Shown: positions 1 to 64,000 of the stretch, in pieces | How the letters are laid out: each line of letters starts with the position of its first letter | How positions within the stretch are numbered: position 1 is the first letter of the stretch | Origin: Algoriphagus sp. | Lineage (GTDB): Bacteria; Bacteroidota; Bacteroidia; Cytophagales; Cyclobacteriaceae | DNA length: 64,000 nt | Direction: 5' to 3' | Assembly: GCF_024305035.1 (NCBI RefSeq) | Contig: NZ_JAMWZB010000011.1 | Span: forward strand, 62,001-126,000 | Made by a program: the position numbers and the translations under genes | The notes under the pieces: generated by a model | What the model saw: the letters and a program-made list of their open reading frames with translations, nothing else | What the model was told of the DNA's origin: nothing | Database searches by the model: none

Positions 1-613
1 ATTTGACTACGGCGTCTAGATCGGTTGCGGTCTCAGGAACCATCACAAATTCAGCCCCTCCGCCAATTCCTGATTCTACTGCCAAAAATCCTGCATCCCT
101 TCCCATGACTTCGATAAAAAAGATTCGGTCATGAGCTGCTGCAGTATCTCGAATTTTATCGATCGCTTCTAGGGCGGTATTGACTGCGGTGTCGAAACCA
201 ATCGTGTAATCGGTCCCGTAAATATCGTTATCAATAGTTCCCGGACAGCCGACAACAGGTATTCCAAATTCTTCATTGAAAATTTTAGCTCCAGTGAAAG
301 TTCCGTCTCCACCTATGGCAATCAGACCTTCAATTCCCATTGAAGTTAAATTTTCATAGGCTTTTTTTCTTCCTTCTGGGGTTTTGAATTTTTCTGAACG
401 AGCCGATTTTAATATGGTTCCTCCGCGCTGAACAATATTACTGACAGAATAAGAATGCATTCGCTTGATTTCTCCATCAATCATTCCTTCATAGCCTCGG
501 TAGATGCCATACACTTCCAGTCCTTTAAAAATTGCTGTTCGGACAACTGCCCGAACGCAAGCATTCATTCCTGGACTATCACCACCGGAGGTAAAAACAG
601 CAATTTTTTTCAT
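1..613 (-). CDS. pfkA: 6-phosphofructokinase, partial (C-terminus beyond window)
   Basis: ATP-dependent phosphofructokinase, the committed step of glycolysis (fructose 6-phosphate to fructose 1,6-bisphosphate). Reading from the ATG at 613 the protein starts [20 protein letters not shown], the glycine-rich ATP-binding start of the PfkA family. It continues with the IGGDGTF motif, [20 protein letters not shown] (substrate and catalytic Asp region) and [11 protein letters not shown], all in family order. About 204 residues are in the window; the family is about 320 long, so the C-terminal third lies off the left edge. It is divergent from the aldo/keto reductase. Cytoplasmic. Identification is secure from the motifs. 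Confidence 0.95.
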
Positions 614-691
614 ATCTCTAGGTTTTTAAGCACCCAAAAATAGGGATTAAACAAGGAATGCCGTAGTTTCTTGGTTGAATTAACTGTAAAA

Positions 692-722
692 TTTATGTGC
701 CCTATAATTAATTTTAAATTTG
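692..722 (+). promoter_or_regulatory. Candidate Bacteroidota promoter for the aldo/keto reductase
   Basis: TAAATTTG at 715-722 matches the Bacteroidota -7 consensus TAnnTTTG and lies 24 bases before the ATG at 746. A weak -33 match, TTTA at 692-695, is 19 bases upstream. GAGG at 735-738 is a possible ribosome-binding site. Motif match only; no transcript evidence. Confidence 0.35.
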
Positions 723-745
723 AATTTTAAGCTATTGAGGATCAA

Positions 746-1636
746 ATGAATATCATGGAGTTAACAAATGCTGGGTTTAAGGTTTCCCGAATTGGCTTAG
801 GCTGTATGTCACTTCCAACGGAAAAATCCAAAGCGGAACGAATTATAAAGTCCGCTTTGGATGAGGGGATTACCTTTTTTGACACCGCTGATTTATATCA
901 AAAAGGACAAAATGAATCCGTATTGGGAGAGGTGTTGAAATCGACCCGAAATGATTTGATTTTGGCTACAAAAGTGGGAAACGTATGGAGACAAGATGGT
1001 AGTGGCTGGGATTGGAATCCGAAAAAAGAATATATTCTCAAAGCCGTGGAAGAAAGTTTGACCAGGCTGAAAACCGACTACATTGATTTATACCAACTTC
1101 ACGGCGGCACGATTGATGATCCCTGGGAGGAGACCTTAGAGGCATTTGAGCTTTTGAAAAGTCAGGGGAAAATTCGGGCTTTTGGAATTTCTTCCATTCG
1201 TCCCAATGTCATCCGAAAGGTTACGGCAATGTCTGTTCCTGATACAATAATGATGCAATATAGTCCGATGGACAGAAGACCTGAAGAAGTGGTATTTCCG
1301 GCATTGGAGCAGTCTGAAACACGCGTTCTTGTTCGTGGAGCTTTTGCCAAAGGCTTTTTGATTGATAAATCAGTTTCAGAATATTTGGGGTATAGTACAC
1401 ATCAAGTCGCTGATTTTCAAAAGGCGATTCAGGATATTGGATTAAGACCCGAGGCCGTATTAATTGCTTTTGGATTATCCCAACCTGCTGTCGCATCTTT
1501 GGTGATTGGTGCAAGTTCCCAAGAACAGGTGAAAAGAATCGGTAAAGGATGGAACGAAAGTAAAGAGGTAGGGGAGGATTTGATCCAAGGTTTAAGGAGA
1601 AAATTCCCCACTAATCACTATCATTCCCATCGTTGA
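746..1636 (+). CDS. Aldo/keto reductase family oxidoreductase
   Basis: NAD(P)H-dependent (beta/alpha)8 barrel oxidoreductase of the AKR superfamily, acting on an unidentified carbonyl substrate in the cytoplasm. The full catalytic tetrad is visible: D46 and Y51 (FFDTADLYQKG), K76 (LATKVGN) and H119 (DLYQLHGG). The cofactor-binding C-terminus has the usual SLVIGASSQEQVKR stretch. At 296 residues it is of normal length. The ATG at 746 is preceded by GAGG; an in-frame ATG at 755 (MELTNAG) is an equally reasonable start. It is probably transcribed alone. Confidence 0.9.
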   Translation: MNIMELTNAGFKVSRIGLGCMSLPTEKSKAERIIKSALDEGITFFDTADLYQKGQNESVLGEVLKSTRNDLILATKVGNVWRQDGSGWDWNPKKEYILKAVEESLTRLKTDYIDLYQLHGGTIDDPWEETLEAFELLKSQGKIRAFGISSIRPNVIRKVTAMSVPDTIMMQYSPMDRRPEEVVFPALEQSETRVLVRGAFAKGFLIDKSVSEYLGYSTHQVADFQKAIQDIGLRPEAVLIAFGLSQPAVASLVIGASSQEQVKRIGKGWNESKEVGEDLIQGLRRKFPTNHYHSHR

Positions 1637-1705
1637 ATAATCTTTTGATCTCCTCAGAGATAAACAAGTATTTTTCTATTCAATCACCCAAAAGAAATTA
1701 ACCCA

Positions 1706-3883
1706 ATGAGAAAAATGAGATTCGCACTTTTGCTAATGGCATGGGGTCTATTGACTTCCGCCTGTCAACAAACAGAGTTCCAAGCTTGGGAAGAGCAGGC
1801 AAGTCAAGTAGAAATCATAAGAGATGACTTCGGGGTGCCCCATATTTACGGTAAAACAGATGCTGATGCAGTATTTGGCTTGCTTTATGCCCAATGTGAA
1901 GATGATTTTAGACGAGTAGAGCGAAACTATATATGGGCGATCGGAAGATTGGCTGAATTGGAAGGAGAGGAGGCCATTTACTCCGATTTGAGAGCTCAAT
2001 TGTTTATGACAGAAGAGGAAGCTAAGCAAGCCTATGAGTCAGCACCGGATTGGCTAAAAGAACTTTGCCAGGCTTTTGCAGATGGAATAAATTATTATTT
2101 ATATACCCACCCTGAAGTCAAACCGCAGGTAATTACCCGCTATGAGCCTTGGTTTCCCTTATATTTTTTTGAGGGGTCAATTGGAGGTGATATTGAGCGA
2201 ATTTCCACCAAGAGAATTCAGGCTTTTTATGAAAATCAAGAAGCACTTGCTTTGAGCGAGTATGGAGATGGCCTTAATCATCCTGACCCTTACCAAGAGC
2301 CTAAAGGTTCCAATGGCATTGCGGTGTCTGGAAAATTAACTAAATCTGGAAATGCCATGTTGTTGATTAACCCACACACTTCCTTTTATTTCAGACCGGA
2401 AGTGCATGTGGTTAGCCAGGAGGGTTTGAATGCTTATGGGGCAGTGACTTGGGGTCAGTTTTTTGTTTATCAAGGATTTAATGAGAAAACTGGATGGATT
2501 CATACTTCGACCTTTGTTGATTTTATCGATGAATTTGAAGAGGAAATTGTAAATGAAGATGGCAAACTTCAGTATCGCTATGGAGACCAGATCCGCCCAG
2601 TCGACAGTGTAGTAGTCAGTTTGGATTACCTGCAAGGAGATAGTTTACGGTCCAGAGAGTTTACTTTTTACCGAACTCATCACGGACCGATTACACACAA
2701 AATCGAAGATAAGTGGGTGGCAACCAAAATCAATTGGGAACCCGTGAATGCTTTGATTCAAAGCTATACACGAACCAAGCTTTCGAATTATTCAGCGTTT
2801 AGAGAAATGATGAATATGCGGACTAATTCTTCCAACAATACGGTTTTTGCCGATTCGGATGGGAATATTGCCTATTTTCATGGCAACTTTATCCCAAAAC
2901 GAGATCCAGCTTTTGATTTTTCGCGCCCTGTAGATGGATCCAACCCCAGTACAGATTGGCAGGGCTTACATCCAGTGGAGGAGAGCATTACCCTACTCAA
3001 TCCAGAAAGCGGATGGATCCAAAACTGTAATTCCACCCCTTTCACCGCAGCGGGTCAGTATAGCCCAAAAAGGGAAGACTATCCAGTTTACATGGCTCCA
3101 GATCAAGAAAATTTCAGAGGGATTCATGCGGTCAGTTTATTGGAAAATGCATCGAATTTGACCTTGGAATCCTTTCGGGAGTTAGCCTATGATCCCTTTA
3201 TTCCGGCTTTTGCACGCTTGATTCCCGCCTTGATCAGGGCCCATCAAAAGCAAGAAGGGAACGCGGAGGCTCAACAAGCTATCGAACTCCTCAGTAATTG
3301 GGATTTTCGTACTGGAAAAGAGTCCATTGCGATGAGTGTGGCGCATTTTTATGCTACTAATTATCAACGGGAATTCCGGGATTTAAATCAATTGACCGAA
3401 AACGAAAAGTTGGAGACTCACTCCGATCCCCAAGTTCAAAAAAAGATGGTAACCCTATTGGAAGAAACGCTCCTTCAGATGGAGGAGGATTTGGGTACCT
3501 GGAAAACGCCTTGGGGTGAAATTAACCGATTCCAGAGACTATCCGGTGATATGGATTTGCATTATGATGATGATCAACCTTACATCCCTGTTGGAATGGC
3601 CTCCGGACGCTGGGGAGCGTTGGCCTCATTTGGTGCTTCAGCTAAGGAAGGAACAAAAAGGCTTTATGGGAGCTCGGGCAATAGCTTTGTGGCTGTGGTT
3701 GAGTTTGGAAAACGGGTCAGAGCTAAAAGTATTTTGGCAGGTGGCCAAAATTCCGATCCCAATTCTCCGCATTTCTTAGATCAGGCTCAGCGCTATGCCG
3801 ACGGGAATTTCAAAGAAGTCGCATTTTACCCCGAAGAGGTTGAGCAGCGAGCCAAGGAAAGGTATCATCCAGGGAAAAGATAA
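1706..3883 (+). CDS. Penicillin acylase family lipoprotein (Ntn hydrolase)
   Basis: Member of the S45 / penicillin G acylase / acyl-homoserine-lactone acylase family, which hydrolyses amide bonds after autocatalytic cleavage to two chains. The N-terminus is a lipoprotein signal with lipobox LTSAC (Cys20), so the enzyme is probably tethered outside the inner membrane. The alpha-chain motif VEIIRDDFGVPHIYGKTDADAVFGLLYAQCEDD is typical. The predicted nucleophile is Ser202 in KGSNGIAVSG, which would become the N-terminus of the beta chain. NNTVFADSDGNIAYFHGNFIPKRD is also characteristic. 725 residues is usual. The substrate (beta-lactam, acyl-homoserine lactone or other amide) cannot be told. A perfect terminator follows at 3894-3935. 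Confidence 0.88.
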   Translation: MRKMRFALLLMAWGLLTSACQQTEFQAWEEQASQVEIIRDDFGVPHIYGKTDADAVFGLLYAQCEDDFRRVERNYIWAIGRLAELEGEEAIYSDLRAQLFMTEEEAKQAYESAPDWLKELCQAFADGINYYLYTHPEVKPQVITRYEPWFPLYFFEGSIGGDIERISTKRIQAFYENQEALALSEYGDGLNHPDPYQEPKGSNGIAVSGKLTKSGNAMLLINPHTSFYFRPEVHVVSQEGLNAYGAVTWGQFFVYQGFNEKTGWIHTSTFVDFIDEFEEEIVNEDGKLQYRYGDQIRPVDSVVVSLDYLQGDSLRSREFTFYRTHHGPITHKIEDKWVATKINWEPVNALIQSYTRTKLSNYSAFREMMNMRTNSSNNTVFADSDGNIAYFHGNFIPKRDPAFDFSRPVDGSNPSTDWQGLHPVEESITLLNPESGWIQNCNSTPFTAAGQYSPKREDYPVYMAPDQENFRGIHAVSLLENASNLTLESFRELAYDPFIPAFARLIPALIRAHQKQEGNAEAQQAIELLSNWDFRTGKESIAMSVAHFYATNYQREFRDLNQLTENEKLETHSDPQVQKKMVTLLEETLLQMEEDLGTWKTPWGEINRFQRLSGDMDLHYDDDQPYIPVGMASGRWGALASFGASAKEGTKRLYGSSGNSFVAVVEFGKRVRAKSILAGGQNSDPNSPHFLDQAQRYADGNFKEVAFYPEEVEQRAKERYHPGKR

Positions 3884-3893
3884 CAGGCAGAAG

Positions 3894-3935
3894 TCAAAGC
3901 GGAAAAACGACAGGTTAGCCCGCTTTGATTTTTTT
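3894..3935 (+). terminator. Intrinsic terminator after the acylase gene
   Basis: Perfect 9-bp inverted repeat TCAAAGCGG (3894-3902) / CCGCTTTGA (3920-3928) followed by a run of T from 3929. The right arm and T-run overlap the last codons and stop of the convergent gene ending at 3915. Confidence 0.85.
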
Positions 3936-4433
3936 CATAAGGTCGGAGATGAAGAATTTTAACTTTACACCATCCTCACTACTGATTCGGTGATTTTTGA
4001 GTACCTGACTGATCATTTGGTGGAGTTCATCAAAGGGTTTTTGATCGGCAAGATGTTCATTTTTTTGCATCCATTGGTTGAGTTTAAAAACCTCGTAGGT
4101 ATTAACTTCTCCACTGGCTAGGATTCCTTCAAAAAGTCCATGAAGGAAATAAAGATTAAGTTTGTTCTGGTCATGATCTCCGGTTTTTTTTAAGAAATCA
4201 TTCAAGATATCTGTAAGGTCTTCGATTTCTTCATTAGTTACAATACCCGATTGAATGATGGGCTGGACCTGTTGGTGCAGTTCTTTGAACTCTTCCAATT
4301 CACACAGGGGCTCATGAGTTTCGCACCAGATTTTTAATCGGTCAAATTCATTTTTATTGACGTGACCATCTAGTGAAATCCCATAAATAAGTCCCGCTAG
4401 TTCGTAGGCAACATTTTGGATTTGAGCATTCAT
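3915..4433 (-). CDS. TerB-like helical protein of unknown function
   Basis: 172-residue acidic all-helical protein with no signal peptide or membrane segment, so probably cytoplasmic. The sequence repeats a TerB-like pattern twice: LAGLIYGISLDGHVNKNEFDRLKIWCETHEPL and LHGLFEGILASGEVNTYEVFKLNQWMQKNEHL, each a helix with an acidic D/S-G-x-V-N-x-x-E loop. This resembles the tellurite-resistance TerB/DjlA-type fold; similar helical repeats also occur in Bacteroidota proteins annotated only as hypothetical. The family assignment is by pattern only. It is convergent with the acylase gene and its 3' end doubles as that gene's terminator. No known function can be given. Confidence 0.6.
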   Translation of the reverse strand: MNAQIQNVAYELAGLIYGISLDGHVNKNEFDRLKIWCETHEPLCELEEFKELHQQVQPIIQSGIVTNEEIEDLTDILNDFLKKTGDHDQNKLNLYFLHGLFEGILASGEVNTYEVFKLNQWMQKNEHLADQKPFDELHQMISQVLKNHRISSEDGVKLKFFISDLMKKIKAG

Positions 4434-4552
4434 TTTATCAGATTAAATAATTGAAATTCAGGTAAATAGTAAGTGTAAATTACTGAAAAAGTTAGAATTT
4501 TCTTTGGGTTGTTGACTTCTTTTCAAGAATTGGCCGTTAGATTTCAAGATAG

Positions 4553-4583
4553 TTTTGTTCACTAGCGAACAAAACCTGTTCGT
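4553..4583. promoter_or_regulatory. Inverted repeats in a divergent intergenic region, possible operator
   Basis: TTTTGTTC (4553-4560) and GAACAAAA (4567-4574) form a perfect 8-bp inverted repeat with a 6-base spacer. A third arm, TGTTCG (4578-4583), can pair alternatively with CGAACA (4566-4571). The site is about 110 bases upstream of the DUF2807 gene and about 120 from the divergent TerB-like gene. There is no T-run, so it is more likely an operator than a terminator. The binding protein is unknown. Confidence 0.3.
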
Positions 4584-4685
4584 TATTTGGTAATTTATTT
4601 TGAAAAATCGCTTTAAATCTGGTTTTGGGATGGGTTTTTAGGATTGGCACACTCTGTGAATTAAGGCTAGAAAAAAAATAATGTT

Positions 4686-5378
4686 ATGATTAATATGAAA
4701 ACTACTGCCCTAATTCTCATGCTCTTCTTTATGGGTTTTACCGCTCAAGCGCAGGGGACAGAAACTAGAACTCTGCCTGGCTTCACTAAAATTGAATCCG
4801 GTGGAAGCTGGGAAGTATATGTCGAATTGGGAAATAAGGAAGAAGTTCGCATTGAATCGGGAAATATCGAATTGGATAAAGTCTTGACTGAGGTCGATGG
4901 AGAAACCTTGAAATTAAAGTTAGAGCGGGGAAATTATCGAAATGTGGACTTGAAGTTTTTCGTAACTGTCCGAAACCTGGAAGGTCTGGGCAGTTCAGGT
5001 TCAGGTGCGATTTTTCTTGATGATGACATCAAATCCGACCAATTGAGCTTGGGAGTATCTGGTTCGGGTTTAATTCGCCTCAAAAACGTATTTGCCTATA
5101 AACTCAGTGCTGCCATCAGTGGCTCTGGTGATATTGTCTTGGACGGTGGAAAAGTGGATGAATTGAAAATTTCCCAGTCTGGATCCGGAGATTTTGAAGG
5201 AATTGAGCTAGAAGCTAAAATGGTTTCAATTTCAAAAAGCGGCTCTGGTGATTCTTACATCACTGCCCAAGAAAGTTTAAAGGTTTCTTCTTCAGGTTCG
5301 GGGGATGTAATCTTCCGAGGAAATCCTGCTACCCAGGCTGTTTCAATGAGTGGTTCATCTAAGCTGATCAAAGATTAA
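4686..5378 (+). CDS. Secreted head-GIN (DUF2807) domain protein
   Basis: 230-residue exported protein: the N-terminal signal peptide MKTTALILMLFFMGFTAQAQ ends at an AQA-Q cleavage site. The rest is the putative auto-transporter adhesin / head GIN domain (DUF2807), a beta-helix recognised by repeated SGSG turns (LGSSGSGAIFLDD, GVSGSGLIRL, AISGSGDIVLDG, SQSGSGDFEG, SKSGSGDSYI, SSSGSGDVIF). The domain is widespread in Bacteroidota and has no established biochemical activity. The annotated ATG at 4686 adds three residues before MKTT; the ATG at 4695 gives the more standard signal peptide. A strong terminator follows. Confidence 0.85.
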   Translation: MINMKTTALILMLFFMGFTAQAQGTETRTLPGFTKIESGGSWEVYVELGNKEEVRIESGNIELDKVLTEVDGETLKLKLERGNYRNVDLKFFVTVRNLEGLGSSGSGAIFLDDDIKSDQLSLGVSGSGLIRLKNVFAYKLSAAISGSGDIVLDGGKVDELKISQSGSGDFEGIELEAKMVSISKSGSGDSYITAQESLKVSSSGSGDVIFRGNPATQAVSMSGSSKLIKD

Positions 5379-5401
5379 CAATCATTTCTTCACTAAAATA
5401 C

Positions 5402-5435
5402 AAACCCGAGCCATCTGATGGACTCGGGTTTTTTT
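5402..5435 (+). terminator. Intrinsic terminator after the DUF2807 gene
   Basis: AAACCCGAG (5402-5410) pairs with CTCGGGTTT (5423-5431), with CCATC/GATGG extending the stem, followed by T's to 5435. It lies against the stop codon of the convergent bestrophin-like gene and may serve both. Confidence 0.85.
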
Positions 5436-6420
5436 AAAGCAAAAATCCATTTTCAACCGGATAGGGAGGAGGGATGTCTTTCTCTTCGAGCATTTCCAAA
5501 AGGTCAATTTCAATTGCTCTGGAAATGGAAGAAATCGGTACGTCGTTATAGGCTGCCTCAAAGGGGTTTTCAGAATAATCCCCAATTCGATCCACCAATA
5601 AGAACACCCAAATTATAATTGCCGAAAAAGGTACCGTAAGCCAATAGTGCAGATCGGAAGTCTTTCCAAAAATATCCAGCAAACCAAATGGGATTAGCAT
5701 GCAGAAAATATAAGTGATCCAGAGTCCAGTGGAGGCGTATTGCCTTGGAAAAGGAAAGTTTTTTATCCGTTCTGTTTTTCCCTGTAGCTCATAAAGTTTC
5801 CCGACCAATTGGTGCAAATACACATGTTTAAAATCTGAAAGCATTCCTTCCAAATGGATTTTTTCCAGCTCCTTTGATTGATTTTTTAAGAGTTGAGTGG
5901 GCAAATTTGTGTATTTCCAAAGTTGGTCAAGTTCGGTTGGATTGAGGTAGCGCTGAACTTCCGGGGCTAGGCCCCCCTCACATTCTTTTTGAAAATATGG
6001 CGTAAAAATCAATTTTTCGACCGGGCCATTATGTTCCCAGGACTTGCCTTTCCGCATCGCATGTTTTAAAGCTAAAACCCATGCTAAATGCCGGTGAATG
6101 AGGGACTGTTTCCTCTCTTTACTTATTCTTTGGTCTGGAATGGATAAAATAGCGGAAGCAAAAGTCCGGCTTTCATTGATGACTGCTCCCCATATTTTTC
6201 GTGCCTCCCAGGCCCGATCGTAAGAAGAATTGTTTTTGAATCCCAAAAAAAAGGCAACAGCAATACCAATAACGGATAGGGGTTGCCAAGGCAGGGAAAA
6301 AGGAATTCCCGAAAATTCATAGGTAAGAACGACAATGGCCGAATAAAGAAAACCGTAGATCAGTGATTTTCGAGACCAACGTACGGTCATCCATAAGGAA
6401 TAGTGTCGTTTAACATACAT
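5434..6420 (-). CDS. Bestrophin-family channel protein
   Basis: 328-residue membrane protein of the bestrophin/UPF0187 family (prokaryotic relatives form pentameric ion channels; the Klebsiella homologue conducts cations). It starts MYVKRHYSLWMTVRWSRKSL and has hydrophobic segments at about residues 20-50 (LIYGFLYSAIVVLTYEFSGI, LSVIGIAVAFFLGFKNN) and again at about 240-285 (GLWITYIFCMLIPFGLLDIF, LTVPFSAIIIWVFLLVDRIG). The family motif FKNNSSYDRAWEARKIWGAVINESRTFA and the C-terminal DRIGDYSENPFEAAYNDVPISSISRAIEIDLLEML are clear. Inner membrane. It lies just downstream of the metal repressor gene on the same strand (60-base gap), so co-transcription is possible. Confidence 0.88.
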   Translation of the reverse strand: MYVKRHYSLWMTVRWSRKSLIYGFLYSAIVVLTYEFSGIPFSLPWQPLSVIGIAVAFFLGFKNNSSYDRAWEARKIWGAVINESRTFASAILSIPDQRISKERKQSLIHRHLAWVLALKHAMRKGKSWEHNGPVEKLIFTPYFQKECEGGLAPEVQRYLNPTELDQLWKYTNLPTQLLKNQSKELEKIHLEGMLSDFKHVYLHQLVGKLYELQGKTERIKNFPFPRQYASTGLWITYIFCMLIPFGLLDIFGKTSDLHYWLTVPFSAIIIWVFLLVDRIGDYSENPFEAAYNDVPISSISRAIEIDLLEMLEEKDIPPPYPVENGFLL

Positions 6421-6480
6421 GATAACATCAATTTGAATTAGGCAATTGCCTTCAATATCAGAAAAAATCCGGTTTAAACC

Positions 6481-7140
6481 TTATTCCACCAATCGAACCA
6501 GAAGTTTTTCGCAGACCTTCTCGCTGAGTGTTTCTGACTCCCGATTTGGATAGCTTACGAGCATACTTTGGTCATAGCTTTCTTTGGAAATGATGTTTAG
6601 CTCCATTCCTAGTTTTAATTTGCGACTGTTCAAAAATTCCAAAAAGTCGCTGGAAGAATCTGCTAAAGCAACCAATATCACCTGATTGCCTGCTTTTACC
6701 TGAGATAAATTTTTATAATGTAATTCTTGCATTCGGCCCTGTTTATCAGGAATTGGAGAACCGTGAGGATCTACGGTAGGAAAGCCCAGCATCTCATCCA
6801 TACGTTCAAAAAACTTGGGTGCGTGGATATGTTCTACCTGCTCTGCGATTTGATGCACTTCTTCCCAGCCGAAACCCATTTTATTGACCAAAAACATTTC
6901 GGTTAACCGGTGCTTTCGGACGATTAGGGCTGCAGTTTTTTTTCCCTTTTCGGTTAAGGTCACCGGTTTATACTTTTCATAATGGACTAGTTCATTTTTT
7001 TGAAGGTTTTTGATCATGCTATTCACCGTGGGCATGCTCACACCCAGTTGGGTTGAAAGTTCGGAGATATTGACTTCACCTTTTTCGTGGGTGAGGTTAA
7101 AAAGGATTTTGAGGTAGTTTTCTTCTGTACTAGATGCCAT
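6481..7140 (-). CDS. DtxR/MntR-family metal-dependent transcriptional repressor
   Basis: 219-residue cytoplasmic regulator that would bind DNA when loaded with Fe(II) or Mn(II). Residues 1-62 form the winged-helix domain (STEENYLKILFNLTHEKGEVNISELSTQLGVSMPTVNSMIKNLQKN). About 65-130 is the metal-binding/dimerisation domain (KHRLTEMFLVNKMGFGWEEVHQIAEQVEHIHAPKFFERMDEMLGFPTVDPHGSPIP). About 145-217 resembles the FeoA/SH3-like C-terminal domain. Iron and manganese sensors of this family cannot be separated here. It is divergent from the TonB-dependent receptor, and the shared intergenic region carries a palindrome resembling a DtxR box, so the receptor is its likely target. Confidence 0.9.
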   Translation of the reverse strand: MASSTEENYLKILFNLTHEKGEVNISELSTQLGVSMPTVNSMIKNLQKNELVHYEKYKPVTLTEKGKKTAALIVRKHRLTEMFLVNKMGFGWEEVHQIAEQVEHIHAPKFFERMDEMLGFPTVDPHGSPIPDKQGRMQELHYKNLSQVKAGNQVILVALADSSSDFLEFLNSRKLKLGMELNIISKESYDQSMLVSYPNRESETLSEKVCEKLLVRLVE

Positions 7141-7189
7141 GGATTTGTGATTGAAAGGTCTAATATCGAAATTATTTTTGTAAATATTA

Positions 7190-7220
7190 TTTGTTAGAGT
7201 GATCTAACTTTATACTTTTG
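7190..7220 (+). promoter_or_regulatory. Promoter with embedded DtxR-like operator
   Basis: TTTG at 7190-7193 and TACTTTTG at 7213-7220 match the Bacteroidota -33 and -7 elements with a 19-base spacer. Within that spacer, GTTAGAGTGATCTAAC (7193-7208) is a perfect 6-bp inverted repeat with a 4-base centre, sharing the TTAG-N6-CTAA frame of the classical DtxR/IdeR box. Binding there would block the polymerase. The neighbouring repressor gene starts 50 bases to the left. Operator identity is inferred. Confidence 0.6.
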
Positions 7221-7279
7221 TTTATGTAATTAATTTATTTATAAACCAATAAGAGTAATAAATTTTCCAAATCAGATCC

Positions 7280-9553
7280 ATGCAAAGAAAAATTAGAATC
7301 ATTTTCGGTTTTCTCAGCCTCTTATTCTCTGGAAATCTATGGGGTCAGCATGTACTAAAAGGAAAAATTGAATCCCAGGGTGTTCCCGTGGAGTTTGCTG
7401 CCGTTTCGTTGATCGACTTGAATTTGGGAACGGTGAGTGATAGCTTGGGGATGTATACGCTAGAGCTTCCTAAAGCTGGGACTTATACCATTCAAATTTC
7501 CAGAATCGGATTTCGGACTATTCAGCGAGAAGTCAATACCAATAATGATTTTTTGACCATAGATCTGGAAAGGCTGGATGCGAGCTTGGATGAAGTAGTC
7601 ATTAGCGGTACCCTGGAGCAAGTTTCTAGACTGTCCAGTCCAGTTTCTGTGGAGGTCTACCGTGATGGATTTTTTAAAGCAAATCCGACTCCATCCATAT
7701 TCGAATCCTTGCAGACAATAAATGGTGTCCGACCCCAAATCAACTGTAACATCTGTAACACCGGAGATATCCACATCAATGGATTGGAAGGGCCATACAC
7801 CATGATTTTGATTGATGGAATGCCCATAGTCAGTGGTTTGGCGACGGTTTACGGATTGACTGGTATACCCCAATCTCTTGTTGACCGGATCGAAATCGTC
7901 AAGGGCCCTGCTTCTACGCTTTATGGCTCGGAGGCGGTGGGTGGCTTAATCAATGTCATTACCAAAAATGCAGCAAAAGCACCTCGGGTCAGTTTGGATT
8001 ATTTTGGCACTTCTTGGGGGGAGCATAATCTGGATTTGGGTGTGAGGTCTAGGTTGGGAAATACGATTCAGGGATTGACGGGGTTGAATTTATTTGATTA
8101 CAGCAATCCAATAGATAACAATGACGACGGAATGACGGATTTGACTTTGGCTAAAAGGGCGTCTATTTTTCAAAAAATCAATTGGTTAAGAAGATCTAAA
8201 AAGGAGTTCAATCTGGCTGCTAGATATGTTTATGAAGATCGATGGGGGGGGCAGTTGAATTGGGAAAAAGCTGATCGCGGCGGTGATGAGGTATATGGGG
8301 AAAGTATTTACACCGACCGCTGGGAGCTTTTTGGAAATTACGAATTGCCTGTTAATGATCGAGTTAACTTTCAGTTTTCGGCCAATAATCACGATCAAAA
8401 TTCCGCCTATGGAGACCAGTTATACTTGGCCCGACAGACTACAGCTTTTGGACAGCTGACTTGGAATTATAGGCTGAGAAATCATCAATTCCTTACTGGT
8501 TTGGCCTACCGGTATACTTTTTATGATGACAATACCCCGGCTACAAAACAGTTTGATTCCGAACAAAATGATCCTTCGCAGATTCACTTACCCGGGATTT
8601 TTGTGCAAAATGAATGGAAAGTCTCTCCGACAAGTACGATTCTGATGGGAGTCAGGTCGGATTTTAATTCCATCCATGGTGTCATCCTTTCTCCAAGATT
8701 GAATTTAAAAATTCAATCCGAGGACCAAAGTTCGGTGTTTCGATTTTCTTTGGGAAATGGTTTCCGGGTTGCTAATGTTTTTACCGAGGATCATGCGGCC
8801 TTGACTGGGGCTAGAGAGGTGGTGTTTTCTGAAAAATTGAACCCTGAGCGATCCTGGAATAGCAATGTCAATCTGATCAAAAAAATATACACCGAGGACG
8901 GCAACTTCATCAGTTTTGACGCATCAGCCTTTTATACGCACTTTTCCAATCGGATCGTGCCTGACTATGAAACCAACCCCAATCAAATTATCTATGCCAA
9001 TTTAGCGGGAAAAGCAATTTCAAAGGGGGCCTCGCTAAATGCCACTTTGGCATTTCGAAACGGTTTGGAAGGGACCCTGGGGATGACACTTCAGGACGTT
9101 AAATTGGATCAAAAGGGAGAACGAGTCAGGCAACTGCTCACTGAGCATTTTTCGGCTGTTTGGAATTTAGGTTATAACGTTCAGTCTTGGAATTTAACTG
9201 TCAACTACACCGGAAATCTTTACAGTCCCATGCGACTTCCCTTATTGGGAGAGTTGGATTCAAGGGTGGAATATTCTCCTTGGTGGAGCATTCAAAATCT
9301 GCAGGTAACCAAATCGTATGGAGATCGGCTTGAAGTTTATGGTGGAGTGAAGAATTTACTCAATTTCACGCCTCCGGGTAATAGTATTGCCCGGGCTTTT
9401 GATCCATTTGACCGAGAGGTTCAATTCGGACCAAACGGATCTGTAATTCCCACCCCAACTAATCCAGAAGCTCTTACTTTTGATCCGACTTACATGTTTG
9501 CGCCGAATCAAGGTATCCGCGGGTTTTTGGGAATTAGGTATACGATCTTCTGA
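7280..9553 (+). CDS. TonB-dependent outer-membrane receptor, probably metal-regulated
   Basis: 757-residue outer-membrane active transporter. A signal peptide (to about residue 22, GNLWGQ) is followed by a carboxypeptidase-regulatory-like beta-sandwich (HVLKGKIESQGVPVEFAAVSLIDLNLGTVSDSLGMYTLELP). Next comes the plug (SIFESLQTINGVRPQINCNICNTGDIHINGLEGPYTMILIDGMPI ... VDRIEIVKGPASTLYGSEAVGGLINVITK), then the barrel, ending in an aromatic residue (GIRYTIF). The plug carries an unusual NCNICN cysteine pair, common in one Bacteroidota receptor clade. The ligand is not shown by sequence; the DtxR-like box in its promoter argues for an iron or manganese source. The last base is one nucleotide from the convergent CHY gene. 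Confidence 0.9.
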   Translation: MQRKIRIIFGFLSLLFSGNLWGQHVLKGKIESQGVPVEFAAVSLIDLNLGTVSDSLGMYTLELPKAGTYTIQISRIGFRTIQREVNTNNDFLTIDLERLDASLDEVVISGTLEQVSRLSSPVSVEVYRDGFFKANPTPSIFESLQTINGVRPQINCNICNTGDIHINGLEGPYTMILIDGMPIVSGLATVYGLTGIPQSLVDRIEIVKGPASTLYGSEAVGGLINVITKNAAKAPRVSLDYFGTSWGEHNLDLGVRSRLGNTIQGLTGLNLFDYSNPIDNNDDGMTDLTLAKRASIFQKINWLRRSKKEFNLAARYVYEDRWGGQLNWEKADRGGDEVYGESIYTDRWELFGNYELPVNDRVNFQFSANNHDQNSAYGDQLYLARQTTAFGQLTWNYRLRNHQFLTGLAYRYTFYDDNTPATKQFDSEQNDPSQIHLPGIFVQNEWKVSPTSTILMGVRSDFNSIHGVILSPRLNLKIQSEDQSSVFRFSLGNGFRVANVFTEDHAALTGAREVVFSEKLNPERSWNSNVNLIKKIYTEDGNFISFDASAFYTHFSNRIVPDYETNPNQIIYANLAGKAISKGASLNATLAFRNGLEGTLGMTLQDVKLDQKGERVRQLLTEHFSAVWNLGYNVQSWNLTVNYTGNLYSPMRLPLLGELDSRVEYSPWWSIQNLQVTKSYGDRLEVYGGVKNLLNFTPPGNSIARAFDPFDREVQFGPNGSVIPTPTNPEALTFDPTYMFAPNQGIRGFLGIRYTIF

Positions 9554-9554
9554 T

Positions 9555-9995
9555 TCAATCCTCTTTTTTAGGCTCGGTTTCGAAATACAAATGATAGTGT
9601 TTGCTACAGCCGGGATTAAATTTGGCTTGGCAGTGTGGGCAACTGTTGTTTGAGTTCATGTATTCATTTATTCCCAACTCATTGCCGCAGACTCCACAAA
9701 GAATGGCCTTTTGATCAAACTCAGACTTTGGCCAAACCTGATGATTATGATCCGCTTCTTCTTCATGGCAGGAGAAACAGGGGTAGTACTTGTCACAACA
9801 TTTAAATTTAATGGCAATGATATCAAGTTCCGAATGCCAATGGATACAGCGGGTCTGATTATCTACTGGCTTACCATAGACATTGATTCCGCGGATTTGA
9901 GATACTTTAAGGGGTTCTAAAACTGGTACTTGGGCCTGAATCAAGAAGCCGTGAAGCAAAATGAAAGAAAGCGTGAAAAGTAAGGTCTTTATCAT
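9555..9995 (-). CDS. Predicted exported CHY zinc-finger protein
   Basis: 146 residues from the ATG at 9995. A longer reading frame exists upstream but overlaps the preceding gene and starts with an implausible basic stretch. The mature part is a CHY zinc finger: RCIHWHSELDIIAIKFKCCDKYYPCFSCHEEEADH, then CGVCGNELGINEYMNSNNSCPHCQAKFNPGCSKHYHLYFE. It has the paired Cys/His ligands of the family, whose yeast member Hot13 assists metal handling of mitochondrial Tim proteins. Unusually, the first 22 residues (MIKTLLFTLSFILLHGFLIQAQ) look like a signal peptide, so the domain would act in the envelope. It is the last gene of the copper-efflux run, suggesting a role in metal binding or redox handling; this is inference. 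Confidence 0.75.
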   Translation of the reverse strand: MIKTLLFTLSFILLHGFLIQAQVPVLEPLKVSQIRGINVYGKPVDNQTRCIHWHSELDIIAIKFKCCDKYYPCFSCHEEEADHNHQVWPKSEFDQKAILCGVCGNELGINEYMNSNNSCPHCQAKFNPGCSKHYHLYFETEPKKED

Positions 9996-10044
9996 GGTGT
10001 AGGAAGTCAGGCGAGTACAAGGCCGTACTCGCCTTACATTAAGT

Positions 10045-10626
10045 TTAATTGACTGTAATCGTTTCTTCAATGCTTCCACAATTGAGCATAGAACTGCCAA
10101 ATAGCGGGTTCATAATTTCCTGGTTTGAACTAAGCCACATTCCACCTGTATTATTTTTATACATGGGACAATATTGATGGTAGAGTGTTCGATCAGCACC
10201 AGCGATTTTAATGAAATCCATCAAAACCACGCTAAGGGCTTGGAAATTTTCCCGCTGAATGACGATATCTTCACTTTGTAGTTTTTTTGTTAATTCAATC
10301 GCCTCAGCTTTTACTTCTTCTAAATTTTGACCATTTCCAGTCATGGATGCTGTATCAAAATCTTCCAAGGCACTAACCATTTTTTCACTAGTTGCTGATG
10401 CAGTTGCGGCATCATCTGCGACTAAGGCATCTTTGATTTCCAAATAAGAGTCTATGATAGGGGAGGTCGATGTGTTTTGAACCACCTCTAGTGAACTGGA
10501 AGGAGAAATTTCATGAGTAGTATTGGCCTCCTCTTGGCTTTCTGTGGAAGTTGATTTTTCTCCACAAGAACTAATCGCAGTTGAAATCAAGGCGAGTAAT
10601 AAAAGAGATTTTTTCATAGGATTCAT
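10045..10626 (-). CDS. DUF3347 lipoprotein, probable periplasmic metal-binding partner of the efflux system
   Basis: 193 residues with lipoprotein signal (lipobox ISSC, Cys21 from the first Met). A Ser/Thr/Glu-rich linker leads to a helical DUF3347 domain (PIIDSYLEIKDALVADDAATASATSEKMVSAL). The end carries the motif YHQYCPMYKNN...WLS...IMNPLFGSSMLNCG, with conserved Cys, Met and His suited to soft-metal binding. The same domain closes the adjacent CusB-like adaptor. The ATG at 10617 (MKKSLLLL) gives a more typical signal peptide than the one at 10626. The gene follows the adaptor by 30 bases and is almost certainly in its operon. A copper-delivery or sensing role is inferred from context. Confidence 0.85.
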   Translation of the reverse strand: MNPMKKSLLLLALISTAISSCGEKSTSTESQEEANTTHEISPSSSLEVVQNTSTSPIIDSYLEIKDALVADDAATASATSEKMVSALEDFDTASMTGNGQNLEEVKAEAIELTKKLQSEDIVIQRENFQALSVVLMDFIKIAGADRTLYHQYCPMYKNNTGGMWLSSNQEIMNPLFGSSMLNCGSIEETITVN

Positions 10627-10656
10627 CTGTTGGTAAAAGGATTTTTTTCTTTGAAA

Positions 10657-12420
10657 TTAATGATTATGAACCGACGGGGTGGACGGATTTCCACCCAGTT
10701 GCATGACGGGTTGGCCTTTTAGGTAAGTTTCCCTAATTTCTCCGCAAGTTAACATAGATGCTCCAAAATATGGATTTGTGATGTCTTTTTGCTCACTCAA
10801 CCAGTATGCCCCCTCATTCCCAAAAGCCATCGGACAGTAATCTTTGTACACCACTTCCTTGTTTAACCCAAAGGTCTCTGTCATTTCTAAAATATAGAAA
10901 GAAAGCGTGGAGAAATGTTTCCGCGCTCCCTTGATTTCTGTTGATGAAATCATGCTGTTTTTGGCATTTTTCAATCCTTCAAGTATTTCCATCCATCGGT
11001 CATGAGCTTCTTCAGTGGTCAGATTCATGGTTACCCCGGCAAGCCGATCTTCCATCGAATCAAGTGATTTTTTGACTTCATCCAGATTGTCTTTAACTAA
11101 TCCGTTTTTCACTTGAAAATAAGCATCAGCAACTGCGGTGATCTGCTTTATAAATTCCTCGGAAACTTCCATAGAGCTTGTTTTTGGTCGATTCATCATG
11201 CTGAAATTTCCTGAGAGCTGAGCTGCCGCATCAATGGCAAAGACACCATGGGTGACCACTTCTTCCCCAAGCAATACCCCTGATTTGATTTCTTGGTTTT
11301 CTCCCATCCGCTCTCCGAGTACAACTTCTCGCATTTGGTAGGCGGGTGGATTGGCATCGGGTACATTCACATAAACGACCGATCGTTTGCCTGACCAGAG
11401 AACAGCTGTCCTTGGTACGATAAGGGACGAGCTCCCCGAATTGCTTTTGATGGTTACCTTGGCATTTACAAACATCTCAGGTTTGAGTTTTTGCTTGGGA
11501 TTAGTTACTTCTGCCCTAACTTTTGCCGATCGGGTATTGGGGTCAATTACCGGATCGATAAAGCTGATTTTTGCTTGAAAATTTTCCCCGGGAATTCCTG
11601 CTACAGAGAAATTGAGTTGATTTCCAATTTGTAAAAATGGCAAATCTGTTTCGTAAGCATCTAAGAGTACCCAGAGTTTATCCAGATTGATTACATTAAA
11701 TAAGACTGATCCGGTAGCAATATAATCACCGACTGAAACATTTCGCTGAGTCACCACACCGGATTGATCGGCAAGAATATCAACTAGTTCACTAACCTGC
11801 CCAGAGGTTTCAAGATCCTTAATTTGCTGTTCAGATAGCTTCCATAGTCGTAATTTTGCTTTGGCTGCCTGGTACAGCTGGGGGTAATCCTCTTTAATTT
11901 CGGCTGCCTCTAGCAACTCTGTCTGTGCGCTCATCAATTCTGGAGAATAAAGAGTTGCAATGCGTTGACCTTGATTAACTTGCTCACCGGTAAAGGTGAT
12001 AAATAGACGCTCAATCCTTCCTGGGAATTTGCTCGTGAGAGTGGCAATTTCCCGCTCGTCTCCTTGAATTTTCCCAGTCAATAAGAGTTCCCCGCCAGGA
12101 CTGACATCATTGACTTTGGTAGTTTGGATTTGCGCCAAAGCTACAGCCTCTTTGGTCATTTCAAATGTCATGGGATTGCTCGAGGAGGTGGATGCCTGAG
12201 AAGCAGGAATAAGGTCCATTCCGCAAATGGGACAATCTCCCGGCTCTGTTAATTTGACCTGAGGATGCATGGAACAAGTCCATGTTGTTGTGGAGTCGGC
12301 TTGGTGCTCATGTTCTTCATGATTGGCCTCCTGTGCGGGCTTTAGGAGCCATCCTGCCGCCAATCCGAGGATCATCGCCAAGATGATTAAGGTTAGTTTG
12401 TTGTCTGTTATCTTTTTCAT
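10657..12420 (-). CDS. cusB: CusB-like periplasmic adaptor with heavy-metal-binding and DUF3347 domains
   Basis: 587-residue membrane-fusion protein linking the RND pump to the TolC channel. Order: membrane anchor (about 9-26, LTLIILAMILGLAAGWLL); His-rich stretch HEEHEHQ; heavy-metal-binding domain TWTCSMHPQVKLTEPGDCPICGMDL with C49, C63 and C66; then the HlyD/CusB barrel-sandwich and beta-barrel (LTSKFPGRIERLFITFTGEQVNQGQ, GVVTQRNVSVGDYIATGSVLFNVINLDKLWV). A C-terminal DUF3347 domain ends DYCPMAFGNEGAYWLSEQKDITNPYFGASMLTCG. Adaptors without the extra domains are about 400 long. Its start overlaps the TolC gene by 4 bases, so translation is probably coupled. Copper or silver is the likely substrate; cobalt/zinc/cadmium is not excluded. 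Confidence 0.9.
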   Translation of the reverse strand: MKKITDNKLTLIILAMILGLAAGWLLKPAQEANHEEHEHQADSTTTWTCSMHPQVKLTEPGDCPICGMDLIPASQASTSSSNPMTFEMTKEAVALAQIQTTKVNDVSPGGELLLTGKIQGDEREIATLTSKFPGRIERLFITFTGEQVNQGQRIATLYSPELMSAQTELLEAAEIKEDYPQLYQAAKAKLRLWKLSEQQIKDLETSGQVSELVDILADQSGVVTQRNVSVGDYIATGSVLFNVINLDKLWVLLDAYETDLPFLQIGNQLNFSVAGIPGENFQAKISFIDPVIDPNTRSAKVRAEVTNPKQKLKPEMFVNAKVTIKSNSGSSSLIVPRTAVLWSGKRSVVYVNVPDANPPAYQMREVVLGERMGENQEIKSGVLLGEEVVTHGVFAIDAAAQLSGNFSMMNRPKTSSMEVSEEFIKQITAVADAYFQVKNGLVKDNLDEVKKSLDSMEDRLAGVTMNLTTEEAHDRWMEILEGLKNAKNSMISSTEIKGARKHFSTLSFYILEMTETFGLNKEVVYKDYCPMAFGNEGAYWLSEQKDITNPYFGASMLTCGEIRETYLKGQPVMQLGGNPSTPSVHNH

Positions 12421-13910
12421 TTCGATTGAATTTGAAGAGAATTAGCAGCTAGCATCTCCAATTTGGAGAGACTCTGATATTGGGTATTGATCGAATTGAC
12501 TCGCTTGAGCTGGTAGTCCAGCAATCGCTGTTGGGTTCGTAATACCAGGTCCAATTCTGTTGAATTTGCCGAGAAGGCTGTGAGGAGGAGTTGGATTTGT
12601 TGCTCAACTAGTTTGATTTGAGAATCATAAAGTTCCAGTTGGCGATTGGCGTTTTCCCAATCGCGGAAAGCATTGGACCACTCCATGGCTAGAAGATTCT
12701 TCGTTTCTTGCTGTCGGTAAACAGTCGATTCCTTAAGAAGTTGAGCCTCTTTGATCTTTGAGTTGATTTTTTTCCGATAGATTGGCAGTGACATGCTTAC
12801 CATAGGCATGATCATATTTTGTCCACCCATCTGCATACCGTTTTCGGGTCTGGGACTAAATAGCATGTAATTGACTCCCGCCCCCAACATCGGTTTTCCT
12901 TCCAGTTTAGCCATTTTGGTTTGCTGGTCTAAGGCGGAAAGCTCCGCATCATACATGGAAATCATGGGATTGTTTTTATAAATACTATCCAGAACTTGTT
13001 TTTTATCCAATCTCAGTTCAGCTTTTTCCAATTCCTCGGGAAGGGTGATTTCCGCTTCTTTGTCTCGGTTCAACAGTTGATTGAATTTGATTTGAAGGGG
13101 CTCAAGGTCTGCGTTTAATTGTGCGATTTGATTTTCCAATTCTTTTATTTCTATCTCAATTTGGAGAATTTGATTCATGCCCTCGGTTGTGCTCATTGGA
13201 GAGGATGCCATGGTTTCAGATTGAGCCTGTGACATACCTTCAGGAGCTTTTTCTTCTGCCATAGTTTCCATAGCAGATGGGGAGGTACTTGGCCTGGCTG
13301 TGGTTTTCTTTGCCATCTGAGCGGAAGAGGACGAGTTGCTTTGACCTACTTGGAATTTTACCAAGGCCAATCGTTTGTATTTCTCCAAATAAGATAGATT
13401 TTCTTCCCAAATCGAAATTTCTTCCCGTAAACGAATCAACTCATACCAAGTAGTTTTCACTTGGAAAAACAATTGATTTTTTTGTTCCAGAAATACTTGA
13501 TAGTCTACTTGAGCCATTTGGTTCATTTCCGCTTTTTGGGTGGAAATCATCCCAAACCAAGGAAACATCTGCATCACCCGCAGGTCAGCAGATTGATTTC
13601 CCATCAATCGTTCCATAGGCTTTAAGAAAATGCCGGCTTGAAGCTCTGGGTCCGGCAGACTTGCTTGATTGACACGCTCCAACCGAGCTTCATATTGGGA
13701 ATAGGAAGCTTGAAGTCCGGGATTATTCTCTGCAGCTTGAATCAAATAATCCCTGAGGTCTTGGGCAAATACTTCTTTGGGAATAGAACATACTAGCCCA
13801 AGAAAACCGATGATCACCCAAAAACTAAGAGGGGGAGGCGTGGTTTTGATAGCAATTTTCCGATAGGTAGGCCTAGCTATTTTTATGGTTTTCAGTAAGT
13901 TGGTTTCCAT
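12417..13910 (-). CDS. TolC-family outer-membrane efflux protein with Met/Ser-rich insert
   Basis: 497-residue outer-membrane channel of the heavy-metal efflux complex (CusC/CzcC type). After a basic start and a signal-like hydrophobic segment (about 29-49, ending VFAQ) come the two TolC repeats: long coiled coils such as LFFQVKTTWYELIRLREEISIWEENLSYLEKYKRLALVKFQVGQ and the second repeat ending LAMEWSNAFRDWENANRQLELYDSQIKLVEQQIQLLLTAFS. Residues about 191-247 are a low-complexity Ser/Ala/Met-rich insert with at least eight methionines, absent from the canonical fold. It lies 4 bases after the pump gene and overlaps the adaptor gene. Confidence 0.88.
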   Translation of the reverse strand: METNLLKTIKIARPTYRKIAIKTTPPPLSFWVIIGFLGLVCSIPKEVFAQDLRDYLIQAAENNPGLQASYSQYEARLERVNQASLPDPELQAGIFLKPMERLMGNQSADLRVMQMFPWFGMISTQKAEMNQMAQVDYQVFLEQKNQLFFQVKTTWYELIRLREEISIWEENLSYLEKYKRLALVKFQVGQSNSSSSAQMAKKTTARPSTSPSAMETMAEEKAPEGMSQAQSETMASSPMSTTEGMNQILQIEIEIKELENQIAQLNADLEPLQIKFNQLLNRDKEAEITLPEELEKAELRLDKKQVLDSIYKNNPMISMYDAELSALDQQTKMAKLEGKPMLGAGVNYMLFSPRPENGMQMGGQNMIMPMVSMSLPIYRKKINSKIKEAQLLKESTVYRQQETKNLLAMEWSNAFRDWENANRQLELYDSQIKLVEQQIQLLLTAFSANSTELDLVLRTQQRLLDYQLKRVNSINTQYQSLSKLEMLAANSLQIQSK

Positions 13911-13914
13911 AATA

Positions 13915-16900
13915 TTATGCGTTTGCTTCCTTGGTAAAAACCTTGGAATTATGATTCAATTTTCGCTCAGCCCACCAGCAATACAGAGTTGGGACTATAA
14001 ATACTGTGGTAATTTCTAAAATCATTCCCCCCAAAGCTGGAATTGCCATAGGAATCATGATGTCTGATCCTCGACCTGTGGATGTGAAAATCGGCAGTAA
14101 AGCCAAAAGGGTGGTTGCAGTGGTCATCATGCAGGGTAAAACTCTGCGTTGTCCAGCTTCCAAAACCGCTTCCCGGATGGTACGTTTACTGGTGGGGCGA
14201 TTTTCTTTAAAGCTTTGGTCTAAGTAGGAACTCATGACCACCCCATCATCGGTAGCAATTCCAAACAAGGCGATAAAGCCTACCCATACTGCTACGCTGA
14301 GATTATAAACTTTCATCTGAAATAAATCCCGAAAATTGGTTCCAAACAGATTGAAGTCGAAAAACCAATCTTGGCCAAAGAACCAAAGCATAAGAAATCC
14401 TCCTGAAAACGCCATTGCAATTCCTGAGAAAACAAAAAGGGAAGTCGATACCGCTCTAAATTGAAAATAAAGGATCAAAAAGATCAGAATCAACGAAATA
14501 GGGACGACAATCGAAAGCCGTTTTTCTGCCCGGATTTGGTTTTCATAGGAGCCGGAAAACTGGAATCGAACCCCAGTAGGGACTGTTAATTCACCGGATT
14601 CAATTTTTTGATTGAGGTACCGTTGAGCATCCTCCACTACTGTGACTTCAGCAAATCCCGGCATTTTGTCCAGCAGGACATAACCGACAAGAAAACTATT
14701 TTCCCCTCGGATCATGTCTGGGCCAGGTCGGTAGTTGATCGATGCCAATTGCCCTAAAGGAATATAAGTGCCTTGCGGAGTGGGGATTTGGAGGTTTTCA
14801 ATGGCCTGTGGATCGTCTCTGAATTCCCGTGCATATCGAACACGTATCGGGAATCGCTCCCGACCCTCCACGGTGGTGCTCACTTGCATTCCCCCTATGG
14901 CAGTTTCGATAAAATCCTGAACATCCACTACATTCATGCCGTACCGGGCGATCTGCTCTCGATTGATGTCTAATTCCAAATAGGGTTTTCCAACAATTCG
15001 ATCAGCAAAGACAGCCTCTTTTTTTACCGAGGGAACCTCTTTGAGGTATTTTTCAAGTTCGAGGCCGAAGGACTCAATCGTTTTTAAATCAGGGCCATAT
15101 ACTTTGATTCCCATAGGTGCTCTCATGCCGGTTTGAAGCATCACCAATCGAGTTTCTATCGGCTGAAGTTTGGGAGAAGAAGTCACACCCGGGAGGTTGA
15201 CTACGCTGATTATCTCGTCCCAAATATCATCCGGAGATTGGATATGAGTTCTCCATTGACGAAAATATTGGCCATTTTCATCGGGGATCAAGTTTTTGGT
15301 TTCGATTTGATCTGGATCCATGGTCTCCGGGTCATAAAAAGAACCGTCTTTTAGTTCGAATTTTCCATTCTTTACTTTGAACCGTAATCGGGTTCCGTTG
15401 AGGTCGGTTACGTATTCTGATTTGTAGTTGATGGTATTTTCAAACATCGTCATAGGGGCAGGATCAATGGCAGTTTCAGCCCGTCCAGCCTTGCCAACGA
15501 CCATTTCTACTTCTGGAATAGCCGTCACTAGCATATCGAGTTTTTGTAAAACCTCTTTGTTTTCCTGGACTCCTGAATGCGGCATGGTGGTGGGCATGAG
15601 CAAAAATGAGCCTTCATTTAAGGAAGGCATAAATTCCTCACCCAAACCTGGAAAGGTGTGAGTCAATCCTGACCAAATTCCAGTAGTTCGGATATTAATA
15701 CCGACTTGATCAAATGCTTTGGGAACTAGGCCGAATACGGTTCCAAACCCCAACCAAACACTGATTCCTACTAAAATAACAAGTGTGGGAAATAGAAAAA
15801 ATGTCCCTTTATTTTCCAGGCACCATCGTAGGATTTTGGGGTAGACGTTAATGAAAATGGAAAAGCCTCCTAAGAAGAACGCCAAAAGAATGAGAATAAA
15901 AATAAAGTTGAGAACTGTACTGGCAGAAACTCCGAGTGGCATCCATTCCAAGGTTAACAGCATGGAAACAAACAATAAAGTAAGGCCAATGATCAGTTTA
16001 TCTTTATAGATTCCAATTTTTTCAGGGTAATGAAAAGCCAAGGTATTGATCAACCCATATCCAAAAATAAGCCACCCACCCCAGCTCCAAACGGTGAAGG
16101 CTATGATGGGGCCTAGAATAATCAACCCGTAATTGATGTAAGACCCGATTTTTACTTTTAGCTTTTTGATCGAAAAAATCCAATGAGAAAATGCCGGCAT
16201 GATTAAAAGGGTGAATAACACCGCCGAAATCAAGGCAAATGTTTTGGTATAGGCTAAGGGGCCAAATAATTTACCTTCTGCTGCCTCCAAAGTGAATACG
16301 GGCAAAAAGCTGATGATAGTTGTGCTGACAGCAGTGATAATTGCGCCTGAAACCTCAGCGGTGGCCAGATAAACAGTTTGGATTTTGGATTGTCCTTTTG
16401 GTGCTATTTCCAGATGACGAAGGACATTTTCATTGAGAATAATACCTAAATCGACCATGGTGCCTATGGCAATGGCTATTCCCGATAAGGCAACGATATT
16501 GGCATCCACCCCAAGGTATTTCATGAAAATAAAGCAGATCAATACCGCCATGGGTAGCAGTGCCGATATTAAAAGCGAGGCACGTAGATTAAATACCATG
16601 ACCAAAATCACAATAATGGTCACCAATATCTGCAAACTGATCGCATCGTATAGTGTGCCTAGTGTTTCGAAAATCAGGCCTGTTCGATCATAAAAAGGGA
16701 CCAGGGTAACTTTTGAAACCGTGCCATCTGCTAAGGTTTTAGAAGGTAGACCTTGGGAGAGTTTTTCGATTTCAGCTTTTACTCCTTCAATAACCTGAAG
16801 TGGATTGTCCCCATATCGGGCAATGACCACACCGCCTACTGCCTCCGCTCCGCTTTTATCTAGGATTCCGCCCATGTTTCTGGGTTGAGGGCCGATATTC

Positions 16901-17745
16901 ACTCGTGCCACATCCTGGATTCGGATAGGGACATTATCGGTGACTTTTACTACGGCTTGATCCAGATCACTAAGCTCTTCTACGTAGCCTAGGCCTCGGA
17001 TGAAGTAATCCACTCGATTGATTTCAATCGTGTTGGCAGATACATCCAAATTGGATTTTCGAACCGCTTCCATCACATCCATCAAGGAAACTTGATAGGT
17101 TTTCAAAGCCCCTGGATCAACATCAATTTGATATTCTTTTATGTAGCCACCTACTGAAGCTACCTCAGAGACACCTTCAACGGCAGTCAGAGAATAACGA
17201 ATGTAATAATCTTGAATGGTTCGTAGTTCATGTAAATCCCAACCTCCGACTGGATTACCCTGTTCATCCCTTCCTTCCAGGGTGTACCAAAAAACCTGAC
17301 CCAGTGCCGTAGCATCGGGTCCCAGCTTGGGTTGAACACCCTCCGGAAGCAAATCTGAGGGAAGCGAGTTAAGTTTTTCAAGTACTCGAGATCGACTCCA
17401 GTAAAATTCGGTATCCTCATCAAAAATGATGTAGATACTCGAGAAACCAAAAGCAGAACTGGAGCGAACGCTTTTGACTCCGGGCAGACCCAAAAGCGAA
17501 GTAGTCAAGGGATAGGTGATTTGATCCTCCACATCTTGAGGAGATCGTCCCATCCATTCGGTAAACACGATTTGTTGGTTTTCTCCAATGTCAGGTATGG
17601 CATCGACAGGAACTGGATCTCGGGGTAAAAAGTCCAAATTCCAATTAAATGGAGCGGTTACCAATCCCCAACCAATTAAAAGGAAAAGGAAAATAAGGGT
17701 AACGAGTTTATTCTCCAGAAAATACCGGATGATTTTATTGATCAT
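13915..17745 (-). CDS. cusA: CusA/CzcA-family heavy-metal RND efflux pump
   Basis: 1276-residue proton-driven inner-membrane exporter. The start IIRYFLENKLVTLIFLFLLIGWGLVTAP is the first transmembrane helix, followed by the HME-RND motifs DAIPDIGENQQIVFTEWMGRSPQDVEDQITYPLT and GLPGVKSVRSSSAFGFSSIYIIFDED. The proton-relay helix GIAIAIGTMVDLGIILNENVLRHL has the expected Asp, and GIATDDGVVMSSYLDQSF is in the second half. It is longer than the usual 1040 or so residues because of an added hydrophobic block at about 530-650 and a long periplasmic insertion at about 760-860. Copper/silver specificity is inferred from the adjacent copper ATPase and adaptor. Confidence 0.93.
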   Translation of the reverse strand: MINKIIRYFLENKLVTLIFLFLLIGWGLVTAPFNWNLDFLPRDPVPVDAIPDIGENQQIVFTEWMGRSPQDVEDQITYPLTTSLLGLPGVKSVRSSSAFGFSSIYIIFDEDTEFYWSRSRVLEKLNSLPSDLLPEGVQPKLGPDATALGQVFWYTLEGRDEQGNPVGGWDLHELRTIQDYYIRYSLTAVEGVSEVASVGGYIKEYQIDVDPGALKTYQVSLMDVMEAVRKSNLDVSANTIEINRVDYFIRGLGYVEELSDLDQAVVKVTDNVPIRIQDVARVNIGPQPRNMGGILDKSGAEAVGGVVIARYGDNPLQVIEGVKAEIEKLSQGLPSKTLADGTVSKVTLVPFYDRTGLIFETLGTLYDAISLQILVTIIVILVMVFNLRASLLISALLPMAVLICFIFMKYLGVDANIVALSGIAIAIGTMVDLGIILNENVLRHLEIAPKGQSKIQTVYLATAEVSGAIITAVSTTIISFLPVFTLEAAEGKLFGPLAYTKTFALISAVLFTLLIMPAFSHWIFSIKKLKVKIGSYINYGLIILGPIIAFTVWSWGGWLIFGYGLINTLAFHYPEKIGIYKDKLIIGLTLLFVSMLLTLEWMPLGVSASTVLNFIFILILLAFFLGGFSIFINVYPKILRWCLENKGTFFLFPTLVILVGISVWLGFGTVFGLVPKAFDQVGINIRTTGIWSGLTHTFPGLGEEFMPSLNEGSFLLMPTTMPHSGVQENKEVLQKLDMLVTAIPEVEMVVGKAGRAETAIDPAPMTMFENTINYKSEYVTDLNGTRLRFKVKNGKFELKDGSFYDPETMDPDQIETKNLIPDENGQYFRQWRTHIQSPDDIWDEIISVVNLPGVTSSPKLQPIETRLVMLQTGMRAPMGIKVYGPDLKTIESFGLELEKYLKEVPSVKKEAVFADRIVGKPYLELDINREQIARYGMNVVDVQDFIETAIGGMQVSTTVEGRERFPIRVRYAREFRDDPQAIENLQIPTPQGTYIPLGQLASINYRPGPDMIRGENSFLVGYVLLDKMPGFAEVTVVEDAQRYLNQKIESGELTVPTGVRFQFSGSYENQIRAEKRLSIVVPISLILIFLILYFQFRAVSTSLFVFSGIAMAFSGGFLMLWFFGQDWFFDFNLFGTNFRDLFQMKVYNLSVAVWVGFIALFGIATDDGVVMSSYLDQSFKENRPTSKRTIREAVLEAGQRRVLPCMMTTATTLLALLPIFTSTGRGSDIMIPMAIPALGGMILEITTVFIVPTLYCWWAERKLNHNSKVFTKEANA

Positions 17746-17804
17746 TTTATTCTTAGGTTAATAGATAAACAAGTAATAGTCTGAAAATCAGCTATTAAAA
17801 CCAG

Positions 17805-17827
17805 TTCTTGCACCTGTAGCACAAGAA
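17805..17827 (-). other. Small hairpin between HYC_CC_PP gene and cusA
   Basis: TTCTTG (17805-17810) and CAAGAA (17822-17827) can pair across an 11-base loop in the 95-base gap upstream of cusA. There is no T-run. It could affect mRNA processing or translation, or be chance. Confidence 0.2.
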
Positions 17828-17840
17828 AATCTATCAAATC

Positions 17841-18257
17841 CTAGAGTAAGAATGATTGGAAAAGAATGAAGCGTTCGGTTTTTAAAGCGGGTGGGGGAGA
17901 TTCGGTGAAACGGCTTAATTCACTGAATACCTCACTAGGAAACAAATAAAAAGTAACTAAGTAAGCGGAAAGAAAGGTCGGAGAGATTAGCTTGGTTTCT
18001 GATTTTTCCAATCCAGTTTCTGCTTCGGTTTGGAAGTGCTCGTACTGGTCATCACAGCAGTCATGCAAAGGGGGATTTTCGGATTCAGTTTGATGGCAGT
18101 CAGATTTTTTCTGAAGCATTTGACAATCCAAATGAGCTTTTTCCCAACCTATTTTTACAGCAGTTTTTTCCCCCATGCAAAGGTGCACAGCCTTTGCCAC
18201 TCCTACATTGGAAAGGAGAATCACCGAAGCTAGCGCTATGGAAATCAGTTTGTTCAC
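17841..18257 (-). CDS. HYC_CC_PP family exported protein
   Basis: 138 residues from a GTG start at 18257. The N-terminus is a signal peptide (LISIALASVILLSNVGVAKA), followed by HLCMGE, several further Cys/His (HLDCQML, SDCHQ), a CC pair (HDCCDDQYEHFQTEAE) and a hydrophobic segment (SAYLVTFYLF). It ends with the signature SPPPALKTERFILFQSFLL. This is the order of elements of the Bacteroidota HYC_CC_PP family, usually found beside metal-efflux genes. Biochemical function is unknown; the Cys/His content fits envelope metal binding. Same strand and 95 bases before cusA. Confidence 0.75.
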   Translation of the reverse strand: MNKLISIALASVILLSNVGVAKAVHLCMGEKTAVKIGWEKAHLDCQMLQKKSDCHQTESENPPLHDCCDDQYEHFQTEAETGLEKSETKLISPTFLSAYLVTFYLFPSEVFSELSRFTESPPPALKTERFILFQSFLL

Positions 18258-18349
18258 TGCTGTAAAAATAGATTAATTTTTTAAATTATCTGGTAAGTAT
18301 CCCAATTATAGTGGAAATTTAAAGGGTATACGTCGAATTTATTTTTGTG

Positions 18350-18559
18350 TTATAAGGGTTTGGCAATAAATCCTGCTTTCAGCACTGTCTTGAAAACTTC
18401 CTCTTCACTCATGGATTCAGATTGAACGGTCAAAATCCGATCATCACTTTGCAAATCTACAGACCAGCTTTCGATTTTTGACTCCTTATTAAGCTTGGGT
18501 TCCACCTTTGCAAGGCAGTTATGACAGTTAATGTTGGTTTTAAATTTTAAGGTTTTCAT
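18350..18559 (-). CDS. Heavy-metal-associated (HMA) domain protein, copper-chaperone-like
   Basis: 69-residue single-domain protein with the ferredoxin-like HMA fold: strand MKTLKFKTNI, metal loop NCHNC (C12, C15), helix LAKVEPKLNKE, then SWSVDLQSDDRILTVQSE and a final helix EEEVFKTVLKAGF. The usual MxCxxC has Asn before the first Cys. It would carry Cu(I) to or from the CopA ATPase encoded 104 bases upstream. Cytoplasmic. Small genes of this type are routinely placed between copA and efflux genes. Confidence 0.85.
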   Translation of the reverse strand: MKTLKFKTNINCHNCLAKVEPKLNKESKIESWSVDLQSDDRILTVQSESMSEEEVFKTVLKAGFIAKPL

Positions 18560-18662
18560 GAGTATGTGATTTTATGTTTAACGAAGTGATTTACTATTCA
18601 AGGTTTGATAAGCTGGTCATGGGTTGGTGAAGGAATTGGGCACAAGATTTTGGTTACGTTTT

Positions 18663-20888
18663 TTAAAGTTTTCTTGCTTTTAGTCTTAAACTATTCATCA
18701 CTACCGAAACGGAGCTAAAAGCCATTGCCGCACCAGCAATCATCGGATCAAGGAGGAACCCATTGATGGGATAAAGTATTCCTGCTGCAATCGGAATCCC
18801 GATCAGGTTGTATATGAAAGCCCAGAATAGGTTTTGTTTAACACCGTTGACTGTTAGATGTGAGAGCCGAAATGCCTGGGGGATTTTTTCCAGATCAGAG
18901 GTGATCAGGGTGATTTTTGCAACATCCATGGCGATATCCGAACCTTGCCCCATAGCGATACTGACATCGGCCTGTGCCAACGCTTCTGAGTCATTGATTC
19001 CATCACCGACCATTGCAACTATTTTGCCTTTTTCTTGGAGCGATTTGACAAAGGAAGATTTGTCAGCTGGCATTACTTCAGCTTTAAATTGCTTAATTCC
19101 GACGTGATTGGCCACGACTTGGGCTGTTTGTGGATTGTCCCCGGTGAGCATGTAGACTTCCATACCGGATTTTTGAAGTTGTTGGATTGCTGGTTTAGCG
19201 CTTAATTTGATTTGGTCTTCAATTCCCAGAATCGCTAATCCTACTTTTTCTTCGGCGAACCAAATTACGGTTTGGGCTTTTTGGCTCCAAGTCTTTGCTA
19301 GTGATTGAAGTTCTTCTGAAATGGCAATACCGTTTTCTTCCATTAATTTTAGGTTTCCGACAAAATAGCTTTTTCCGTCAAAGTCCCCTTTTACCCCACG
19401 GGCGGTTATACTTTCAAAATTTTTCAATTCTAAATTTAGAATTCCTTTTTCCTTTAAAAATTTAACCACTGCATCAGCCAATGGATGTTCGGATTTGGAT
19501 TCAAGTGCTGCTAATATGGGTAAGTAGTTTTGCTCCTCTTTTTTTTCAGCCCATTGTATTTGGACCACACTGGGTTTTCCCATCGTGATCGTCCCTGTTT
19601 TATCCAAAATTAGGGCATTGACCTGATGTCCGAGTTCTAAGCTTTCTGCATCGCGGATGAGAATTTGGTTTTCGGCCCCTTTGCCAACCCCAACCATGAT
19701 TGCTGTCGGGGTGGCAAGCCCCAGCGCACAAGGACAAGCAATTACCAAGACGGAAACCGAAGCTAAAAGTGCCTGAGAAAAGGCGTTTTCTCCTCCAAAG
19801 ATCAGCCAAATTCCAAAGGTCAACAGTGCAATTAGAATGACCACGGGAACAAATATTCCAGCAACCTTATCCACAAGTTTTTGGACGGGAGCCTTGCTTC
19901 CCTGAGCTTCTTGAACGCGGGTAATAATCTGTGAAAGCAGAGTGGAGGCACCGACTTTCTGGGCTATTATCTCCAAACTTCCTTTCTGATTGATCGTTCC
20001 GGCAAATACCTTGTCTTCTGGTTTTTTCTCCACGGCGACAGGTTCACCACTTATCATACTTTCATCGATGAAACTGCTGCCTGAAACGACAAGCCCATCA
20101 ACTGGAACTTTTTCTCCGGGTTTGATCAGGATCCGATCCTGAATCTGTACCTCATTGATGTTAATTTCTAGGGGTTGGCCATTTTGGATTTTTGTCAAAG
20201 TTTTAGGTTGCAACCCGATTAGCTTTTTTAATGCCGTACCGGTTTGGGACTTGGCACGTTCTTCAAGTAATTTTCCAAAGGAGATAAATACGATGATTAC
20301 GGTGGCCGCTTCATAGTATACGTGAGGATGAATCCCTCTGGTATGCCAGAAATCAGGGAAAAAAGTATTAAAAGCAGAAAATAAAAATGCAATACCGGTA
20401 CTTAAAGCCACAAGTGTGTCCATGTTGGCTTTGTGCTGTCGGGCTTGTTTCCAGGCGTTGAGGTAGAAATGCTTTCCAAAATAAAATAACACAGGAATAC
20501 TGAGCCAAAAACTAATCCATTTGCCAGGGTCCCAATCCATAAAAAACATCCCCAAAACAACTACCGGTAAAGTCAACAAAGCCGCTCCTAGGGTACGTTT
20601 TTTGACCTTTACATAGTGTTCCTTTTGAAAGTTTTCTTGCGCTTCTTCGGGATTGTCCTGAGTTAAAATCAGACCATATCCGACGTCCTGGAGCGCTTTG
20701 TCAAGATCCATAGGACTGAGCGTTTCATCATATTCTACCCAAACGCTGTTCGAGGCGAAATTCACAGTAGCAGACTTCACTCCCGGGGTGTAGGATAAAA
20801 TAGTTTCCACGCTTGAGGCACATGCAGCGCAGGTCATTCCCGTCACCGGAAAATTTCTCTTTTGAATATTCCCATTACTCATTTCCAT
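18663..20888 (-). CDS. copA: Copper-translocating P1B-type ATPase
   Basis: 741-residue inner-membrane Cu(I) exporter. One N-terminal HMA domain carries GMTCAACASS (C20, C23). Eight predicted membrane segments follow. The actuator loop has SGEPVAVEK; the ion-binding CPC is at 385-387 (ACPCALGLATP); the phosphorylated Asp is D429 in LDKTGTITMG. SEHPLADAV, the P-domain MLTGDNPQTA and VGDGINDSEALAQADVSIAMG, and C-terminal NLFWAFIYNLIGIPIAAG are in place. The ATG at 20888 is used; an ATG six bases later is also possible. It lies 82 bases from the HMA-AraC regulator, and the gap contains an inverted repeat. Confidence 0.96.
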   Translation of the reverse strand: MEMSNGNIQKRNFPVTGMTCAACASSVETILSYTPGVKSATVNFASNSVWVEYDETLSPMDLDKALQDVGYGLILTQDNPEEAQENFQKEHYVKVKKRTLGAALLTLPVVVLGMFFMDWDPGKWISFWLSIPVLFYFGKHFYLNAWKQARQHKANMDTLVALSTGIAFLFSAFNTFFPDFWHTRGIHPHVYYEAATVIIVFISFGKLLEERAKSQTGTALKKLIGLQPKTLTKIQNGQPLEININEVQIQDRILIKPGEKVPVDGLVVSGSSFIDESMISGEPVAVEKKPEDKVFAGTINQKGSLEIIAQKVGASTLLSQIITRVQEAQGSKAPVQKLVDKVAGIFVPVVILIALLTFGIWLIFGGENAFSQALLASVSVLVIACPCALGLATPTAIMVGVGKGAENQILIRDAESLELGHQVNALILDKTGTITMGKPSVVQIQWAEKKEEQNYLPILAALESKSEHPLADAVVKFLKEKGILNLELKNFESITARGVKGDFDGKSYFVGNLKLMEENGIAISEELQSLAKTWSQKAQTVIWFAEEKVGLAILGIEDQIKLSAKPAIQQLQKSGMEVYMLTGDNPQTAQVVANHVGIKQFKAEVMPADKSSFVKSLQEKGKIVAMVGDGINDSEALAQADVSIAMGQGSDIAMDVAKITLITSDLEKIPQAFRLSHLTVNGVKQNLFWAFIYNLIGIPIAAGILYPINGFLLDPMIAGAAMAFSSVSVVMNSLRLKARKL

Positions 20889-20931
20889 GCAACAAAGATG
20901 GGGGTAAGCCTCTTTTGATTTGTTATGAAAT

Positions 20932-20960
20932 TTTGTAAAAAAGCTATAAGATTTTACAAA
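20932..20960. promoter_or_regulatory. Inverted repeat upstream of copA, candidate metal-responsive operator
   Basis: TTTGTAAAA (20932-20940) and TTTTACAAA (20952-20960) are a perfect 9-bp inverted repeat with an 11-base spacer, so the half-site centres are two helical turns apart. It sits in the 82-base gap between the HMA-AraC regulator gene and copA, 44 bases from the copA start. Function is inferred from position. Confidence 0.4.
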
Positions 20961-20970
20961 TGAGTAGACG

Positions 20971-21540
20971 CTAGACTTCGTCCAAATTTTTTCGTTTACC
21001 TGCGTTTTGCTTGAATAGGGAGGGAGTCATCCCGGTTTCTTTTTTGAAAAGGGCAGAAAGATAGGCCGCTGAGTTATAACCAAGCTGGAATGCAATTTCA
21101 GCAAGTTTACGTTCATTGTACAGGATCAACTCCTTGGCTTTTTCGATTTTGAGTCGGGTAATGTATTTTTCTATGGTGACTCCTTCAACCTGAGAAAAAA
21201 GTCGGCTGAGCTGATGGTAATCTTGCTGAAGTTTTGCTTCCAAAAAGTCAGAATAATTGGTTTCCAAAACTTGTCCAGAGTGATGGATTTGGTGGATTAG
21301 CGTATTTTTAATGGATTCAATGATCGAGGAGTTTTTCGATTCTAATATGTCGAATCCTAATTCCTGTAGGCTTTTGGCCAGTTGTTTTTTTTTGTCTGAA
21401 CTTAAGGGTTCATGGAGCTGAATCGAACCCAAATCCACTGATTGAAATGGAATGTTACACCGGTTTAGTACCTCTTTTACTGCCTGAATACAACGAGGAC
21501 AGACCATGTTTTTAACTCGAATGGGTTGCCTATTTTCCAT
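20971..21540 (-). CDS. AraC-family regulator with HMA-like metal-binding N-terminus
   Basis: 189-residue cytoplasmic regulator. Residues about 6-70 resemble a heavy-metal-associated domain with the loop NMVCPRC (C14, C17) and the pattern IQAVKEVLNRCNIPFQSVDLGSIQLHEPLSSDKKKQLAKSLQELGFDIL. About 90-185 is an AraC double helix-turn-helix (QLSRLFSQVEGVTIEKYITRLKIEKAKELILYNERKLAEIAFQLGYNSAAYLSALFKKETGMTP). This suggests a direct Cu(I) sensor controlling the downstream copA and efflux genes. It is the first gene of the minus-strand copper run. It is much shorter than sugar-sensing AraC proteins. Confidence 0.88.
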   Translation of the reverse strand: MENRQPIRVKNMVCPRCIQAVKEVLNRCNIPFQSVDLGSIQLHEPLSSDKKKQLAKSLQELGFDILESKNSSIIESIKNTLIHQIHHSGQVLETNYSDFLEAKLQQDYHQLSRLFSQVEGVTIEKYITRLKIEKAKELILYNERKLAEIAFQLGYNSAAYLSALFKKETGMTPSLFKQNAGKRKNLDEV

Positions 21541-21589
21541 GCTTTAGCAAGTAAAGAAATGAGTAAATAGTTCAGTTTCATATCCACAA

Positions 21590-21622
21590 AAAAAATCCCG
21601 ATAAGTAACTTATCAGGATTTT
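21590..21622 (-). terminator. Intrinsic terminator after the HlyD/TolC operon
   Basis: Read on the minus strand, AAAATCCTGATAAG and CTTATCGGGATTTT pair around a TTA loop and are followed by more T's. It lies 24 bases past the adaptor stop codon and isolates that operon from the copper regulator downstream. Confidence 0.8.
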
Positions 21623-21645
21623 AATTGGGTAGTTAACTGGAGTTA

Positions 21646-22953
21646 TTAGTTTGGTTTGATTGGCGGAGTACTCATTTTCTCCACCTTATCGCCTTCCTCC
21701 AGTTCTTTACTTACCGTGAAATAGGGCCCGGACACTACTTCTTGATCTTCGGTTAACCCTTCGAGTACTTCTATGAATTGAAAATCAGAAATCCCAGTTT
21801 TGATTTGCGTCATTTTTGCTTCCCCATTTTCTACCAAAAATACCAATTCCTGTGGACGGGTAGTTCCATCCGCCAAGGTATCCAATTTGTTTTCCCGGGT
21901 AGTTACTGCTGCTAATGGAACTGAGAGCACATTGTCTTTCTGGTTGGTGATGATTTCAACAGATGCGGTCATTCCCGGTCTAAAGGGGTATTTGTTTCCA
22001 GCATCGACCAGGTCTTGATAAGAACTGTTGAGGATTCTGATTTTTACTTTAAATTCGGTGACCGCATCAGCAGAAGCTTTGGTATTTGCCGTGTTAGCAA
22101 TACTTGTGACAACCCCCTTAAAGGTTTTTCCTGAAGTGGAATAGGCGTCCACTTCGATCAAGGTGGTGTCTCCTAAAGCCAAACGAACGATATCATTTTC
22201 GTTTACATCAACTCTGACTTCCATTTTGGTTAGATCTGCAATGGTGAGCATTTCGGTACCGGCCATTTGCTGAGTTCCCACTACTCGTTCTCCTTTTTCT
22301 ACCAAAAGGTTGGAAACTATCCCACTGACGGGTGAATACACATTAGTTAGGCGAAGGTTTTCGGCTGCTTCATTTACGGTGGCCTGGGAGCTTTTGACCA
22401 CGAACTCAGCTGCAATTACATTTTGCTTTGCAGCTTCAAGATCTTTTTGAGCCGTGATGTAATTAGCCTCAGCCTGTTCAAAATCAGCATCGGAAATTGC
22501 CTTTTGTTCATAGAGGGTCTTTTGGCGTTTATACTCCAATTCACTACGGGTAAATTGGGCTTCGGCACGCTGTAAGCTCGCCTTGCTTTGTGCCAAATTG
22601 GCCTGTTGCTGATTGAGATTTGCGCGGCTCCGATCCAGTGCGGAAATAAAATTGTCAGGTCTAATTTTGACCAATAGTTTTCCCATTTCGACCGAATCAC
22701 CTTCCTGAATATTTAACTCAATGATTTCTCCAGCTACGTCAGGACTAAGGGTGACTTCTATTTCAGGTTGGATTTCACCTGAAGCACTTACTTTTTCTAT
22801 AATCGAGTTTTTACCCACTTTTACGATTTCAACTGGAGTGATTTTTTCTCCTCCTATCCACCCAAGGGCTCTTCCGATAATTGCAAAAAGGATAAGAACA
22901 CCGACAATTCCGAGGAGATAATAAAGTAATTTGTTTGATTTTTTTGTGGCCAT
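21646..22953 (-). CDS. HlyD/MacA-type periplasmic efflux adaptor
   Basis: 435-residue membrane-fusion protein. One N-terminal membrane segment (LLYYLLGIVGVLILFAIIGRALGWI) is followed by the lipoyl half (SASGEIQPEIEVTLSPDVAGEIIELNIQEGDSVEMGKLLVKI). A long coiled coil (about 85-200, NLNQQQANLAQSKASLQRAEAQFTRSELEYKRQKTLYEQKAISDADFEQAEANY) precedes the second lipoyl half (NVYSPVSGIVSNLLVEKGERV) and beta-barrel. It would connect an inner-membrane ABC or RND pump to the TolC protein encoded 3 bases upstream. No such pump is encoded here; a terminator follows. Substrate unknown. Confidence 0.9.
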   Translation of the reverse strand: MATKKSNKLLYYLLGIVGVLILFAIIGRALGWIGGEKITPVEIVKVGKNSIIEKVSASGEIQPEIEVTLSPDVAGEIIELNIQEGDSVEMGKLLVKIRPDNFISALDRSRANLNQQQANLAQSKASLQRAEAQFTRSELEYKRQKTLYEQKAISDADFEQAEANYITAQKDLEAAKQNVIAAEFVVKSSQATVNEAAENLRLTNVYSPVSGIVSNLLVEKGERVVGTQQMAGTEMLTIADLTKMEVRVDVNENDIVRLALGDTTLIEVDAYSTSGKTFKGVVTSIANTANTKASADAVTEFKVKIRILNSSYQDLVDAGNKYPFRPGMTASVEIITNQKDNVLSVPLAAVTTRENKLDTLADGTTRPQELVFLVENGEAKMTQIKTGISDFQFIEVLEGLTEDQEVVSGPYFTVSKELEEGDKVEKMSTPPIKPN

Positions 22954-22956
22954 GGT

Positions 22957-24300
22957 TTAGTTGAGGTTGATGGGGTTGCCGAGATAGAAGTCGAGGACCT
23001 TTACTCTGAAAATGTATGTGTATTTCGCATTAATAAGATCTGCCTGGGCATTGAAGAAATTTGCTTGGGAAACTTGAAAATCTACCGAATTGATTGCTCC
23101 AAGGTCAAATCGTTGCTGTGCAATACGGAACGTTTCCTCGAGGCTTTTTACCCGTGAAAGGGATGCCTGATATGATTGCTCAGCAGCCAAGGCATTGTTA
23201 TAGGCAGTTTCGATGTCCTGCCGCAATTGATTTTCTGTTTCCTGTTGAGACACCTCAGCTAGTCGCTCTTGTACTCGGGCACGCTGAAGGTTTGCTTTAT
23301 TTGAAAACTGGGAGAAAACAGGAATACTCAACTGGATATTGACTGACTGGGAAAGGTTGTTTTTGATTTGGCTGGAAAGTGGGTCGGGTTCAAATCCGGG
23401 AGCGGCTCTATCTACGTAGTTTGAAAAGAGGTTCGCCCCGATCCCCAAAGTTGGATAGAATTGACCCCGAGCGATTTTGACTCCTAAACGAGCACTTTCC
23501 AAGGAAGTTTTGGCGGCTTTTATTTCCGGCATTTTGTCTACAGCTGTCGCAAAAATGGAAGACGCATCTTCTGAAATAATCAAATTTTCATTGATTTCTA
23601 GTTTGGGCTCGACGATTTCAAACCCCTCTGAATAAGGGATTTGAAGTGCTTGTGCGAGCTCAAGTTTGGACAAGTTAAGGGATTGATAGGCGTTGATCAC
23701 CTCCAATTCATTCGTTGCGACCTGGGCTTCCAAGTCCAGTTGATCGGCTAAGGGAAGAGATCCTGCCTGAACCAGGCGTTTTGTCCTATCCAGTTGTTCT
23801 TTGGTTGTTTCGAGTTGCCTCTCGGCTATTTTCGCCTGCTCCCGATTGAATACAATATTGATGTACAGATTGATCACATTTAATGTGATGTTGTTTTTTG
23901 TGGCCTCGATCGTGTACTTGCCCGTTTCCAAGTCAATTTTTGCCTGATTTACCGAATTGGTGATCCGTTGTCCTGCAAAAAGTGTCGCATTGGAATTGGC
24001 CGAGACATTGATGTTTCCGATTCGCTGCGTTTCAAATAAGTTGGTCACCGGGTTAATTGATCGCCCCCATCGGTATCCTGAGCTCGCCCCGGTAGAAAAT
24101 GAGGGGAGTCTGGATCCTTGAGCTTGAAGTAAGGTGGCCTCGTTGCTGAGTTGGTTTAGTTCGCTTCGCTTGAGGCTGAGGTTGTTTTCCAGTGCTATTT
24201 TCACGGCGGTCTCTAAATCAATAGGGCCGTTGCTGTTCTGGGAAAAGGCACAAAAAAAACTACTGGCACTCAAGGCAAAGCTGAGTAAAAGCTTTTTCAT
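22957..24300 (-). CDS. TolC-family outer-membrane efflux protein
   Basis: 447 residues with a signal peptide (LLLSFALSASSFFCAFSQ) and two TolC repeats: PIDLETAVKIALENNLSLKRSELNQLSNEATLLQAQGSRLPSFSTGASSGYRWGRS in the first, and SLESARLGVKIARGQFYPTLGIGANLFSNYVD then VSQQETENQLRQDIETAYNNALAAEQSYQASLSRVKSLEETFRIAQQRFDLGAINSVDFQVSQANFFNAQADLINAKY in the second. Trimeric outer-membrane channel with periplasmic coiled-coil tunnel. It follows sdaAB by 8 bases and precedes the adaptor by 3, so the three genes look like one transcript. Confidence 0.9.
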   Translation of the reverse strand: MKKLLLSFALSASSFFCAFSQNSNGPIDLETAVKIALENNLSLKRSELNQLSNEATLLQAQGSRLPSFSTGASSGYRWGRSINPVTNLFETQRIGNINVSANSNATLFAGQRITNSVNQAKIDLETGKYTIEATKNNITLNVINLYINIVFNREQAKIAERQLETTKEQLDRTKRLVQAGSLPLADQLDLEAQVATNELEVINAYQSLNLSKLELAQALQIPYSEGFEIVEPKLEINENLIISEDASSIFATAVDKMPEIKAAKTSLESARLGVKIARGQFYPTLGIGANLFSNYVDRAAPGFEPDPLSSQIKNNLSQSVNIQLSIPVFSQFSNKANLQRARVQERLAEVSQQETENQLRQDIETAYNNALAAEQSYQASLSRVKSLEETFRIAQQRFDLGAINSVDFQVSQANFFNAQADLINAKYTYIFRVKVLDFYLGNPINLN

Positions 24301-24308
24301 AAAATTAA

Positions 24309-24986
24309 CTATAAGTCGATATCAGGAATGTAAATTAAATCGTTGATCCAGGGTAAAGATTTTAAATATTCAAGCGTGATAGGGGCAATTCCAGAATCCA
24401 TTTCGATGACATGGCAGGCATTGTCGTTTTTTCCCTTTCGGGATACTGACATGGTGGCGATATTGGCTTTTTCCTGGGCGATGACCGAGGATATAAATGC
24501 AATAGCTCCTGAAATATCTTTTGCCTTGATGATTAACGTGTGGGCTTGGGCTGAGAAATTGGCAACAAACCCATCTATTTCGGCAATATTGATTAAACCA
24601 CCGCCTAGGCTTTCTCCGATCACTTCCATCATTTTTCCATCTTTAACAAGTTGGAGTTTGATGGTATTGGGGTGGTGGACCGAAGAATTACCAATGGACT
24701 TGAAACGGTAATTTAGACCTTTCTCTTTTGCGATATCCAAAGCGTCTTTGATTCGCTCATCGTCAGTTTTAAAATCCATCAAGCCCCCAATTATAGCCCG
24801 ATCACTTCCATGGCCCTCATAGGTTCTTGCAAAAGAATTATAAAATATGATGGAAACGCTGTCCGGTATTCCTCCCAAAAGACGGATTGCAGCACGTGCA
24901 ATTCTGACCACACCAGCGGTATGAGAGGAGGAGGGACCGATCATCACTGGACCTATCATATCAAAAACACTGCTTTTCCCTGGCAT
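24309..24986 (-). CDS. sdaAB: L-serine ammonia-lyase, beta subunit
   Basis: 225-residue beta subunit of the iron-sulfur L-serine dehydratase (L-serine to pyruvate and ammonia). The start KSSVFDMIGPVMIGPSSSHTAGVVRIARAAIRLLGG, with the PSSSHTAG motif, and YEGHGSDRAIIGGLMDF are family hallmarks. The C-terminal part (about 145-215, FSAQAHTLIIKAKDISGAIAFISSVIAQEKANIATMSVSRKG) is an ACT domain. The [4Fe-4S]-binding alpha subunit is normally encoded next to it but is not in this window. Being the first gene of an efflux operon is unusual. Cytoplasmic. Confidence 0.9.
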   Translation of the reverse strand: MPGKSSVFDMIGPVMIGPSSSHTAGVVRIARAAIRLLGGIPDSVSIIFYNSFARTYEGHGSDRAIIGGLMDFKTDDERIKDALDIAKEKGLNYRFKSIGNSSVHHPNTIKLQLVKDGKMMEVIGESLGGGLINIAEIDGFVANFSAQAHTLIIKAKDISGAIAFISSVIAQEKANIATMSVSRKGKNDNACHVIEMDSGIAPITLEYLKSLPWINDLIYIPDIDL

Positions 24987-25150
24987 TTGCTCTGTATTTC
25001 AAATTTGATGCTAAGGTAAGTTCACCTGATTATTTCTCCTAAAAATGTTTCTATTTGGATGAAATTCAACTTCTTTTTGACTTATTTCAACAATATTTAA
25101 CAAATCAACACTTAGACAATCCTAAAAAATGTACGCATTCGAACGGTTAT

Positions 25151-25951
25151 ATGAGCGATTTTGAAACAGTTTACTTCTCAATGGGGAAATCAAACCAATG
25201 GAAATCAGGTTCTGCCTTTCCTATTCCCAATCGGGCGATGGCTTTTGGAGACGGCCTGTTTGAAACGATGATTTTTGACGGGGAGAAAATTCGGTTTTTT
25301 GAATTTCATGTCGATCGACTCCGCAAAGGGATGAAGCTATTACACCTCGATCTCAGCCAACTCAATCCTGATGTAATCTTATCCTTCATCAATTCTACAG
25401 AGCCGCAACGAATCAAATGGACTGTCTTTAGAGCTGGGGCGGGCAAATATTCTCCCCATACCGGCCAAATCAATCAAGTCCTACAAATCGCACCATTTAA
25501 GAAAAAATCAGAAATCAGTCTTCAGGCAGTAATTAGTAGGGAAGTGTTTTTAGTGCCTTCTATGATTTCTCAGTGCAAGACTCTTAATTCGCTCCCTTAT
25601 GTGTTAGCTGCATTGGAGCGCGAAAAGCGTGGGGCAAATGAAATAATATTATTAGACCATAAGGGCAATGTCTCAGAGGCTGGAGCTTCGAATATTTTCT
25701 GGTCAATAGGGGAGGAGATTTTTACTCCCTCACTACAAGCCGGATGTATTGAGGGCGTCAGTAGGAAAGTTATCCTCCAAGAGCTAAACGATAATGGTTT
25801 TAAGGTAAAAGAAGGACTTTTTAAAGTCGACCAACTCCGTCAGGCTGATCGTGTCTGGATTTCAAATGCGACCGGGATAACGTATTTAAAATCAATCGAA
25901 GAAACAGTGTATTCAGATGATCCGGTGCCCTTGATTGAAAACCTGTTTTAA
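25151..25951 (+). CDS. Aminotransferase class IV (ADC-lyase / branched-chain aminotransferase family)
   Basis: 266-residue PLP enzyme of fold type IV. The motif IPNRAMAFGDGLFETMIFDG opens the domain; the PLP lysine is K143 in QCKTLNSLPYVLA; E176 in VSEAGASNIFW should contact the pyridine nitrogen; then GCIEGVSRKVI. The short length and sequence fit aminodeoxychorismate lyase (folate pathway) better than BCAT, but this is not decisive. A longer frame begins at a TTG at 25055, but the 32 extra residues look non-coding; the ATG at 25151 (MSDFETVYFSMGK) is preferred. Cytoplasmic, probably its own transcript, divergent from sdaAB. Confidence 0.82.
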   Translation: MSDFETVYFSMGKSNQWKSGSAFPIPNRAMAFGDGLFETMIFDGEKIRFFEFHVDRLRKGMKLLHLDLSQLNPDVILSFINSTEPQRIKWTVFRAGAGKYSPHTGQINQVLQIAPFKKKSEISLQAVISREVFLVPSMISQCKTLNSLPYVLAALEREKRGANEIILLDHKGNVSEAGASNIFWSIGEEIFTPSLQAGCIEGVSRKVILQELNDNGFKVKEGLFKVDQLRQADRVWISNATGITYLKSIEETVYSDDPVPLIENLF

Positions 25952-26014
25952 TTTTTTTGGCTAAAATTAAATCGACTTTACTTCACCTTGATTCTAAAAT
26001 CTTATATTTAACGG

Positions 26015-26029
26015 TTTGTATTTTACAAA
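26015..26029. promoter_or_regulatory. Palindrome upstream of the xylose operon, candidate operator
   Basis: TTTGTATTTTACAAA is a perfect 6-bp inverted repeat with a 3-base centre, 49 bases before the symporter ATG. Position fits a regulatory site; the binding protein is not known. Confidence 0.35.
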
Positions 26030-26078
26030 TTAGTCCTATACCAAAACGATTTGCCCAAAAACTAACCTATTATTCTAT

Positions 26079-27722
26079 ATGCTCTTAGAACCCTTGGATT
26101 TGGCAGTATTTATTGGATACTGCTTACTAATTATCGGAATGGGGCTTTTTGTCTCTCAGGAGAAAAAAGGTCATGTTAAAAACTCTTCTGATTATTTTCT
26201 AGCCTCCAAAGCGTTGCCTTGGTGGGCAGTCGGTGCCTCCCTGATCGCTTCCAATATCTCAGCCGAACAATTTATCGGAATGTCAGGATCGGGTTTTGCA
26301 TTAGGTTTGGCAATCTCGACGTATGAATGGATGGCCGCAGCTACTTTGCTGGTAGTTGCGATATTTTTCTTACCGATTTATATTAAGAAAGGCATTTATA
26401 CCATGCCTGGATTTCTCCTGGATCGCTATGATACTCGAGTTCGTACGACCATGGCAATCTTTTGGCTCTTACTTTATGTATTTGTCAATTTAACCTCTGT
26501 GTTGTATCTGGGGGCTTTGAGTTTGAATACCATCTTGAATGTTCCCATGGTTTATGGAATTATTGGATTGGCACTTTTTGCCATGATTTATTCAATATAT
26601 GGAGGATTGAAAGCAGTTGCCTGGACCGATGTGATTCAGGTCGTATTTTTAATCGCTGGCGGATTGGCCACTACTTATATTGCTCTACAGATGGTCGGTG
26701 GCGGAGATGCCTGGGAAGGATTGGGATTACTTCGGCAAGAGGTGCCGGGTCATTTTTCCATGATTTTGTCTAAAGGGGAAATGATGATTCCCGATGGAAA
26801 AGGAGGTACATATGATGCCTATCAGGATTTGCCGGGAATATCTGTTTTAGTAGGGGGGATGTGGATTACCAATTTAAGCTATTGGGGCTTCAATCAGTAC
26901 ATCACTCAGCGGGCCCTGGCTGCCAAAAGTCTTGATGAGGCACAAAAAGGGATGATTTTTGCCGGATTCTTGAAATTATTAATGCCATTGATCGTAGTCA
27001 TTCCAGGAATTGCCGCTTGGGTAATTGTCAAAAATGGCATCGATGTACAATTTATCGAATCAATGAAAGATCCGATAACAGGCTTGACCAAATCTGACCG
27101 TGCTTATCCGACCCTTCTTCAACTTCTTCCTGTGGGGCTCAAAGGCTTGGCTTTTGCAGCTTTGACTGCAGCAATTGTTTCTTCATTGGCTTCTATGGCT
27201 AACAGTACCTCAACAATTTTTACCATGGATATTTACAAAAAATACTTTGGTCAAAATGCTTCCGAATCCACCCAAGTTAAAGTGGGACGAATTACTGCTG
27301 GGGTTGCTTTTATCGTTGCTGCAATTGTAGCCCCTGCGCTTGGGCAGCTGGATCAGGCTTTTCAATTTATTCAGGAATACACTGGTTTTATTAGCCCGGG
27401 TGTTTTTGCGATTTTCTTCTTTGGAGTATTCTGGAAAAAGACCACTTCAAATGCGGCTCTGGTTGGAGCGGGGCTCAGTATACCGCTTTCAGTCGTGTTA
27501 AAATTGGGTTTTCCAGCTTTGCCGTTTATCGATCGAATGGGAGTGGTATTCCTGATCTTGGCCACCCTAATGATTGTAATTTCATTGATTGAAGGAAAAG
27601 GAAAGGATCATCCAAACAGTATTGCAATCAGCAGGGAGTTGTTTAAAACAAGTTCAGCCTTTAAGGTTGGTGCATTTATCATCTCGGGAATTATTGCAGC
27701 ACTTTATATTGTATTCTGGTAA
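26079..27722 (+). CDS. Sodium/solute symporter (SSS family), probable xylose importer
   Basis: 547-residue inner-membrane Na+-coupled transporter related to SGLT. About 14 hydrophobic segments start at LDLAVFIGYCLLIIGMGLFVS. Family motifs include SSDYFLASKALPWWAVGASLIASNISAEQFIGMSGSGFALG, YSIYGGLKAVAWTDVIQVV, and the sodium-site region FAALTAAIVSSLASMANSTSTIFTMDIYKKY. A conserved NLSYWGFNQYITQRALAAKSLDEAQKG stretch is typical of sugar members. It is 2 bases before xylulokinase, so xylose (or a xyloside) is the likely cargo. This specificity is inferred from the operon. Confidence 0.9.
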   Translation: MLLEPLDLAVFIGYCLLIIGMGLFVSQEKKGHVKNSSDYFLASKALPWWAVGASLIASNISAEQFIGMSGSGFALGLAISTYEWMAAATLLVVAIFFLPIYIKKGIYTMPGFLLDRYDTRVRTTMAIFWLLLYVFVNLTSVLYLGALSLNTILNVPMVYGIIGLALFAMIYSIYGGLKAVAWTDVIQVVFLIAGGLATTYIALQMVGGGDAWEGLGLLRQEVPGHFSMILSKGEMMIPDGKGGTYDAYQDLPGISVLVGGMWITNLSYWGFNQYITQRALAAKSLDEAQKGMIFAGFLKLLMPLIVVIPGIAAWVIVKNGIDVQFIESMKDPITGLTKSDRAYPTLLQLLPVGLKGLAFAALTAAIVSSLASMANSTSTIFTMDIYKKYFGQNASESTQVKVGRITAGVAFIVAAIVAPALGQLDQAFQFIQEYTGFISPGVFAIFFFGVFWKKTTSNAALVGAGLSIPLSVVLKLGFPALPFIDRMGVVFLILATLMIVISLIEGKGKDHPNSIAISRELFKTSSAFKVGAFIISGIIAALYIVFW

Positions 27723-27724
27723 AG

Positions 27725-29227
27725 ATGAGAAAGCTATTATTAGGATTGGATATCGGGAGCTCAAGTGTGAAAGCTTCCCTATTAAATGCAGATACTGGAC
27801 GAGCTATCGCTGCGAAAGCGTTTCCTGAAGAGGAAATGCCCATTGATGCCCCAAAGGATGGCTTTGCCGAGCAAGATCCGGAAATGTGGTGGAAGTATGT
27901 ACAGCAAGCTTCTCACCATGTGCTTTCCCAAGCTTCGGTCAAAAAAGGAGAGCTCAAAGGGATTGGTATTGCCTACCAGATGCATGGCTTGGTATTGGTG
28001 GACAAAAATCACCGAGTTCTTCGATCCTCGATCATTTGGTGTGACAGTCGCGCAGTACCTATTGGAGACCAAGCTTTTAAAAGCCTTGGGGAAGCCTATT
28101 GCTTGGAAAATCTACTGAATTCTCCAGGAAATTTCACTGCATCAAAATTAAGGTGGGTCATCGAAAATCAACCTGAAATTGCTGGGCAAATTCACAAAAT
28201 GATGCTTCCCGGTGATTTTATCGCCATGAAGTTGACCGGAGAGATTAAAACCTCCGAAACGGGACTTTCCGAAGGAATTTTTTGGGATTTTAAAACCAAT
28301 GGATTGAGCCAAAAAGTCTTGGATCACTACCAAATCAATCCGGATTGGATTCCAGAAATTGTTCCTTCGTATTCGGTCCAAGGTACGGTTACTTCGCAAG
28401 CCTCAAAATCAACGGGGATAGAGGCCGGAGTTCCAGTAGCATATCGGGCTGGAGATCAGCCCAATAATGCGTTCTCTCTTCAAGTGCTAAAGCCGGGGGA
28501 ATTGGCGACTACGGCAGGAACATCGGGGACTGTTTATGGGGTGTGCGAAGAACCACTTTTTGATCCCTTATCACGCGTAAATACCTTTGTTCATGTAAAT
28601 CATCAGGAGCAAAAGCCATCCTATGGCGTGCTTCTTTGTGTCAACGGGACAGGTATTCTCAATAGTTGGACCCGGCGATTGATGGGGGGGAATCGAATCG
28701 GTTACGATGAGATGAATAATCTGGCGTCTTCGGCAGGAATTGGATCGCAAGGTCTGACGTTTATCCCCTTTGGAAATGGCGCCGAGCGAATTATGCAAAA
28801 TCGTCATGTTGGAGCACATCTTATTGGATTAGACCTGCTGAAGCATAGCAAAAATCATGTGTTGAGAGCCGCGCAAGAAGGAATTGTTTCTGCCTTGACT
28901 TTTGGGTTCCGAATCATGCAGGACATGGGGATGACTTTAACCACGGTCAAGGCCGGAAAAGCCAATATGTTTCTTAGTCCGATTTTCAGGAAAACCTTTA
29001 TTCACATGAATCGAGTCAACCTAGAGCTTTACAATACCGATGGAGCTCAGGGGGCCGCAAGAGGGGCTGGAATTGGAGCCGGTGTTTTCAATGGAGAGTC
29101 AGAGGCTTTTCAAGGACTGGAGCTGTTGGAGACCTTTGAACCCAATGAAAATTTCTTTGAGCCATATGAAGAAGTTTACTCCCGCTGGAAAAATCAATTG
29201 GAGCAAATCCAAAAAATGAATCTATAA
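27725..29227 (+). CDS. xylB: Xylulokinase
   Basis: 500-residue FGGY-family kinase phosphorylating D-xylulose to xylulose 5-phosphate. The N-terminal phosphate loop is LLGLDIGSSSVKASLLNADTG; then GIGIAYQMHGLVLVDKNHRVLRSSIIWCDSRA (sugar contacts including M-H-G and W-C-D). LPGDFIAMKLTGEIKTSETGLSEG is the FGGY signature region and AGDQPNNAFSLQVLKPGELATTAGTSGTV the second-domain phosphate motif. AKANMFLSPIFRKTFIHMNRVNLELYNTDGAQGAARGAGIGAG closes the domain. Order symporter-xylB-xylA supports the assignment. Cytoplasmic. Confidence 0.95.
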   Translation: MRKLLLGLDIGSSSVKASLLNADTGRAIAAKAFPEEEMPIDAPKDGFAEQDPEMWWKYVQQASHHVLSQASVKKGELKGIGIAYQMHGLVLVDKNHRVLRSSIIWCDSRAVPIGDQAFKSLGEAYCLENLLNSPGNFTASKLRWVIENQPEIAGQIHKMMLPGDFIAMKLTGEIKTSETGLSEGIFWDFKTNGLSQKVLDHYQINPDWIPEIVPSYSVQGTVTSQASKSTGIEAGVPVAYRAGDQPNNAFSLQVLKPGELATTAGTSGTVYGVCEEPLFDPLSRVNTFVHVNHQEQKPSYGVLLCVNGTGILNSWTRRLMGGNRIGYDEMNNLASSAGIGSQGLTFIPFGNGAERIMQNRHVGAHLIGLDLLKHSKNHVLRAAQEGIVSALTFGFRIMQDMGMTLTTVKAGKANMFLSPIFRKTFIHMNRVNLELYNTDGAQGAARGAGIGAGVFNGESEAFQGLELLETFEPNENFFEPYEEVYSRWKNQLEQIQKMNL

Positions 29228-29264
29228 TTAACACAAAAACCTTTTAAACCTAAAAAACCAAATT

Positions 29265-30578
29265 ATGTCGAAGACTTATTTCAAAGGCATCGATAAGATA
29301 CCATTCGAGGGAAAAGAAAGTGATAATCCACTTGCTTTTCGCTACTATGATGAAAATCGAATCATTGGTGGCAAAACCATGAAAGAGCATTTCAAATTTG
29401 CAATTGCCTATTGGCATTCCTTCTGTGGAACTGGAGGGGATCCTTTCGGTCCTGGAACGATTACCCATCCCTGGGATGCTGATCCTGATCCGGTACAGCG
29501 CGCAAAAGATAAAATGGATGCTGCTTTCGAGTTTATTTCAAAAATCGGAGCCCCCTATTATTGTTTTCACGATGTTGATTTGATCGATGAAGGGCCCACG
29601 CTTGCGGAGTATGAACGACGGATGCAGCTAATTTCTGATTATGCGCTTCAAAAGCAAAAAGATACAGGGATCAAACTCCTTTGGGGTACAGCCAATGTGT
29701 TTAGCAATCCACGCTATATGAATGGTGCCTCGACTAATCCTAATTTTGATGTGCTGGCCTTTGCAGGGACTCAAGTGAAAAACGCCCTGGATGCTACCAT
29801 CAAATTGGGTGGAGAAAATTATGTGTTTTGGGGTGGTAGAGAAGGATACATGTCTCTGCTAAATACCGATATGAAGCGGGAAACTGAGCATTTGGCAAGA
29901 TTCCTCACCATGGCAAGAGACTATGCCCGCAAGCATGGATTCAAAGGTACCTTTTTTATCGAGCCTAAGCCGATGGAGCCGACCAAACATCAATACGACT
30001 ATGATTCGGCCACTGTAATTGGCTTTCTTAGACATTATGGATTGGACAAAGATTTCAAATTAAACATCGAGGTGAATCATGCCACCTTGGCAGGGCATAC
30101 CTTCCAGCATGAGCTTCAGGTAGCAGCAGATGCGGGGATGCTTGGAAGTATTGATGCCAATCGTGGAGATTATCAAAATGGCTGGGATACGGATCAATTT
30201 GCCTTGAATTTGCAAGAATTGACCGAAGCGATGCTCGTGTTAATCTCATCGGGGGGCCTTCAGGGTGGAGGAGTAAATTTTGATGCTAAAATTCGGAGAA
30301 ACTCCACGGATATGGATGATTTGTTTTTGGCTCACATCGGAAGTATGGATGCGTTTGCCAGGAGCATGCTGATCGCCCAGGATATTTTGGATAAATCCGA
30401 TTATTTGGAACGAAGAAAGCAGCGATACTCCAGTTTTGATCAAGGGAAAGGAAAGGAGTTTGAAGAAGGAAACCTTGGCTTGGAGGATTTACGAAATTAT
30501 GCCTTGCAAGTGGGTGAGCCTCAGCAAATCAGTGGGAAACAGGAATACTATGAAAATCTCCTGAATCGATTTATTTAA
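29265..30578 (+). CDS. xylA: Xylose isomerase
   Basis: 437-residue class II xylose isomerase converting D-xylose to D-xylulose with two divalent metals. The start [61 protein letters not shown] is diagnostic. It is followed by [20 protein letters not shown] (catalytic His), [34 protein letters not shown] (metal Glu), [18 protein letters not shown] and [18 protein letters not shown] (metal Asp). Normal length and strong match. It follows xylB by 37 bases; a terminator lies beyond it. Confidence 0.97.
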
Positions 30579-30764
30579 AATCACAGGTGAATTGATAGGG
30601 AGATGTCGGGTTTTCAATTTCCTTTCCAATGCAAAGGGAGAAGAGGAATGGGTTTCCACTTTGTTTAGCTCAAGGAATCTGGCTCTTTCAATTTAATTTA
30701 GACTTTCCTATAGTCCATGTGAAGAATTTATCGGTAAGTAGGTAGGTACTTATAGAACTCTCAG

Positions 30765-30801
30765 AAAAAAGTCCATGGATCATATCCAATTGGACTTTTT
30801 C
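30765..30801 (+). terminator. Intrinsic terminator of the xylose operon
   Basis: AAAAAAGTCCA and TGGACTTTTT flank a 15-base loop (GTCCA 30771-30775, TGGAC 30791-30795), with an inner GGAT/ATCC pairing and a T-run after. It lies 190 bases past xylA, in the 294-base gap before the hybrid regulator gene; I see nothing else in that gap. Confidence 0.7.
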
Positions 30802-30872
30802 TATTTCTAATTGACCTAGAATCAAGCTACAATCCTTTACTTTGTAAAAATCCCATTCTTAAGAAATAAACA

Positions 30873-33800
30873 ATGGTGAGTAATCAAAGAATTTGTGTAA
30901 TGGTGTTATTGTTGGTGTTATTCAACCAATTTTCAGAAATCGTCTTAGCACAAAATCAAAGAAATCAGCTTGTTTTTAGAAGATTGGATGAAAATCTAGG
31001 GCTGTCCAATGCCAATGTGCAAAGTATAATCAGGGATAAGCAAGGCATGGTTTGGTTTGGAACTGCTTACGGATTGTACCGCTATGACGGCACTCGGATT
31101 AAATCCTTTTTGAGTACCAAGGATTCGGCCTCATTGTCTCATAATAATATTACCAAGCTATTTATTGGACCCGACGGAATGCTTTGGGTTAAAAATGTAA
31201 ACGGTTTATTTGACATATATAATCCAGAGTCTGAATTTTTTATTAAAGCTGATTTGGAGTTTTACCGTAAATATGGTTTAAAATCCGATGCGATAGGAAT
31301 GTTGCTTCAGGATCGACAAGAGCGATTTTGGTTTACTCACCCAGATCAAGGCTTGAGTATTTACTTTCCGGAAGAAAAGAAGACCGAAATAATTCAAAAG
31401 AATCCTTCCAAAAGAAGCATAAGGTCAAATCAAATCAGCTCCATAGCTGAAGGAAAAGATGGAAAAATCTGGATAGTTTATCCTTCAGGTCATCTGGATT
31501 TGTTGGATCCTAATCAATTGAGCGTAATCCAATCGATTCAACTTTCCAATTCTGATTTACCTAAGTCGGCAAATTATGAAATCATGGTAGATTCCGACGG
31601 TGATGCTTGGATATTTGACCCTGATCGGGATTCTGGAATTTACTGGATTGATGGGCAAAGCTTAGAGGTGAAGGCTAATCGAAATGATAAAGGGCCTTTC
31701 CGACTTAATAACAATATGGTCAAAGCCATCACTGAGGTCGAAAAGGGTGAGATTTGGGTAGGTACTGACCATGGAGGAATTAATATTCTTGAAAAAGAAA
31801 ATCAGCGCGTAATATATCTCAAAGATCAGGGGTTAGTGAATTCCAATCTTTCTCATAATGTGGTTTATTCCCTTTACAAAGATCATGAAGACATCGTTTG
31901 GATAGGAACACATAAATTGGGCGTTGCCTTTTACCATCAGGGTTTGTTGCGCTTTTCGCATGTTCAAAAAAGTCTTGGTGACGATACTTCTTTGCCGTTT
32001 AATGATGTGAATGCTTTTGTGGAGGATAGTTTAGGTAATCTCTTTATCGGTACTAACGGCGGAGGTCTTATTTACCATGATAGGATAAAGGGTACCTATA
32101 CTCAATACCTAAATGACCCGGAAAATCCGAGGAGTTTGCCGGGCAATGTCATTGTAGATTTGATGATAGACCATCGAGGAATCCTTTGGATCGGGACATA
32201 TCTCAATGGGTTGGGGTCTTTTGATGGGAAAAATTTTAAGAATTATACCTATGAATCCACTAATCAAAATGGAATTCCAGGTCCAAGTATTTGGAAACTT
32301 TTTGAAGATAGTAAGCGGAGAATTTGGATAGGAACACTAAAATCCGGGCTTGCAGTCTTGGATGAAAATAGGGTTACTTTTGCACCCTATCCAGCAGGAA
32401 AACCGCCTTTCTATATTCATAATCAATATATTACTAGTTTTGAAGAAGACCGGCTTGGTAATATTTGGATAGCGGGGGGGAGTGGATTAAACGTAGTCAA
32501 TTACGAAAAAGGAACTAGTATTTATTTTTCTGAATCTGATCGATCCGGTCTAAAAGAAGCTTATGTGACAGAGGTTTTTCGTGATTCAGAGGATCAAATA
32601 TGGCTGACTACAATTAATGGACTTCAATATTTTAAGGAAAGTGATAGCAGTTTCGTCCATTATGGGTTGGAAGAAGGTTTGCCATCTCCTTTTTTAATTG
32701 ATCTTTTAGAAGATGATAATCATAATCTTTGGATAAGTTCTCATTTGGGCCTCTCGTATGCCCAAATAGATCGATCTGTGGAACCCTTTAAGATTTCTTT
32801 TCAAAACTTTGATCCAAAAGATGGGCTTCAGGCGGCCTTATTCAATAAAAATTCAGCAATCAATACTCGGGATGGTGCCTTTATCTTTGGGGGGCCCAAT
32901 GGGTATAATATTTTCAAGTCTGAGAATTTTGCATTTGAGCGCAATGACCCATCGGTGGTTTTTACCGATTTACAGTTATTTAATCAAGAGGTAAAAGTAG
33001 GGCAGCAAATCAATGATCGAATATTGCTTGACAAAGCACTTAATTATACAGAAAAGTTAGTTCTTAAACATAATGAGAACATCTTCTCAATTAGTTTTAG
33101 TGCGCTCAATTTTCTTTATCCCGAGAAGAATAAATACCGATATAAATTACTGGGTTTTAACAATGAATGGATTTATTTAAATGAAAATCTTGCTAAAGTA
33201 ACCTTTACTAATCTGGACCCGGGATACTATACGTTGGTCGTGCAGCCAGGGACTGTTTTGGATGGATGGAGCGAAAAGGAATATTCCTTAGATTTGGAAG
33301 TTTTAGCACCTTTTTGGAAAACCCCTCTTGCATATTTTCTTTACTTGATCGTGATTTTTGTCCTTGTACTTTATTTTCGAAATCAGTTTTTACAAAGGCA
33401 AAGAGACAAATTTGAACGAGAACAAGCCCTCTTGGAAAGCCAGCGAATCCAGGAACTTGATAAAATGAAAACTAAATTTTTTACCAATTTGAGTCATGAA
33501 TTTAGAACACCACTTTCGCTGATTATGACTCCTGCTGAACATTTGATTTCAAATTCAAAGGATAAGGTTTTAACCGGGCAATATAAAATCATTCAGCGAA
33601 ACGCAAGAAGATTGCTAAAACTAATCAATCAATTGATTGATGTGAAAAATATAGAAAAGGGAACCTTGGATTTTTATCCCTCCGAAGGAGATATAGTTCA
33701 GTTTTTGAAATCCGGGGTTGCTGATTTCCAAGAGCTTTCGGAGAACCAACACATTATTCTTCATTTTGAGAGCAACATTCCCGGACAGCAAGCCATTTTT

Positions 33801-34985
33801 GACTCGGACAAGTTAGAGAAAATACTCTTTAATTTGCTTTCCAATGCGTTCAAGTTTACTCCAGAGGGAGGAGAGATTGATGTTTCGGTTGATATCAGTC
33901 AAGAAACGGAAGAACTGGGATTTCTTCAGCTCAAAGTGAGAGATACTGGAATCGGAATAGCCAAGGAAGACCAAGTTAAAATTTTTGACCGTTACTTCAC
34001 CACTGAAGGACACGGATCTCAACTTAACCAAGGAAGCGGAATTGGATTGGCTTTGGCTCAGGATTTTGCAAAAATTATGCAGGGTCAGATTCATGTCAGC
34101 AGTCAGCTTGATTATGGGTCCACGTTTACCCTTGAAATCCCCATTACTTTAATCAGTTCAGAGGATAAAGATGATGACACTGAGGAGGATTCAGAGTGGT
34201 CCAACATCGACAAAAAAGAATCCATTTTGATCGTAGAAGATCATCCTGAATTCCGGTCCTATCTTAAAGATTGCCTTCATGAAGAATATGAGGTTTTACT
34301 TGCCTCCCAGGGAATACAGGCCTGGGAAATTGCCCAAAAGCACATTCCTGACTTGATCATTTCAGATTTGATGATGCCGCAGATGGATGGAAATGAGCTT
34401 TGTCACAAAGTCAAATCGGATATTCGTACCTCACATATTCCCGTGATTTTACTAACAGCAAAAAACTCAGAGCAGACACAGATTCTTGGACTTGATAGTG
34501 GATGTAATCTTTATTTGACCAAACCTTTTAATTTGGAAGTGCTTTTATTGAGTGTAAGAAACCTTCTTAAGGAGCGGAAATTGGTTCAATCTCAAAACAG
34601 AAAGAAAATACAGATTGCCGCTTCCAAGCCACAAATCGAATCTTTAGACGATCAGTTTATCCGGAAATCCGTCGCTTTTGTGGAAAATCATCTGGAAGAC
34701 CCTGGGTTGACAGTGGAATATATGAGTAAAGAGCTCGGAATGAGCCGGGTCCTTTTGTATAAAAAACTTCAATCCATCACTGGAAAAAGTCCGATAGAGT
34801 TTATCCGTTTGATCCGCTTACAACGCGCCTGTGATTTGCTGAATAAGGGTGGGTATTCTGTGGGCGAAGTAGCTTACATGGTTGGATATAATAATGCCAA
34901 ATACTTTACCAAGCATTTCAAACTTGAATTTGGTCTCAATCCATCGGAATATCTCCAAAATCGCCAAATCAATCAAGCAAAGTAA
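30873..34985 (+). CDS. Hybrid two-component system regulator (periplasmic sensor, kinase, receiver, AraC DNA-binding)
   Basis: 1370-residue one-protein signalling system that senses a glycan fragment in the periplasm and activates the neighbouring utilisation locus. Order: signal peptide to about 27; two seven-bladed propellers of Reg_prop repeats (GLSNANVQSIIRDKQGMVWFGTAYGLYRYDG and similar, to about 700); Y_Y_Y domain (about 730-810); a single membrane helix (LAYFLYLIVIFVLVLYF, about 815-835). Then the histidine kinase with H875 in FTNLSHEFRTPLSLIMTP and ATPase motifs DKLEKILFNLLSNAFKFTPEGG and GSGIGLALAQDF. Then a receiver with D1165 in LIISDLMMPQMDG, and a C-terminal AraC domain (about 1265-1365). 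Lies between the xylose operon and SusC, matching known HTCS placement. Confidence 0.96.
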   Translation: MVSNQRICVMVLLLVLFNQFSEIVLAQNQRNQLVFRRLDENLGLSNANVQSIIRDKQGMVWFGTAYGLYRYDGTRIKSFLSTKDSASLSHNNITKLFIGPDGMLWVKNVNGLFDIYNPESEFFIKADLEFYRKYGLKSDAIGMLLQDRQERFWFTHPDQGLSIYFPEEKKTEIIQKNPSKRSIRSNQISSIAEGKDGKIWIVYPSGHLDLLDPNQLSVIQSIQLSNSDLPKSANYEIMVDSDGDAWIFDPDRDSGIYWIDGQSLEVKANRNDKGPFRLNNNMVKAITEVEKGEIWVGTDHGGINILEKENQRVIYLKDQGLVNSNLSHNVVYSLYKDHEDIVWIGTHKLGVAFYHQGLLRFSHVQKSLGDDTSLPFNDVNAFVEDSLGNLFIGTNGGGLIYHDRIKGTYTQYLNDPENPRSLPGNVIVDLMIDHRGILWIGTYLNGLGSFDGKNFKNYTYESTNQNGIPGPSIWKLFEDSKRRIWIGTLKSGLAVLDENRVTFAPYPAGKPPFYIHNQYITSFEEDRLGNIWIAGGSGLNVVNYEKGTSIYFSESDRSGLKEAYVTEVFRDSEDQIWLTTINGLQYFKESDSSFVHYGLEEGLPSPFLIDLLEDDNHNLWISSHLGLSYAQIDRSVEPFKISFQNFDPKDGLQAALFNKNSAINTRDGAFIFGGPNGYNIFKSENFAFERNDPSVVFTDLQLFNQEVKVGQQINDRILLDKALNYTEKLVLKHNENIFSISFSALNFLYPEKNKYRYKLLGFNNEWIYLNENLAKVTFTNLDPGYYTLVVQPGTVLDGWSEKEYSLDLEVLAPFWKTPLAYFLYLIVIFVLVLYFRNQFLQRQRDKFEREQALLESQRIQELDKMKTKFFTNLSHEFRTPLSLIMTPAEHLISNSKDKVLTGQYKIIQRNARRLLKLINQLIDVKNIEKGTLDFYPSEGDIVQFLKSGVADFQELSENQHIILHFESNIPGQQAIFDSDKLEKILFNLLSNAFKFTPEGGEIDVSVDISQETEELGFLQLKVRDTGIGIAKEDQVKIFDRYFTTEGHGSQLNQGSGIGLALAQDFAKIMQGQIHVSSQLDYGSTFTLEIPITLISSEDKDDDTEEDSEWSNIDKKESILIVEDHPEFRSYLKDCLHEEYEVLLASQGIQAWEIAQKHIPDLIISDLMMPQMDGNELCHKVKSDIRTSHIPVILLTAKNSEQTQILGLDSGCNLYLTKPFNLEVLLLSVRNLLKERKLVQSQNRKKIQIAASKPQIESLDDQFIRKSVAFVENHLEDPGLTVEYMSKELGMSRVLLYKKLQSITGKSPIEFIRLIRLQRACDLLNKGGYSVGEVAYMVGYNNAKYFTKHFKLEFGLNPSEYLQNRQINQAK

Positions 34986-35548
34986 ATCATGTTCTTTTGC
35001 TTAATTCTATTTCCTAAAACAGCCTTGGAAAAAGGATGAGTCTGTTATCCCATTTTTTAAATCCCCCCTTGAAACGGGTTGGAGAGAGTAAAAAGTCCGT
35101 TGCTGAGCGGTAAAACTTCAAAATCTTCTTTTTCTTGTCTCAAACTTCAAATTTATATTCTATTTAGCCTAATAATAGATCGGATTTTGATCGAATACAA
35201 TAAAAAAAATAGGAAAATAAAGAATAAAATTTCGTATTAACATTTGATGCCCTAATTGTTAACATTTGAATACCCTCCATAAGATTCACTCCCTTTACAT
35301 TTATCACAGTCATAGCATTAAACCCAATTTCAGGATCCTTAAAATCTATATTAGATTTTTTCAACCTTATGAAAAATAATTTCAAAGGCTTTGAACTCCT
35401 TGAAATGGGTAGATGGTGATGCTCACTTAAGTCCATTTTCAAGAATCAATGTACACTTCAACTCATTTCTTTTGAAAAAATAACAGGCAAAGAGATATTC
35501 TTTTTGACTCCTTAATCCATTCTCCATTTTCCAACAATTAAACCCTAT
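34986..35548. other. Long intergenic region upstream of SusC
   Basis: 563 AT-rich bases between the regulator gene and SusC. It holds the direct repeat described at 35237-35269. I found no convincing gene: a 92-codon minus-strand frame at 35164-35442 has no recognisable features. No clean TTTG/TAnnTTTG promoter was found; TACATTTA at 35296-35303 is one mismatch from a -7 element. Confidence 0.5.
35237..35269 (+). promoter_or_regulatory. Direct repeat, candidate binding site for the AraC-type hybrid regulator
   Basis: TTAACATTTGA occurs exactly at 35237-35247 and 35259-35269, start-to-start distance 22 bases (about two helical turns), 280 bases before the SusC ATG. AraC-family dimers commonly bind direct repeats with this spacing on one DNA face, and the regulator is encoded next door. 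Assignment is inferred. Confidence 0.5.
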
Positions 35549-38500
35549 ATGATGAAAAAACTATTACCACTTTGGCTCTTGCTACTGGCGGGTATGGCAC
35601 ATGCGCAGGTTACAGTAAAAGGAACTGTAAGCTCCAGTGGTGACAACTTGCCTTTGCCAGGAGTAACGGTTCTGGTCAAAGGGACCACAACCGGTGTCGC
35701 TACCAATGGAGACGGCACTTATTCGATCACTGTACCATCGAGCGAATCGGTCTTGGTCTACAGTTTTATTGGCTATAAACCACAAGAAGTTCTTGTGGGA
35801 AATCAAACGACCATAGACTTAACACTAGAGGAAGACATGGCTTCATTGGATGAAGTGGTCGTTGTAGGTTATGGTACCATGAAAAAAAGGGACATGTCTT
35901 CGGCCCAAGTTTCGGTTTCTTCTGAAGAAATTGAACGTACTGTCAATACTACAGTGGAACAAGCCCTACAGGGAAGAGCTGCGGGCGTTTATGTTACCCA
36001 AAACACCGGAGCTCCAGGTGGAGGTATCTCAGTGAATGTTCGAGGAGTGAGTTCGATCAGCGGAACAACAGAACCATTATATGTAATCGATGGGGTGCAG
36101 ATACAGCCTTCAACTGTTTCCTATGGTGCAACCTCAGGAACTAACCCGTTGGCAAGTTTAAACCCGAGTGATATTGAGTCAATAGAAGTGCTTCAAGGAC
36201 CTTCTGCTACAGCTATCTATGGGTCTAGGGGAACGAACGGTGTAGTCTTGATTACCACAAAAAGAGGAAAATCAGGAGAAATAAAAATTAGTTACAATTA
36301 TTTGTACAGTTTGCAGGATAAGCCAACTCCATTGCCTACCATGTCTCTCCAGCAATATGCAACAATGATTAATGAAATCAATGAGATTACTGGAGGAACT
36401 CCTCCAGCGGCATTCCTTGATCCAAGTTTATTAGGAGAAGGAACCAACTGGCAACAAGAACTTTTCAAAACTGCCGGACTAAACAAGCATACTTTAAATC
36501 TGTCCGGTGGAAATGACATTACTCAATTTTACATTTCCGGGGAATATTTTGACCAAGAAGGGATTGCAATAGGTTCGAATTTCGAGCGATATTCCTTGAG
36601 AGTAAATATTGATAATCAAACCAGAAAATGGTTGAAATTGGGAGTGAATCTGCAGCTTTCCAACACGGATGAGCAATTGGCTACCGGAAGCACAGATGTG
36701 ATTAATAATGCCATTCAAATGGCCCCAAATATCCCAGTGTATAACCCTGACGGGTCATGGGGTGGAGCCGACCCCATCAATGGATCAAGTCTTCAGTTTA
36801 CACCTCCTAACCCCATTGCACTGGCTAATTTGTTGGACAGAAATTTTAAACGAAGAGGGGCACTTGGAGGATTTAACGTTGATGTAGATATTATCGAAGG
36901 GTTGAAATTCCGTTCCATGGTCAATGGTAGTATAAACTATAGCACAGGGAGATTTTGGACACCTACCTATACTCTTGGGGTAGTGACCAATGACCAAAAT
37001 CAACTTAACCTTTCCACAGATAATAGCTTTTACTGGAACTGGAACCAGATGCTAACTTACAATAAGGTAATTGGAAAACATGCTTTTGATTTGATGGCCA
37101 GTCACGAAGCCCAGGGGAGTACTTACGAATCTTTAAATGCATCAAGGGTTAATTTCCCTTCCAATGACCTCCCCCAATTAGGATTAGGTTCTTCACAGGG
37201 AGCCACCAACTCCGGCAATGCAAGTCATTGGGCAATGGAGTCTTATTTTGGTAGAATCAATTATACCTATGATGAGAAGTACATTTTGCTCGGGGCATTG
37301 AGAGCTGATGGCTCAGCAAACTTTGGTCCTGAAAACCGGTGGGGCTTTTTTCCTTCGTTATCAGCGGCCTATAGAATTTCAGAAGAATCGTTTTTACAGG
37401 ATGTGACTTGGATGGATGAATTAAAATTGCGTTTCGAGACTGGACTTACCGGTAATCAAGGGAGTGCAAACGCAATTTTTGCTCCACTAAGTTCTCCGTC
37501 AATTCCTACCCCTTTTGGAGGAGGGTTTTTGGTTTCTAGATTTGGTAATCCTGGTTTGCAGTGGGAAGGGACTTCAACTGTAAACGTTGGATTTAATTTG
37601 AACATGTTTAATAATAGAGTTCAAGTTGAAGCGGACTTCTATGTGAAGAAGACAGATAACTTATTGCTTCCCAATCCACTTCCTTGGTACATGGGGACTT
37701 CTGGCGAAGGAAGTATTGGTACGCCCACCGTTAATATCGGGGCTTTGGAAAACAGAGGCTACGGTATAACGATCAACACGATCAATATTGATAATAGGGC
37801 TAGTGGTTTCTCTTGGAATTCGAACTTCAATTTCTCAGGTTTTAGAACGAAGGTTACTCAGTTTTTCTCCGAAACAGCTTTCATTGACCGGACTGCTTGG
37901 TATATGAATAATTTCACCCAACGTGCAATCCCTGGACAAGCACCTTGGTTGTTTTTAGGATATGAGACTGATGGATTGTTCCAAACCCTTGAGGAGGTGG
38001 AATCCAGCGCTAGACCGGTAGATAATTCAGGAAATCCGCTACCAGTTGGAGTTGATGGTATCTATGTAGGAGATATTAAATATGTGGATCAGAACGGCGA
38101 TGGAGTTATTGATGAACGAGATCAAACCTTCTTAGGAAACCCTTGGCCAAAATTCACTTTCGGAACCACTCAGCAATTTAGTTTTAAGAATTTTACGCTT
38201 GATTTATTGTTTACAGGATCTATTGGAAACAAGATTTACAACTTCAACAAATTCAATAATATCAATCCTAACAATGTGAATTTGGGAAGAAATATGCTTT
38301 TGGAAACTTTCGATTATGCAAAAATTGAACTAGACGAATCTGGAAACCCATATTTGACTAATCCTAATACAGATGTTCCTAGGATCACGGTAACTGACCT
38401 TAACGGGAATGGAACAAGAATTTCAGACAAGTTTGTAGAGGATGGTTCTTTTGTAAGGCTTAAGAATGTACAGCTGGCCTATTCAATTCCTTCTACTCTT

Positions 38501-38707
38501 TTGGGTAACCAAAATGTGGTAAGAGGGGGGAGAATTTCATTCGGAATTCAAAATGCGCTCACCTTTACAAGGTATTCTGGATTTGATCCTGAAGTAGGTG
38601 CTTATGTAGGAAATAATGTATCCGCAGCTGATCAGCTCATTGGTGTAGATTATGGTAGATACCCATTGACAAGAATGTACACATTCAGTTTAGCCCTTGA
38701 TTTCTAA
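35549..38707 (+). CDS. SusC/RagA-family TonB-dependent glycan transporter
   Basis: 1052-residue outer-membrane importer of oligosaccharides. Signal peptide MMKKLLPLWLLLLAGMAHAQ; carboxypeptidase-D-like domain (VTVKGTVSSSGDNLPLPGVTVLVKGTTTGVATNGDGTYSITVPS); the SusC signature SLDEVVVVGYGTMKKRDMSSAQVSV; plug (ALQGRAAGVYVTQNTGAPGGGISVNVRGVSSISGTTEPLYVIDGVQI ... LNPSDIESIEVLQGPSATAIYGSRGTNGVVLITTKRGKSG); then a 22-strand barrel ending TRMYTFSLALDF. It works with the SusD-like lid protein encoded 18 bases downstream. First gene of the utilisation locus, preceded by a candidate regulator site. Confidence 0.96.
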   Translation: MMKKLLPLWLLLLAGMAHAQVTVKGTVSSSGDNLPLPGVTVLVKGTTTGVATNGDGTYSITVPSSESVLVYSFIGYKPQEVLVGNQTTIDLTLEEDMASLDEVVVVGYGTMKKRDMSSAQVSVSSEEIERTVNTTVEQALQGRAAGVYVTQNTGAPGGGISVNVRGVSSISGTTEPLYVIDGVQIQPSTVSYGATSGTNPLASLNPSDIESIEVLQGPSATAIYGSRGTNGVVLITTKRGKSGEIKISYNYLYSLQDKPTPLPTMSLQQYATMINEINEITGGTPPAAFLDPSLLGEGTNWQQELFKTAGLNKHTLNLSGGNDITQFYISGEYFDQEGIAIGSNFERYSLRVNIDNQTRKWLKLGVNLQLSNTDEQLATGSTDVINNAIQMAPNIPVYNPDGSWGGADPINGSSLQFTPPNPIALANLLDRNFKRRGALGGFNVDVDIIEGLKFRSMVNGSINYSTGRFWTPTYTLGVVTNDQNQLNLSTDNSFYWNWNQMLTYNKVIGKHAFDLMASHEAQGSTYESLNASRVNFPSNDLPQLGLGSSQGATNSGNASHWAMESYFGRINYTYDEKYILLGALRADGSANFGPENRWGFFPSLSAAYRISEESFLQDVTWMDELKLRFETGLTGNQGSANAIFAPLSSPSIPTPFGGGFLVSRFGNPGLQWEGTSTVNVGFNLNMFNNRVQVEADFYVKKTDNLLLPNPLPWYMGTSGEGSIGTPTVNIGALENRGYGITINTINIDNRASGFSWNSNFNFSGFRTKVTQFFSETAFIDRTAWYMNNFTQRAIPGQAPWLFLGYETDGLFQTLEEVESSARPVDNSGNPLPVGVDGIYVGDIKYVDQNGDGVIDERDQTFLGNPWPKFTFGTTQQFSFKNFTLDLLFTGSIGNKIYNFNKFNNINPNNVNLGRNMLLETFDYAKIELDESGNPYLTNPNTDVPRITVTDLNGNGTRISDKFVEDGSFVRLKNVQLAYSIPSTLLGNQNVVRGGRISFGIQNALTFTRYSGFDPEVGAYVGNNVSAADQLIGVDYGRYPLTRMYTFSLALDF

Positions 38708-38725
38708 CCACAGAAAATTTAAAAC

Positions 38726-40393
38726 ATGAAGACAAATATAAAAACCCGAAATTTCATTGTAATCGGAGCTCTTTTATTAGGAGGCTGTTTGGCTGGTTGT
38801 TCGGACGAATTTTTAGATAGGCCACCCTTAGACGCCATTGTGGATGCCAATTTCTATCAAAATGATGACCAAATTTTGTCTGCATCCGCGCCTTTGTACA
38901 ATATCGTTTGGTTTGCCTATAACGATAAAGCCAGTCATGGAATAGGGGATGCAAGAGGCGGGATTCTTACCTCTGGTTCCTATCAGTTAGAGAATGTCCG
39001 ATTCAATACTACCGGCGAAACGCCCGAAAATGGGGCTGCGTGGAGAGCATTCTTCAACGTAGTGGCACAGTCCAATTCCTTGATCAACAACATCCAGACT
39101 TTTGCTGGTCCTGAGGTTACTGATCGGATTAAGAATCATGGATTGGCTGAAGGTCGGTTTATGCGTGGATTGGCTTATTCCTATTTGGTCCAAAATTGGG
39201 GTCCGGTTCCGATTATAACTAATAATACAACCTTGCTTCAAGATACGACCTTGGCTAGAAATACAGAGGAATCCGTTTGGCAATTCATCATCAAAGACTT
39301 CAGATTTGCAGCAGAGAATCTTCCGGAAACTGCCGTTCAGCCAGGTCGGTTGACCAAATGGGGAGCCGAAGGTGTGCTGGCAAAAATGTACCTTACCAAA
39401 GCGGGGGTCTCAGGTACAAGAAATCAATCAGATCTTGATTCTGCGGCATATTTTGCCAAGCGTGTGATAGATAATAGCGGAGCGGCTTTAATGGAGAATT
39501 ATGAGGATTTATTCAAAACTCAAAATAACAACAACGAAGAGACCCTAGCGGCATTGCAGTGGACTTACAACGCAGGTCAAGCTGGCCAATGGGGAGCTCA
39601 AAACACGGTGCAGTCTTTTCTTGCTTTTGGTTCTGAAATTACTGGTTTTGGTGATGGTTGGGGTGGAGATATTGGCGCTTCTAAGTGGATGCTTGATCTC
39701 TACGATGACTTGATCTTCGATGAGCGAAGGAAAGCTTCATTTATGTTTCCAGGTGATCACTATCCGTATATCACCCAAGTTCCTCCAGGTGGGTCTGCAC
39801 AGGAACTTCGGGTTCCGGCCAGAAATACAGATGGGAGTAGAGAATATAATACTCGAGCGTGGGTAAAAAAATATGTTGTCGGCAGACCGGAAGATAACGA
39901 TGGAAAAGTAGTTCAGCAAGGGACCGAGATCAATACTTATATCCTTAGACTAGCGGACGTTTACCTGACTTACGCGGAGGCGATAGTGGAGACAAATCCT
40001 CAAGAGGCATTAACCTATGTCAATTTGGTCAGAGAACGAGCCGGGGTTAATGCCAAGACTTCTGTGAATTGGCAGGATATATTTGAGGAACGGATTCGGG
40101 AGTTTGCCATGGAGGGACAGGCATGGTATGAGTTTACTAAATTGGAATATTATAATCCGGAGTTGGCCTATGAAATTTTATCTAATCAGGATAGGGGTAC
40201 TTTTAGAATTTATGCAGATCGATTGCCCGATCCCACCCTTTGGGAAATCGAAATTCCTGAAGATGATGAGTCGCCTCGGTATTTTCAGGTAAACGAATCC
40301 AACTTTAAGATACCTATTCCTTCAGCTGAATTATCCAGAGCTCCAAATTTGAGAAAACCGGCAGTTCCTTATGATTTTTCTGCCGACAATTAA
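38726..40393 (+). CDS. SusD/RagB-family surface glycan-binding lipoprotein
   Basis: 555-residue outer-membrane lipoprotein that caps the SusC-like barrel and captures glycan. The lipobox is LAGC in GALLLGGCLAGCSDEFLDRPPLDAIVDANFYQNDDQI, the usual SusD start. TPR-like helices follow (GLAEGRFMRGLAYSYLVQNWGPVPIITN, TKWGAEGVLAKMYLTKAG), and the C-terminal RagB domain has YILRLADVYLTYAEAIVETNPQEALTYVNLVRERAGV and IFEERIREFAMEGQAWYEFTKLEYYNPELAYE. Normal length. Co-transcribed with SusC (18-base gap). Confidence 0.95.
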   Translation: MKTNIKTRNFIVIGALLLGGCLAGCSDEFLDRPPLDAIVDANFYQNDDQILSASAPLYNIVWFAYNDKASHGIGDARGGILTSGSYQLENVRFNTTGETPENGAAWRAFFNVVAQSNSLINNIQTFAGPEVTDRIKNHGLAEGRFMRGLAYSYLVQNWGPVPIITNNTTLLQDTTLARNTEESVWQFIIKDFRFAAENLPETAVQPGRLTKWGAEGVLAKMYLTKAGVSGTRNQSDLDSAAYFAKRVIDNSGAALMENYEDLFKTQNNNNEETLAALQWTYNAGQAGQWGAQNTVQSFLAFGSEITGFGDGWGGDIGASKWMLDLYDDLIFDERRKASFMFPGDHYPYITQVPPGGSAQELRVPARNTDGSREYNTRAWVKKYVVGRPEDNDGKVVQQGTEINTYILRLADVYLTYAEAIVETNPQEALTYVNLVRERAGVNAKTSVNWQDIFEERIREFAMEGQAWYEFTKLEYYNPELAYEILSNQDRGTFRIYADRLPDPTLWEIEIPEDDESPRYFQVNESNFKIPIPSAELSRAPNLRKPAVPYDFSADN

Positions 40394-40413
40394 AATATCA
40401 AACTGCATAGAAA

Positions 40414-41688
40414 ATGAAAATATTAAATAAAAAATTCACGCTACCAACCTCTTTTTACCCTGCGATCTTGCTAATGGGAGTAATGGCTCTTGGAGCCTGC
40501 CAAGATGAAGAGGGGATGGGAATGGGAATGCCTGTAATAGAGAGGGTGCGGAACACGGATCCCAGTACGGCTGACAGTTCCTTTACCTCAGCTAGCTTAG
40601 GCAGCACGTTGGCAATTATTGGAACCAATTTAAAAGGGACCGAGCAGGTATTTCTTAATGATTATCCATTAGGAATCAATCCTACCTATGTGACCAATAC
40701 TTCGGTGATTGTGACAGTTAGTGATTCAGTACCCACTGTCGCCACGAACCCGGATGTTCCTAATACTTTAAGACTAGTGACCGGTAGCGGAGAAGCAATT
40801 TATGAATTCCAAACCTTGCCTCCTGCCCCACAGGTGCAACAAGTGAAAAATCAATATGTAAGATCAGGGGAGGAATTGACTCTTTATGGGCGGTATTTTT
40901 ACTTCGTTGATACGGTATATTTCCCAGGGCAAGACGCTTTTGTAACTTCTGGCTTTGAAACAAACAGTACGGGGACTCGGCTCACCGTTACTGTACCCGA
41001 AAACCTGGATTTTTCAGAGACTCAAATGGTCTCTGTAGTTACCCGGAGTGGCGCTTCATCGACCAATAGGAATACACAAATCTACGCAGGGAAAGGTATG
41101 ATAGCTGATTTTGACACCAATGGAGTACTTGAATGGCCATGGAATTGGGGTTGGGGGATCTCCGGGGAAATGATCAAGCCCAGTCAACCGGGCATTGAGT
41201 CCTTGGAGGGTAACTTTGGAGGAATGAATCAGGCTTTTCCGGCCAATTATGGCTGGAACAATGATAAGGTAATCAACCTTGCTGCCTGGAGTGGTGGTCA
41301 ACCTTTTCCAACTAGCCCCGAAGCTGAATATGATCCGACAAGTCCGGCAGCAAACTTTGATATTCGCTTTGAGCTGGCAATTAACACCGAAGAGTCCATC
41401 GAAGGGTTGATTGTACAAATTTGGTATCCTTCAGCAAACGGTGAACTAAGTTATGATATCCCATTGACTGAGGTGATTAAGGCTACTGATGGTAGCTGGC
41501 ATACCTTTTCTACAAACCTGACTCGTCTTACCAATGGCTCTTCGCGGTTTGAAACATATGCTGATTTTTTAGCTGGAGGTGCAGATGGGGTCAAGCAGCT
41601 TAGGATATTAATTATTAACAGCTCATCATCAGATATTTCTGCAGTAGTAGGTGTGGACAATATCAGGGTAGTAAGAGCAGTTAATTAA
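40414..41688 (+). CDS. TIG-domain surface glycan-binding lipoprotein (SusE/SGBP-like)
   Basis: 424-residue lipoprotein (lipobox LGAC in LLMGVMALGACQDEE), so probably on the cell surface. The middle has two IPT/TIG immunoglobulin-like domains (STADSSFTSASLGSTLAIIGTNLKGTEQVFLNDYPLGINPTYVTNTSVIVTV, and VQQVKNQYVRSGEELTLYGRYFYFVDTVYFPG). The C-terminal half (about 230-424) resembles the glycan-binding domain of surface glycan-binding proteins. It starts MIADFDTNGVLEWPWNWGWGISGEMIKPSQPGIESLEGNFGGMNQ, rich in Trp suited to sugar stacking. Follows SusD by 20 bases. The glycan bound is not identifiable. A strong terminator follows the gene. Confidence 0.85.
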   Translation: MKILNKKFTLPTSFYPAILLMGVMALGACQDEEGMGMGMPVIERVRNTDPSTADSSFTSASLGSTLAIIGTNLKGTEQVFLNDYPLGINPTYVTNTSVIVTVSDSVPTVATNPDVPNTLRLVTGSGEAIYEFQTLPPAPQVQQVKNQYVRSGEELTLYGRYFYFVDTVYFPGQDAFVTSGFETNSTGTRLTVTVPENLDFSETQMVSVVTRSGASSTNRNTQIYAGKGMIADFDTNGVLEWPWNWGWGISGEMIKPSQPGIESLEGNFGGMNQAFPANYGWNNDKVINLAAWSGGQPFPTSPEAEYDPTSPAANFDIRFELAINTEESIEGLIVQIWYPSANGELSYDIPLTEVIKATDGSWHTFSTNLTRLTNGSSRFETYADFLAGGADGVKQLRILIINSSSSDISAVVGVDNIRVVRAVN

Positions 41689-41712
41689 CTTCTTTTCAAG
41701 CTAGTGTTTGTT

Positions 41713-41748
41713 AACTCCGAGACATGCTCCTTTGTCTCGGAGTTTTTC
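41713..41748 (+). terminator. Strong intrinsic terminator inside the utilisation locus
   Basis: AACTCCGAGACA (41713-41724) and TGTCTCGGAGTT (41733-41744) form a perfect 12-bp stem with an 8-base loop, followed by T's. It separates the SusC-SusD-surface-protein genes from the FG-GAP, GH9 and esterase genes. Confidence 0.9.
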
Positions 41749-41809
41749 TAATTTCTTGTTTTGGATAAAGCATAAACCTAATGTTTCTATTTTGAATTCA
41801 GATTTGCGT

Positions 41810-44800
41810 GTGAGCTCATTATCAAAAATCTTCCTGATTTTATGTTTTGGGATGGTTTGTTCTTGTTTTCAAAAATCCAAAACCGAGAATTTTAAACTAT
41901 TTGAAGAAATTCCTTCGGATTCTACAGGTCTCAAGTTCACAAATCAAATCCAAGAAACATCTCTCTCGAATATTCTTACCTACCAATATTTTTATAATGG
42001 AGGTGGAATAGCAGTCGGAGATATCAATAATGACGGCTTTGAGGATCTTTACTTTACAGCCAACCAAGATCAAAACAAGCTTTTTTTGAATCTGGGCAAT
42101 CTAAAGTTTAAAGATATTACCCTAGCCACTGGTACCGGAGGAAGGATAAATTCCTGGGCTACAGGAGCAGTGATGGTGGATATTAATACAGATGGTTTAC
42201 AGGATATTTACCTATGTTATTCTGGAGATGTGTCCGATGATCAAAGAAGAAATCAACTTTTCGTGAACCAGGGGCTTGATCCCGAGGGCATACCCTATTA
42301 CAAAGAAATGGCTAAGGAGTATGGATTAGACGATTCAGCTTACAGCACAGCCGCATATTTTTCAGACCTGGAGGGAGATGGGGATTTGGATTTATTGTTG
42401 TTAAACCATAATCCAAGGCTTTTCAACAATCTCAATATTCAAGCATTTGAAAGCATGCTCGGAAATTCTGATTCATTGAGCAGCAGTAAAATTTATAGAA
42501 ATGATCGAGATTACTTTGTGGATATTACCGAAGGTTCTGGTTTGACCCAGACTGGATTGAGTTATGGTTTAGGAGCTTCGATTTCGGATTTTAACGGAGA
42601 TGGATTACCGGATATTTATCTTGGTAATGATTATTCCGCACCGGATTATTTGTATATCAATCAAGGAAATGGCAAGTTCAAAAATGAATTGCCAAGACGG
42701 ATAGGTCATACCAGCCTGTATACCATGGGAGTGGATGCTGCCGATATCAATAGGGATGGAGCTTTAGATTTGATTACATTGGATATGCTTCCAAGAGACA
42801 ATAAAAGGCAAAAATTACTTTTTAATCCTGAAAATTATGAGCATTACAATCTTTTCCTGAAAGCCGGTTTACACCATCAATTGATGCGGAATATGTTTCA
42901 ACTCAATCAAGGAGATGGTACATTTTCAGAGATAGGACAATTATCCGGAATATCAGCTACTGATTGGAGTTGGGCTCCACTTTTAGCAGATTTTGATAAT
43001 GATGGCTTTACGGATTTAATTGTTACTAATGGGTTTTTGAAAGATTTTACCAACCTTGATTTTATCAATTACCGCAATGAATATTTGCAGAATGGGAAAG
43101 TATCTGGCCCAGGGATCGAAAAATTGATTCAAGAAATGCCAGCTACCAAAATCGGAAATTATGCATTTAAAAATGTTGATGGTATTCAATTCGAAAATGT
43201 ATCGGATAGCTGGGGCTTAGACAAGCCTGGAAATTCCAATGGAGCAACTTACGCTGACTTGGATAACGACGGGGATTTGGATCTAGTTGTCAATAATTTA
43301 AATGAACCAGCGCAGCTATTCGAAAATCAAGCTTCTCTAAATGATTCCAATCAATATTTGCAGCTTGTTTTGGAAGGAAATTCTAAAAATCCATTTGGAA
43401 TAGGTACGAAAGTCACGCTCTATCACGAAGGGAAAATCAATTATCAAGAGCAACAGTACTACAAAGGTTTTCAGGGAAATGTGAGCCCAATTATGCACTT
43501 CGGTTTGGGTAAAGCCAGGCTTGACTCTTTGGTCATATTTTGGCCTAATGGACACGCTCAAACAATAGTACATCCCGAAATAAATCTCCGTCAAACAATT
43601 TCGATAAAGGATGCCAAGCCAGTTGGGCAAAAAAGTGATATTAAATCTTCAATTTTTACCCCTCTAGGGGAGTCCTTTTCAGCAGAGGGATTGGATGTGT
43701 ACTACGATTTTAAAAGGCAAAGTCAATTGCTTTATGCTTTTTCCCAGCCCAAAACCAGTATGGTAAAGTTTGATACTATGGAAGGTTCAAAATTAAGCCA
43801 AGTGTTAATTTCTGACGGAAGAAGGATTTATCTGGAAAGTGAATCGGGCAAAATAGCAACCAAATTAATTTATGAAGCAGAGGAAAAATCGATTCATTCT
43901 CTCGCTGTGGGCGATATTAATGGAGATGGATTGAGGGATGTTTATGTGGCAAAAAGCGGGTACGGGAATTATTATGCTGGAAATAAAGCATTGAAAGACG
44001 TAGTCTTAATTCAGCTTCCTGATGGAAATTTTGAGGAATCTGCCTGGGACTACGGGAAGTACCCAACCTGGTCTGTAACATTCTGGGATGCCAATGGAGA
44101 CGGGGTGGAGGATATATTCCTAGGCTCAGGGTATGTTCCAGGAAGATGGCCTGAGTCTTTCTCCAGTCAGCTCTTGATTAGAAGTGCCAATGGCTTTCAA
44201 ATGGTAGCATTGGAGAATCTGCAGCGGATTACAGCTGCAAAAACCTCAGATCTGGACCAAGACGGTATGGATGAAATTGTTATTGCTTCCGAGTTTGACC
44301 AGTTACGTGTTTTGGGGTGGCAAGGAGGAGCTGTGATAGATAGAACAGAGGAGTTTTTCCCGGGAGGCAAATCGGGGATTTGGTCTTCTTTGCATTTAGA
44401 GGATTTAGACCAAGATGGTTTGCCAGAGCTTTTTGCTGGAAATTGGGGGTTGAACTCTAAACTCCAAACCACCGCTGAAATTCCGTTAAAAGTTTATTTT
44501 GAGGATTTTGACGGAAATGGGTCTGTGGACCCTCTGATGAGTATTCCAATAAAGGGAAAGGAATATCCTTTTTTTAGCAGAGATGAATTAGTCAGCCAAA
44601 TGTACCGAAAAAAGGCTCTTTTTCCCACGTATGAGTCTTTTTCAGAATCTTCCATGGCTGATATTTTAACCGAAGAAGAATTGGAAATATCAAACACTCT
44701 GAAAGCAGAGATCCTGGAATCTGTTTTTTATACGCTTCGCAATGGTGTATTTGAATTAATTAAATTACCAAGAATGGTCCAGGCTTCTCCGATCTATTCG

Positions 44801-45082
44801 GTTTCTTCTATAACAAAACAGGCCGATGGTAAAAAATCTCTCTTACTTTTTGGAAATCAATCTGCCAGCAGGTTAAAAATTGGAAAATTAGATGCCAATC
44901 CCGGATTACTGCTTCATAAAAATAAGCATCAGGAATGGGAAGTTGTATCCCTGCATGAAATGGGGTTAAAACTGCAAGAGGATGTCAGGTCGAGTTTAGT
45001 ATTCGACAGTACTTTATGGGTAGGATTAAGTCCGCCAAGAATAGAGAAGTTTAAAATCAATCAAAACTTATTAATTTATTGA
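41810..45082 (+). CDS. FG-GAP/VCBS-repeat lipoprotein with ASPIC/UnbV domain (CRTAC1-like)
   Basis: About 1090-residue exported protein. The open frame extends to a TTG at 41708, but that part covers the terminator hairpin. The GTG at 41810 gives a proper lipoprotein signal (SSLSKIFLILCFGMVCSCFQKS), so I use it; TTG codons at 41792 and 41804 are alternatives. Many FG-GAP calcium-binding blades follow: GDINNDGFEDLYFTANQDQNKLFLN, VDINTDGLQDIYLCYSG, DFNGDGLPDIYLGND, ADLDNDGDLDLVVNN, GDINGDGLRDVYVAKSG. An UnbV/ASPIC motif is near 560-620 (GTKVTLYHEGKINYQEQQYYKGFQGNVSPIMHFGLGKA). It forms beta-propellers, presumably at the surface. Its role beside SusC/D is unknown; glycan or protein binding is plausible. 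Confidence 0.85.
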   Translation: MSSLSKIFLILCFGMVCSCFQKSKTENFKLFEEIPSDSTGLKFTNQIQETSLSNILTYQYFYNGGGIAVGDINNDGFEDLYFTANQDQNKLFLNLGNLKFKDITLATGTGGRINSWATGAVMVDINTDGLQDIYLCYSGDVSDDQRRNQLFVNQGLDPEGIPYYKEMAKEYGLDDSAYSTAAYFSDLEGDGDLDLLLLNHNPRLFNNLNIQAFESMLGNSDSLSSSKIYRNDRDYFVDITEGSGLTQTGLSYGLGASISDFNGDGLPDIYLGNDYSAPDYLYINQGNGKFKNELPRRIGHTSLYTMGVDAADINRDGALDLITLDMLPRDNKRQKLLFNPENYEHYNLFLKAGLHHQLMRNMFQLNQGDGTFSEIGQLSGISATDWSWAPLLADFDNDGFTDLIVTNGFLKDFTNLDFINYRNEYLQNGKVSGPGIEKLIQEMPATKIGNYAFKNVDGIQFENVSDSWGLDKPGNSNGATYADLDNDGDLDLVVNNLNEPAQLFENQASLNDSNQYLQLVLEGNSKNPFGIGTKVTLYHEGKINYQEQQYYKGFQGNVSPIMHFGLGKARLDSLVIFWPNGHAQTIVHPEINLRQTISIKDAKPVGQKSDIKSSIFTPLGESFSAEGLDVYYDFKRQSQLLYAFSQPKTSMVKFDTMEGSKLSQVLISDGRRIYLESESGKIATKLIYEAEEKSIHSLAVGDINGDGLRDVYVAKSGYGNYYAGNKALKDVVLIQLPDGNFEESAWDYGKYPTWSVTFWDANGDGVEDIFLGSGYVPGRWPESFSSQLLIRSANGFQMVALENLQRITAAKTSDLDQDGMDEIVIASEFDQLRVLGWQGGAVIDRTEEFFPGGKSGIWSSLHLEDLDQDGLPELFAGNWGLNSKLQTTAEIPLKVYFEDFDGNGSVDPLMSIPIKGKEYPFFSRDELVSQMYRKKALFPTYESFSESSMADILTEEELEISNTLKAEILESVFYTLRNGVFELIKLPRMVQASPIYSVSSITKQADGKKSLLLFGNQSASRLKIGKLDANPGLLLHKNKHQEWEVVSLHEMGLKLQEDVRSSLVFDSTLWVGLSPPRIEKFKINQNLLIY

Positions 45083-45102
45083 GAATCATATTATTAAATA
45101 TT

Positions 45103-46848
45103 ATGAAAGTCATTTTATTTTATCTTTGGTTGCTAGGTTTGAGTACCTGCCAATTCCCAAGAGTTGAACAAAATTTACCGATTATAGAATCCATCCGTCT
45201 CAATCAGTGGGGATTTTATCCCGATCAACCCAAACGGGCTGTAGTGATTGACGAGCAAGGTTCAAGTGACTTTATGATATGGGATCATTTGAACGAGAGG
45301 GTGGTTTTTAGAGGCGAGGTGGTTCTTGTCAAGGAGAAGACGCTTTCAGGTAAATCTGTTGGGCTAATTGATTTTTCAAATTTTACTTCCAGTGGTGAAT
45401 TTCAGGTTATTCTTCCAGGAAAAGGTAAATCCCATAAATTTAAAATTGAGAAAAAGGTGAATCAGGATTTGGCAATTGCTTCCCTAAAGGCCTATTATTT
45501 TCAACGTGCCTCTACTTCTATATCGGAACCATACGGGGGGATTTGGGCAAGGCCTGCCGGTCATCCGGATGATCAGGTGGAGGTTCATGCCTCTGCCGCT
45601 AGTCAAGAAAGACCTGAAGGAACTGTTGTTTCGGCTCCTTATGGCTGGTATGATGCAGGAGATTATAATAAATACATCGTAAATAGTGGTATCACCATGG
45701 GGACATTGCTGTCTCTCTTTGAAGATTTCCCTACCTATTTCCAAAATCAAAATCTAAAAATACCTGAATCCTCAAATCTTCTTCCTGATATTTTGGATGA
45801 AATCAAATGGAATTTGGATTGGATGTTAGCTATGCAGGATCCATTGGATGGAGGAGTTTACCATAAATTGACCACAGTGAAATTTGAAGGCATGGTCATG
45901 CCTGAGGAAGCTAAGGCACAGCGATTTTTGGTTTTTAAAAGTACAGCTGCGGCCTTGGATTTTGCAGCAGTGATGGCTCAGGCCTCACGGGTTTATCGTG
46001 ACTTTACTCCTGAGGATGCTTTAGTTTACCTCAAAGCTGCCGAAAAGGCATGGGCATGGGCAAAACGTAATCCAGATCAATATTATCAGCAAGATGAATT
46101 GAATAATACCTTTAAACCGGAAGTGTTTACAGGCGCCTATGGAGATCAAAATTTAACTGATGAGTGGATTTGGGCAGCTTCAGAATTATACATAACCACA
46201 CACAATTTGAGGTATTGGGAAGCTTTGAAAAAGTCTGATCAAGCTTTCAAATTGCCTGCCTGGCCCACTGTCTCCTGGCTTGGGTATTATTCGCTGATCA
46301 GACATGCAGGCCAATTGAATCATTTACCAGAAGAATGGTTGTCGGTTTTGAAAATCAACTTGTTGGATGAGGCACGTGAGTTAGTGAAAATGGCAAATCA
46401 AGTAGCATATAAAATGCCTATGGGGATCAAGGAGCGTGATTTTGGCTGGGGAGGTAATTCAGTTGCTGCAAATCAAGGCATATTACTACTCTATGCGTAT
46501 CAGTTGACTGGAGAGGAGATATTTAAAACCAATGCACAAGATAACCTAGATTATCTTTTGGGGAGAAATGCCACTGGATACTCTTTCGTAACCGGTTTTG
46601 GCAGCAGAACCCCAATGAACCCCCATCATCGTTTGGCAGCTGCAAGACCTGATTTGCCTCCGATACCTGGGTTTCTGGTGGGAGGCCCTAATCCTGGTCA
46701 GCAGGATGACTGTGATTACCCTTCAGATGTAGCAGATGAATCCTACGTAGATGACTATTGTAGCTATGCGTCAAACGAAATAGCAATTAATTGGAATGCT
46801 CCTTTTGCCTATTTGACTAATGCCTTAGAAGCCCTTAATGAAAAATGA
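45103..46848 (+). CDS. Glycoside hydrolase family 9 (cellulase-type glycanase), lipoprotein
   Basis: 581 residues from the ATG at 45103; an upstream in-frame TTG overlaps the previous stop and is unlikely. Lipobox STC in LLGLSTCQF. An N-terminal Ig-like CelD_N domain (IESIRLNQWGFYPDQPKRAVVIDE ... KFKIEKKVNQDLAIAS) precedes the (alpha/alpha)6 GH9 barrel. Catalytic features: DAGD with D184 and D187 (GWYDAGDYNKYIVNSG), H508/H509 in PMNPHHR, and the acid E559 in ASNEIAINWNAPF. GH9 enzymes cleave beta-1,4-glucan, xyloglucan or related chains by inversion. Probably surface or periplasmic, releasing oligosaccharides for SusC/D. Confidence 0.92.
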   Translation: MKVILFYLWLLGLSTCQFPRVEQNLPIIESIRLNQWGFYPDQPKRAVVIDEQGSSDFMIWDHLNERVVFRGEVVLVKEKTLSGKSVGLIDFSNFTSSGEFQVILPGKGKSHKFKIEKKVNQDLAIASLKAYYFQRASTSISEPYGGIWARPAGHPDDQVEVHASAASQERPEGTVVSAPYGWYDAGDYNKYIVNSGITMGTLLSLFEDFPTYFQNQNLKIPESSNLLPDILDEIKWNLDWMLAMQDPLDGGVYHKLTTVKFEGMVMPEEAKAQRFLVFKSTAAALDFAAVMAQASRVYRDFTPEDALVYLKAAEKAWAWAKRNPDQYYQQDELNNTFKPEVFTGAYGDQNLTDEWIWAASELYITTHNLRYWEALKKSDQAFKLPAWPTVSWLGYYSLIRHAGQLNHLPEEWLSVLKINLLDEARELVKMANQVAYKMPMGIKERDFGWGGNSVAANQGILLLYAYQLTGEEIFKTNAQDNLDYLLGRNATGYSFVTGFGSRTPMNPHHRLAAARPDLPPIPGFLVGGPNPGQQDDCDYPSDVADESYVDDYCSYASNEIAINWNAPFAYLTNALEALNEK

Positions 46849-46998
46849 AGGAAAGGCATTGTATTGCAGAATAAGTAGGTTGAACCGACAAGGATGAGGT
46901 AGACTTCAAAAAAATAAGGTATTTTACTAAATCCGTAAGGGGACTTCCTTTATTTTAAGGATAGCAATTAAAATCTGAATTTGATTTGTAGGAGTGGT

Positions 46999-47041
46999 CC
47001 CTCTTTCCTAATCTTTAATCTTAACAGAGAAAGGGGGATAT
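46999..47041 (+). terminator. Possible terminator hairpin after the GH9 gene
   Basis: CCCTCTTTC (46999-47007) pairs with GAAAGGGGG (47029-47037, one G-U) across a 21-base loop, followed by a short T stretch. It lies in the 340-base gap (46849-47188) before the esterase gene; nothing else was recognised in the gap. Confidence 0.4.
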
Positions 47042-47188
47042 TTTAAAAAAAAACAATGTTAGAAGAATTCTTAGGATGCAAAATTTCGATTAGCCAAAGT
47101 TTCTGATGCTTCGAATAATTAATCAAAGAAAAACAATAGGGTAAATTCACTTTTTTTCGACAATTTTCAGTATCAAAAAATCCTAGCT

Positions 47189-49093
47189 ATGAGAATTCCT
47201 TGGAAATGGTCTTTATTCTACTTGCTGCTAGCTTGCCAATCCAATAAATTTGAGTCGGAAGTAATCCTACCCCGTCTCATCTCCGAAGGGATGGTTTTGC
47301 AGCGTGATCAACCGGTTAAAATTTGGGGTAAAGGCATGCCTGGAAAAAACGTGAGAGTGAGTGTGGCAGGCTCAATCTCGAGTTCCAAGGTGGAAAATGA
47401 CAGCACCTGGGCCGTTACTTTGCCTTCCAATCCTGCTGGTGGACCTCATCTATTAACGATCAATAAGGAAGTGGTGGAAGAGGTGTATTTTGGGGATGTA
47501 TGGGTGGCGGGTGGACAGTCTAATATGGGATGGCAGATGAAATCTGGAGTGATTGGGGCGGAGGCTGAAATTAAGTCTGCCGATTTTGATCAGATCCGTT
47601 TTTTTAAAGTGCCTAATTCCTATTCTGCAGTTAAGCAAAATGACATTTCAGCAGGAGAATGGGTAAAGGCTGACAGTATGAGTATAGGCGATTTTTCTGC
47701 AATTGCCTGGTTTTTTGCCAAGCAAAATCACTTGGAAAAAGATGTTCCTGTTGGAATCATTGAATCCAATTGGGGAGGAACGCCGGCAGAGGGGTGGACA
47801 CCTGCCCAGATTTTGGCAGGAATGGAAGATCAAAGCTTTTCTGAGGAAGCTCAAGAGATTTTGAAGCAGCCCGAAAAATGGGAGCGAGAAAACCTGGCAA
47901 ATGAAAAACGTCGGCAAATGCGGGATTTGTTGGCACACCATCCCGACTCCTTGACAGCTGCCGAGGTTTCATCAGTGGGCTATAATGATTCCCAATGGCG
48001 AAAAATTCAACTGCCTCAAAATAACCCCCTGGAGCATATTGCTTGGATTCGGAAAGATTTTAACCTCACTCAAGTAACTGAGCTGAGTCTTTTTCTTCCA
48101 GATATCGATCAAATGGCCTTTATCTATGTCAATGGCGTACAAATTCACCACAAAGATTGGGGGGAAAGTATGCCCGAAGTGAAGGTAGATCCGGGGCTTT
48201 TGTTTTCAGGACAAAATACCCTAAGCATCCGAGTGGTTAATACCTGGAATAATCAGCCTAGAGTAGGTTCAGTTGGGGCCATGTATTTTTCTCAAAAGGG
48301 TAAAAAAATCAATTTGGAAGGTAGCTGGAGCTATTCGAATGATCTGATCGAACCTCAACTCCCTAAGGTTGATCGCCTCAACTGGAAGCCTGGTATGATG
48401 TACAATGCCATGATTCATCCCCTTATCCAGTATGGCATCAGGGGAGTCATTTGGTATCAGGGGGAGAGTAATACCGGAAAAGCAGATGAATATAAGGAGT
48501 TGTTTACAGCTTTGATACAGAGTTGGAGACAGGCATGGGATCAAGAGGACTTTCCATTCTTATTTGTTCAGTTAGCTAATTTTATGGAGCCGAAAGAACT
48601 TCAGCCTGAAAGTAATTGGGCCGCATTAAGAGAAGCTCAACGGCAGGCATTGGTTTTGCCTAATACCGGTATGGCTGTGGCAATTGACCTAGGTGAAGCC
48701 AATGATATTCATCCAAGAAATAAACGGGATGTAGGAAATCGACTTTGGCGATTGGCAAAGAAAGTTTCTTTTTTGGACAGCTTAGTAAGCCAAGGCCCGA
48801 TCATCGATTCCGTTGGCAAATCCGGATCCGAATTGCATTTATATTACACTTCAGTGGGAGAAGGCTTAGAGCTGAGCAATGGAGAAGATGTTTTTGGTTT
48901 TTCCCTTCAAAACGAACAAGAACAATGGCGACTTTACACCGGGAAAATCATGGGTAAAGGTGAAATCAAAATCAGTTTAGATCCTGATTTTAATCCGGTT
49001 GAACTCCGGTATGCATGGGCTGATAATCCTAAGGTCAATCTCTATAATTCTGAAGGTTTGCCAGCGGTACCACTTCGACTTAAAATCCGGTAG
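47189..49093 (+). CDS. Sialate O-acetylesterase-family SGNH esterase
   Basis: 634-residue exported esterase removing acetyl groups from glycans. The start MRIPWKWSLFYLLLACQSNKFE is a lipoprotein-type signal (LLAC). The N-terminal part (about 27-95) is a beta-sandwich (LPRLISEGMVLQRDQPVKIWGKGMPGKNVRVSVAG). Block I GGQSNMGWQM holds Ser111; a jelly-roll insertion (about 260-370) with HIAWIRKDFNLTQVTELSLFLPDIDQMAFIYVNGV follows. Then VIWYQGESNTGKADEY, and the catalytic Asp-His motif NDIHPRNKRDVGNRL. In plant-glycan loci such enzymes act on acetylated xylan, mannan or xyloglucan. It closes the locus but has its own 340-base leader. Confidence 0.9.
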   Translation: MRIPWKWSLFYLLLACQSNKFESEVILPRLISEGMVLQRDQPVKIWGKGMPGKNVRVSVAGSISSSKVENDSTWAVTLPSNPAGGPHLLTINKEVVEEVYFGDVWVAGGQSNMGWQMKSGVIGAEAEIKSADFDQIRFFKVPNSYSAVKQNDISAGEWVKADSMSIGDFSAIAWFFAKQNHLEKDVPVGIIESNWGGTPAEGWTPAQILAGMEDQSFSEEAQEILKQPEKWERENLANEKRRQMRDLLAHHPDSLTAAEVSSVGYNDSQWRKIQLPQNNPLEHIAWIRKDFNLTQVTELSLFLPDIDQMAFIYVNGVQIHHKDWGESMPEVKVDPGLLFSGQNTLSIRVVNTWNNQPRVGSVGAMYFSQKGKKINLEGSWSYSNDLIEPQLPKVDRLNWKPGMMYNAMIHPLIQYGIRGVIWYQGESNTGKADEYKELFTALIQSWRQAWDQEDFPFLFVQLANFMEPKELQPESNWAALREAQRQALVLPNTGMAVAIDLGEANDIHPRNKRDVGNRLWRLAKKVSFLDSLVSQGPIIDSVGKSGSELHLYYTSVGEGLELSNGEDVFGFSLQNEQEQWRLYTGKIMGKGEIKISLDPDFNPVELRYAWADNPKVNLYNSEGLPAVPLRLKIR

Positions 49094-49222
49094 AGCCTAT
49101 TGGGAAACGCCAAGAAGGCTCAAATGTTACCGGGATGCCGGATGACACTTCGGATCCAGGGCTATTTCAGGACGCCTTGAATAAGCTGTATCCCAGTTGT
49201 CTTCCTGAATTTAGGGTAAAGA

Positions 49223-50293
49223 TTAGTTTTTATTGCGGTCCAAGACTTCTTTACCTTCCAACATCTCCTCAATCATTTCTTCATATTCTGGTCTGGGTGG
49301 GACTTGGGCTATCTTTTCAAGGAAATTTATCGTTTCAAACAATACCCCTTCCCAATCCTCTGAAGTAATGGAACTGGCGATGACATGATCTCCAGTATTG
49401 GGAAAAGCTTTCTCTTGCTTTAGATGGGCAGGAGTACTGACTTGTTGATACATTTCAAGCATTCTGGGAACCGAAACCACAAAGTCCTGTTCTTCCTCAT
49501 TTTTATAATAATATCCCAAAAATAGCGGTTGCTTTATTTTTTTGAAGGTCTCTTCGTTCATTTCACTGTAGAGCAAGACCGCTAAACTTTCATAGCCATT
49601 TATGTGATAATCCTCAGACCAATATGCCGCTTTTTCACCTTCCCGCTTTTGATGAATGACTTTATTTTCCATGCTTGTTTTTTCCATCAGGTATTTCATC
49701 CAAGGTTGAAACAATGCGCTGAGTCGCTCTCCGTTTTCGCGGATGGCGGGGGAATAAAGTACGGTCGCTTTGATGTCAGGTTGCTGACTAGCCAATAATA
49801 GAGTTAAAGCCCCTCCCATGGAGGTTCCTATCACGATTACCTCATCTCCGAGACTTTTTCCGATTTGATAAGCCTCACCTGCGGCATTGGCTAATTTTTG
49901 GGCACTGAGATATTCCAGTCCATTGTCTCGTTTGATTCCGTGCTCAGGCAGCCGGGTGACAAATAAATTGGCTCCAAAGTGGGCAGCTAAAAAGCGATGA
50001 ACCGGATCTCCCTCCATAGGGCTGGCCCCAAAGCCATGGATGTAAACAATCGAGTAGGGGGTTTTACGCTTGTTGGTTGAATCAGCCCAGACAATGTATG
50101 CTTCATTTCCCGGTTTCAATCCCATGACACTATCTTCCCTTGATTGGATATAGGCTTCAAGCTCCGAAATACGGGTAGGGACCTCTGGATAATTTATGGT
50201 CAATTCTTGTTTTTTAACCTTTGGGCCCACTAGATAAGCGAGGGCTAAGACTATTGCCAAAGCAAAAATGACTAAGAATATTTTTCTAAGCAT
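49223..50293 (-). CDS. Membrane-anchored alpha/beta hydrolase
   Basis: 356 residues. N-terminal uncleaved signal-anchor (IFLVIFALAIVLALAYLVGP), so the catalytic domain is likely periplasmic. The oxyanion motif HGFGASP (86-92) and nucleophile elbow GTSMGG (Ser158) mark a serine hydrolase/lysophospholipase-like fold. A C-terminal AFPNTGDHVIASS supplies the catalytic His, with the acid probably just before. A carboxylesterase or lipase activity is expected; the substrate cannot be told. It is 5 bases downstream of the hypothetical lipoprotein gene, so the two are co-transcribed. It is convergent with the esterase gene. Confidence 0.85.
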   Translation of the reverse strand: MLRKIFLVIFALAIVLALAYLVGPKVKKQELTINYPEVPTRISELEAYIQSREDSVMGLKPGNEAYIVWADSTNKRKTPYSIVYIHGFGASPMEGDPVHRFLAAHFGANLFVTRLPEHGIKRDNGLEYLSAQKLANAAGEAYQIGKSLGDEVIVIGTSMGGALTLLLASQQPDIKATVLYSPAIRENGERLSALFQPWMKYLMEKTSMENKVIHQKREGEKAAYWSEDYHINGYESLAVLLYSEMNEETFKKIKQPLFLGYYYKNEEEQDFVVSVPRMLEMYQQVSTPAHLKQEKAFPNTGDHVIASSITSEDWEGVLFETINFLEKIAQVPPRPEYEEMIEEMLEGKEVLDRNKN

Positions 50294-50298
50294 AAATA

Positions 50299-50886
50299 TT
50301 AGTTGGTTTGAAGGATAGGGCTACTACTTTCTAGCTGAATAGACGTGCCGTCTTTGAGAAATATAAAAGTACGCGTTTTTAATTGGGAATAGTTTTCTGG
50401 AATAGTTTTTAGATATAAGCCTAAAAACGGGTCCAGACCATCAAAATCCCTAAATTCCGCCAGGCGTTCTTTTTGATGGGTTTCTAAGAGATAGGATATG
50501 TCCGAACCGATCGGCAGCCCATTAAAAGGAGCGGCAAGAATTACGGCGATGTTCGAAATGTTTTTAAAATTGTATTGGGGAAGACAGGAGAGTGCAAAGG
50601 AATGCCAAGGGAGCTGAAATATCGGGCTATCTGCTTTGGTCAATTGTTCTGGAACCCATTCCAATACGATAAAATAGTCTTTTAGTGCCACAGTGTCTTC
50701 TGGCAAAGCATACTTGTTATTGGTATAAGGGCCATGGTGAATTTTTGCATCAATTAAATTCGCCTTGATCGGGTCAGGGCATTCGGCATACAAATCAGGA
50801 AGCTGCTCTTGTACACAAGCAGCCGTTACCATGATTCCCAAATAGGAAATGCTAATCAAACAGGTAAGCTGAATTTTCCGAAGCAT
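50299..50886 (-). CDS. Hypothetical lipoprotein
   Basis: 195-residue protein not recognised. N-terminal signal with lipobox TAAC (IQLTCLISISYLGIMVTAACVQEQ), then a small domain with an acidic start (DLYAECPDPI), aromatic-rich middle (YFIVLEWVPEQLTKADSPIFQLPWHSFALSCLPQYNF) and a C-terminal beta-rich part (TRTFIFLKDGTSIQLES). Two cysteines beyond the lipobox might pair. First gene of a two-gene transcript with the alpha/beta hydrolase; a shared envelope role is the only inference. Confidence 0.7.
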   Translation of the reverse strand: MLRKIQLTCLISISYLGIMVTAACVQEQLPDLYAECPDPIKANLIDAKIHHGPYTNNKYALPEDTVALKDYFIVLEWVPEQLTKADSPIFQLPWHSFALSCLPQYNFKNISNIAVILAAPFNGLPIGSDISYLLETHQKERLAEFRDFDGLDPFLGLYLKTIPENYSQLKTRTFIFLKDGTSIQLESSSPILQTN

Positions 50887-51029
50887 TTTTTCTGCCTTTC
50901 TGGATTAAATGTACGGATTCTCGAATAGTTTTTCCACCCCCTCTTTTCTTCGTTAAAATAAATTAAGAAATCTACTAAAAAACGTATCGTTTTAACTTTT
51001 ATTCACGTATTAACTAACAAAAATAGTTT

Positions 51030-51596
51030 ATGAAAAAATTTTTACTAGCCGCGTTTTTTTGCTTTACTAGCCTTCAAATATTGGCTCAAGTGGAATCCCC
51101 CTCAAGATCAGTTTTTCTCGAAGTCGGTGGTCCAGGGATGCCATACAGCTTTAATTATGATTTTAGATTTGATTCCAATAATATGAATTCCTGGGGCATG
51201 CGAATAGGGGCTGGCGGATATACTGTCTCAGAAGGGGAGTCCTTTTTCTCCTTGCCCATTATGGCAAATAAGTTTTATGGCAAGGGCCCTCATTATTTTG
51301 AATTTGGGGTGGGGATGACCTTTTTTGCCTTCAACGAGGATCAGAATCAATATTGTCTTTCTGGCTATTATGATCAGAACTCTGGACAGTATATATGTAC
51401 CACCTATGAACCATACCCGTTTAATTTCATTCTGGATGTAGATGGCTCACCGAGTGTGATGGGGATGTTGAATTTTGGCTATCGTAAGGTCCCTGTGGAT
51501 GGTGGCTTTACTTGGAAAGTGAATATCAATCCGCTTTTTAATAACAATGGATTTTGGCCTTTATTTGCTGGGGTCGGATTTGGGTATGCATTTTAA
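51030..51596 (+). CDS. Small outer-membrane beta-barrel-like protein, paralogue 1
   Basis: 188 residues. Signal peptide KKFLLAAFFCFTSLQILAQ, then alternating strands (VFLEVGGPGMPYSFNYDFRFDSNNMNSWGMRIGAGGYT, HYFEFGVGMTFFAF) and a final strand ending in Phe (FAGVGFGYAF), a typical outer-membrane barrel end. A loop at about 112-130 has a Cys pair (YCLSGYYDQNSGQYICT). Clearly related to the gene at 51789 through FxLExxGxxxxYSxNYDxRF, a shared FGYR motif and the same C-terminus. No known function. Confidence 0.75.
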   Translation: MKKFLLAAFFCFTSLQILAQVESPSRSVFLEVGGPGMPYSFNYDFRFDSNNMNSWGMRIGAGGYTVSEGESFFSLPIMANKFYGKGPHYFEFGVGMTFFAFNEDQNQYCLSGYYDQNSGQYICTTYEPYPFNFILDVDGSPSVMGMLNFGYRKVPVDGGFTWKVNINPLFNNNGFWPLFAGVGFGYAF

Positions 51597-51606
51597 ATTC
51601 AATTCC

Positions 51607-51788
51607 ATGAAATCGAGCATGACGTACTCGTCACACACGGGGATGATTAGAATTGCGAGATTCCATATGACCGCTAAAAAGCAAATTATAAACAGATGAA
51701 ATCGAGCATGACTAAAGCCGCACACAGAGGGATGGTTATATTCAATGCGAAGATTCCATATGACCTCTGAGAAACAAATTATAAACAG
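51607..51788 (+). repeat. Two-unit imperfect tandem repeat between paralogous genes
   Basis: Unit 1 is 51607-51695 (89 bases), unit 2 51696-51788 (93 bases). Both begin ATGAAATCGAGCATGAC, contain CACACA-G-GGGATG and GATTCCATATGACC, and end CAAATTATAAACAG. The next base after unit 2 is the ATG of the second paralogue, which also reads ATGAAA. Unit 1 is an open frame of 30 codons ending TGA over the start of unit 2; unit 2 encodes 24 codons. There is no sign these are real peptides. Confidence 0.75.
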
Positions 51789-52286
51789 ATGAAAAATTTT
51801 ATTTTTTTCACAATACTATTTCTAAGTTTCCCCACACTTCAAGCTCAAGATACAGAGCCCAGAATCCAAGGAAAAGCGTTTTATTTGGAGCTTTTTGGAA
51901 ACGGTTTGACCTACTCGTTAAATTACGATCAGCGATTTGAAAAGCGTTTGGATGGCTTGGGTTTTAAGGCTGGGGCGTCTTTTTTATCTCTAGGCGGATC
52001 TTCGGTAGGGACCGTTCCTGTGGGACTTAATTACCTCTTGGGTCAGGAAGGTAAATTTTTTGAAATGGGCATGGGAAGCACCTTAATTTTTGGAGGAGGT
52101 AATACTGACTTTGCCGTGGGAGATGGGGAGCCTTTGGATACCTATTTTTTAGGGACGATGACCTTTGGGTACCGTAATGAACCTACCCAGGGGGGATTTT
52201 TATTTCGAGCCAATGTGACCCCGATTTTTGGAGGTTTTGGCTTTTTCCCTTTTTACGGAGGAATAAGCATAGGCTACGCATTTTAG
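51789..52286 (+). CDS. Small outer-membrane beta-barrel-like protein, paralogue 2
   Basis: 165 residues with signal peptide (FIFFTILFLSFPTLQAQ). The mature part (AFYLELFGNGLTYSLNYDQRFEKRLDGLGFKAGASFLSLGG ... FFEMGMGSTLIFGGGNTDF ... MTFGYRNEPTQGGFLFRANVTPIFGGFGFFPFYGGISIGYAF) aligns by eye with paralogue 1 but lacks its Cys loop. The terminal Phe and amphipathic strands suggest an outer-membrane barrel. Function unknown. Its start is fused to the last unit of the upstream tandem repeat, and its stop overlaps the convergent monooxygenase-like gene by 4 bases. Confidence 0.75.
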   Translation: MKNFIFFTILFLSFPTLQAQDTEPRIQGKAFYLELFGNGLTYSLNYDQRFEKRLDGLGFKAGASFLSLGGSSVGTVPVGLNYLLGQEGKFFEMGMGSTLIFGGGNTDFAVGDGEPLDTYFLGTMTFGYRNEPTQGGFLFRANVTPIFGGFGFFPFYGGISIGYAF

Positions 52287-52609
52287 GTATTCTCAGACCC
52301 AAATCCGTATTCCCGCTCCACTCGGCAGATTCTGGTTTTAAAGGATTGGTACCATTGCTCTCTTCCTAGTTTTTGGGCCAGAAGATGCTCGGATTGATGT
52401 TTCCATTGGTTTATTGCTTCAACATCGCGCCAATAGCTGACGGTAATTCCTAGTCCATCCCGGGCGCTTTCATGTCCTAAATATCCATCCTGGTCCTTAA
52501 CGAGATTTTCCATCAGTTTGGCCATCTCTTGGTATGCCTTGCTGGGTTCTGATAGGACATTGGTGAAGATCACCGCATAATAAGGGGGGGCTGGTGTCTG
52601 AGCGATCAT
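52283..52609 (-). CDS. Antibiotic biosynthesis monooxygenase (ABM) domain protein
   Basis: 108-residue ferredoxin-like ABM-fold protein: PPYYAVIFTNVLSEPSKAYQEMAKLMENLVKDQDGYLGHESARDGLGITVSYWRDVEAINQWKHQSEHLLAQKLGREQWYQSFKTRICRVEREYGF. The GxxxYW and W-K-x-x-x-E-H pattern is typical of small ABM/HmoA-like proteins; a real monooxygenase or haem-degrading activity cannot be assumed. Starts 4 bases inside the DJ-1 gene's end (coupled translation). Cytoplasmic. Confidence 0.85.
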   Translation of the reverse strand: MIAQTPAPPYYAVIFTNVLSEPSKAYQEMAKLMENLVKDQDGYLGHESARDGLGITVSYWRDVEAINQWKHQSEHLLAQKLGREQWYQSFKTRICRVEREYGFGSENT

Positions 52610-53199
52610 GTTTTTTTCTCAAATTTAGTGTATTCCATGTATTCAGCCACAGCCTGTGCCTGCTTTAGACTCCATGTTTTTCCAATTAAATGTAAGGCTA
52701 AATCAATACCGGCAGACACACCTGCCGAGCTGAAAAGTGAAATACCTGATTCGGTGAATCGTTTTTCGGTTAAAGGAATTCCATTTTTGATCAAATTGGC
52801 CAAATCTGGATAAACCTCATGATGTGTACAGTATGGTTTGTTATCCAGTAACCCTAATTTGGCCGGAATTCTAGCTCCAGAGCAAACGGACATCGTCCAT
52901 TTTGCCTTTTCAATTAATTGGCCTAACTGTTCAAGGGTCGCTTGATTTTCAATGACTAGTTTGGTCCCGTTTCCACCAGGGAGTACCAAATAATCGATTA
53001 CAGGGAGTTCATTAAAACTCCGTGAAGGAATCACTTTTAAATTTCCGATGGTCTGAATAGGTAAGATGGATTCAGAAAAAGTGAAGACTCGGAGGTTTTC
53101 TGCGGGGAATAAGTCCGTAAAAGTGGTGAAAACTTCAAAAGGACCGACAAAATCCAGCGGTTCGACTTGATCGAAAATGTAAATGCCGAGGTTTTTCAT
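52606..53199 (-). CDS. DJ-1/PfpI family protein (isonitrile hydratase-like)
   Basis: 197-residue class I glutamine-amidotransferase-like protein. Start MKNLGIYIFDQVEPLDFVGPFEVFTTF is typical of the InhA/ThiJ subgroup; VIDYLVLPGGNGT, then the nucleophile elbow MSVCSGARIPAKLGLLDNKPYCTHHEV with Cys106 and nearby His. The end SSAGVSAGIDLALHLIG is conserved. Could be an isonitrile hydratase, or the domain seen in regulators, here without a DNA-binding part. Co-transcribed with the ABM protein. Cytoplasmic. Confidence 0.88.
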   Translation of the reverse strand: MKNLGIYIFDQVEPLDFVGPFEVFTTFTDLFPAENLRVFTFSESILPIQTIGNLKVIPSRSFNELPVIDYLVLPGGNGTKLVIENQATLEQLGQLIEKAKWTMSVCSGARIPAKLGLLDNKPYCTHHEVYPDLANLIKNGIPLTEKRFTESGISLFSSAGVSAGIDLALHLIGKTWSLKQAQAVAEYMEYTKFEKKT

Positions 53200-53278
53200 A
53201 AGTGGAAGGATTTGACTTAAATCAATAAATTCAATACAAAATATCAGAATAAAGATTATCTGCGTAATTTTGTTTTAA

Positions 53279-53477
53279 ATACTAGTTGTTAAATACTTCT
53301 ATTCGAAATAAGATTTGGCTAGTCGTGCGAAAGGGCTGGATTAAAAGGTTAAGGTTAAGTTTAGTTTTAGGGTTTTTATGGTTGATTAATTCCTTTCCCG
53401 GCTAGCCAAGAAATTTAAGGAGGAGATTAGAGGGTTGCTTACATCACCGAAAGCCCGGTTATACGCCGGGCTTTTTT
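53279..53477 (+). ncRNA. Candidate small RNA in the gap between two minus-strand genes
   Basis: A 276-base gap contains, on the plus strand, a -7 match TAATTTTG at 53265-53272 (no clear -33), then nested pairings GGCTAG (53317-53322)/CTAGCC (53402-53407) and GAAAGG (53329-53334)/CCTTTC (53392-53397). It ends in a terminator whose T-run is on the plus strand. No plus-strand gene precedes it. The predicted 5' end is approximate; no known RNA family was recognised. Confidence 0.35.
53451..53477 (+). terminator. Intrinsic terminator with plus-strand T-run
   Basis: AAGCCCGG (53451-53458) and CCGGGCTT (53466-53473), 7-base loop, six T's. On the minus strand it follows the serine hydrolase stop but has only three T's, so it works best for a plus-strand transcript; it may act in both directions. 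Confidence 0.8.
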
Positions 53478-54693
53478 ATTCATAGGGAAGACTTTCCAAA
53501 ACGAGCTGTACTAGCTTGGCTTTTTGATTGTTTGGAATCCATCGTGCAACAATCACCAAATCATTTTCTTGGTCTACATAGATCATGTTGGTGCCGGCAC
53601 CGATATGGACGAATGCTGATTTTGGTGCGCCTGGAACCTGCTCCTCCTCATAATTGAGAAAGTAATTCATAAATCCATATCCTGGATTGGCCGGAGTGGG
53701 TGTTCGGGATTTGTCCATCCACTCTTTGGGAATCAGTTGGTTTCCTTTCCAATTTCCATTGTGGAGCGTCAAATACCCAAATCGCGCTTGATCCCATGCT
53801 GAAAGCATCATGCCGCCACCCCAATGAGAACCGCCAGAAACAGATTGGACGATTTCCCCATCCAAAATAACAAAGGAGTTTTCATACCCGGTCCATCTCC
53901 AGGTATCACTTGCTCCAATGGGGTCCATGATTTTTTCTTTCAATACTTTTGGAAGCGGTTTTCGCCAGACATTTAGCAAGGCCAAGGCCAGGACATTTAC
54001 TCGGGTGTCATTATATTCATAAACCGAACCGGGTTCATTTTGAGGCCGGGCACGCTTCTGTGCTACTCCTTCGGAAGGGCGATCTCCCCAATCGGGTTTG
54101 CCCCAAAGTGTACCTTCCCAATCCGATGTTTGACGTAAGAGATGATCCCAAGTGATTTTTCGATTGTGTTCAGTATCAAATAAATCAAAAACATCATCAT
54201 CCATTAAATGATCAGATTTGTTCATGGACCTGATAAAGGGTTCATAGGGGTAAATGGGAGCCATGTAGGGATAAACTAAGTCGTTTTCCGATTTAATCAA
54301 CCCTTCTTTGACTGCAAGACCGGCTGTGGTGGAAAGGAAACTTTTTGCTACCGAAAAGGTAAGATCGACCGCTGCTGGATCACCCCATTGTCCGACTACA
54401 TATCCTTTGTAAATAATCAATCCCGTAGCGGGACCGCGAGTTTTCATGGGTCCAATCGGATATCCAAACGGTTCCCGACCAAAAGAGGATTCATAGTGAG
54501 CAATTTTCAAATTGGGGTTTTGAGAGCTTTCTGTGGTTTGACCAAAAGCAATGGCTTCCTTAATTTTTTCAGATTTTAGTCCCAATTCTGAGGGGCTTTT
54601 TCTCTCCCAATTTCCTTTTTCGGGGAAATAGCTTTGGCCCCAACTGACTGTGGATAGAAGACTGGCAATTACTAAGGAGACGATTTTATTCAT
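53476..54693 (-). CDS. Exported serine hydrolase (class C beta-lactamase fold)
   Basis: 405 residues with a signal peptide (KIVSLVIASLLSTVSWGQ). Penicillin-binding/beta-lactamase-like domain: catalytic SxxK as S114-V-A-K117 (DLTFSVAKSFLST), the YxN-like YEYNDTRVNVLAL, and downstream GGSHWGGGMMLSAWDQARFGYLTLHNG. Proteins of this group are esterases, D-aminopeptidases or peptidases as often as beta-lactamases, so resistance should not be assumed. Periplasmic. Single gene ending at a terminator. Confidence 0.88.
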   Translation of the reverse strand: MNKIVSLVIASLLSTVSWGQSYFPEKGNWERKSPSELGLKSEKIKEAIAFGQTTESSQNPNLKIAHYESSFGREPFGYPIGPMKTRGPATGLIIYKGYVVGQWGDPAAVDLTFSVAKSFLSTTAGLAVKEGLIKSENDLVYPYMAPIYPYEPFIRSMNKSDHLMDDDVFDLFDTEHNRKITWDHLLRQTSDWEGTLWGKPDWGDRPSEGVAQKRARPQNEPGSVYEYNDTRVNVLALALLNVWRKPLPKVLKEKIMDPIGASDTWRWTGYENSFVILDGEIVQSVSGGSHWGGGMMLSAWDQARFGYLTLHNGNWKGNQLIPKEWMDKSRTPTPANPGYGFMNYFLNYEEEQVPGAPKSAFVHIGAGTNMIYVDQENDLVIVARWIPNNQKAKLVQLVLESLPYE

Positions 54694-54895
54694 TAGTACC
54701 TGATTTTTATTGGCTTAAAAGGGTTATGATATACTTTTGATTTAATTTCTGAATTGATAGGTAAGCCACCTTGGAGTTAACTCTGAACTGAATTTATGGA
54801 ATTTGAGTTGGATGAGATTTCCTGACAGATTTTAGCTTAATTTAAACGGGGGATTGCTAATATTGAACTAAGGAGTAGTTTTTTTTTGTAGTTTT

Positions 54896-54922
54896 CCGTC
54901 AAACCCTTTCAAGCTTTGACGG
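54896..54922. promoter_or_regulatory. Inverted repeat upstream of the flavoprotein gene
   Basis: CCGTCAAA (54896-54903) and TTTGACGG (54915-54922) form a perfect 8-bp inverted repeat with an 11-base spacer, 71 bases before the ATG at 54994. No T-run follows on either strand, so an operator is more likely than a terminator. Nothing else was recognised in the 300-base gap 54694-54993. Confidence 0.35.
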
Positions 54923-54993
54923 TTGGTACTGTAAAGTCTGTTCAAATCTAAGGGCTTTGAAAGATTTCTTTGTCTTACCCAGCAAACAGTTTT

Positions 54994-56241
54994 ATGAAAG
55001 AGGAAAAAATTTACATTGTAGGAGCAGGAATTTCTGGATTGATTGCTGCTCTTGAGCTTGAAAAAGCAGGGTTTTCTCCCGTTATATTAGAGGCATCTGA
55101 TCGAGTGGGGGGAAGAATGAAAACCGATAGGCAAGATGGCTTTTTACTGGATCATGGTTTTCAGGTACTCAATACGGCCTATCCGGAAGCGAAGCGGTAT
55201 TTGGATTTTCAGCTTTTGAGACTTAAAACATTTGATCCGGGAGCCGTGATTTTTGAAGGAAAGGAATCCTATTTGATTTCTGACCCCATGCGTAATCCCT
55301 TGAATATCGTGGGTATGGCATTTTCTAAAGTGGGCAGTTTTCTGGATAAGGTAAAAATGTTTAGCCTGACTCAAGAGTTGAAAAAGAAAACCAATGAGGA
55401 AATATTCAACAGTCCCTCATTACCCACCCTCCAATATCTCAAAGAATACGGGTTTTCGCAGGCGATCATTGAGAATTTCTTTAAACCTTTTTTTCGGGGG
55501 ATTTTCTTAGAGAAACATCTCAATACCAGTAGCAGGATGTTTGAATTTGTATTCAAAATGTTTGCGATTGGTCAAGCAGCCATTCCAGAAAACGGAATGG
55601 AAGAAATCCCCAAAATGCTTCGAAAGCAACTGGGCCAAACTCAACTATTTTTTCAAACTCCGGTAAAAGAAATACAGGGAAATTCCATTCACTTGGAAAA
55701 TGGTGAAGTTTTACTTGCAGACCGGATCATCGTAGCCGTGCAGCCTGACCGGGTAATGAAGCAACTTCAGGGGCAGTTTGCGATGCCTCGCAAAGTAATC
55801 AATCTTTATTTTTCACTTCAAAAATCTTTCCTTGCCCGCCCGATGATTGGCTTGGTCAAAGGGGAGAAGTTGATCAATAATTTGGTATTTATGGATGACG
55901 TTTCTGCTGCTTATGCACCAAAAGATCGATCGTTGCTTTCGGTTTCAATTTTGGATTCAGATTTGGATGAAAAGGAATTAGTTAAAGCTGTTCAACATGA
56001 GTTATTTGAGATTTCAGGGATCAAAGCCGATTATTTTAAATACCTTAAAGGATATTGGATTGACTATGCCCTTCCTCATTTGGATGACCTGAAGTATCAG
56101 GTTCCGTTTACTGAATGTAAAATCACCGATCATGTATTTTTGGCAGGGGATTACTTACTTAATGGTTCTATTAATGCAGCCATGACTTCTGGGCGGACTG
56201 CTGCCGAAGCGGTGACTCATTCCTTTATGCCCACCCATTGA
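54994..56241 (+). CDS. FAD-dependent amine-oxidase-like oxidoreductase
   Basis: 415 residues from the ATG at 54994; the longer frame starts at a TTG and adds eight unlikely residues. Dinucleotide-binding start KIYIVGAGISGLIAALELEKAGFSPVILEASDRVGGRMKTDRQDGFLLDHGFQVLNTAYPEA is the flavin-containing amine oxidase / protoporphyrinogen-oxidase-like fold. A substrate-domain motif PFFRGIFLEKHLNTSSRMFEFVFKMFAIGQAAIPENGM follows, and VFLAGDYLLNGSINAAMTSGRTAAEAV closes the FAD site. Related enzymes act on polyamines, porphyrinogens or carotenoids; substrate unknown. Cytoplasmic or membrane-peripheral. Confidence 0.88.
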   Translation: MKEEKIYIVGAGISGLIAALELEKAGFSPVILEASDRVGGRMKTDRQDGFLLDHGFQVLNTAYPEAKRYLDFQLLRLKTFDPGAVIFEGKESYLISDPMRNPLNIVGMAFSKVGSFLDKVKMFSLTQELKKKTNEEIFNSPSLPTLQYLKEYGFSQAIIENFFKPFFRGIFLEKHLNTSSRMFEFVFKMFAIGQAAIPENGMEEIPKMLRKQLGQTQLFFQTPVKEIQGNSIHLENGEVLLADRIIVAVQPDRVMKQLQGQFAMPRKVINLYFSLQKSFLARPMIGLVKGEKLINNLVFMDDVSAAYAPKDRSLLSVSILDSDLDEKELVKAVQHELFEISGIKADYFKYLKGYWIDYALPHLDDLKYQVPFTECKITDHVFLAGDYLLNGSINAAMTSGRTAAEAVTHSFMPTH

Positions 56242-56287
56242 TGGGTTGATAAAGAAGATAATAGATCTAAATCTTGTTCTTAGTAGC

Positions 56288-56320
56288 AAAAAAAAGGCGG
56301 TATCAAAACTTAGATACCGC
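56288..56320 (-). terminator. Intrinsic terminator after the TIM-barrel gene
   Basis: GCGGTATC (56297-56304) and GATACCGC (56313-56320), 8-base loop; the minus strand has a long T-run after the stem (A-run at 56288-56295). Serves the minus-strand gene and possibly the convergent flavoprotein gene. Confidence 0.85.
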
Positions 56321-56348
56321 TTTGGTTAAGTTATCTGGCAAATAGATT

Positions 56349-57377
56349 TTAAACTAAACTTTTTCTACAAAACTCCAGACATTTTTGGACTTCTTGGATG
56401 GGATCGGAATTTTCCGGGAGGTTATATTCGAGTTCGATCGTAGCTGGAAAAGTATAGTTATTTTTTTGCATCAGTTGAAGGATCTCTCCAATTGGCGTAT
56501 CTCCATTCCCCCATACGACATTTCCTTTTCCGTTTTCCGGAGTTTGTCGGTCCTTGGTATGCATGCTGAGAATGTTTTTTTGTTGTTTTTCGATCAGGGG
56601 AATCAGATCCGAATGACCTGCGGCTATGTAATGTCCCATATCCAAATTCAATGCATTCCGCTTACTTTGAGTCAATGCAGTGTCCCAAAAGTCAAAGGTC
56701 TGCTGTTCATGTCCATGGTAGGCGACGCTCATTTTATGTTTTTCTCCGAGTTTACCTAGTCTAAGTGTATGTGCATCATCTGCGGGATGCTCCAATGTCA
56801 CGTGGGTAGCTCCTAAAGCTTTAGCTGCACGCATGCCATAACTGATTTCAGCATCACTGTTATGTTGACCGAACGCTGCCGGTTTAAATGCATATATTTT
56901 GACGCCTTGATCTGCGTACATTTTTCGGATTTTTTCAAAAGGTTTCATATCCGCTTTGGCCCTCCACTCGGCAACAACTTGTGCATAAGCATGGGCTTCC
57001 TTCTGAAGTTCGGCAAGTTCTAGCTTTTCCTCTGCGCTGAGCGTTTCACCGCGGCGGGACTTTCCTCCCAGTTGCCACATCCGCGTACGATTAATCGGTG
57101 AGGCGGGTATTCCCGCAAAACTTTCCGCGGGATCTCCCATCAGCTCAATAGCAGAAATTCCACACTCTTTGACGTAATTTAGGGTAGCTTCCGCACTTTG
57201 GTCGGGAAGACTTCGAAAGGAATAAGTGATGCAGCCTATTTGGACTCCATTGATAAGTGAGTTAGGTTTGTTGAGAGTTTTGATGAGACTAGGTGCTCCT
57301 TGAAGCCAAGTGGGGGCAAGAGCCAAGGCGGTGGCGCCCAAGGTTGATTTGATGAGGAATTCTCTTCTGTTTTTCAT
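56349..57377 (-). CDS. Exported sugar phosphate isomerase/epimerase-like TIM-barrel protein
   Basis: 342 residues. The N-terminus NRREFLIKSTLGATALALAPTWLQGAP has a twin-arginine-like RREFL motif, suggesting Tat export. The body is an AP-endonuclease-2/xylose-isomerase-like barrel: VQIGCITYSFRSLPDQSAEATLNYVKECGISAIELMG, HVTLEHPADDAHTLRLGKLGEKHKMSVAYHGHEQQ, NALNLDMGHYIAAGHSDLI, ILSMHTKDRQTPENGKGNVVWGNGDTPIGEILQLM and TIELEY supply the usual metal-binding Glu/His/Asp. Substrate unknown, likely a sugar or inositol. Single gene with its own terminator. Confidence 0.87.
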   Translation of the reverse strand: MKNRREFLIKSTLGATALALAPTWLQGAPSLIKTLNKPNSLINGVQIGCITYSFRSLPDQSAEATLNYVKECGISAIELMGDPAESFAGIPASPINRTRMWQLGGKSRRGETLSAEEKLELAELQKEAHAYAQVVAEWRAKADMKPFEKIRKMYADQGVKIYAFKPAAFGQHNSDAEISYGMRAAKALGATHVTLEHPADDAHTLRLGKLGEKHKMSVAYHGHEQQTFDFWDTALTQSKRNALNLDMGHYIAAGHSDLIPLIEKQQKNILSMHTKDRQTPENGKGNVVWGNGDTPIGEILQLMQKNNYTFPATIELEYNLPENSDPIQEVQKCLEFCRKSLV

Positions 57378-57533
57378 GCTGGAATAGGGATAGGTCTATT
57401 GTTTCAGTTAAACAAATTAGCGATTTCTTACTTAAAAGTTTGGATGATTGATCAGTTTGGTAAAAAATTTTTCCAAAGGCAGGGAAAAAGGAAGGGTTTT
57501 TAGCTAAAAAGTGTTTGTGATTTAAAGTAAAAA

Positions 57534-57959
57534 ATGATGAGTAGTCTTGAGAGACGAATAGCAGGAGGAGAATTTTTAAAGGAATTGAGCTTTCAGACGG
57601 CCAGAAGTGGGGGAGCTGGAGGCCAGCATGTCAATAAAGTAGAAACTAAGGTTCAATTGTTTTTTGACATTAAAAACTCTGGGATTCTGAGCGATGCTGA
57701 AAAGGCGATTCTTTTGGAGAAATTGAAAAACCGGATTGACCAAAACGGTGTATTAAATCTGCAGAGTCAGGAGAAACGCTCCCAAATTCAAAACAAGGAG
57801 GTTGTGATCAAAAAATTTTATGAGGAAATCCGGACCGCATTTAAGAAGAGAAAAATTCGAAAGGCAACTAAACCTAGCAAATCAGCTATTGAAAAAAGGC
57901 TCAAGGAAAAAAAAGCTCAATCAGAGAAAAAGTCTAATCGAGGTAGGTTTGGATTCTGA
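57534..57959 (+). CDS. arfB: Peptidyl-tRNA hydrolase ArfB (ribosome rescue)
   Basis: 141-residue RF1-like rescue factor that hydrolyses peptidyl-tRNA on stalled ribosomes. The GGQ loop is at 29-31 (TARSGGAGGQHVNKVETKVQLFFDI). The C-terminal tail (from about 105) is strongly basic (AFKKRKIRKATKPSKSAIEKRLKEKKAQSEKKSNRGRFGF), as needed to enter the empty mRNA channel. It lacks codon-recognition domains. Two adjacent ATGs (57534, 57537) are possible starts. Confidence 0.95.
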   Translation: MMSSLERRIAGGEFLKELSFQTARSGGAGGQHVNKVETKVQLFFDIKNSGILSDAEKAILLEKLKNRIDQNGVLNLQSQEKRSQIQNKEVVIKKFYEEIRTAFKKRKIRKATKPSKSAIEKRLKEKKAQSEKKSNRGRFGF

Positions 57960-57967
57960 GTGCTTTC

Positions 57968-58558
57968 CTATTCCATAAACCGGTTAACCACTTTGAATTC
58001 ATTCATCACCCGGTAGGCAGCCCGGGTGATATCAGACTGAAAGCTGGGCGATTTAAAATCAAAATGAGCTGCGGTGTATCCCTGCCAGATCGTGGATCCC
58101 CTTTTGGAATCGATCACATAAATCACCAGCATCCCGTTATTTTCCCGGTATTTTACCTGATTGTAAGTTTCATCCTTTTCAAGCTCCTTATCCTTGGTTT
58201 CTTCATTCTCGGCCTGAATGATTTCCACTCCCCGTCGCTTTAACCAATAGTCAAATTCAGGCTGAACATAACCTCTGTATTTAACCGAATCAGTAAAAAT
58301 TTTATAGCTCACTAACATATCGGGCTCTTCATTCTTCTCTCGAAACCCCTGAGAACCCAATCTAGCCCCAATTGTGGCTGTTAATACCGGTGCCAAAATG
58401 GTGGTGTCTGAATCTGAAGGTTGAACAAATGCGAACGTTTTATACCGTTTGAATGAGCCTTGATAATTGTAATCGTATTCTGCGATGTAATCTTTTTGAG
58501 TAAAGCAAGCGGTCGTAAAGATGGCGACGATAAAAATTGTCATGATTGAACTTTTCAT
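57968..58558 (-). CDS. DUF4136 lipoprotein
   Basis: 196 residues; lipobox TTAC (IFIVAIFTTACFTQK). The DUF4136 pattern is visible: YDYNYQGSFKRYKTFAFVQPSDSDTTILAPVLTATIGARLGSQGFREKNEEPDMLVSYKIFTDSVKYRGY, a middle with the tyrosine- and glutamate-rich segment, then GMLVIYVIDSKRGSTIWQGYTAAHFDFKSPSFQSDITRAAYRVMNEF. Envelope protein of unknown function. The ATG at 58558 is clear. It lies downstream, on the same strand, of the DUF2490 pseudogene. Confidence 0.85.
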   Translation of the reverse strand: MKSSIMTIFIVAIFTTACFTQKDYIAEYDYNYQGSFKRYKTFAFVQPSDSDTTILAPVLTATIGARLGSQGFREKNEEPDMLVSYKIFTDSVKYRGYVQPEFDYWLKRRGVEIIQAENEETKDKELEKDETYNQVKYRENNGMLVIYVIDSKRGSTIWQGYTAAHFDFKSPSFQSDITRAAYRVMNEFKVVNRFME

Positions 58559-58732
58559 AACTCGATAGTTTGGTTGATGCAGTATAGATTCTTTTTTCTA
58601 ACCAGTCAAGGCTTTGCTTTGTTTTTCAAAACATTGACTGACAGGATTTTCTCATCTTTTTCACCAAAATATACGAATAATCTACCCTGATTAGATCATC
58701 AAATTAAAATTTTTACCGAATAATCTCCGAAG

Positions 58733-59400
58733 CTATTTTTTGGAGTAAAGTTGTTGAAAAAGAGAAAATTGTAATTGAAGTTTACTGCTCTATTTGGAGG
58801 ATTGGTCAAGTAGACCTGCTTGGAGAGCTAATTTGGGATTAAATCGGTATTCCCGTCCTGTTTATAATCTGTTTTGCTCGAAAAACTCAACTTCATCCTC
58901 CCACTTTTCTCCATTGACAAAAAGCTTATCATATACTTGAAGGTACCAGCTTCCTGCTTCGTTTAGTTCTTTTTGATTGAGTGGCCTATTTACAAAAACT
59001 GCCTAACGATGTTGGTTTGGAAAAGACTGTTTTCCTCCCAGCGCTGTTCCTATCGATAGCGGTGCATCCAGACTGCCCAACCTATTTTATGCCGAAATAG
59101 TACTTCCTGATAGATTCTGCTCTCATGAAATCCGTTGTTGACTTCTCTCGGCGTTTGGATGGTGATGGATCCATATCCGGCTAGCAAAATTTGCTGCACC
59201 ACTTTGAAGGTTATATTACCATCCTGTCCGAAGCAGTACCTGTTCTAAATCTCCGATATGAGCATGGTTGCGATACTGAGCTTCTCCATGAATCGCCCAG
59301 GGGGAATTTTGAAAGCGGTAATTGCCAAATTACCTGTACCAAGCACCTAAATCCGGGTTGGATTGGGCAAAGGCCCAAAAGGGAAAATTAGGGAATATAG
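58733..59400 (-). pseudogene. Degraded DUF2490 outer-membrane protein gene
   Basis: Piecewise minus-strand translation recovers a DUF2490 protein: NPDLGAWY, then YRFQNSPWAIHGEAQYRNHAHIGDLEQVLLRTGW, then GYGSITIQTPREVNNGFHESRIYQEVLF, then FVNRPLNQKELNEAGSWYLQVYDKLFVNGEKWEDEVEFFEQNRL and REYRFNPKLALQAGLLDQSS. It is broken by in-frame stops at 59330-59332, 59216-59218, 59050-59052 and 58862-58864 and by at least two frameshifts. The start is unclear. The family is a predicted outer-membrane barrel of unknown function. Confidence 0.75.
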
Positions 59401-59495
59401 CAGAATTTGACGCTTCTCAATCCAGGCCCTTTTAACTTAGGATTTTGCTTTACGTGTAAAACAATGGAAATTGGATCAAAACCCTAATTTTAATC

Positions 59496-60080
59496 ATGGA
59501 AGAGGGTCAATCTTTACTAGCAGCGGTTAAGGACTGTAAATTATGCGAACCATTTTTGCCCTTGGGGCCAAGGCCAGTTGTAGCTGTTTCTGGTGAAAGT
59601 CGAATCCTACTGATCGGTCAAGCCCCTGGTACTCGAGTTCATGAAACAGGGATTCCCTGGAATGATCGGAGTGGAGAGGAACTTAGGCGATGGCTGGATG
59701 TGGATCCAGATACGTTTTATGACCGGAAGATTTTTGGGATAATGCCCATGGGTTTTTGTTATCCGGGTAGGGGAAAAGGAGGGGATCTCCCACCCAGGCC
59801 AGAATGTGCGCCACTTTGGCATTCCAAATTGATCAAATCCATGCCAAAAGTGAAACTGACACTTCTTATCGGCGATCATGCTCAGCGCTATTATTTGGGG
59901 AGGAAACGAAAGCGGAATTTGACCGAGACGGTTCGCTGCTTTGAAAATTATTTGCCTGACTTTTTCCCCCTTGTTCATCCCTCTCCAAGAAATCGGCTTT
60001 GGATGAGAAATAATGATTGGTTTGAGTCAGAGGTAATTCCAGTTTTACGAGAAAAAGTTCTTCAATTAATCACTAATTGA
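59496..60080 (+). CDS. Uracil-DNA glycosylase family protein
   Basis: 194 residues of the UDG superfamily: ILLIGQAPGTRVHETGIPWNDRSGEELRRWLDV contains the GQAPG active-site loop (41-45), and HPSPRNRLWMRNNDWF (from 161) is the second loop. An early LCEPF has lost the clear four-Cys cluster of iron-sulfur UDGs. It may be a DNA repair glycosylase or a superfamily member of altered activity. Cytoplasmic. Its end overlaps the convergent CDF gene by 15 bases. Confidence 0.85.
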   Translation: MEEGQSLLAAVKDCKLCEPFLPLGPRPVVAVSGESRILLIGQAPGTRVHETGIPWNDRSGEELRRWLDVDPDTFYDRKIFGIMPMGFCYPGRGKGGDLPPRPECAPLWHSKLIKSMPKVKLTLLIGDHAQRYYLGRKRKRNLTETVRCFENYLPDFFPLVHPSPRNRLWMRNNDWFESEVIPVLREKVLQLITN

Positions 60081-60944
60081 TTGCATCAGGCAGTTTTCCC
60101 CCGGAAGTTCCCACTCAATCGTATAGTGACTAAATGGATACTCGTTGATTAGTTGTTGAATGGATTCTTTGGTCAACCTGAGTTCGTTTAAATCCGAAAT
60201 ATCCTGTAGGCAAATATGTGCGGTAAACACATGGTTTGAGCCATCTAATGACCAAACATGGAAGTGATGAAGTGATTTTACTTTTGGGTGAATCGAGACT
60301 CTTTTTTCGATTTGTTCAAGTGAAATTCCCGAAGGGGTACCTTGGAAAAAAATCAGCATGGTTTCTTTGAGACTTTTGAAGACATTCCAAAGAATAAAAA
60401 GCGTGATGGCGATCGAAAGGGCAGGGTCCAACCAAGCAACGTAATGAAAATATAAGATGATCGCTCCGATCAACACTACAGCCCAGCCCAAAACATCTTC
60501 AAAAAGATGCCAGCTGATAACCTTTTCATTTTGGCTTTTTCCATGGCTAACTTTCCATGCTGCAAAGCCATTGATCAAGACGCCGAATAAGGCAAAAAGA
60601 ATCATCCCAGTTGCATGGCTAGGTTCGGGGTTAACGAGTCGTTCTATCGCTTCGGATAAAACAAAAAATGATCCGATGATCAGAATTTGAGCATTAATCA
60701 ATGCTCCTAAAAGTGAAAATCGACCATAACCGAAGGTGTAAATTTTATTGGCCCTTTGATGGGATTTATGGTTTAAATACCAAGCTAATCCCAGGGAAAC
60801 ACTATCCCCCAAATCATGAATGGCATCGGAAAGAATCGCTACTGAATTAACCCAGACCCCTCCGACGAATTCGATTACCGTAAATCCTAAATTTAGGAAA
60901 AAGGCAAGTTTTAGGTTTCCACTCGAATGATGATGATTGGACAT
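60066..60944 (-). CDS. Cation diffusion facilitator (CzcD-like metal exporter)
   Basis: 292-residue inner-membrane metal/proton antiporter. Six predicted helices begin LKLAFFLNLGFTVIEFVGGVW; the transport-site motif is AILSDAIHDLGDSVSLGLAWYLNHKSH in helix 2 and SWHLFEDVLGWAVVLIGAIILYF in helix 5. The cytoplasmic C-terminal domain (RVSIHPKVKSLHHFHVWSLDGSNHVFTAHI) has the conserved HxHxW. The His-rich start SNHHHSSG may bind metal. Zinc is the usual substrate; cobalt or cadmium are possible. It is far from the copper island. Confidence 0.92.
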   Translation of the reverse strand: MSNHHHSSGNLKLAFFLNLGFTVIEFVGGVWVNSVAILSDAIHDLGDSVSLGLAWYLNHKSHQRANKIYTFGYGRFSLLGALINAQILIIGSFFVLSEAIERLVNPEPSHATGMILFALFGVLINGFAAWKVSHGKSQNEKVISWHLFEDVLGWAVVLIGAIILYFHYVAWLDPALSIAITLFILWNVFKSLKETMLIFFQGTPSGISLEQIEKRVSIHPKVKSLHHFHVWSLDGSNHVFTAHICLQDISDLNELRLTKESIQQLINEYPFSHYTIEWELPGENCLMQSISD

Positions 60945-61040
60945 CAGCGCTTTTATTTTTGGAAAAATGATCTGGTGAGCGAATTAACACTTTTCATGGA
61001 AAGGTAAGAAATCAGCGCCTTCTTCTGAAAACCGATAGAC

Positions 61041-61967
61041 TTAAATCGAGAGTTTTTTGGTTTTTGTGGCCAGAGTAAGCAGAGCAACCGTTCCCAAGAT
61101 CATGAATGTACCAAGCCAATCCAATCCCGTAAAACTTACGCCAAGCCAAATGACCGCCATAAAGGCTGCAGATAATGGTTCCACACTACAAACCAGGGAG
61201 GCAGTTTGTGAACCAATCAATGGGATAGCTTTCATGAAAAATAAAAAGGAGAGGATACTTCCAAAAATAATAATGAAAGAAAATGCAGCCCCTGTTTCTA
61301 AATCCCACTGTCCTTGAAGGTTCCAAGGTTCGGATTCAATGGAAAAAACCAAACCTCCCAGAAACATGGCCCATCCAGTTACTCGTACAGAAGAGTGCCT
61401 GCTCAATAATTCCACTGGATAAATGCTGTAAAAAGCAAAAGTCAGTGCCGATAAGAGCCCCCAGAGGATTGCCTTTTTTGAAATGACAAGAGTATCGATT
61501 GTTCCGTGGGTGACTAAAAGAAAAGTCCCGCCAAGAGCTAAACTCAAGGATAAAAACTCGATAGCAAGTGGCCACTTTCTATGCTTAAGGGCAAAAAAAG
61601 CGACAATAAATACAGGTCCCAGATATTGGATTACCGTTGCGGTGGCTGCATTGGAAAGCTGAATGGAGTAAAAATAAGTGTATTGGACTGCCAGCATCCC
61701 CAGTATTCCAAAAATTAGAATTGACCAAGCGTCCTGTTTATTTTTCCAGATGTTGAAGACCTTTAAACCGTGATTTTTGGCATCAATCAATAAGAGAATA
61801 AATCCAGCGAGCAGCAATCTCCAGGTAACCAACCAAGCTGGATCAAATTGTTTCTCCTCAAAAAGGAATTGGGCACAGTTTCCTGCCACTCCCCAAAAAA
61901 TAGCCGCCAACAAGGCTAAAATAAATCCTTTGTTTTGCTGGGATAGGGGAGTCTTTCTCTTGTTCAT
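61041..61967 (-). CDS. EamA-family (DMT superfamily) transporter
   Basis: 308-residue inner-membrane protein with ten hydrophobic segments in two EamA repeats: GFILALLAAIFWGVAGNCAQFLF ... WLVTWRLLLAGFILLLIDA and LLSALTFAFYSIYPVELLSRHSSVRVTGWAMFLGGLVFSI ... IPLIGSQTASLVCSVEPLSAAFMAVIWLGVSFTGLDWLGTFMILG. Such proteins export or import small metabolites; the substrate is not predictable. Single gene. Confidence 0.9.
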   Translation of the reverse strand: MNKRKTPLSQQNKGFILALLAAIFWGVAGNCAQFLFEEKQFDPAWLVTWRLLLAGFILLLIDAKNHGLKVFNIWKNKQDAWSILIFGILGMLAVQYTYFYSIQLSNAATATVIQYLGPVFIVAFFALKHRKWPLAIEFLSLSLALGGTFLLVTHGTIDTLVISKKAILWGLLSALTFAFYSIYPVELLSRHSSVRVTGWAMFLGGLVFSIESEPWNLQGQWDLETGAAFSFIIIFGSILSFLFFMKAIPLIGSQTASLVCSVEPLSAAFMAVIWLGVSFTGLDWLGTFMILGTVALLTLATKTKKLSI

Positions 61968-62142
61968 TTTCTATCCGCAAATAAAAGGAAAAGTACTTGA
62001 TTTTGGATTTGGAGGGAAAGAAAAATGGGATGGACTTCTCCAAATAATCTACCAATAAACAAGACCCTCACGCTTCTCTAAAACCCTATCCACTTTTGAA
62101 TTTTGAGCAAATAATCTGGATCAGTTTGAGGTTTGATTGAGA

Positions 62143-62171
62143 CCCCGGCTCACGTCGGGGATATTTTTTTT
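62143..62171 (+). terminator. Hairpin with plus-strand T-run between EamA gene and tRNA
   Basis: CCCCGGC (62143-62149) and GTCGGGG (62154-62160, one G-U) with loop TCAC, then ATA and eight T's. No plus-strand gene precedes it. Just beyond are two copies of TGCTACC (62179-62185, 62191-62197). Otherwise 61968-62242 shows nothing. Confidence 0.6.
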
Positions 62172-62206
62172 GCCATTTTGCTACCAATTCTGCTACCGAA
62201 ACATAA

Positions 62207-62240
62207 AAAAACCCCATTTACAAGCTGTAAACAGGGTTTT
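62207..62240 (-). terminator. Intrinsic terminator of the tRNA gene
   Basis: On the minus strand AAAACCC-TG-TTTACA and TGTAAA-TG-GGGTTTTTTT form a long hairpin and T-run directly after the tRNA 3' end. Confidence 0.8.
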
Positions 62241-62242
62241 AG

Positions 62243-62316
62243 TGGGCCCAGCTGGGCTCGAACCAGCGACCTCCTGATTATGAGTCAGAAGCTCTAACCA
62301 ACTGAGCTATAGGCCC
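62243..62316 (-). tRNA. tRNA with CAT anticodon (probably tRNA-Ile2, lysidine type; Met not excluded)
   Basis: A complete 74-base cloverleaf: acceptor GGGCCTA / TGGGCCC with discriminator A; D-arm GCTC/GAGC; anticodon arm TCTGA-CTCATAA-TCAGG with anticodon CAT at 62280-62282; T-arm GCTGG-TTCGAGC-CCAGC. CCA is not encoded. The CTCATAA loop and GGGCC acceptor recall E. coli ileX, whose anticodon is read as Ile after lysidine modification, but elongator tRNA-Met shares the same anticodon. Not an initiator: it pairs at position 1-72. Confidence 0.92.
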
Positions 62317-62504
62317 AAATTAACTGAAGTTTATCCTACTGGCAAGCTCCCGATCTGATCCAATAAGAGACAAAGAAAGTAGTTTATTTTGAATTTTTTA
62401 ACTCGTCTTCTTTCAATTAAATTGAAGAGATTTGATGAGCTATTTGATTCATATCTTGGTTTTGGGACTGCAATGTTACATATTTGACCTGATATTCACA
62501 ACCC

Positions 62505-63143
62505 ATGTTTTCAATGAAAAAAACACCGGATGCAGATTTTTTAATCTTTGATTTAGGCAATGTCATCATCGACATCGATTACCAAAAGGCCATTCGCTTG
62601 ATTAAGAACGAATTGCCAGAGTCTCATCATGATAAAGTGGATCAATTGTATCAAACTCCCTTTCATTTAGATTATGAACGGGGCTGGATTGATTCGATGA
62701 CTTTTCGCCAAGCAGTAAGAGAATATTTCGAGCAAAACTGGACAGACGATAAGGTCGATGAACTTTGGAATAATCTTTTGGGAAAAATCCCAGCCCCTCG
62801 ATTAGAGTTGATCAAGAAGCTTCGGCAGTACTATCAAGTAGGTGTGCTTAGTAATACAAATTTGATTCACATTCATGCCGTAAATGATATTTTGGAGCGG
62901 GATCACGGGTTGAAAAACTTTGATCCGGTCTTTGACTGGGTGTTTTTTAGTCATGAAATGGGATTGGCTAAACCACAACCAGAAATTTATGAGAAAATGT
63001 TAACCGATCTGGGCACCTCATCGGACCGGGTTGTTTTCTTCGATGATTTGCAGGCAAATGTTCAAGGAGCTTCAGCCCTTGGAATTCATGCTGTTCATGT
63101 CCATGGACCAGAAGTAATTTTTGATTTTTTTAAGGATGTATAA
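62505..63143 (+). CDS. HAD-superfamily phosphatase (YihX-like)
   Basis: 212-residue cytoplasmic hydrolase, subfamily IA. Motif I is FLIFDLGNVIIDIDYQKA with the nucleophile Asp16; motif II VGVLSNTN; motif III Lys in HEMGLAKPQPEIYEKML; motif IV VFFDDLQANVQGASALG. The FDLGNV form and cap sequence resemble YihX-type alpha-D-glucose-1-phosphatases, but substrate range in this family is broad. ATG at 62505, or the ATG at 62514 (MKKTPDADF). Its last codons overlap the start of the M50 protease gene. Confidence 0.9.
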   Translation: MFSMKKTPDADFLIFDLGNVIIDIDYQKAIRLIKNELPESHHDKVDQLYQTPFHLDYERGWIDSMTFRQAVREYFEQNWTDDKVDELWNNLLGKIPAPRLELIKKLRQYYQVGVLSNTNLIHIHAVNDILERDHGLKNFDPVFDWVFFSHEMGLAKPQPEIYEKMLTDLGTSSDRVVFFDDLQANVQGASALGIHAVHVHGPEVIFDFFKDV

Positions 63144-64000
63144 GCCAAAAGAATACCTCATTCATGGGCTGTTTTTTATCCTGACACTCCTCACCACTAC
63201 CTTAGCTGGAAGTGAGTGGGTATATTTAAAATCCGTATATGGAGAAGGCGAGCATGCGCTTACCTGGGAATTTTTCCTTAAGTCCACTGCCTATTCGGTC
63301 CCCTTCATTGGAATCCTGTTGGTGCATGAGTTGGGGCACTTGTTCACCTCTTTTTATCATAAAGTCAAGTGTTCACTTCCCTTGTTTATTCCGGGTTGGT
63401 TGGGCTTTTTGGGTGGAGCTCCTTCTATCGGAACTTTTGGGGCGGTGATTCGAATGAAAAGCTTTGTCAATTCCCGAATTAAGTTTTTTGACATTGGTGT
63501 GGCAGGACCTCTTGCGGGTTTTGTTGTCGCGATCATGGTGTTGGCTTATGGTTTTTTGACTCTGCCTCCGGCTGAATACATTTACGAAATTCACCCGGAA
63601 TATGCCGATCCTAATTTTGAAGTAAATACGGAGGAAACCTTGAATTTCAGGCTGGGAAACAACTTGCTATTTTCGTTGATGGGGGATTTGCTGGCTAATC
63701 CAGAGCGAATCCCTGAGATGTCAGAGGTGATTCATTACCCCTATTTATTTGCGGGGTATTTGGCCTTGTTTTTTACCGCGCTTAACTTATTACCCATCGG
63801 TCAATTGGATGGAGGGCATGTTGTTTTTGGACTGTTTCCAAAGCGGCACAGTGAGATTTCATTAGTGGTATTTACTCTTTTTTTAGGCTATGCGGGATTA
63901 GGTATGATTAGTCCCTACATGCCATTCGAAGAGCTGATCATCTGGATACCTTTTTACCTTGTCTTTTTGTTTTTTTGCTATCAGCGGTCCGGTTTGGATT
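63136..64000 (+). CDS. Site-2-protease-family (M50) membrane metalloprotease, partial
   Basis: About 288 residues to the window edge, C-terminus missing. ATG at 63136 lies inside the last codons of the HAD gene (8-base overlap), so translation is probably coupled. Several membrane helices; zinc-binding HELGH at 64-68 in IGILLVHELGHLFTSFYHK; then FFDIGVAGPLAGFVVAIMVL and the second motif NLLPIGQLDGGHVVFG with the third ligand Asp. Intramembrane protease family; relatives in plants and bacteria (EGY-like) lie in membranes with unknown substrates. Confidence 0.9.
   Translation, partial: MYKPKEYLIHGLFFILTLLTTTLAGSEWVYLKSVYGEGEHALTWEFFLKSTAYSVPFIGILLVHELGHLFTSFYHKVKCSLPLFIPGWLGFLGGAPSIGTFGAVIRMKSFVNSRIKFFDIGVAGPLAGFVVAIMVLAYGFLTLPPAEYIYEIHPEYADPNFEVNTEETLNFRLGNNLLFSLMGDLLANPERIPEMSEVIHYPYLFAGYLALFFTALNLLPIGQLDGGHVVFGLFPKRHSEISLVVFTLFLGYAGLGMISPYMPFEELIIWIPFYLVFLFFCYQRSGLD

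Follow-up and report, generated by a model that had tools for sequence, protein, structure and literature searches.

Genes and features of the copper locus

The window, the whole 64,000-nucleotide stretch of the Algoriphagus sp. genome that was analyzed (contig NZ_JAMWZB010000011.1, positions 62,001 to 126,000), carries a row of copper genes preceded by a gene for a short transcriptional regulator (Table 1). The first-pass annotation, which gave no strand, had described this regulator as an HMA-like domain fused to an AraC DNA-binding domain, an architecture that is upheld by the minus-strand open reading frame, Pfam matches and an AlphaFold model. The plus-strand frame over the same positions is full of stops. 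The start of copA, which encodes the only Cu-type ATPase over cut-off in this genome, lies 82 nt downstream of the regulator. Behind copA, and likewise behind the small HMA and HYC genes, gaps of about 90–100 nt leave room for further promoters within the copA-cus row. The last gene of the row encodes a CHY zinc-finger protein (PF05495; 9555–10100, minus strand). On the other side of the regulator, an RND_mfp/MacA-like adaptor gene and a TolC-type gene precede it on the same strand (21646–24300), and the list of open reading frames contains no permease gene directly beside this pair. Three terminator-like sites were found in the window, compared to a mean of 0.7 in shuffled sequence, and an Rfam search of the window returned a tRNA only.

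Table 1. Features of the copper locus, with window positions and supporting evidence.
Feature	Position	Strand	Evidence or remarks
Terminator-like stem and T run	21592..21622	-	Between the preceding adaptor gene and the regulator
Regulator gene	20971..21540	-	189 aa, ATG start; HMA-like domain and AraC DNA-binding domain
HMA-like domain, about residues 5-67	21340..21528	-	AlphaFold, Foldseek, profile-profile match to HMA domains
Metal loop M12-V-C14-P-R-C17	21490..21507	-	Sequence; M12, C14, R16, C17 invariant in 72 sequences
Linker helix, residues 69-87	21280..21336	-	AlphaFold; possible dimer helix (inference)
AraC-type DNA-binding domain, about residues 96-180	21001..21255	-	Pfam, AlphaFold, Foldseek
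Probable operator, direct repeat AAAATCTTATA (20945-20955) and CAAAATTTCATAACA (20921-20935)	20921..20955	-	Period 21; conserved in relatives
CATCTTTG, candidate -7 box of the copA promoter	20893..20900	-	TTTG spacing; box type from general knowledge
copA, copper-type P1B ATPase with N-terminal HMA	18663..20888	-	TIGR01511 598.9 bits, cut-off 397; PF00403
Small HMA-like protein, 69 aa	18350..18559	-	PF00403 21.6 bits, below cut-off 24.8
HYC_CC_PP family protein	17841..18257	-	NF047658 64.2 bits, cut-off 28
CusA/CzcA-type RND exporter	13915..17745	-	TIGR00914 770.4 bits, cut-off 701
Outer membrane efflux protein, OEP-type	12417..13910	-	PF02321 1e-36
CusB-type adaptor, heavy-metal-binding domain (HMBD) and DUF3347	10657..12420	-	PF16576, PF19335, PF11827
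DUF3347 protein	10045..10626	-	PF11827 2.1e-16

The first-pass annotation had also held that the regulator of the island is not CueR, CsoR, CopY or a CusRS system, and indeed none of these is among the island genes identified. Searches of the whole genome found no CsoR (PF02583, E ≤ 1e-8) and no CueR (TIGR02044, E ≤ 1e-15). Four BlaI/CopY-family genes (PF03965) lie outside the window, and three OmpR-type matches that score below the cut-off of the CusR-like model lie outside the island. The regulator itself shows no MerR-type domain among its six Pfam families at E ≤ 1 or the 25 of 33 NCBIfam matches listed, and neither Trns_repr_metal (CsoR, PF02583) nor Penicillinase_R (CopY/BlaI, PF03965) is among those Pfam families. 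Ten other AraC-type matches occur in the genome; those on the copA contig are over 10 kb away from that gene and the rest are on other contigs.

Domain architecture of the regulator

A scan of named genomes confirmed at least 582 related stretches, of which the best 80, ranked by likeness to the query, were taken as named loci; counts from this set are consequently biased towards the query. The alignment used here (A3) consists of the window protein and proteins from 71 of the 80 loci, six having been omitted for length or start codon, followed by L107, L123 and L132; a further set (A4) comprises 57 loci. Membership of the AraC/XylS family is met by a two-helix-turn-helix domain (PF12833/PF00165) scoring 67.7 bits, compared to a cut-off of 33.6, with HTH_18 (1.1e-18) and HTH_AraC (5.6e-13) matching residues 108–178. 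A domain of this type is matched in 72/72 aligned sequences at E ≤ 0.01.

The N-terminus reads K10-N-M-V-C-P-R-C17. N11, M12, V13, C14, R16 and C17 are invariant across the 72 sequences, so the metal-loop motif is more than chance, and the MxCxxC loop of HMA domains is met. The Pfam HMA match is weak (PF00403, E 0.013, 16.3 bits) and misses the gathering score of 24.8, for which reason the domain is named HMA-like and not filed under PF00403; the claim thus needed other evidence. Only 10/72 aligned sequences match PF00403 at E ≤ 0.01. The match places residues 7–29 on profile positions 2–24 without gaps, putting C14 and C17 at positions 9 and 12, which are also the positions of CopA C20 and C23 if that protein is ungapped before the loop. 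A single profile-profile comparison, against HMA domains taken from the CopA proteins of the fetched loci, gave a probability of 95.2 (E 7.9e-9) and aligned MVCPRC on MTCAGC, CxxC on CxxC.

AlphaFold, run with the 72 sequences, modeled the whole regulator with a mean pLDDT of 91.5 and predicted a strand at residues 7–10, a helix at 15–27, strands at 32–36 and 39–42, a helix at 48–60, a further helix at 69–87 and the AraC helices. Modeled alone, the N-terminal domain has the same order plus a strand at 64–66, at lower confidence (pLDDT 82.2). The ferredoxin-like order of strands and helices in HMA domains is therefore met in prediction only, and ACT domains share this fold. A Foldseek search with the whole model returned AraC DNA-binding domains first, with CopZ (2qif) at rank 44. 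With the domain alone, each of rows 1–12 is either a metal chaperone or the metal-binding domain of a pump (probabilities 0.85–1.00), the top row being CopZ 6ff2 (TM 0.62/0.67), and no row reached E ≤ 0.001 (best 0.014). VIA-align gave rows of Z 6.1–7.5 for the domain, none of 8 or above, with ACT domains mixed in. The expectation that the N-terminus folds as an HMA-type ferredoxin-like domain is thus supported by AlphaFold and Foldseek at the level of prediction. We call the domain HMA-like and regard it as a distant homolog of HMA; binding of a soft metal is inferred.

Distribution of the family and linkage to metal genes

Among the best 80 of the at least 582 stretches, all read as Bacteroidota by title except one metagenome bin titled Thalassovita. 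The closest named matches among those listed are from Algoriphagus (59% and 55% identical). Family members occur on plasmids of Hymenobacter, Runella, Spirosoma and others, where their annotation, if any, among the matches listed is AraC-family, helix-turn-helix or response-regulator. In viral contigs, the single match found covers just the AraC part. In an even draw of 198 genomes from the phylum, the HMA-AraC family was found in 97 at E ≤ 1e-10, one of which (G059) is marginal. Several paralogs are possible within one genome.

For comparison of loops and neighbors, 170 full-length members were collected from 160 stretches, 140 of them from the phylum-sample places listed and 20 from a genus sample. 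Locus L306 (G246:C220) has no full-length member and hence contributes none to the 170; at about 6740–7256 it encodes an intact HMA-like domain whose frame stops before a full AraC part, directly preceding a CopA-like start; either gene decay or a fault in the assembly may account for this. Locus L153 (G118, 6553–7809) has tandem family members, with a CGRC and then a CNRC loop, before a single copA.

The metal loop is CxxC in 133 of the 170 members and SxxC in 27, while 10 have neither. Searching with the CopA of the window (phmmer, E ≤ 1e-30) showed a P1B ATPase encoded in the same stretch for 99/133 CxxC members, 0/27 SxxC members and 0/10 of the remainder. Adjacency to copA had been proposed as a property worth surveying, and it proves to be one of the family: a copA-like match is present in 54/80 named loci (tblastn, at least 150 bits, flanks of up to 8 kb, some shorter at contig ends), and 70/133 CxxC members (58 CxRC-type, 12 CxHC) have a heavy-metal ATPase gene on the same strand no more than 1 kb downstream. 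When metal-export genes were counted with eight seed proteins and a 6-kb limit, 109/133 CxxC members had one, compared to 1/37 members without the cysteine pair. By loop, the counts are 95/114 for CxRC-type, 14/15 for CxHC and 0/4 for MACESC members, and 1/27 for SxxC and 0/10 for the others without the pair. With the four MACESC members left out, the proportion is 109/129 (Fisher 6.6e-21); Fisher values ignore relatedness. The 24 CxxC members (of 133) that have no metal gene within 6 kb consist of 19 CxRC-type, one CxHC and all four MACESC members, and four of the 19 (L210, L234, L275, L280) lie on the SxxC side of the tree. The MACESC-loop members form a clade (L215, L230, L227, L242) in which metal seeds were found within 6 kb in none of the four.

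Members without the pair keep other neighbors. Within four genes of 17/37 of them lies a gene from a BLAST cluster represented by a CheB/CheR-PAS-histidine kinase, and 11/37 have a gene from a response-regulator cluster within the same distance. The cysteine pair changed about six times on the tree, three of them on well supported branches, and only three supported independent pairs bear on the link between cysteines and metal genes, which is not enough for a sign test. Because the changes are few, the contrast shows what two branches do and does not amount to many independent experiments.

A conserved direct repeat before copA

The copA promoters of near relatives contain a repeat like CAAAATCTTATAA...CAAAATTCTGTAACA, and the corresponding direct repeat in the window is our probable operator. 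A seedless motif search of the 100 nt that immediately follow the regulator's stop codon in the 80 named loci recovered the same repeat, with a log-likelihood of 599.6 compared to 104–126 for five shuffled sets. TTTG follows exactly 18 or 19 nt past the motif window in 75/90 matches. A Bacteroidota promoter is made up of a -7 box of the type TAnnTTTG together with a -33 box. At araI, beside its promoter, AraC occupies half-sites spaced by 21 bp, and the tandem half-sites of the present repeat share this spacing. The proximal half-site would fall about on the -33 box, as for an activator; this placement is inferred from the spacing. Two other candidates were discarded. An inverted repeat in the window, TTTGTAAAA-N11-TTTTACAAA, was rejected as the operator as the promoters of relatives show a direct repeat, and the first unsupervised motif obtained was a coding stretch resembling the GMTC loop of CopA.

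With a threshold of 12 bits, the seedless matrix was then applied to the 170 other members. The two sets have no identical proteins in common but do include related species, and are thus separate but not independent. The operator was recovered in 29/58 held-out CxRC-type members with an ATPase gene within 1 kb, and so was missed in 29/58. Matches in other classes amount to 7/56 CxRC-type members without such an ATPase, 3/27 SxxC members, 0/12 and 0/3 CxHC members, and 0/4 and 0/10 in the remaining classes. As controls, 0.75% of AT-rich 200-nt pieces from the same loci matched, as did 1/58 of the stretches upstream of the regulator in the first class. An earlier matrix matched 11/12 CxHC members through a TGCACAAGA variant, compared to 0/12 with the seedless matrix, because the CxHC half-sites differ. 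This earlier matrix was started from three hand-picked sites and trained on 135 stretches upstream of copA that overlap its test set; CopA starts are misplaced in many of these loci, so that coding sequence was included and many scores are low. Since it was hand-seeded and overlapping, the counts from the seedless matrix are the ones to trust.

Within this genome the operator pattern occurs as one exact copy, that before copA. Nine other sites match with two or three mismatches, compared to five for a reversed control pattern, and no wider regulon is therefore claimed. At L272, L220, L300 and L203, the stop codon of the SxxC paralog is closely followed by a similar tandem repeat and then a TTTG box, though no P1B ATPase is encoded in these stretches.

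Loop residue and metal type of the linked exporter

The motifs YNxxxxP and MxxSS are characteristic of copper-type ATPases. With CxHC members set aside, the nearest ATPase of a CxxC member carries YNxxxxP in 78/85 cases and both motifs in 73/85; for CxHC members YNxxxxP is found in 0/14. Seven members are exceptions to the copper mark. One (L241) is next to a truncated frame and two (L259) are next to a 335-residue fragment. The other four (L161, L176, L243, L276), which have R in the loop, have as their nearest ATPase a protein of about 650 residues encoded on the opposite strand; L161, L176 and L276 each also contain a CxHC member, to which this ATPase belongs, and for L243 no CxHC member was found in its stretch. 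Four CxHC-linked ATPases tested score 500–518 bits with the cadmium/zinc model TIGR01512, higher than the 360–372 bits with the copper model TIGR01511, which are below its cut-off of 397. For the ATPase that lies 2.6 kb from a CEHC member, the two models give 514 and 408 bits, respectively. The CxHC members form one clade (SH-aLRT 100) within one family and thus represent a single switch only. If the main reading set out below is right, the identity of one loop residue, R or H, goes with the exporter's metal type.

Other copper sensors in the phylum

No CueR over cut-off was found in any of the 198 phylum genomes, while 38/198 have matches to the CueR model below it. In five genomes of one family (G003, G008, G050, G058, G155), none of which has the HMA-AraC family, such a MerR-type match lies about 1 kb from a Cu-type ATPase, and these genes are a possible CueR-like system in the phylum. 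CsoR is present in 60/198 genomes, 43 of those from one family, and occurs together with the HMA-AraC family in seven. When strong CsoR matches (E < 1e-16, 52 genomes) are compared with the 96 genomes holding the HMA-AraC family, G059 not being counted as a holder, 1/198 genomes is shared. This pattern follows clades. Among the 185 genomes with a Cu-type ATPase, 94 have the HMA-AraC family, 49 have strong CsoR and 43 have neither.

Proposed function and relation to known regulators

Computation demonstrates a regulator with an HMA-type predicted fold, an invariant MxCxxC loop, an AraC domain, linkage to copper exporter genes across the phylum and a conserved repeat at fixed spacing from a promoter-like box before copA. 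We interpret the protein as a one-component cytoplasmic Cu(I) sensor and activator of copA, with a probability of roughly three in four; metal binding and induction are inferred. A rise in cytoplasmic Cu(I) would lead to Cu(I) being bound by C14 and C17. The regulator, perhaps a dimer through the helix at residues 69–87, would then change the way it contacts the two half-sites, which are spaced by 21 nt, and RNA polymerase would be recruited to transcribe copA and the genes behind it. The whole copA-cus row may be under this one promoter.

The same arrangement could also be that of a copper-responsive repressor, with apo-protein blocking the copA promoter and Cu(I) releasing it. A protein on the repeat would sit close to the promoter box, and other copper sensors, CsoR and CopY for example, are repressors. 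However, AraC-family proteins are mostly activators, and the 18–19 nt spacing to TTTG suits contact with RNA polymerase and would be needless for a repressor; we consider repression unlikely. Slightly less probable still is that the HMA-like domain, instead of sensing free copper, receives it from the small HMA protein or the HMA domain of CopA, or docks on one of these, and so reads the state of the export machinery. The genes for both partners adjoin the regulator, and chaperone-to-domain transfer of copper is known for the HMA fold, but this requires an extra partner, and the present data do not separate it from direct sensing. A thiol or redox sensor, in which a C14/C17 disulfide would induce the copper genes as part of an oxidative response, is very improbable: CPRC resembles redox CPxC loops and there is a weak Pfam Glutaredoxin match (E 0.15), but an HMA fold with MxCxxC is predicted, M12 and R16 are invariant too, and the H-loop branch goes with zinc/cadmium-type exporters.

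As a direct Cu(I) sensor and activator, the regulator would join parts that are known separately. Its N-terminal domain resembles CopZ/Atx1 chaperones and the HMA domains of CopA (PF00403) in predicted fold and in the MxCxxC loop, but it is below the Pfam cut-off and is joined to a DNA-binding domain. With the AraC/XylS regulators AraC, MarA, SoxS and Rob it has in common the C-terminal two-helix-turn-helix domain, but it has an HMA-like sensor in place of the usual ligand-binding domain. Another AraC-type regulator in a copper setting is that of a copper-related response in uropathogenic E. coli, which we take to be YbtA. That response is, by the title of the report, siderophore-dependent, unlike the role proposed here, and no claim of an HMA domain was found in the available parts of the report (PMC8725597). 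CueR is a one-component cytoplasmic Cu(I) sensor controlling copper ATPase genes, and CsoR likewise, according to the accessible portion of a survey of marine bacteria (PMC10141476). The role proposed for the regulator is the same; CueR and CsoR differ in having other sensor and DNA-binding folds. As far as the accessible portion extends, that survey reports CueR homologs in Pseudomonadota only, and two-component and ECF systems only for Bacteroidota, among others; "AraC" does not appear in that text (PMC10141476). No description of an HMA-AraC copper sensor was found in the literature searched, including the available parts of PMC10141476 and PMC10710014. An earlier one is not excluded, as subscription journals were mostly uncovered. 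The parts are of known kinds. What appears to be new is the way they are combined, how far the combination extends across the phylum, the split between CxRC and CxHC loops, and the repeat.

A broader proposal, for and against which we see the balance as even, is that these proteins make up a family of metal sensors, widespread in Bacteroidota, whose loop can be exchanged. Members with CxRC would serve for Cu(I) and have a TATAA/TGTAA-type direct repeat, those with CxHC would serve zinc/cadmium-type export, their repeat being of the TGCACAAGA type, and a side branch would have lost the cysteine pair and come to serve non-metal signaling genes. In about half of the sampled genomes the family would fill the role that CsoR or CueR-like proteins have elsewhere. 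If the Cu(I)-sensing activator is real, one fold acts as chaperone, pump domain and gene switch in a single pathway, and a defined repeat becomes directly testable or usable in biosensors. The regulator may be how these bacteria notice excess intracellular copper.
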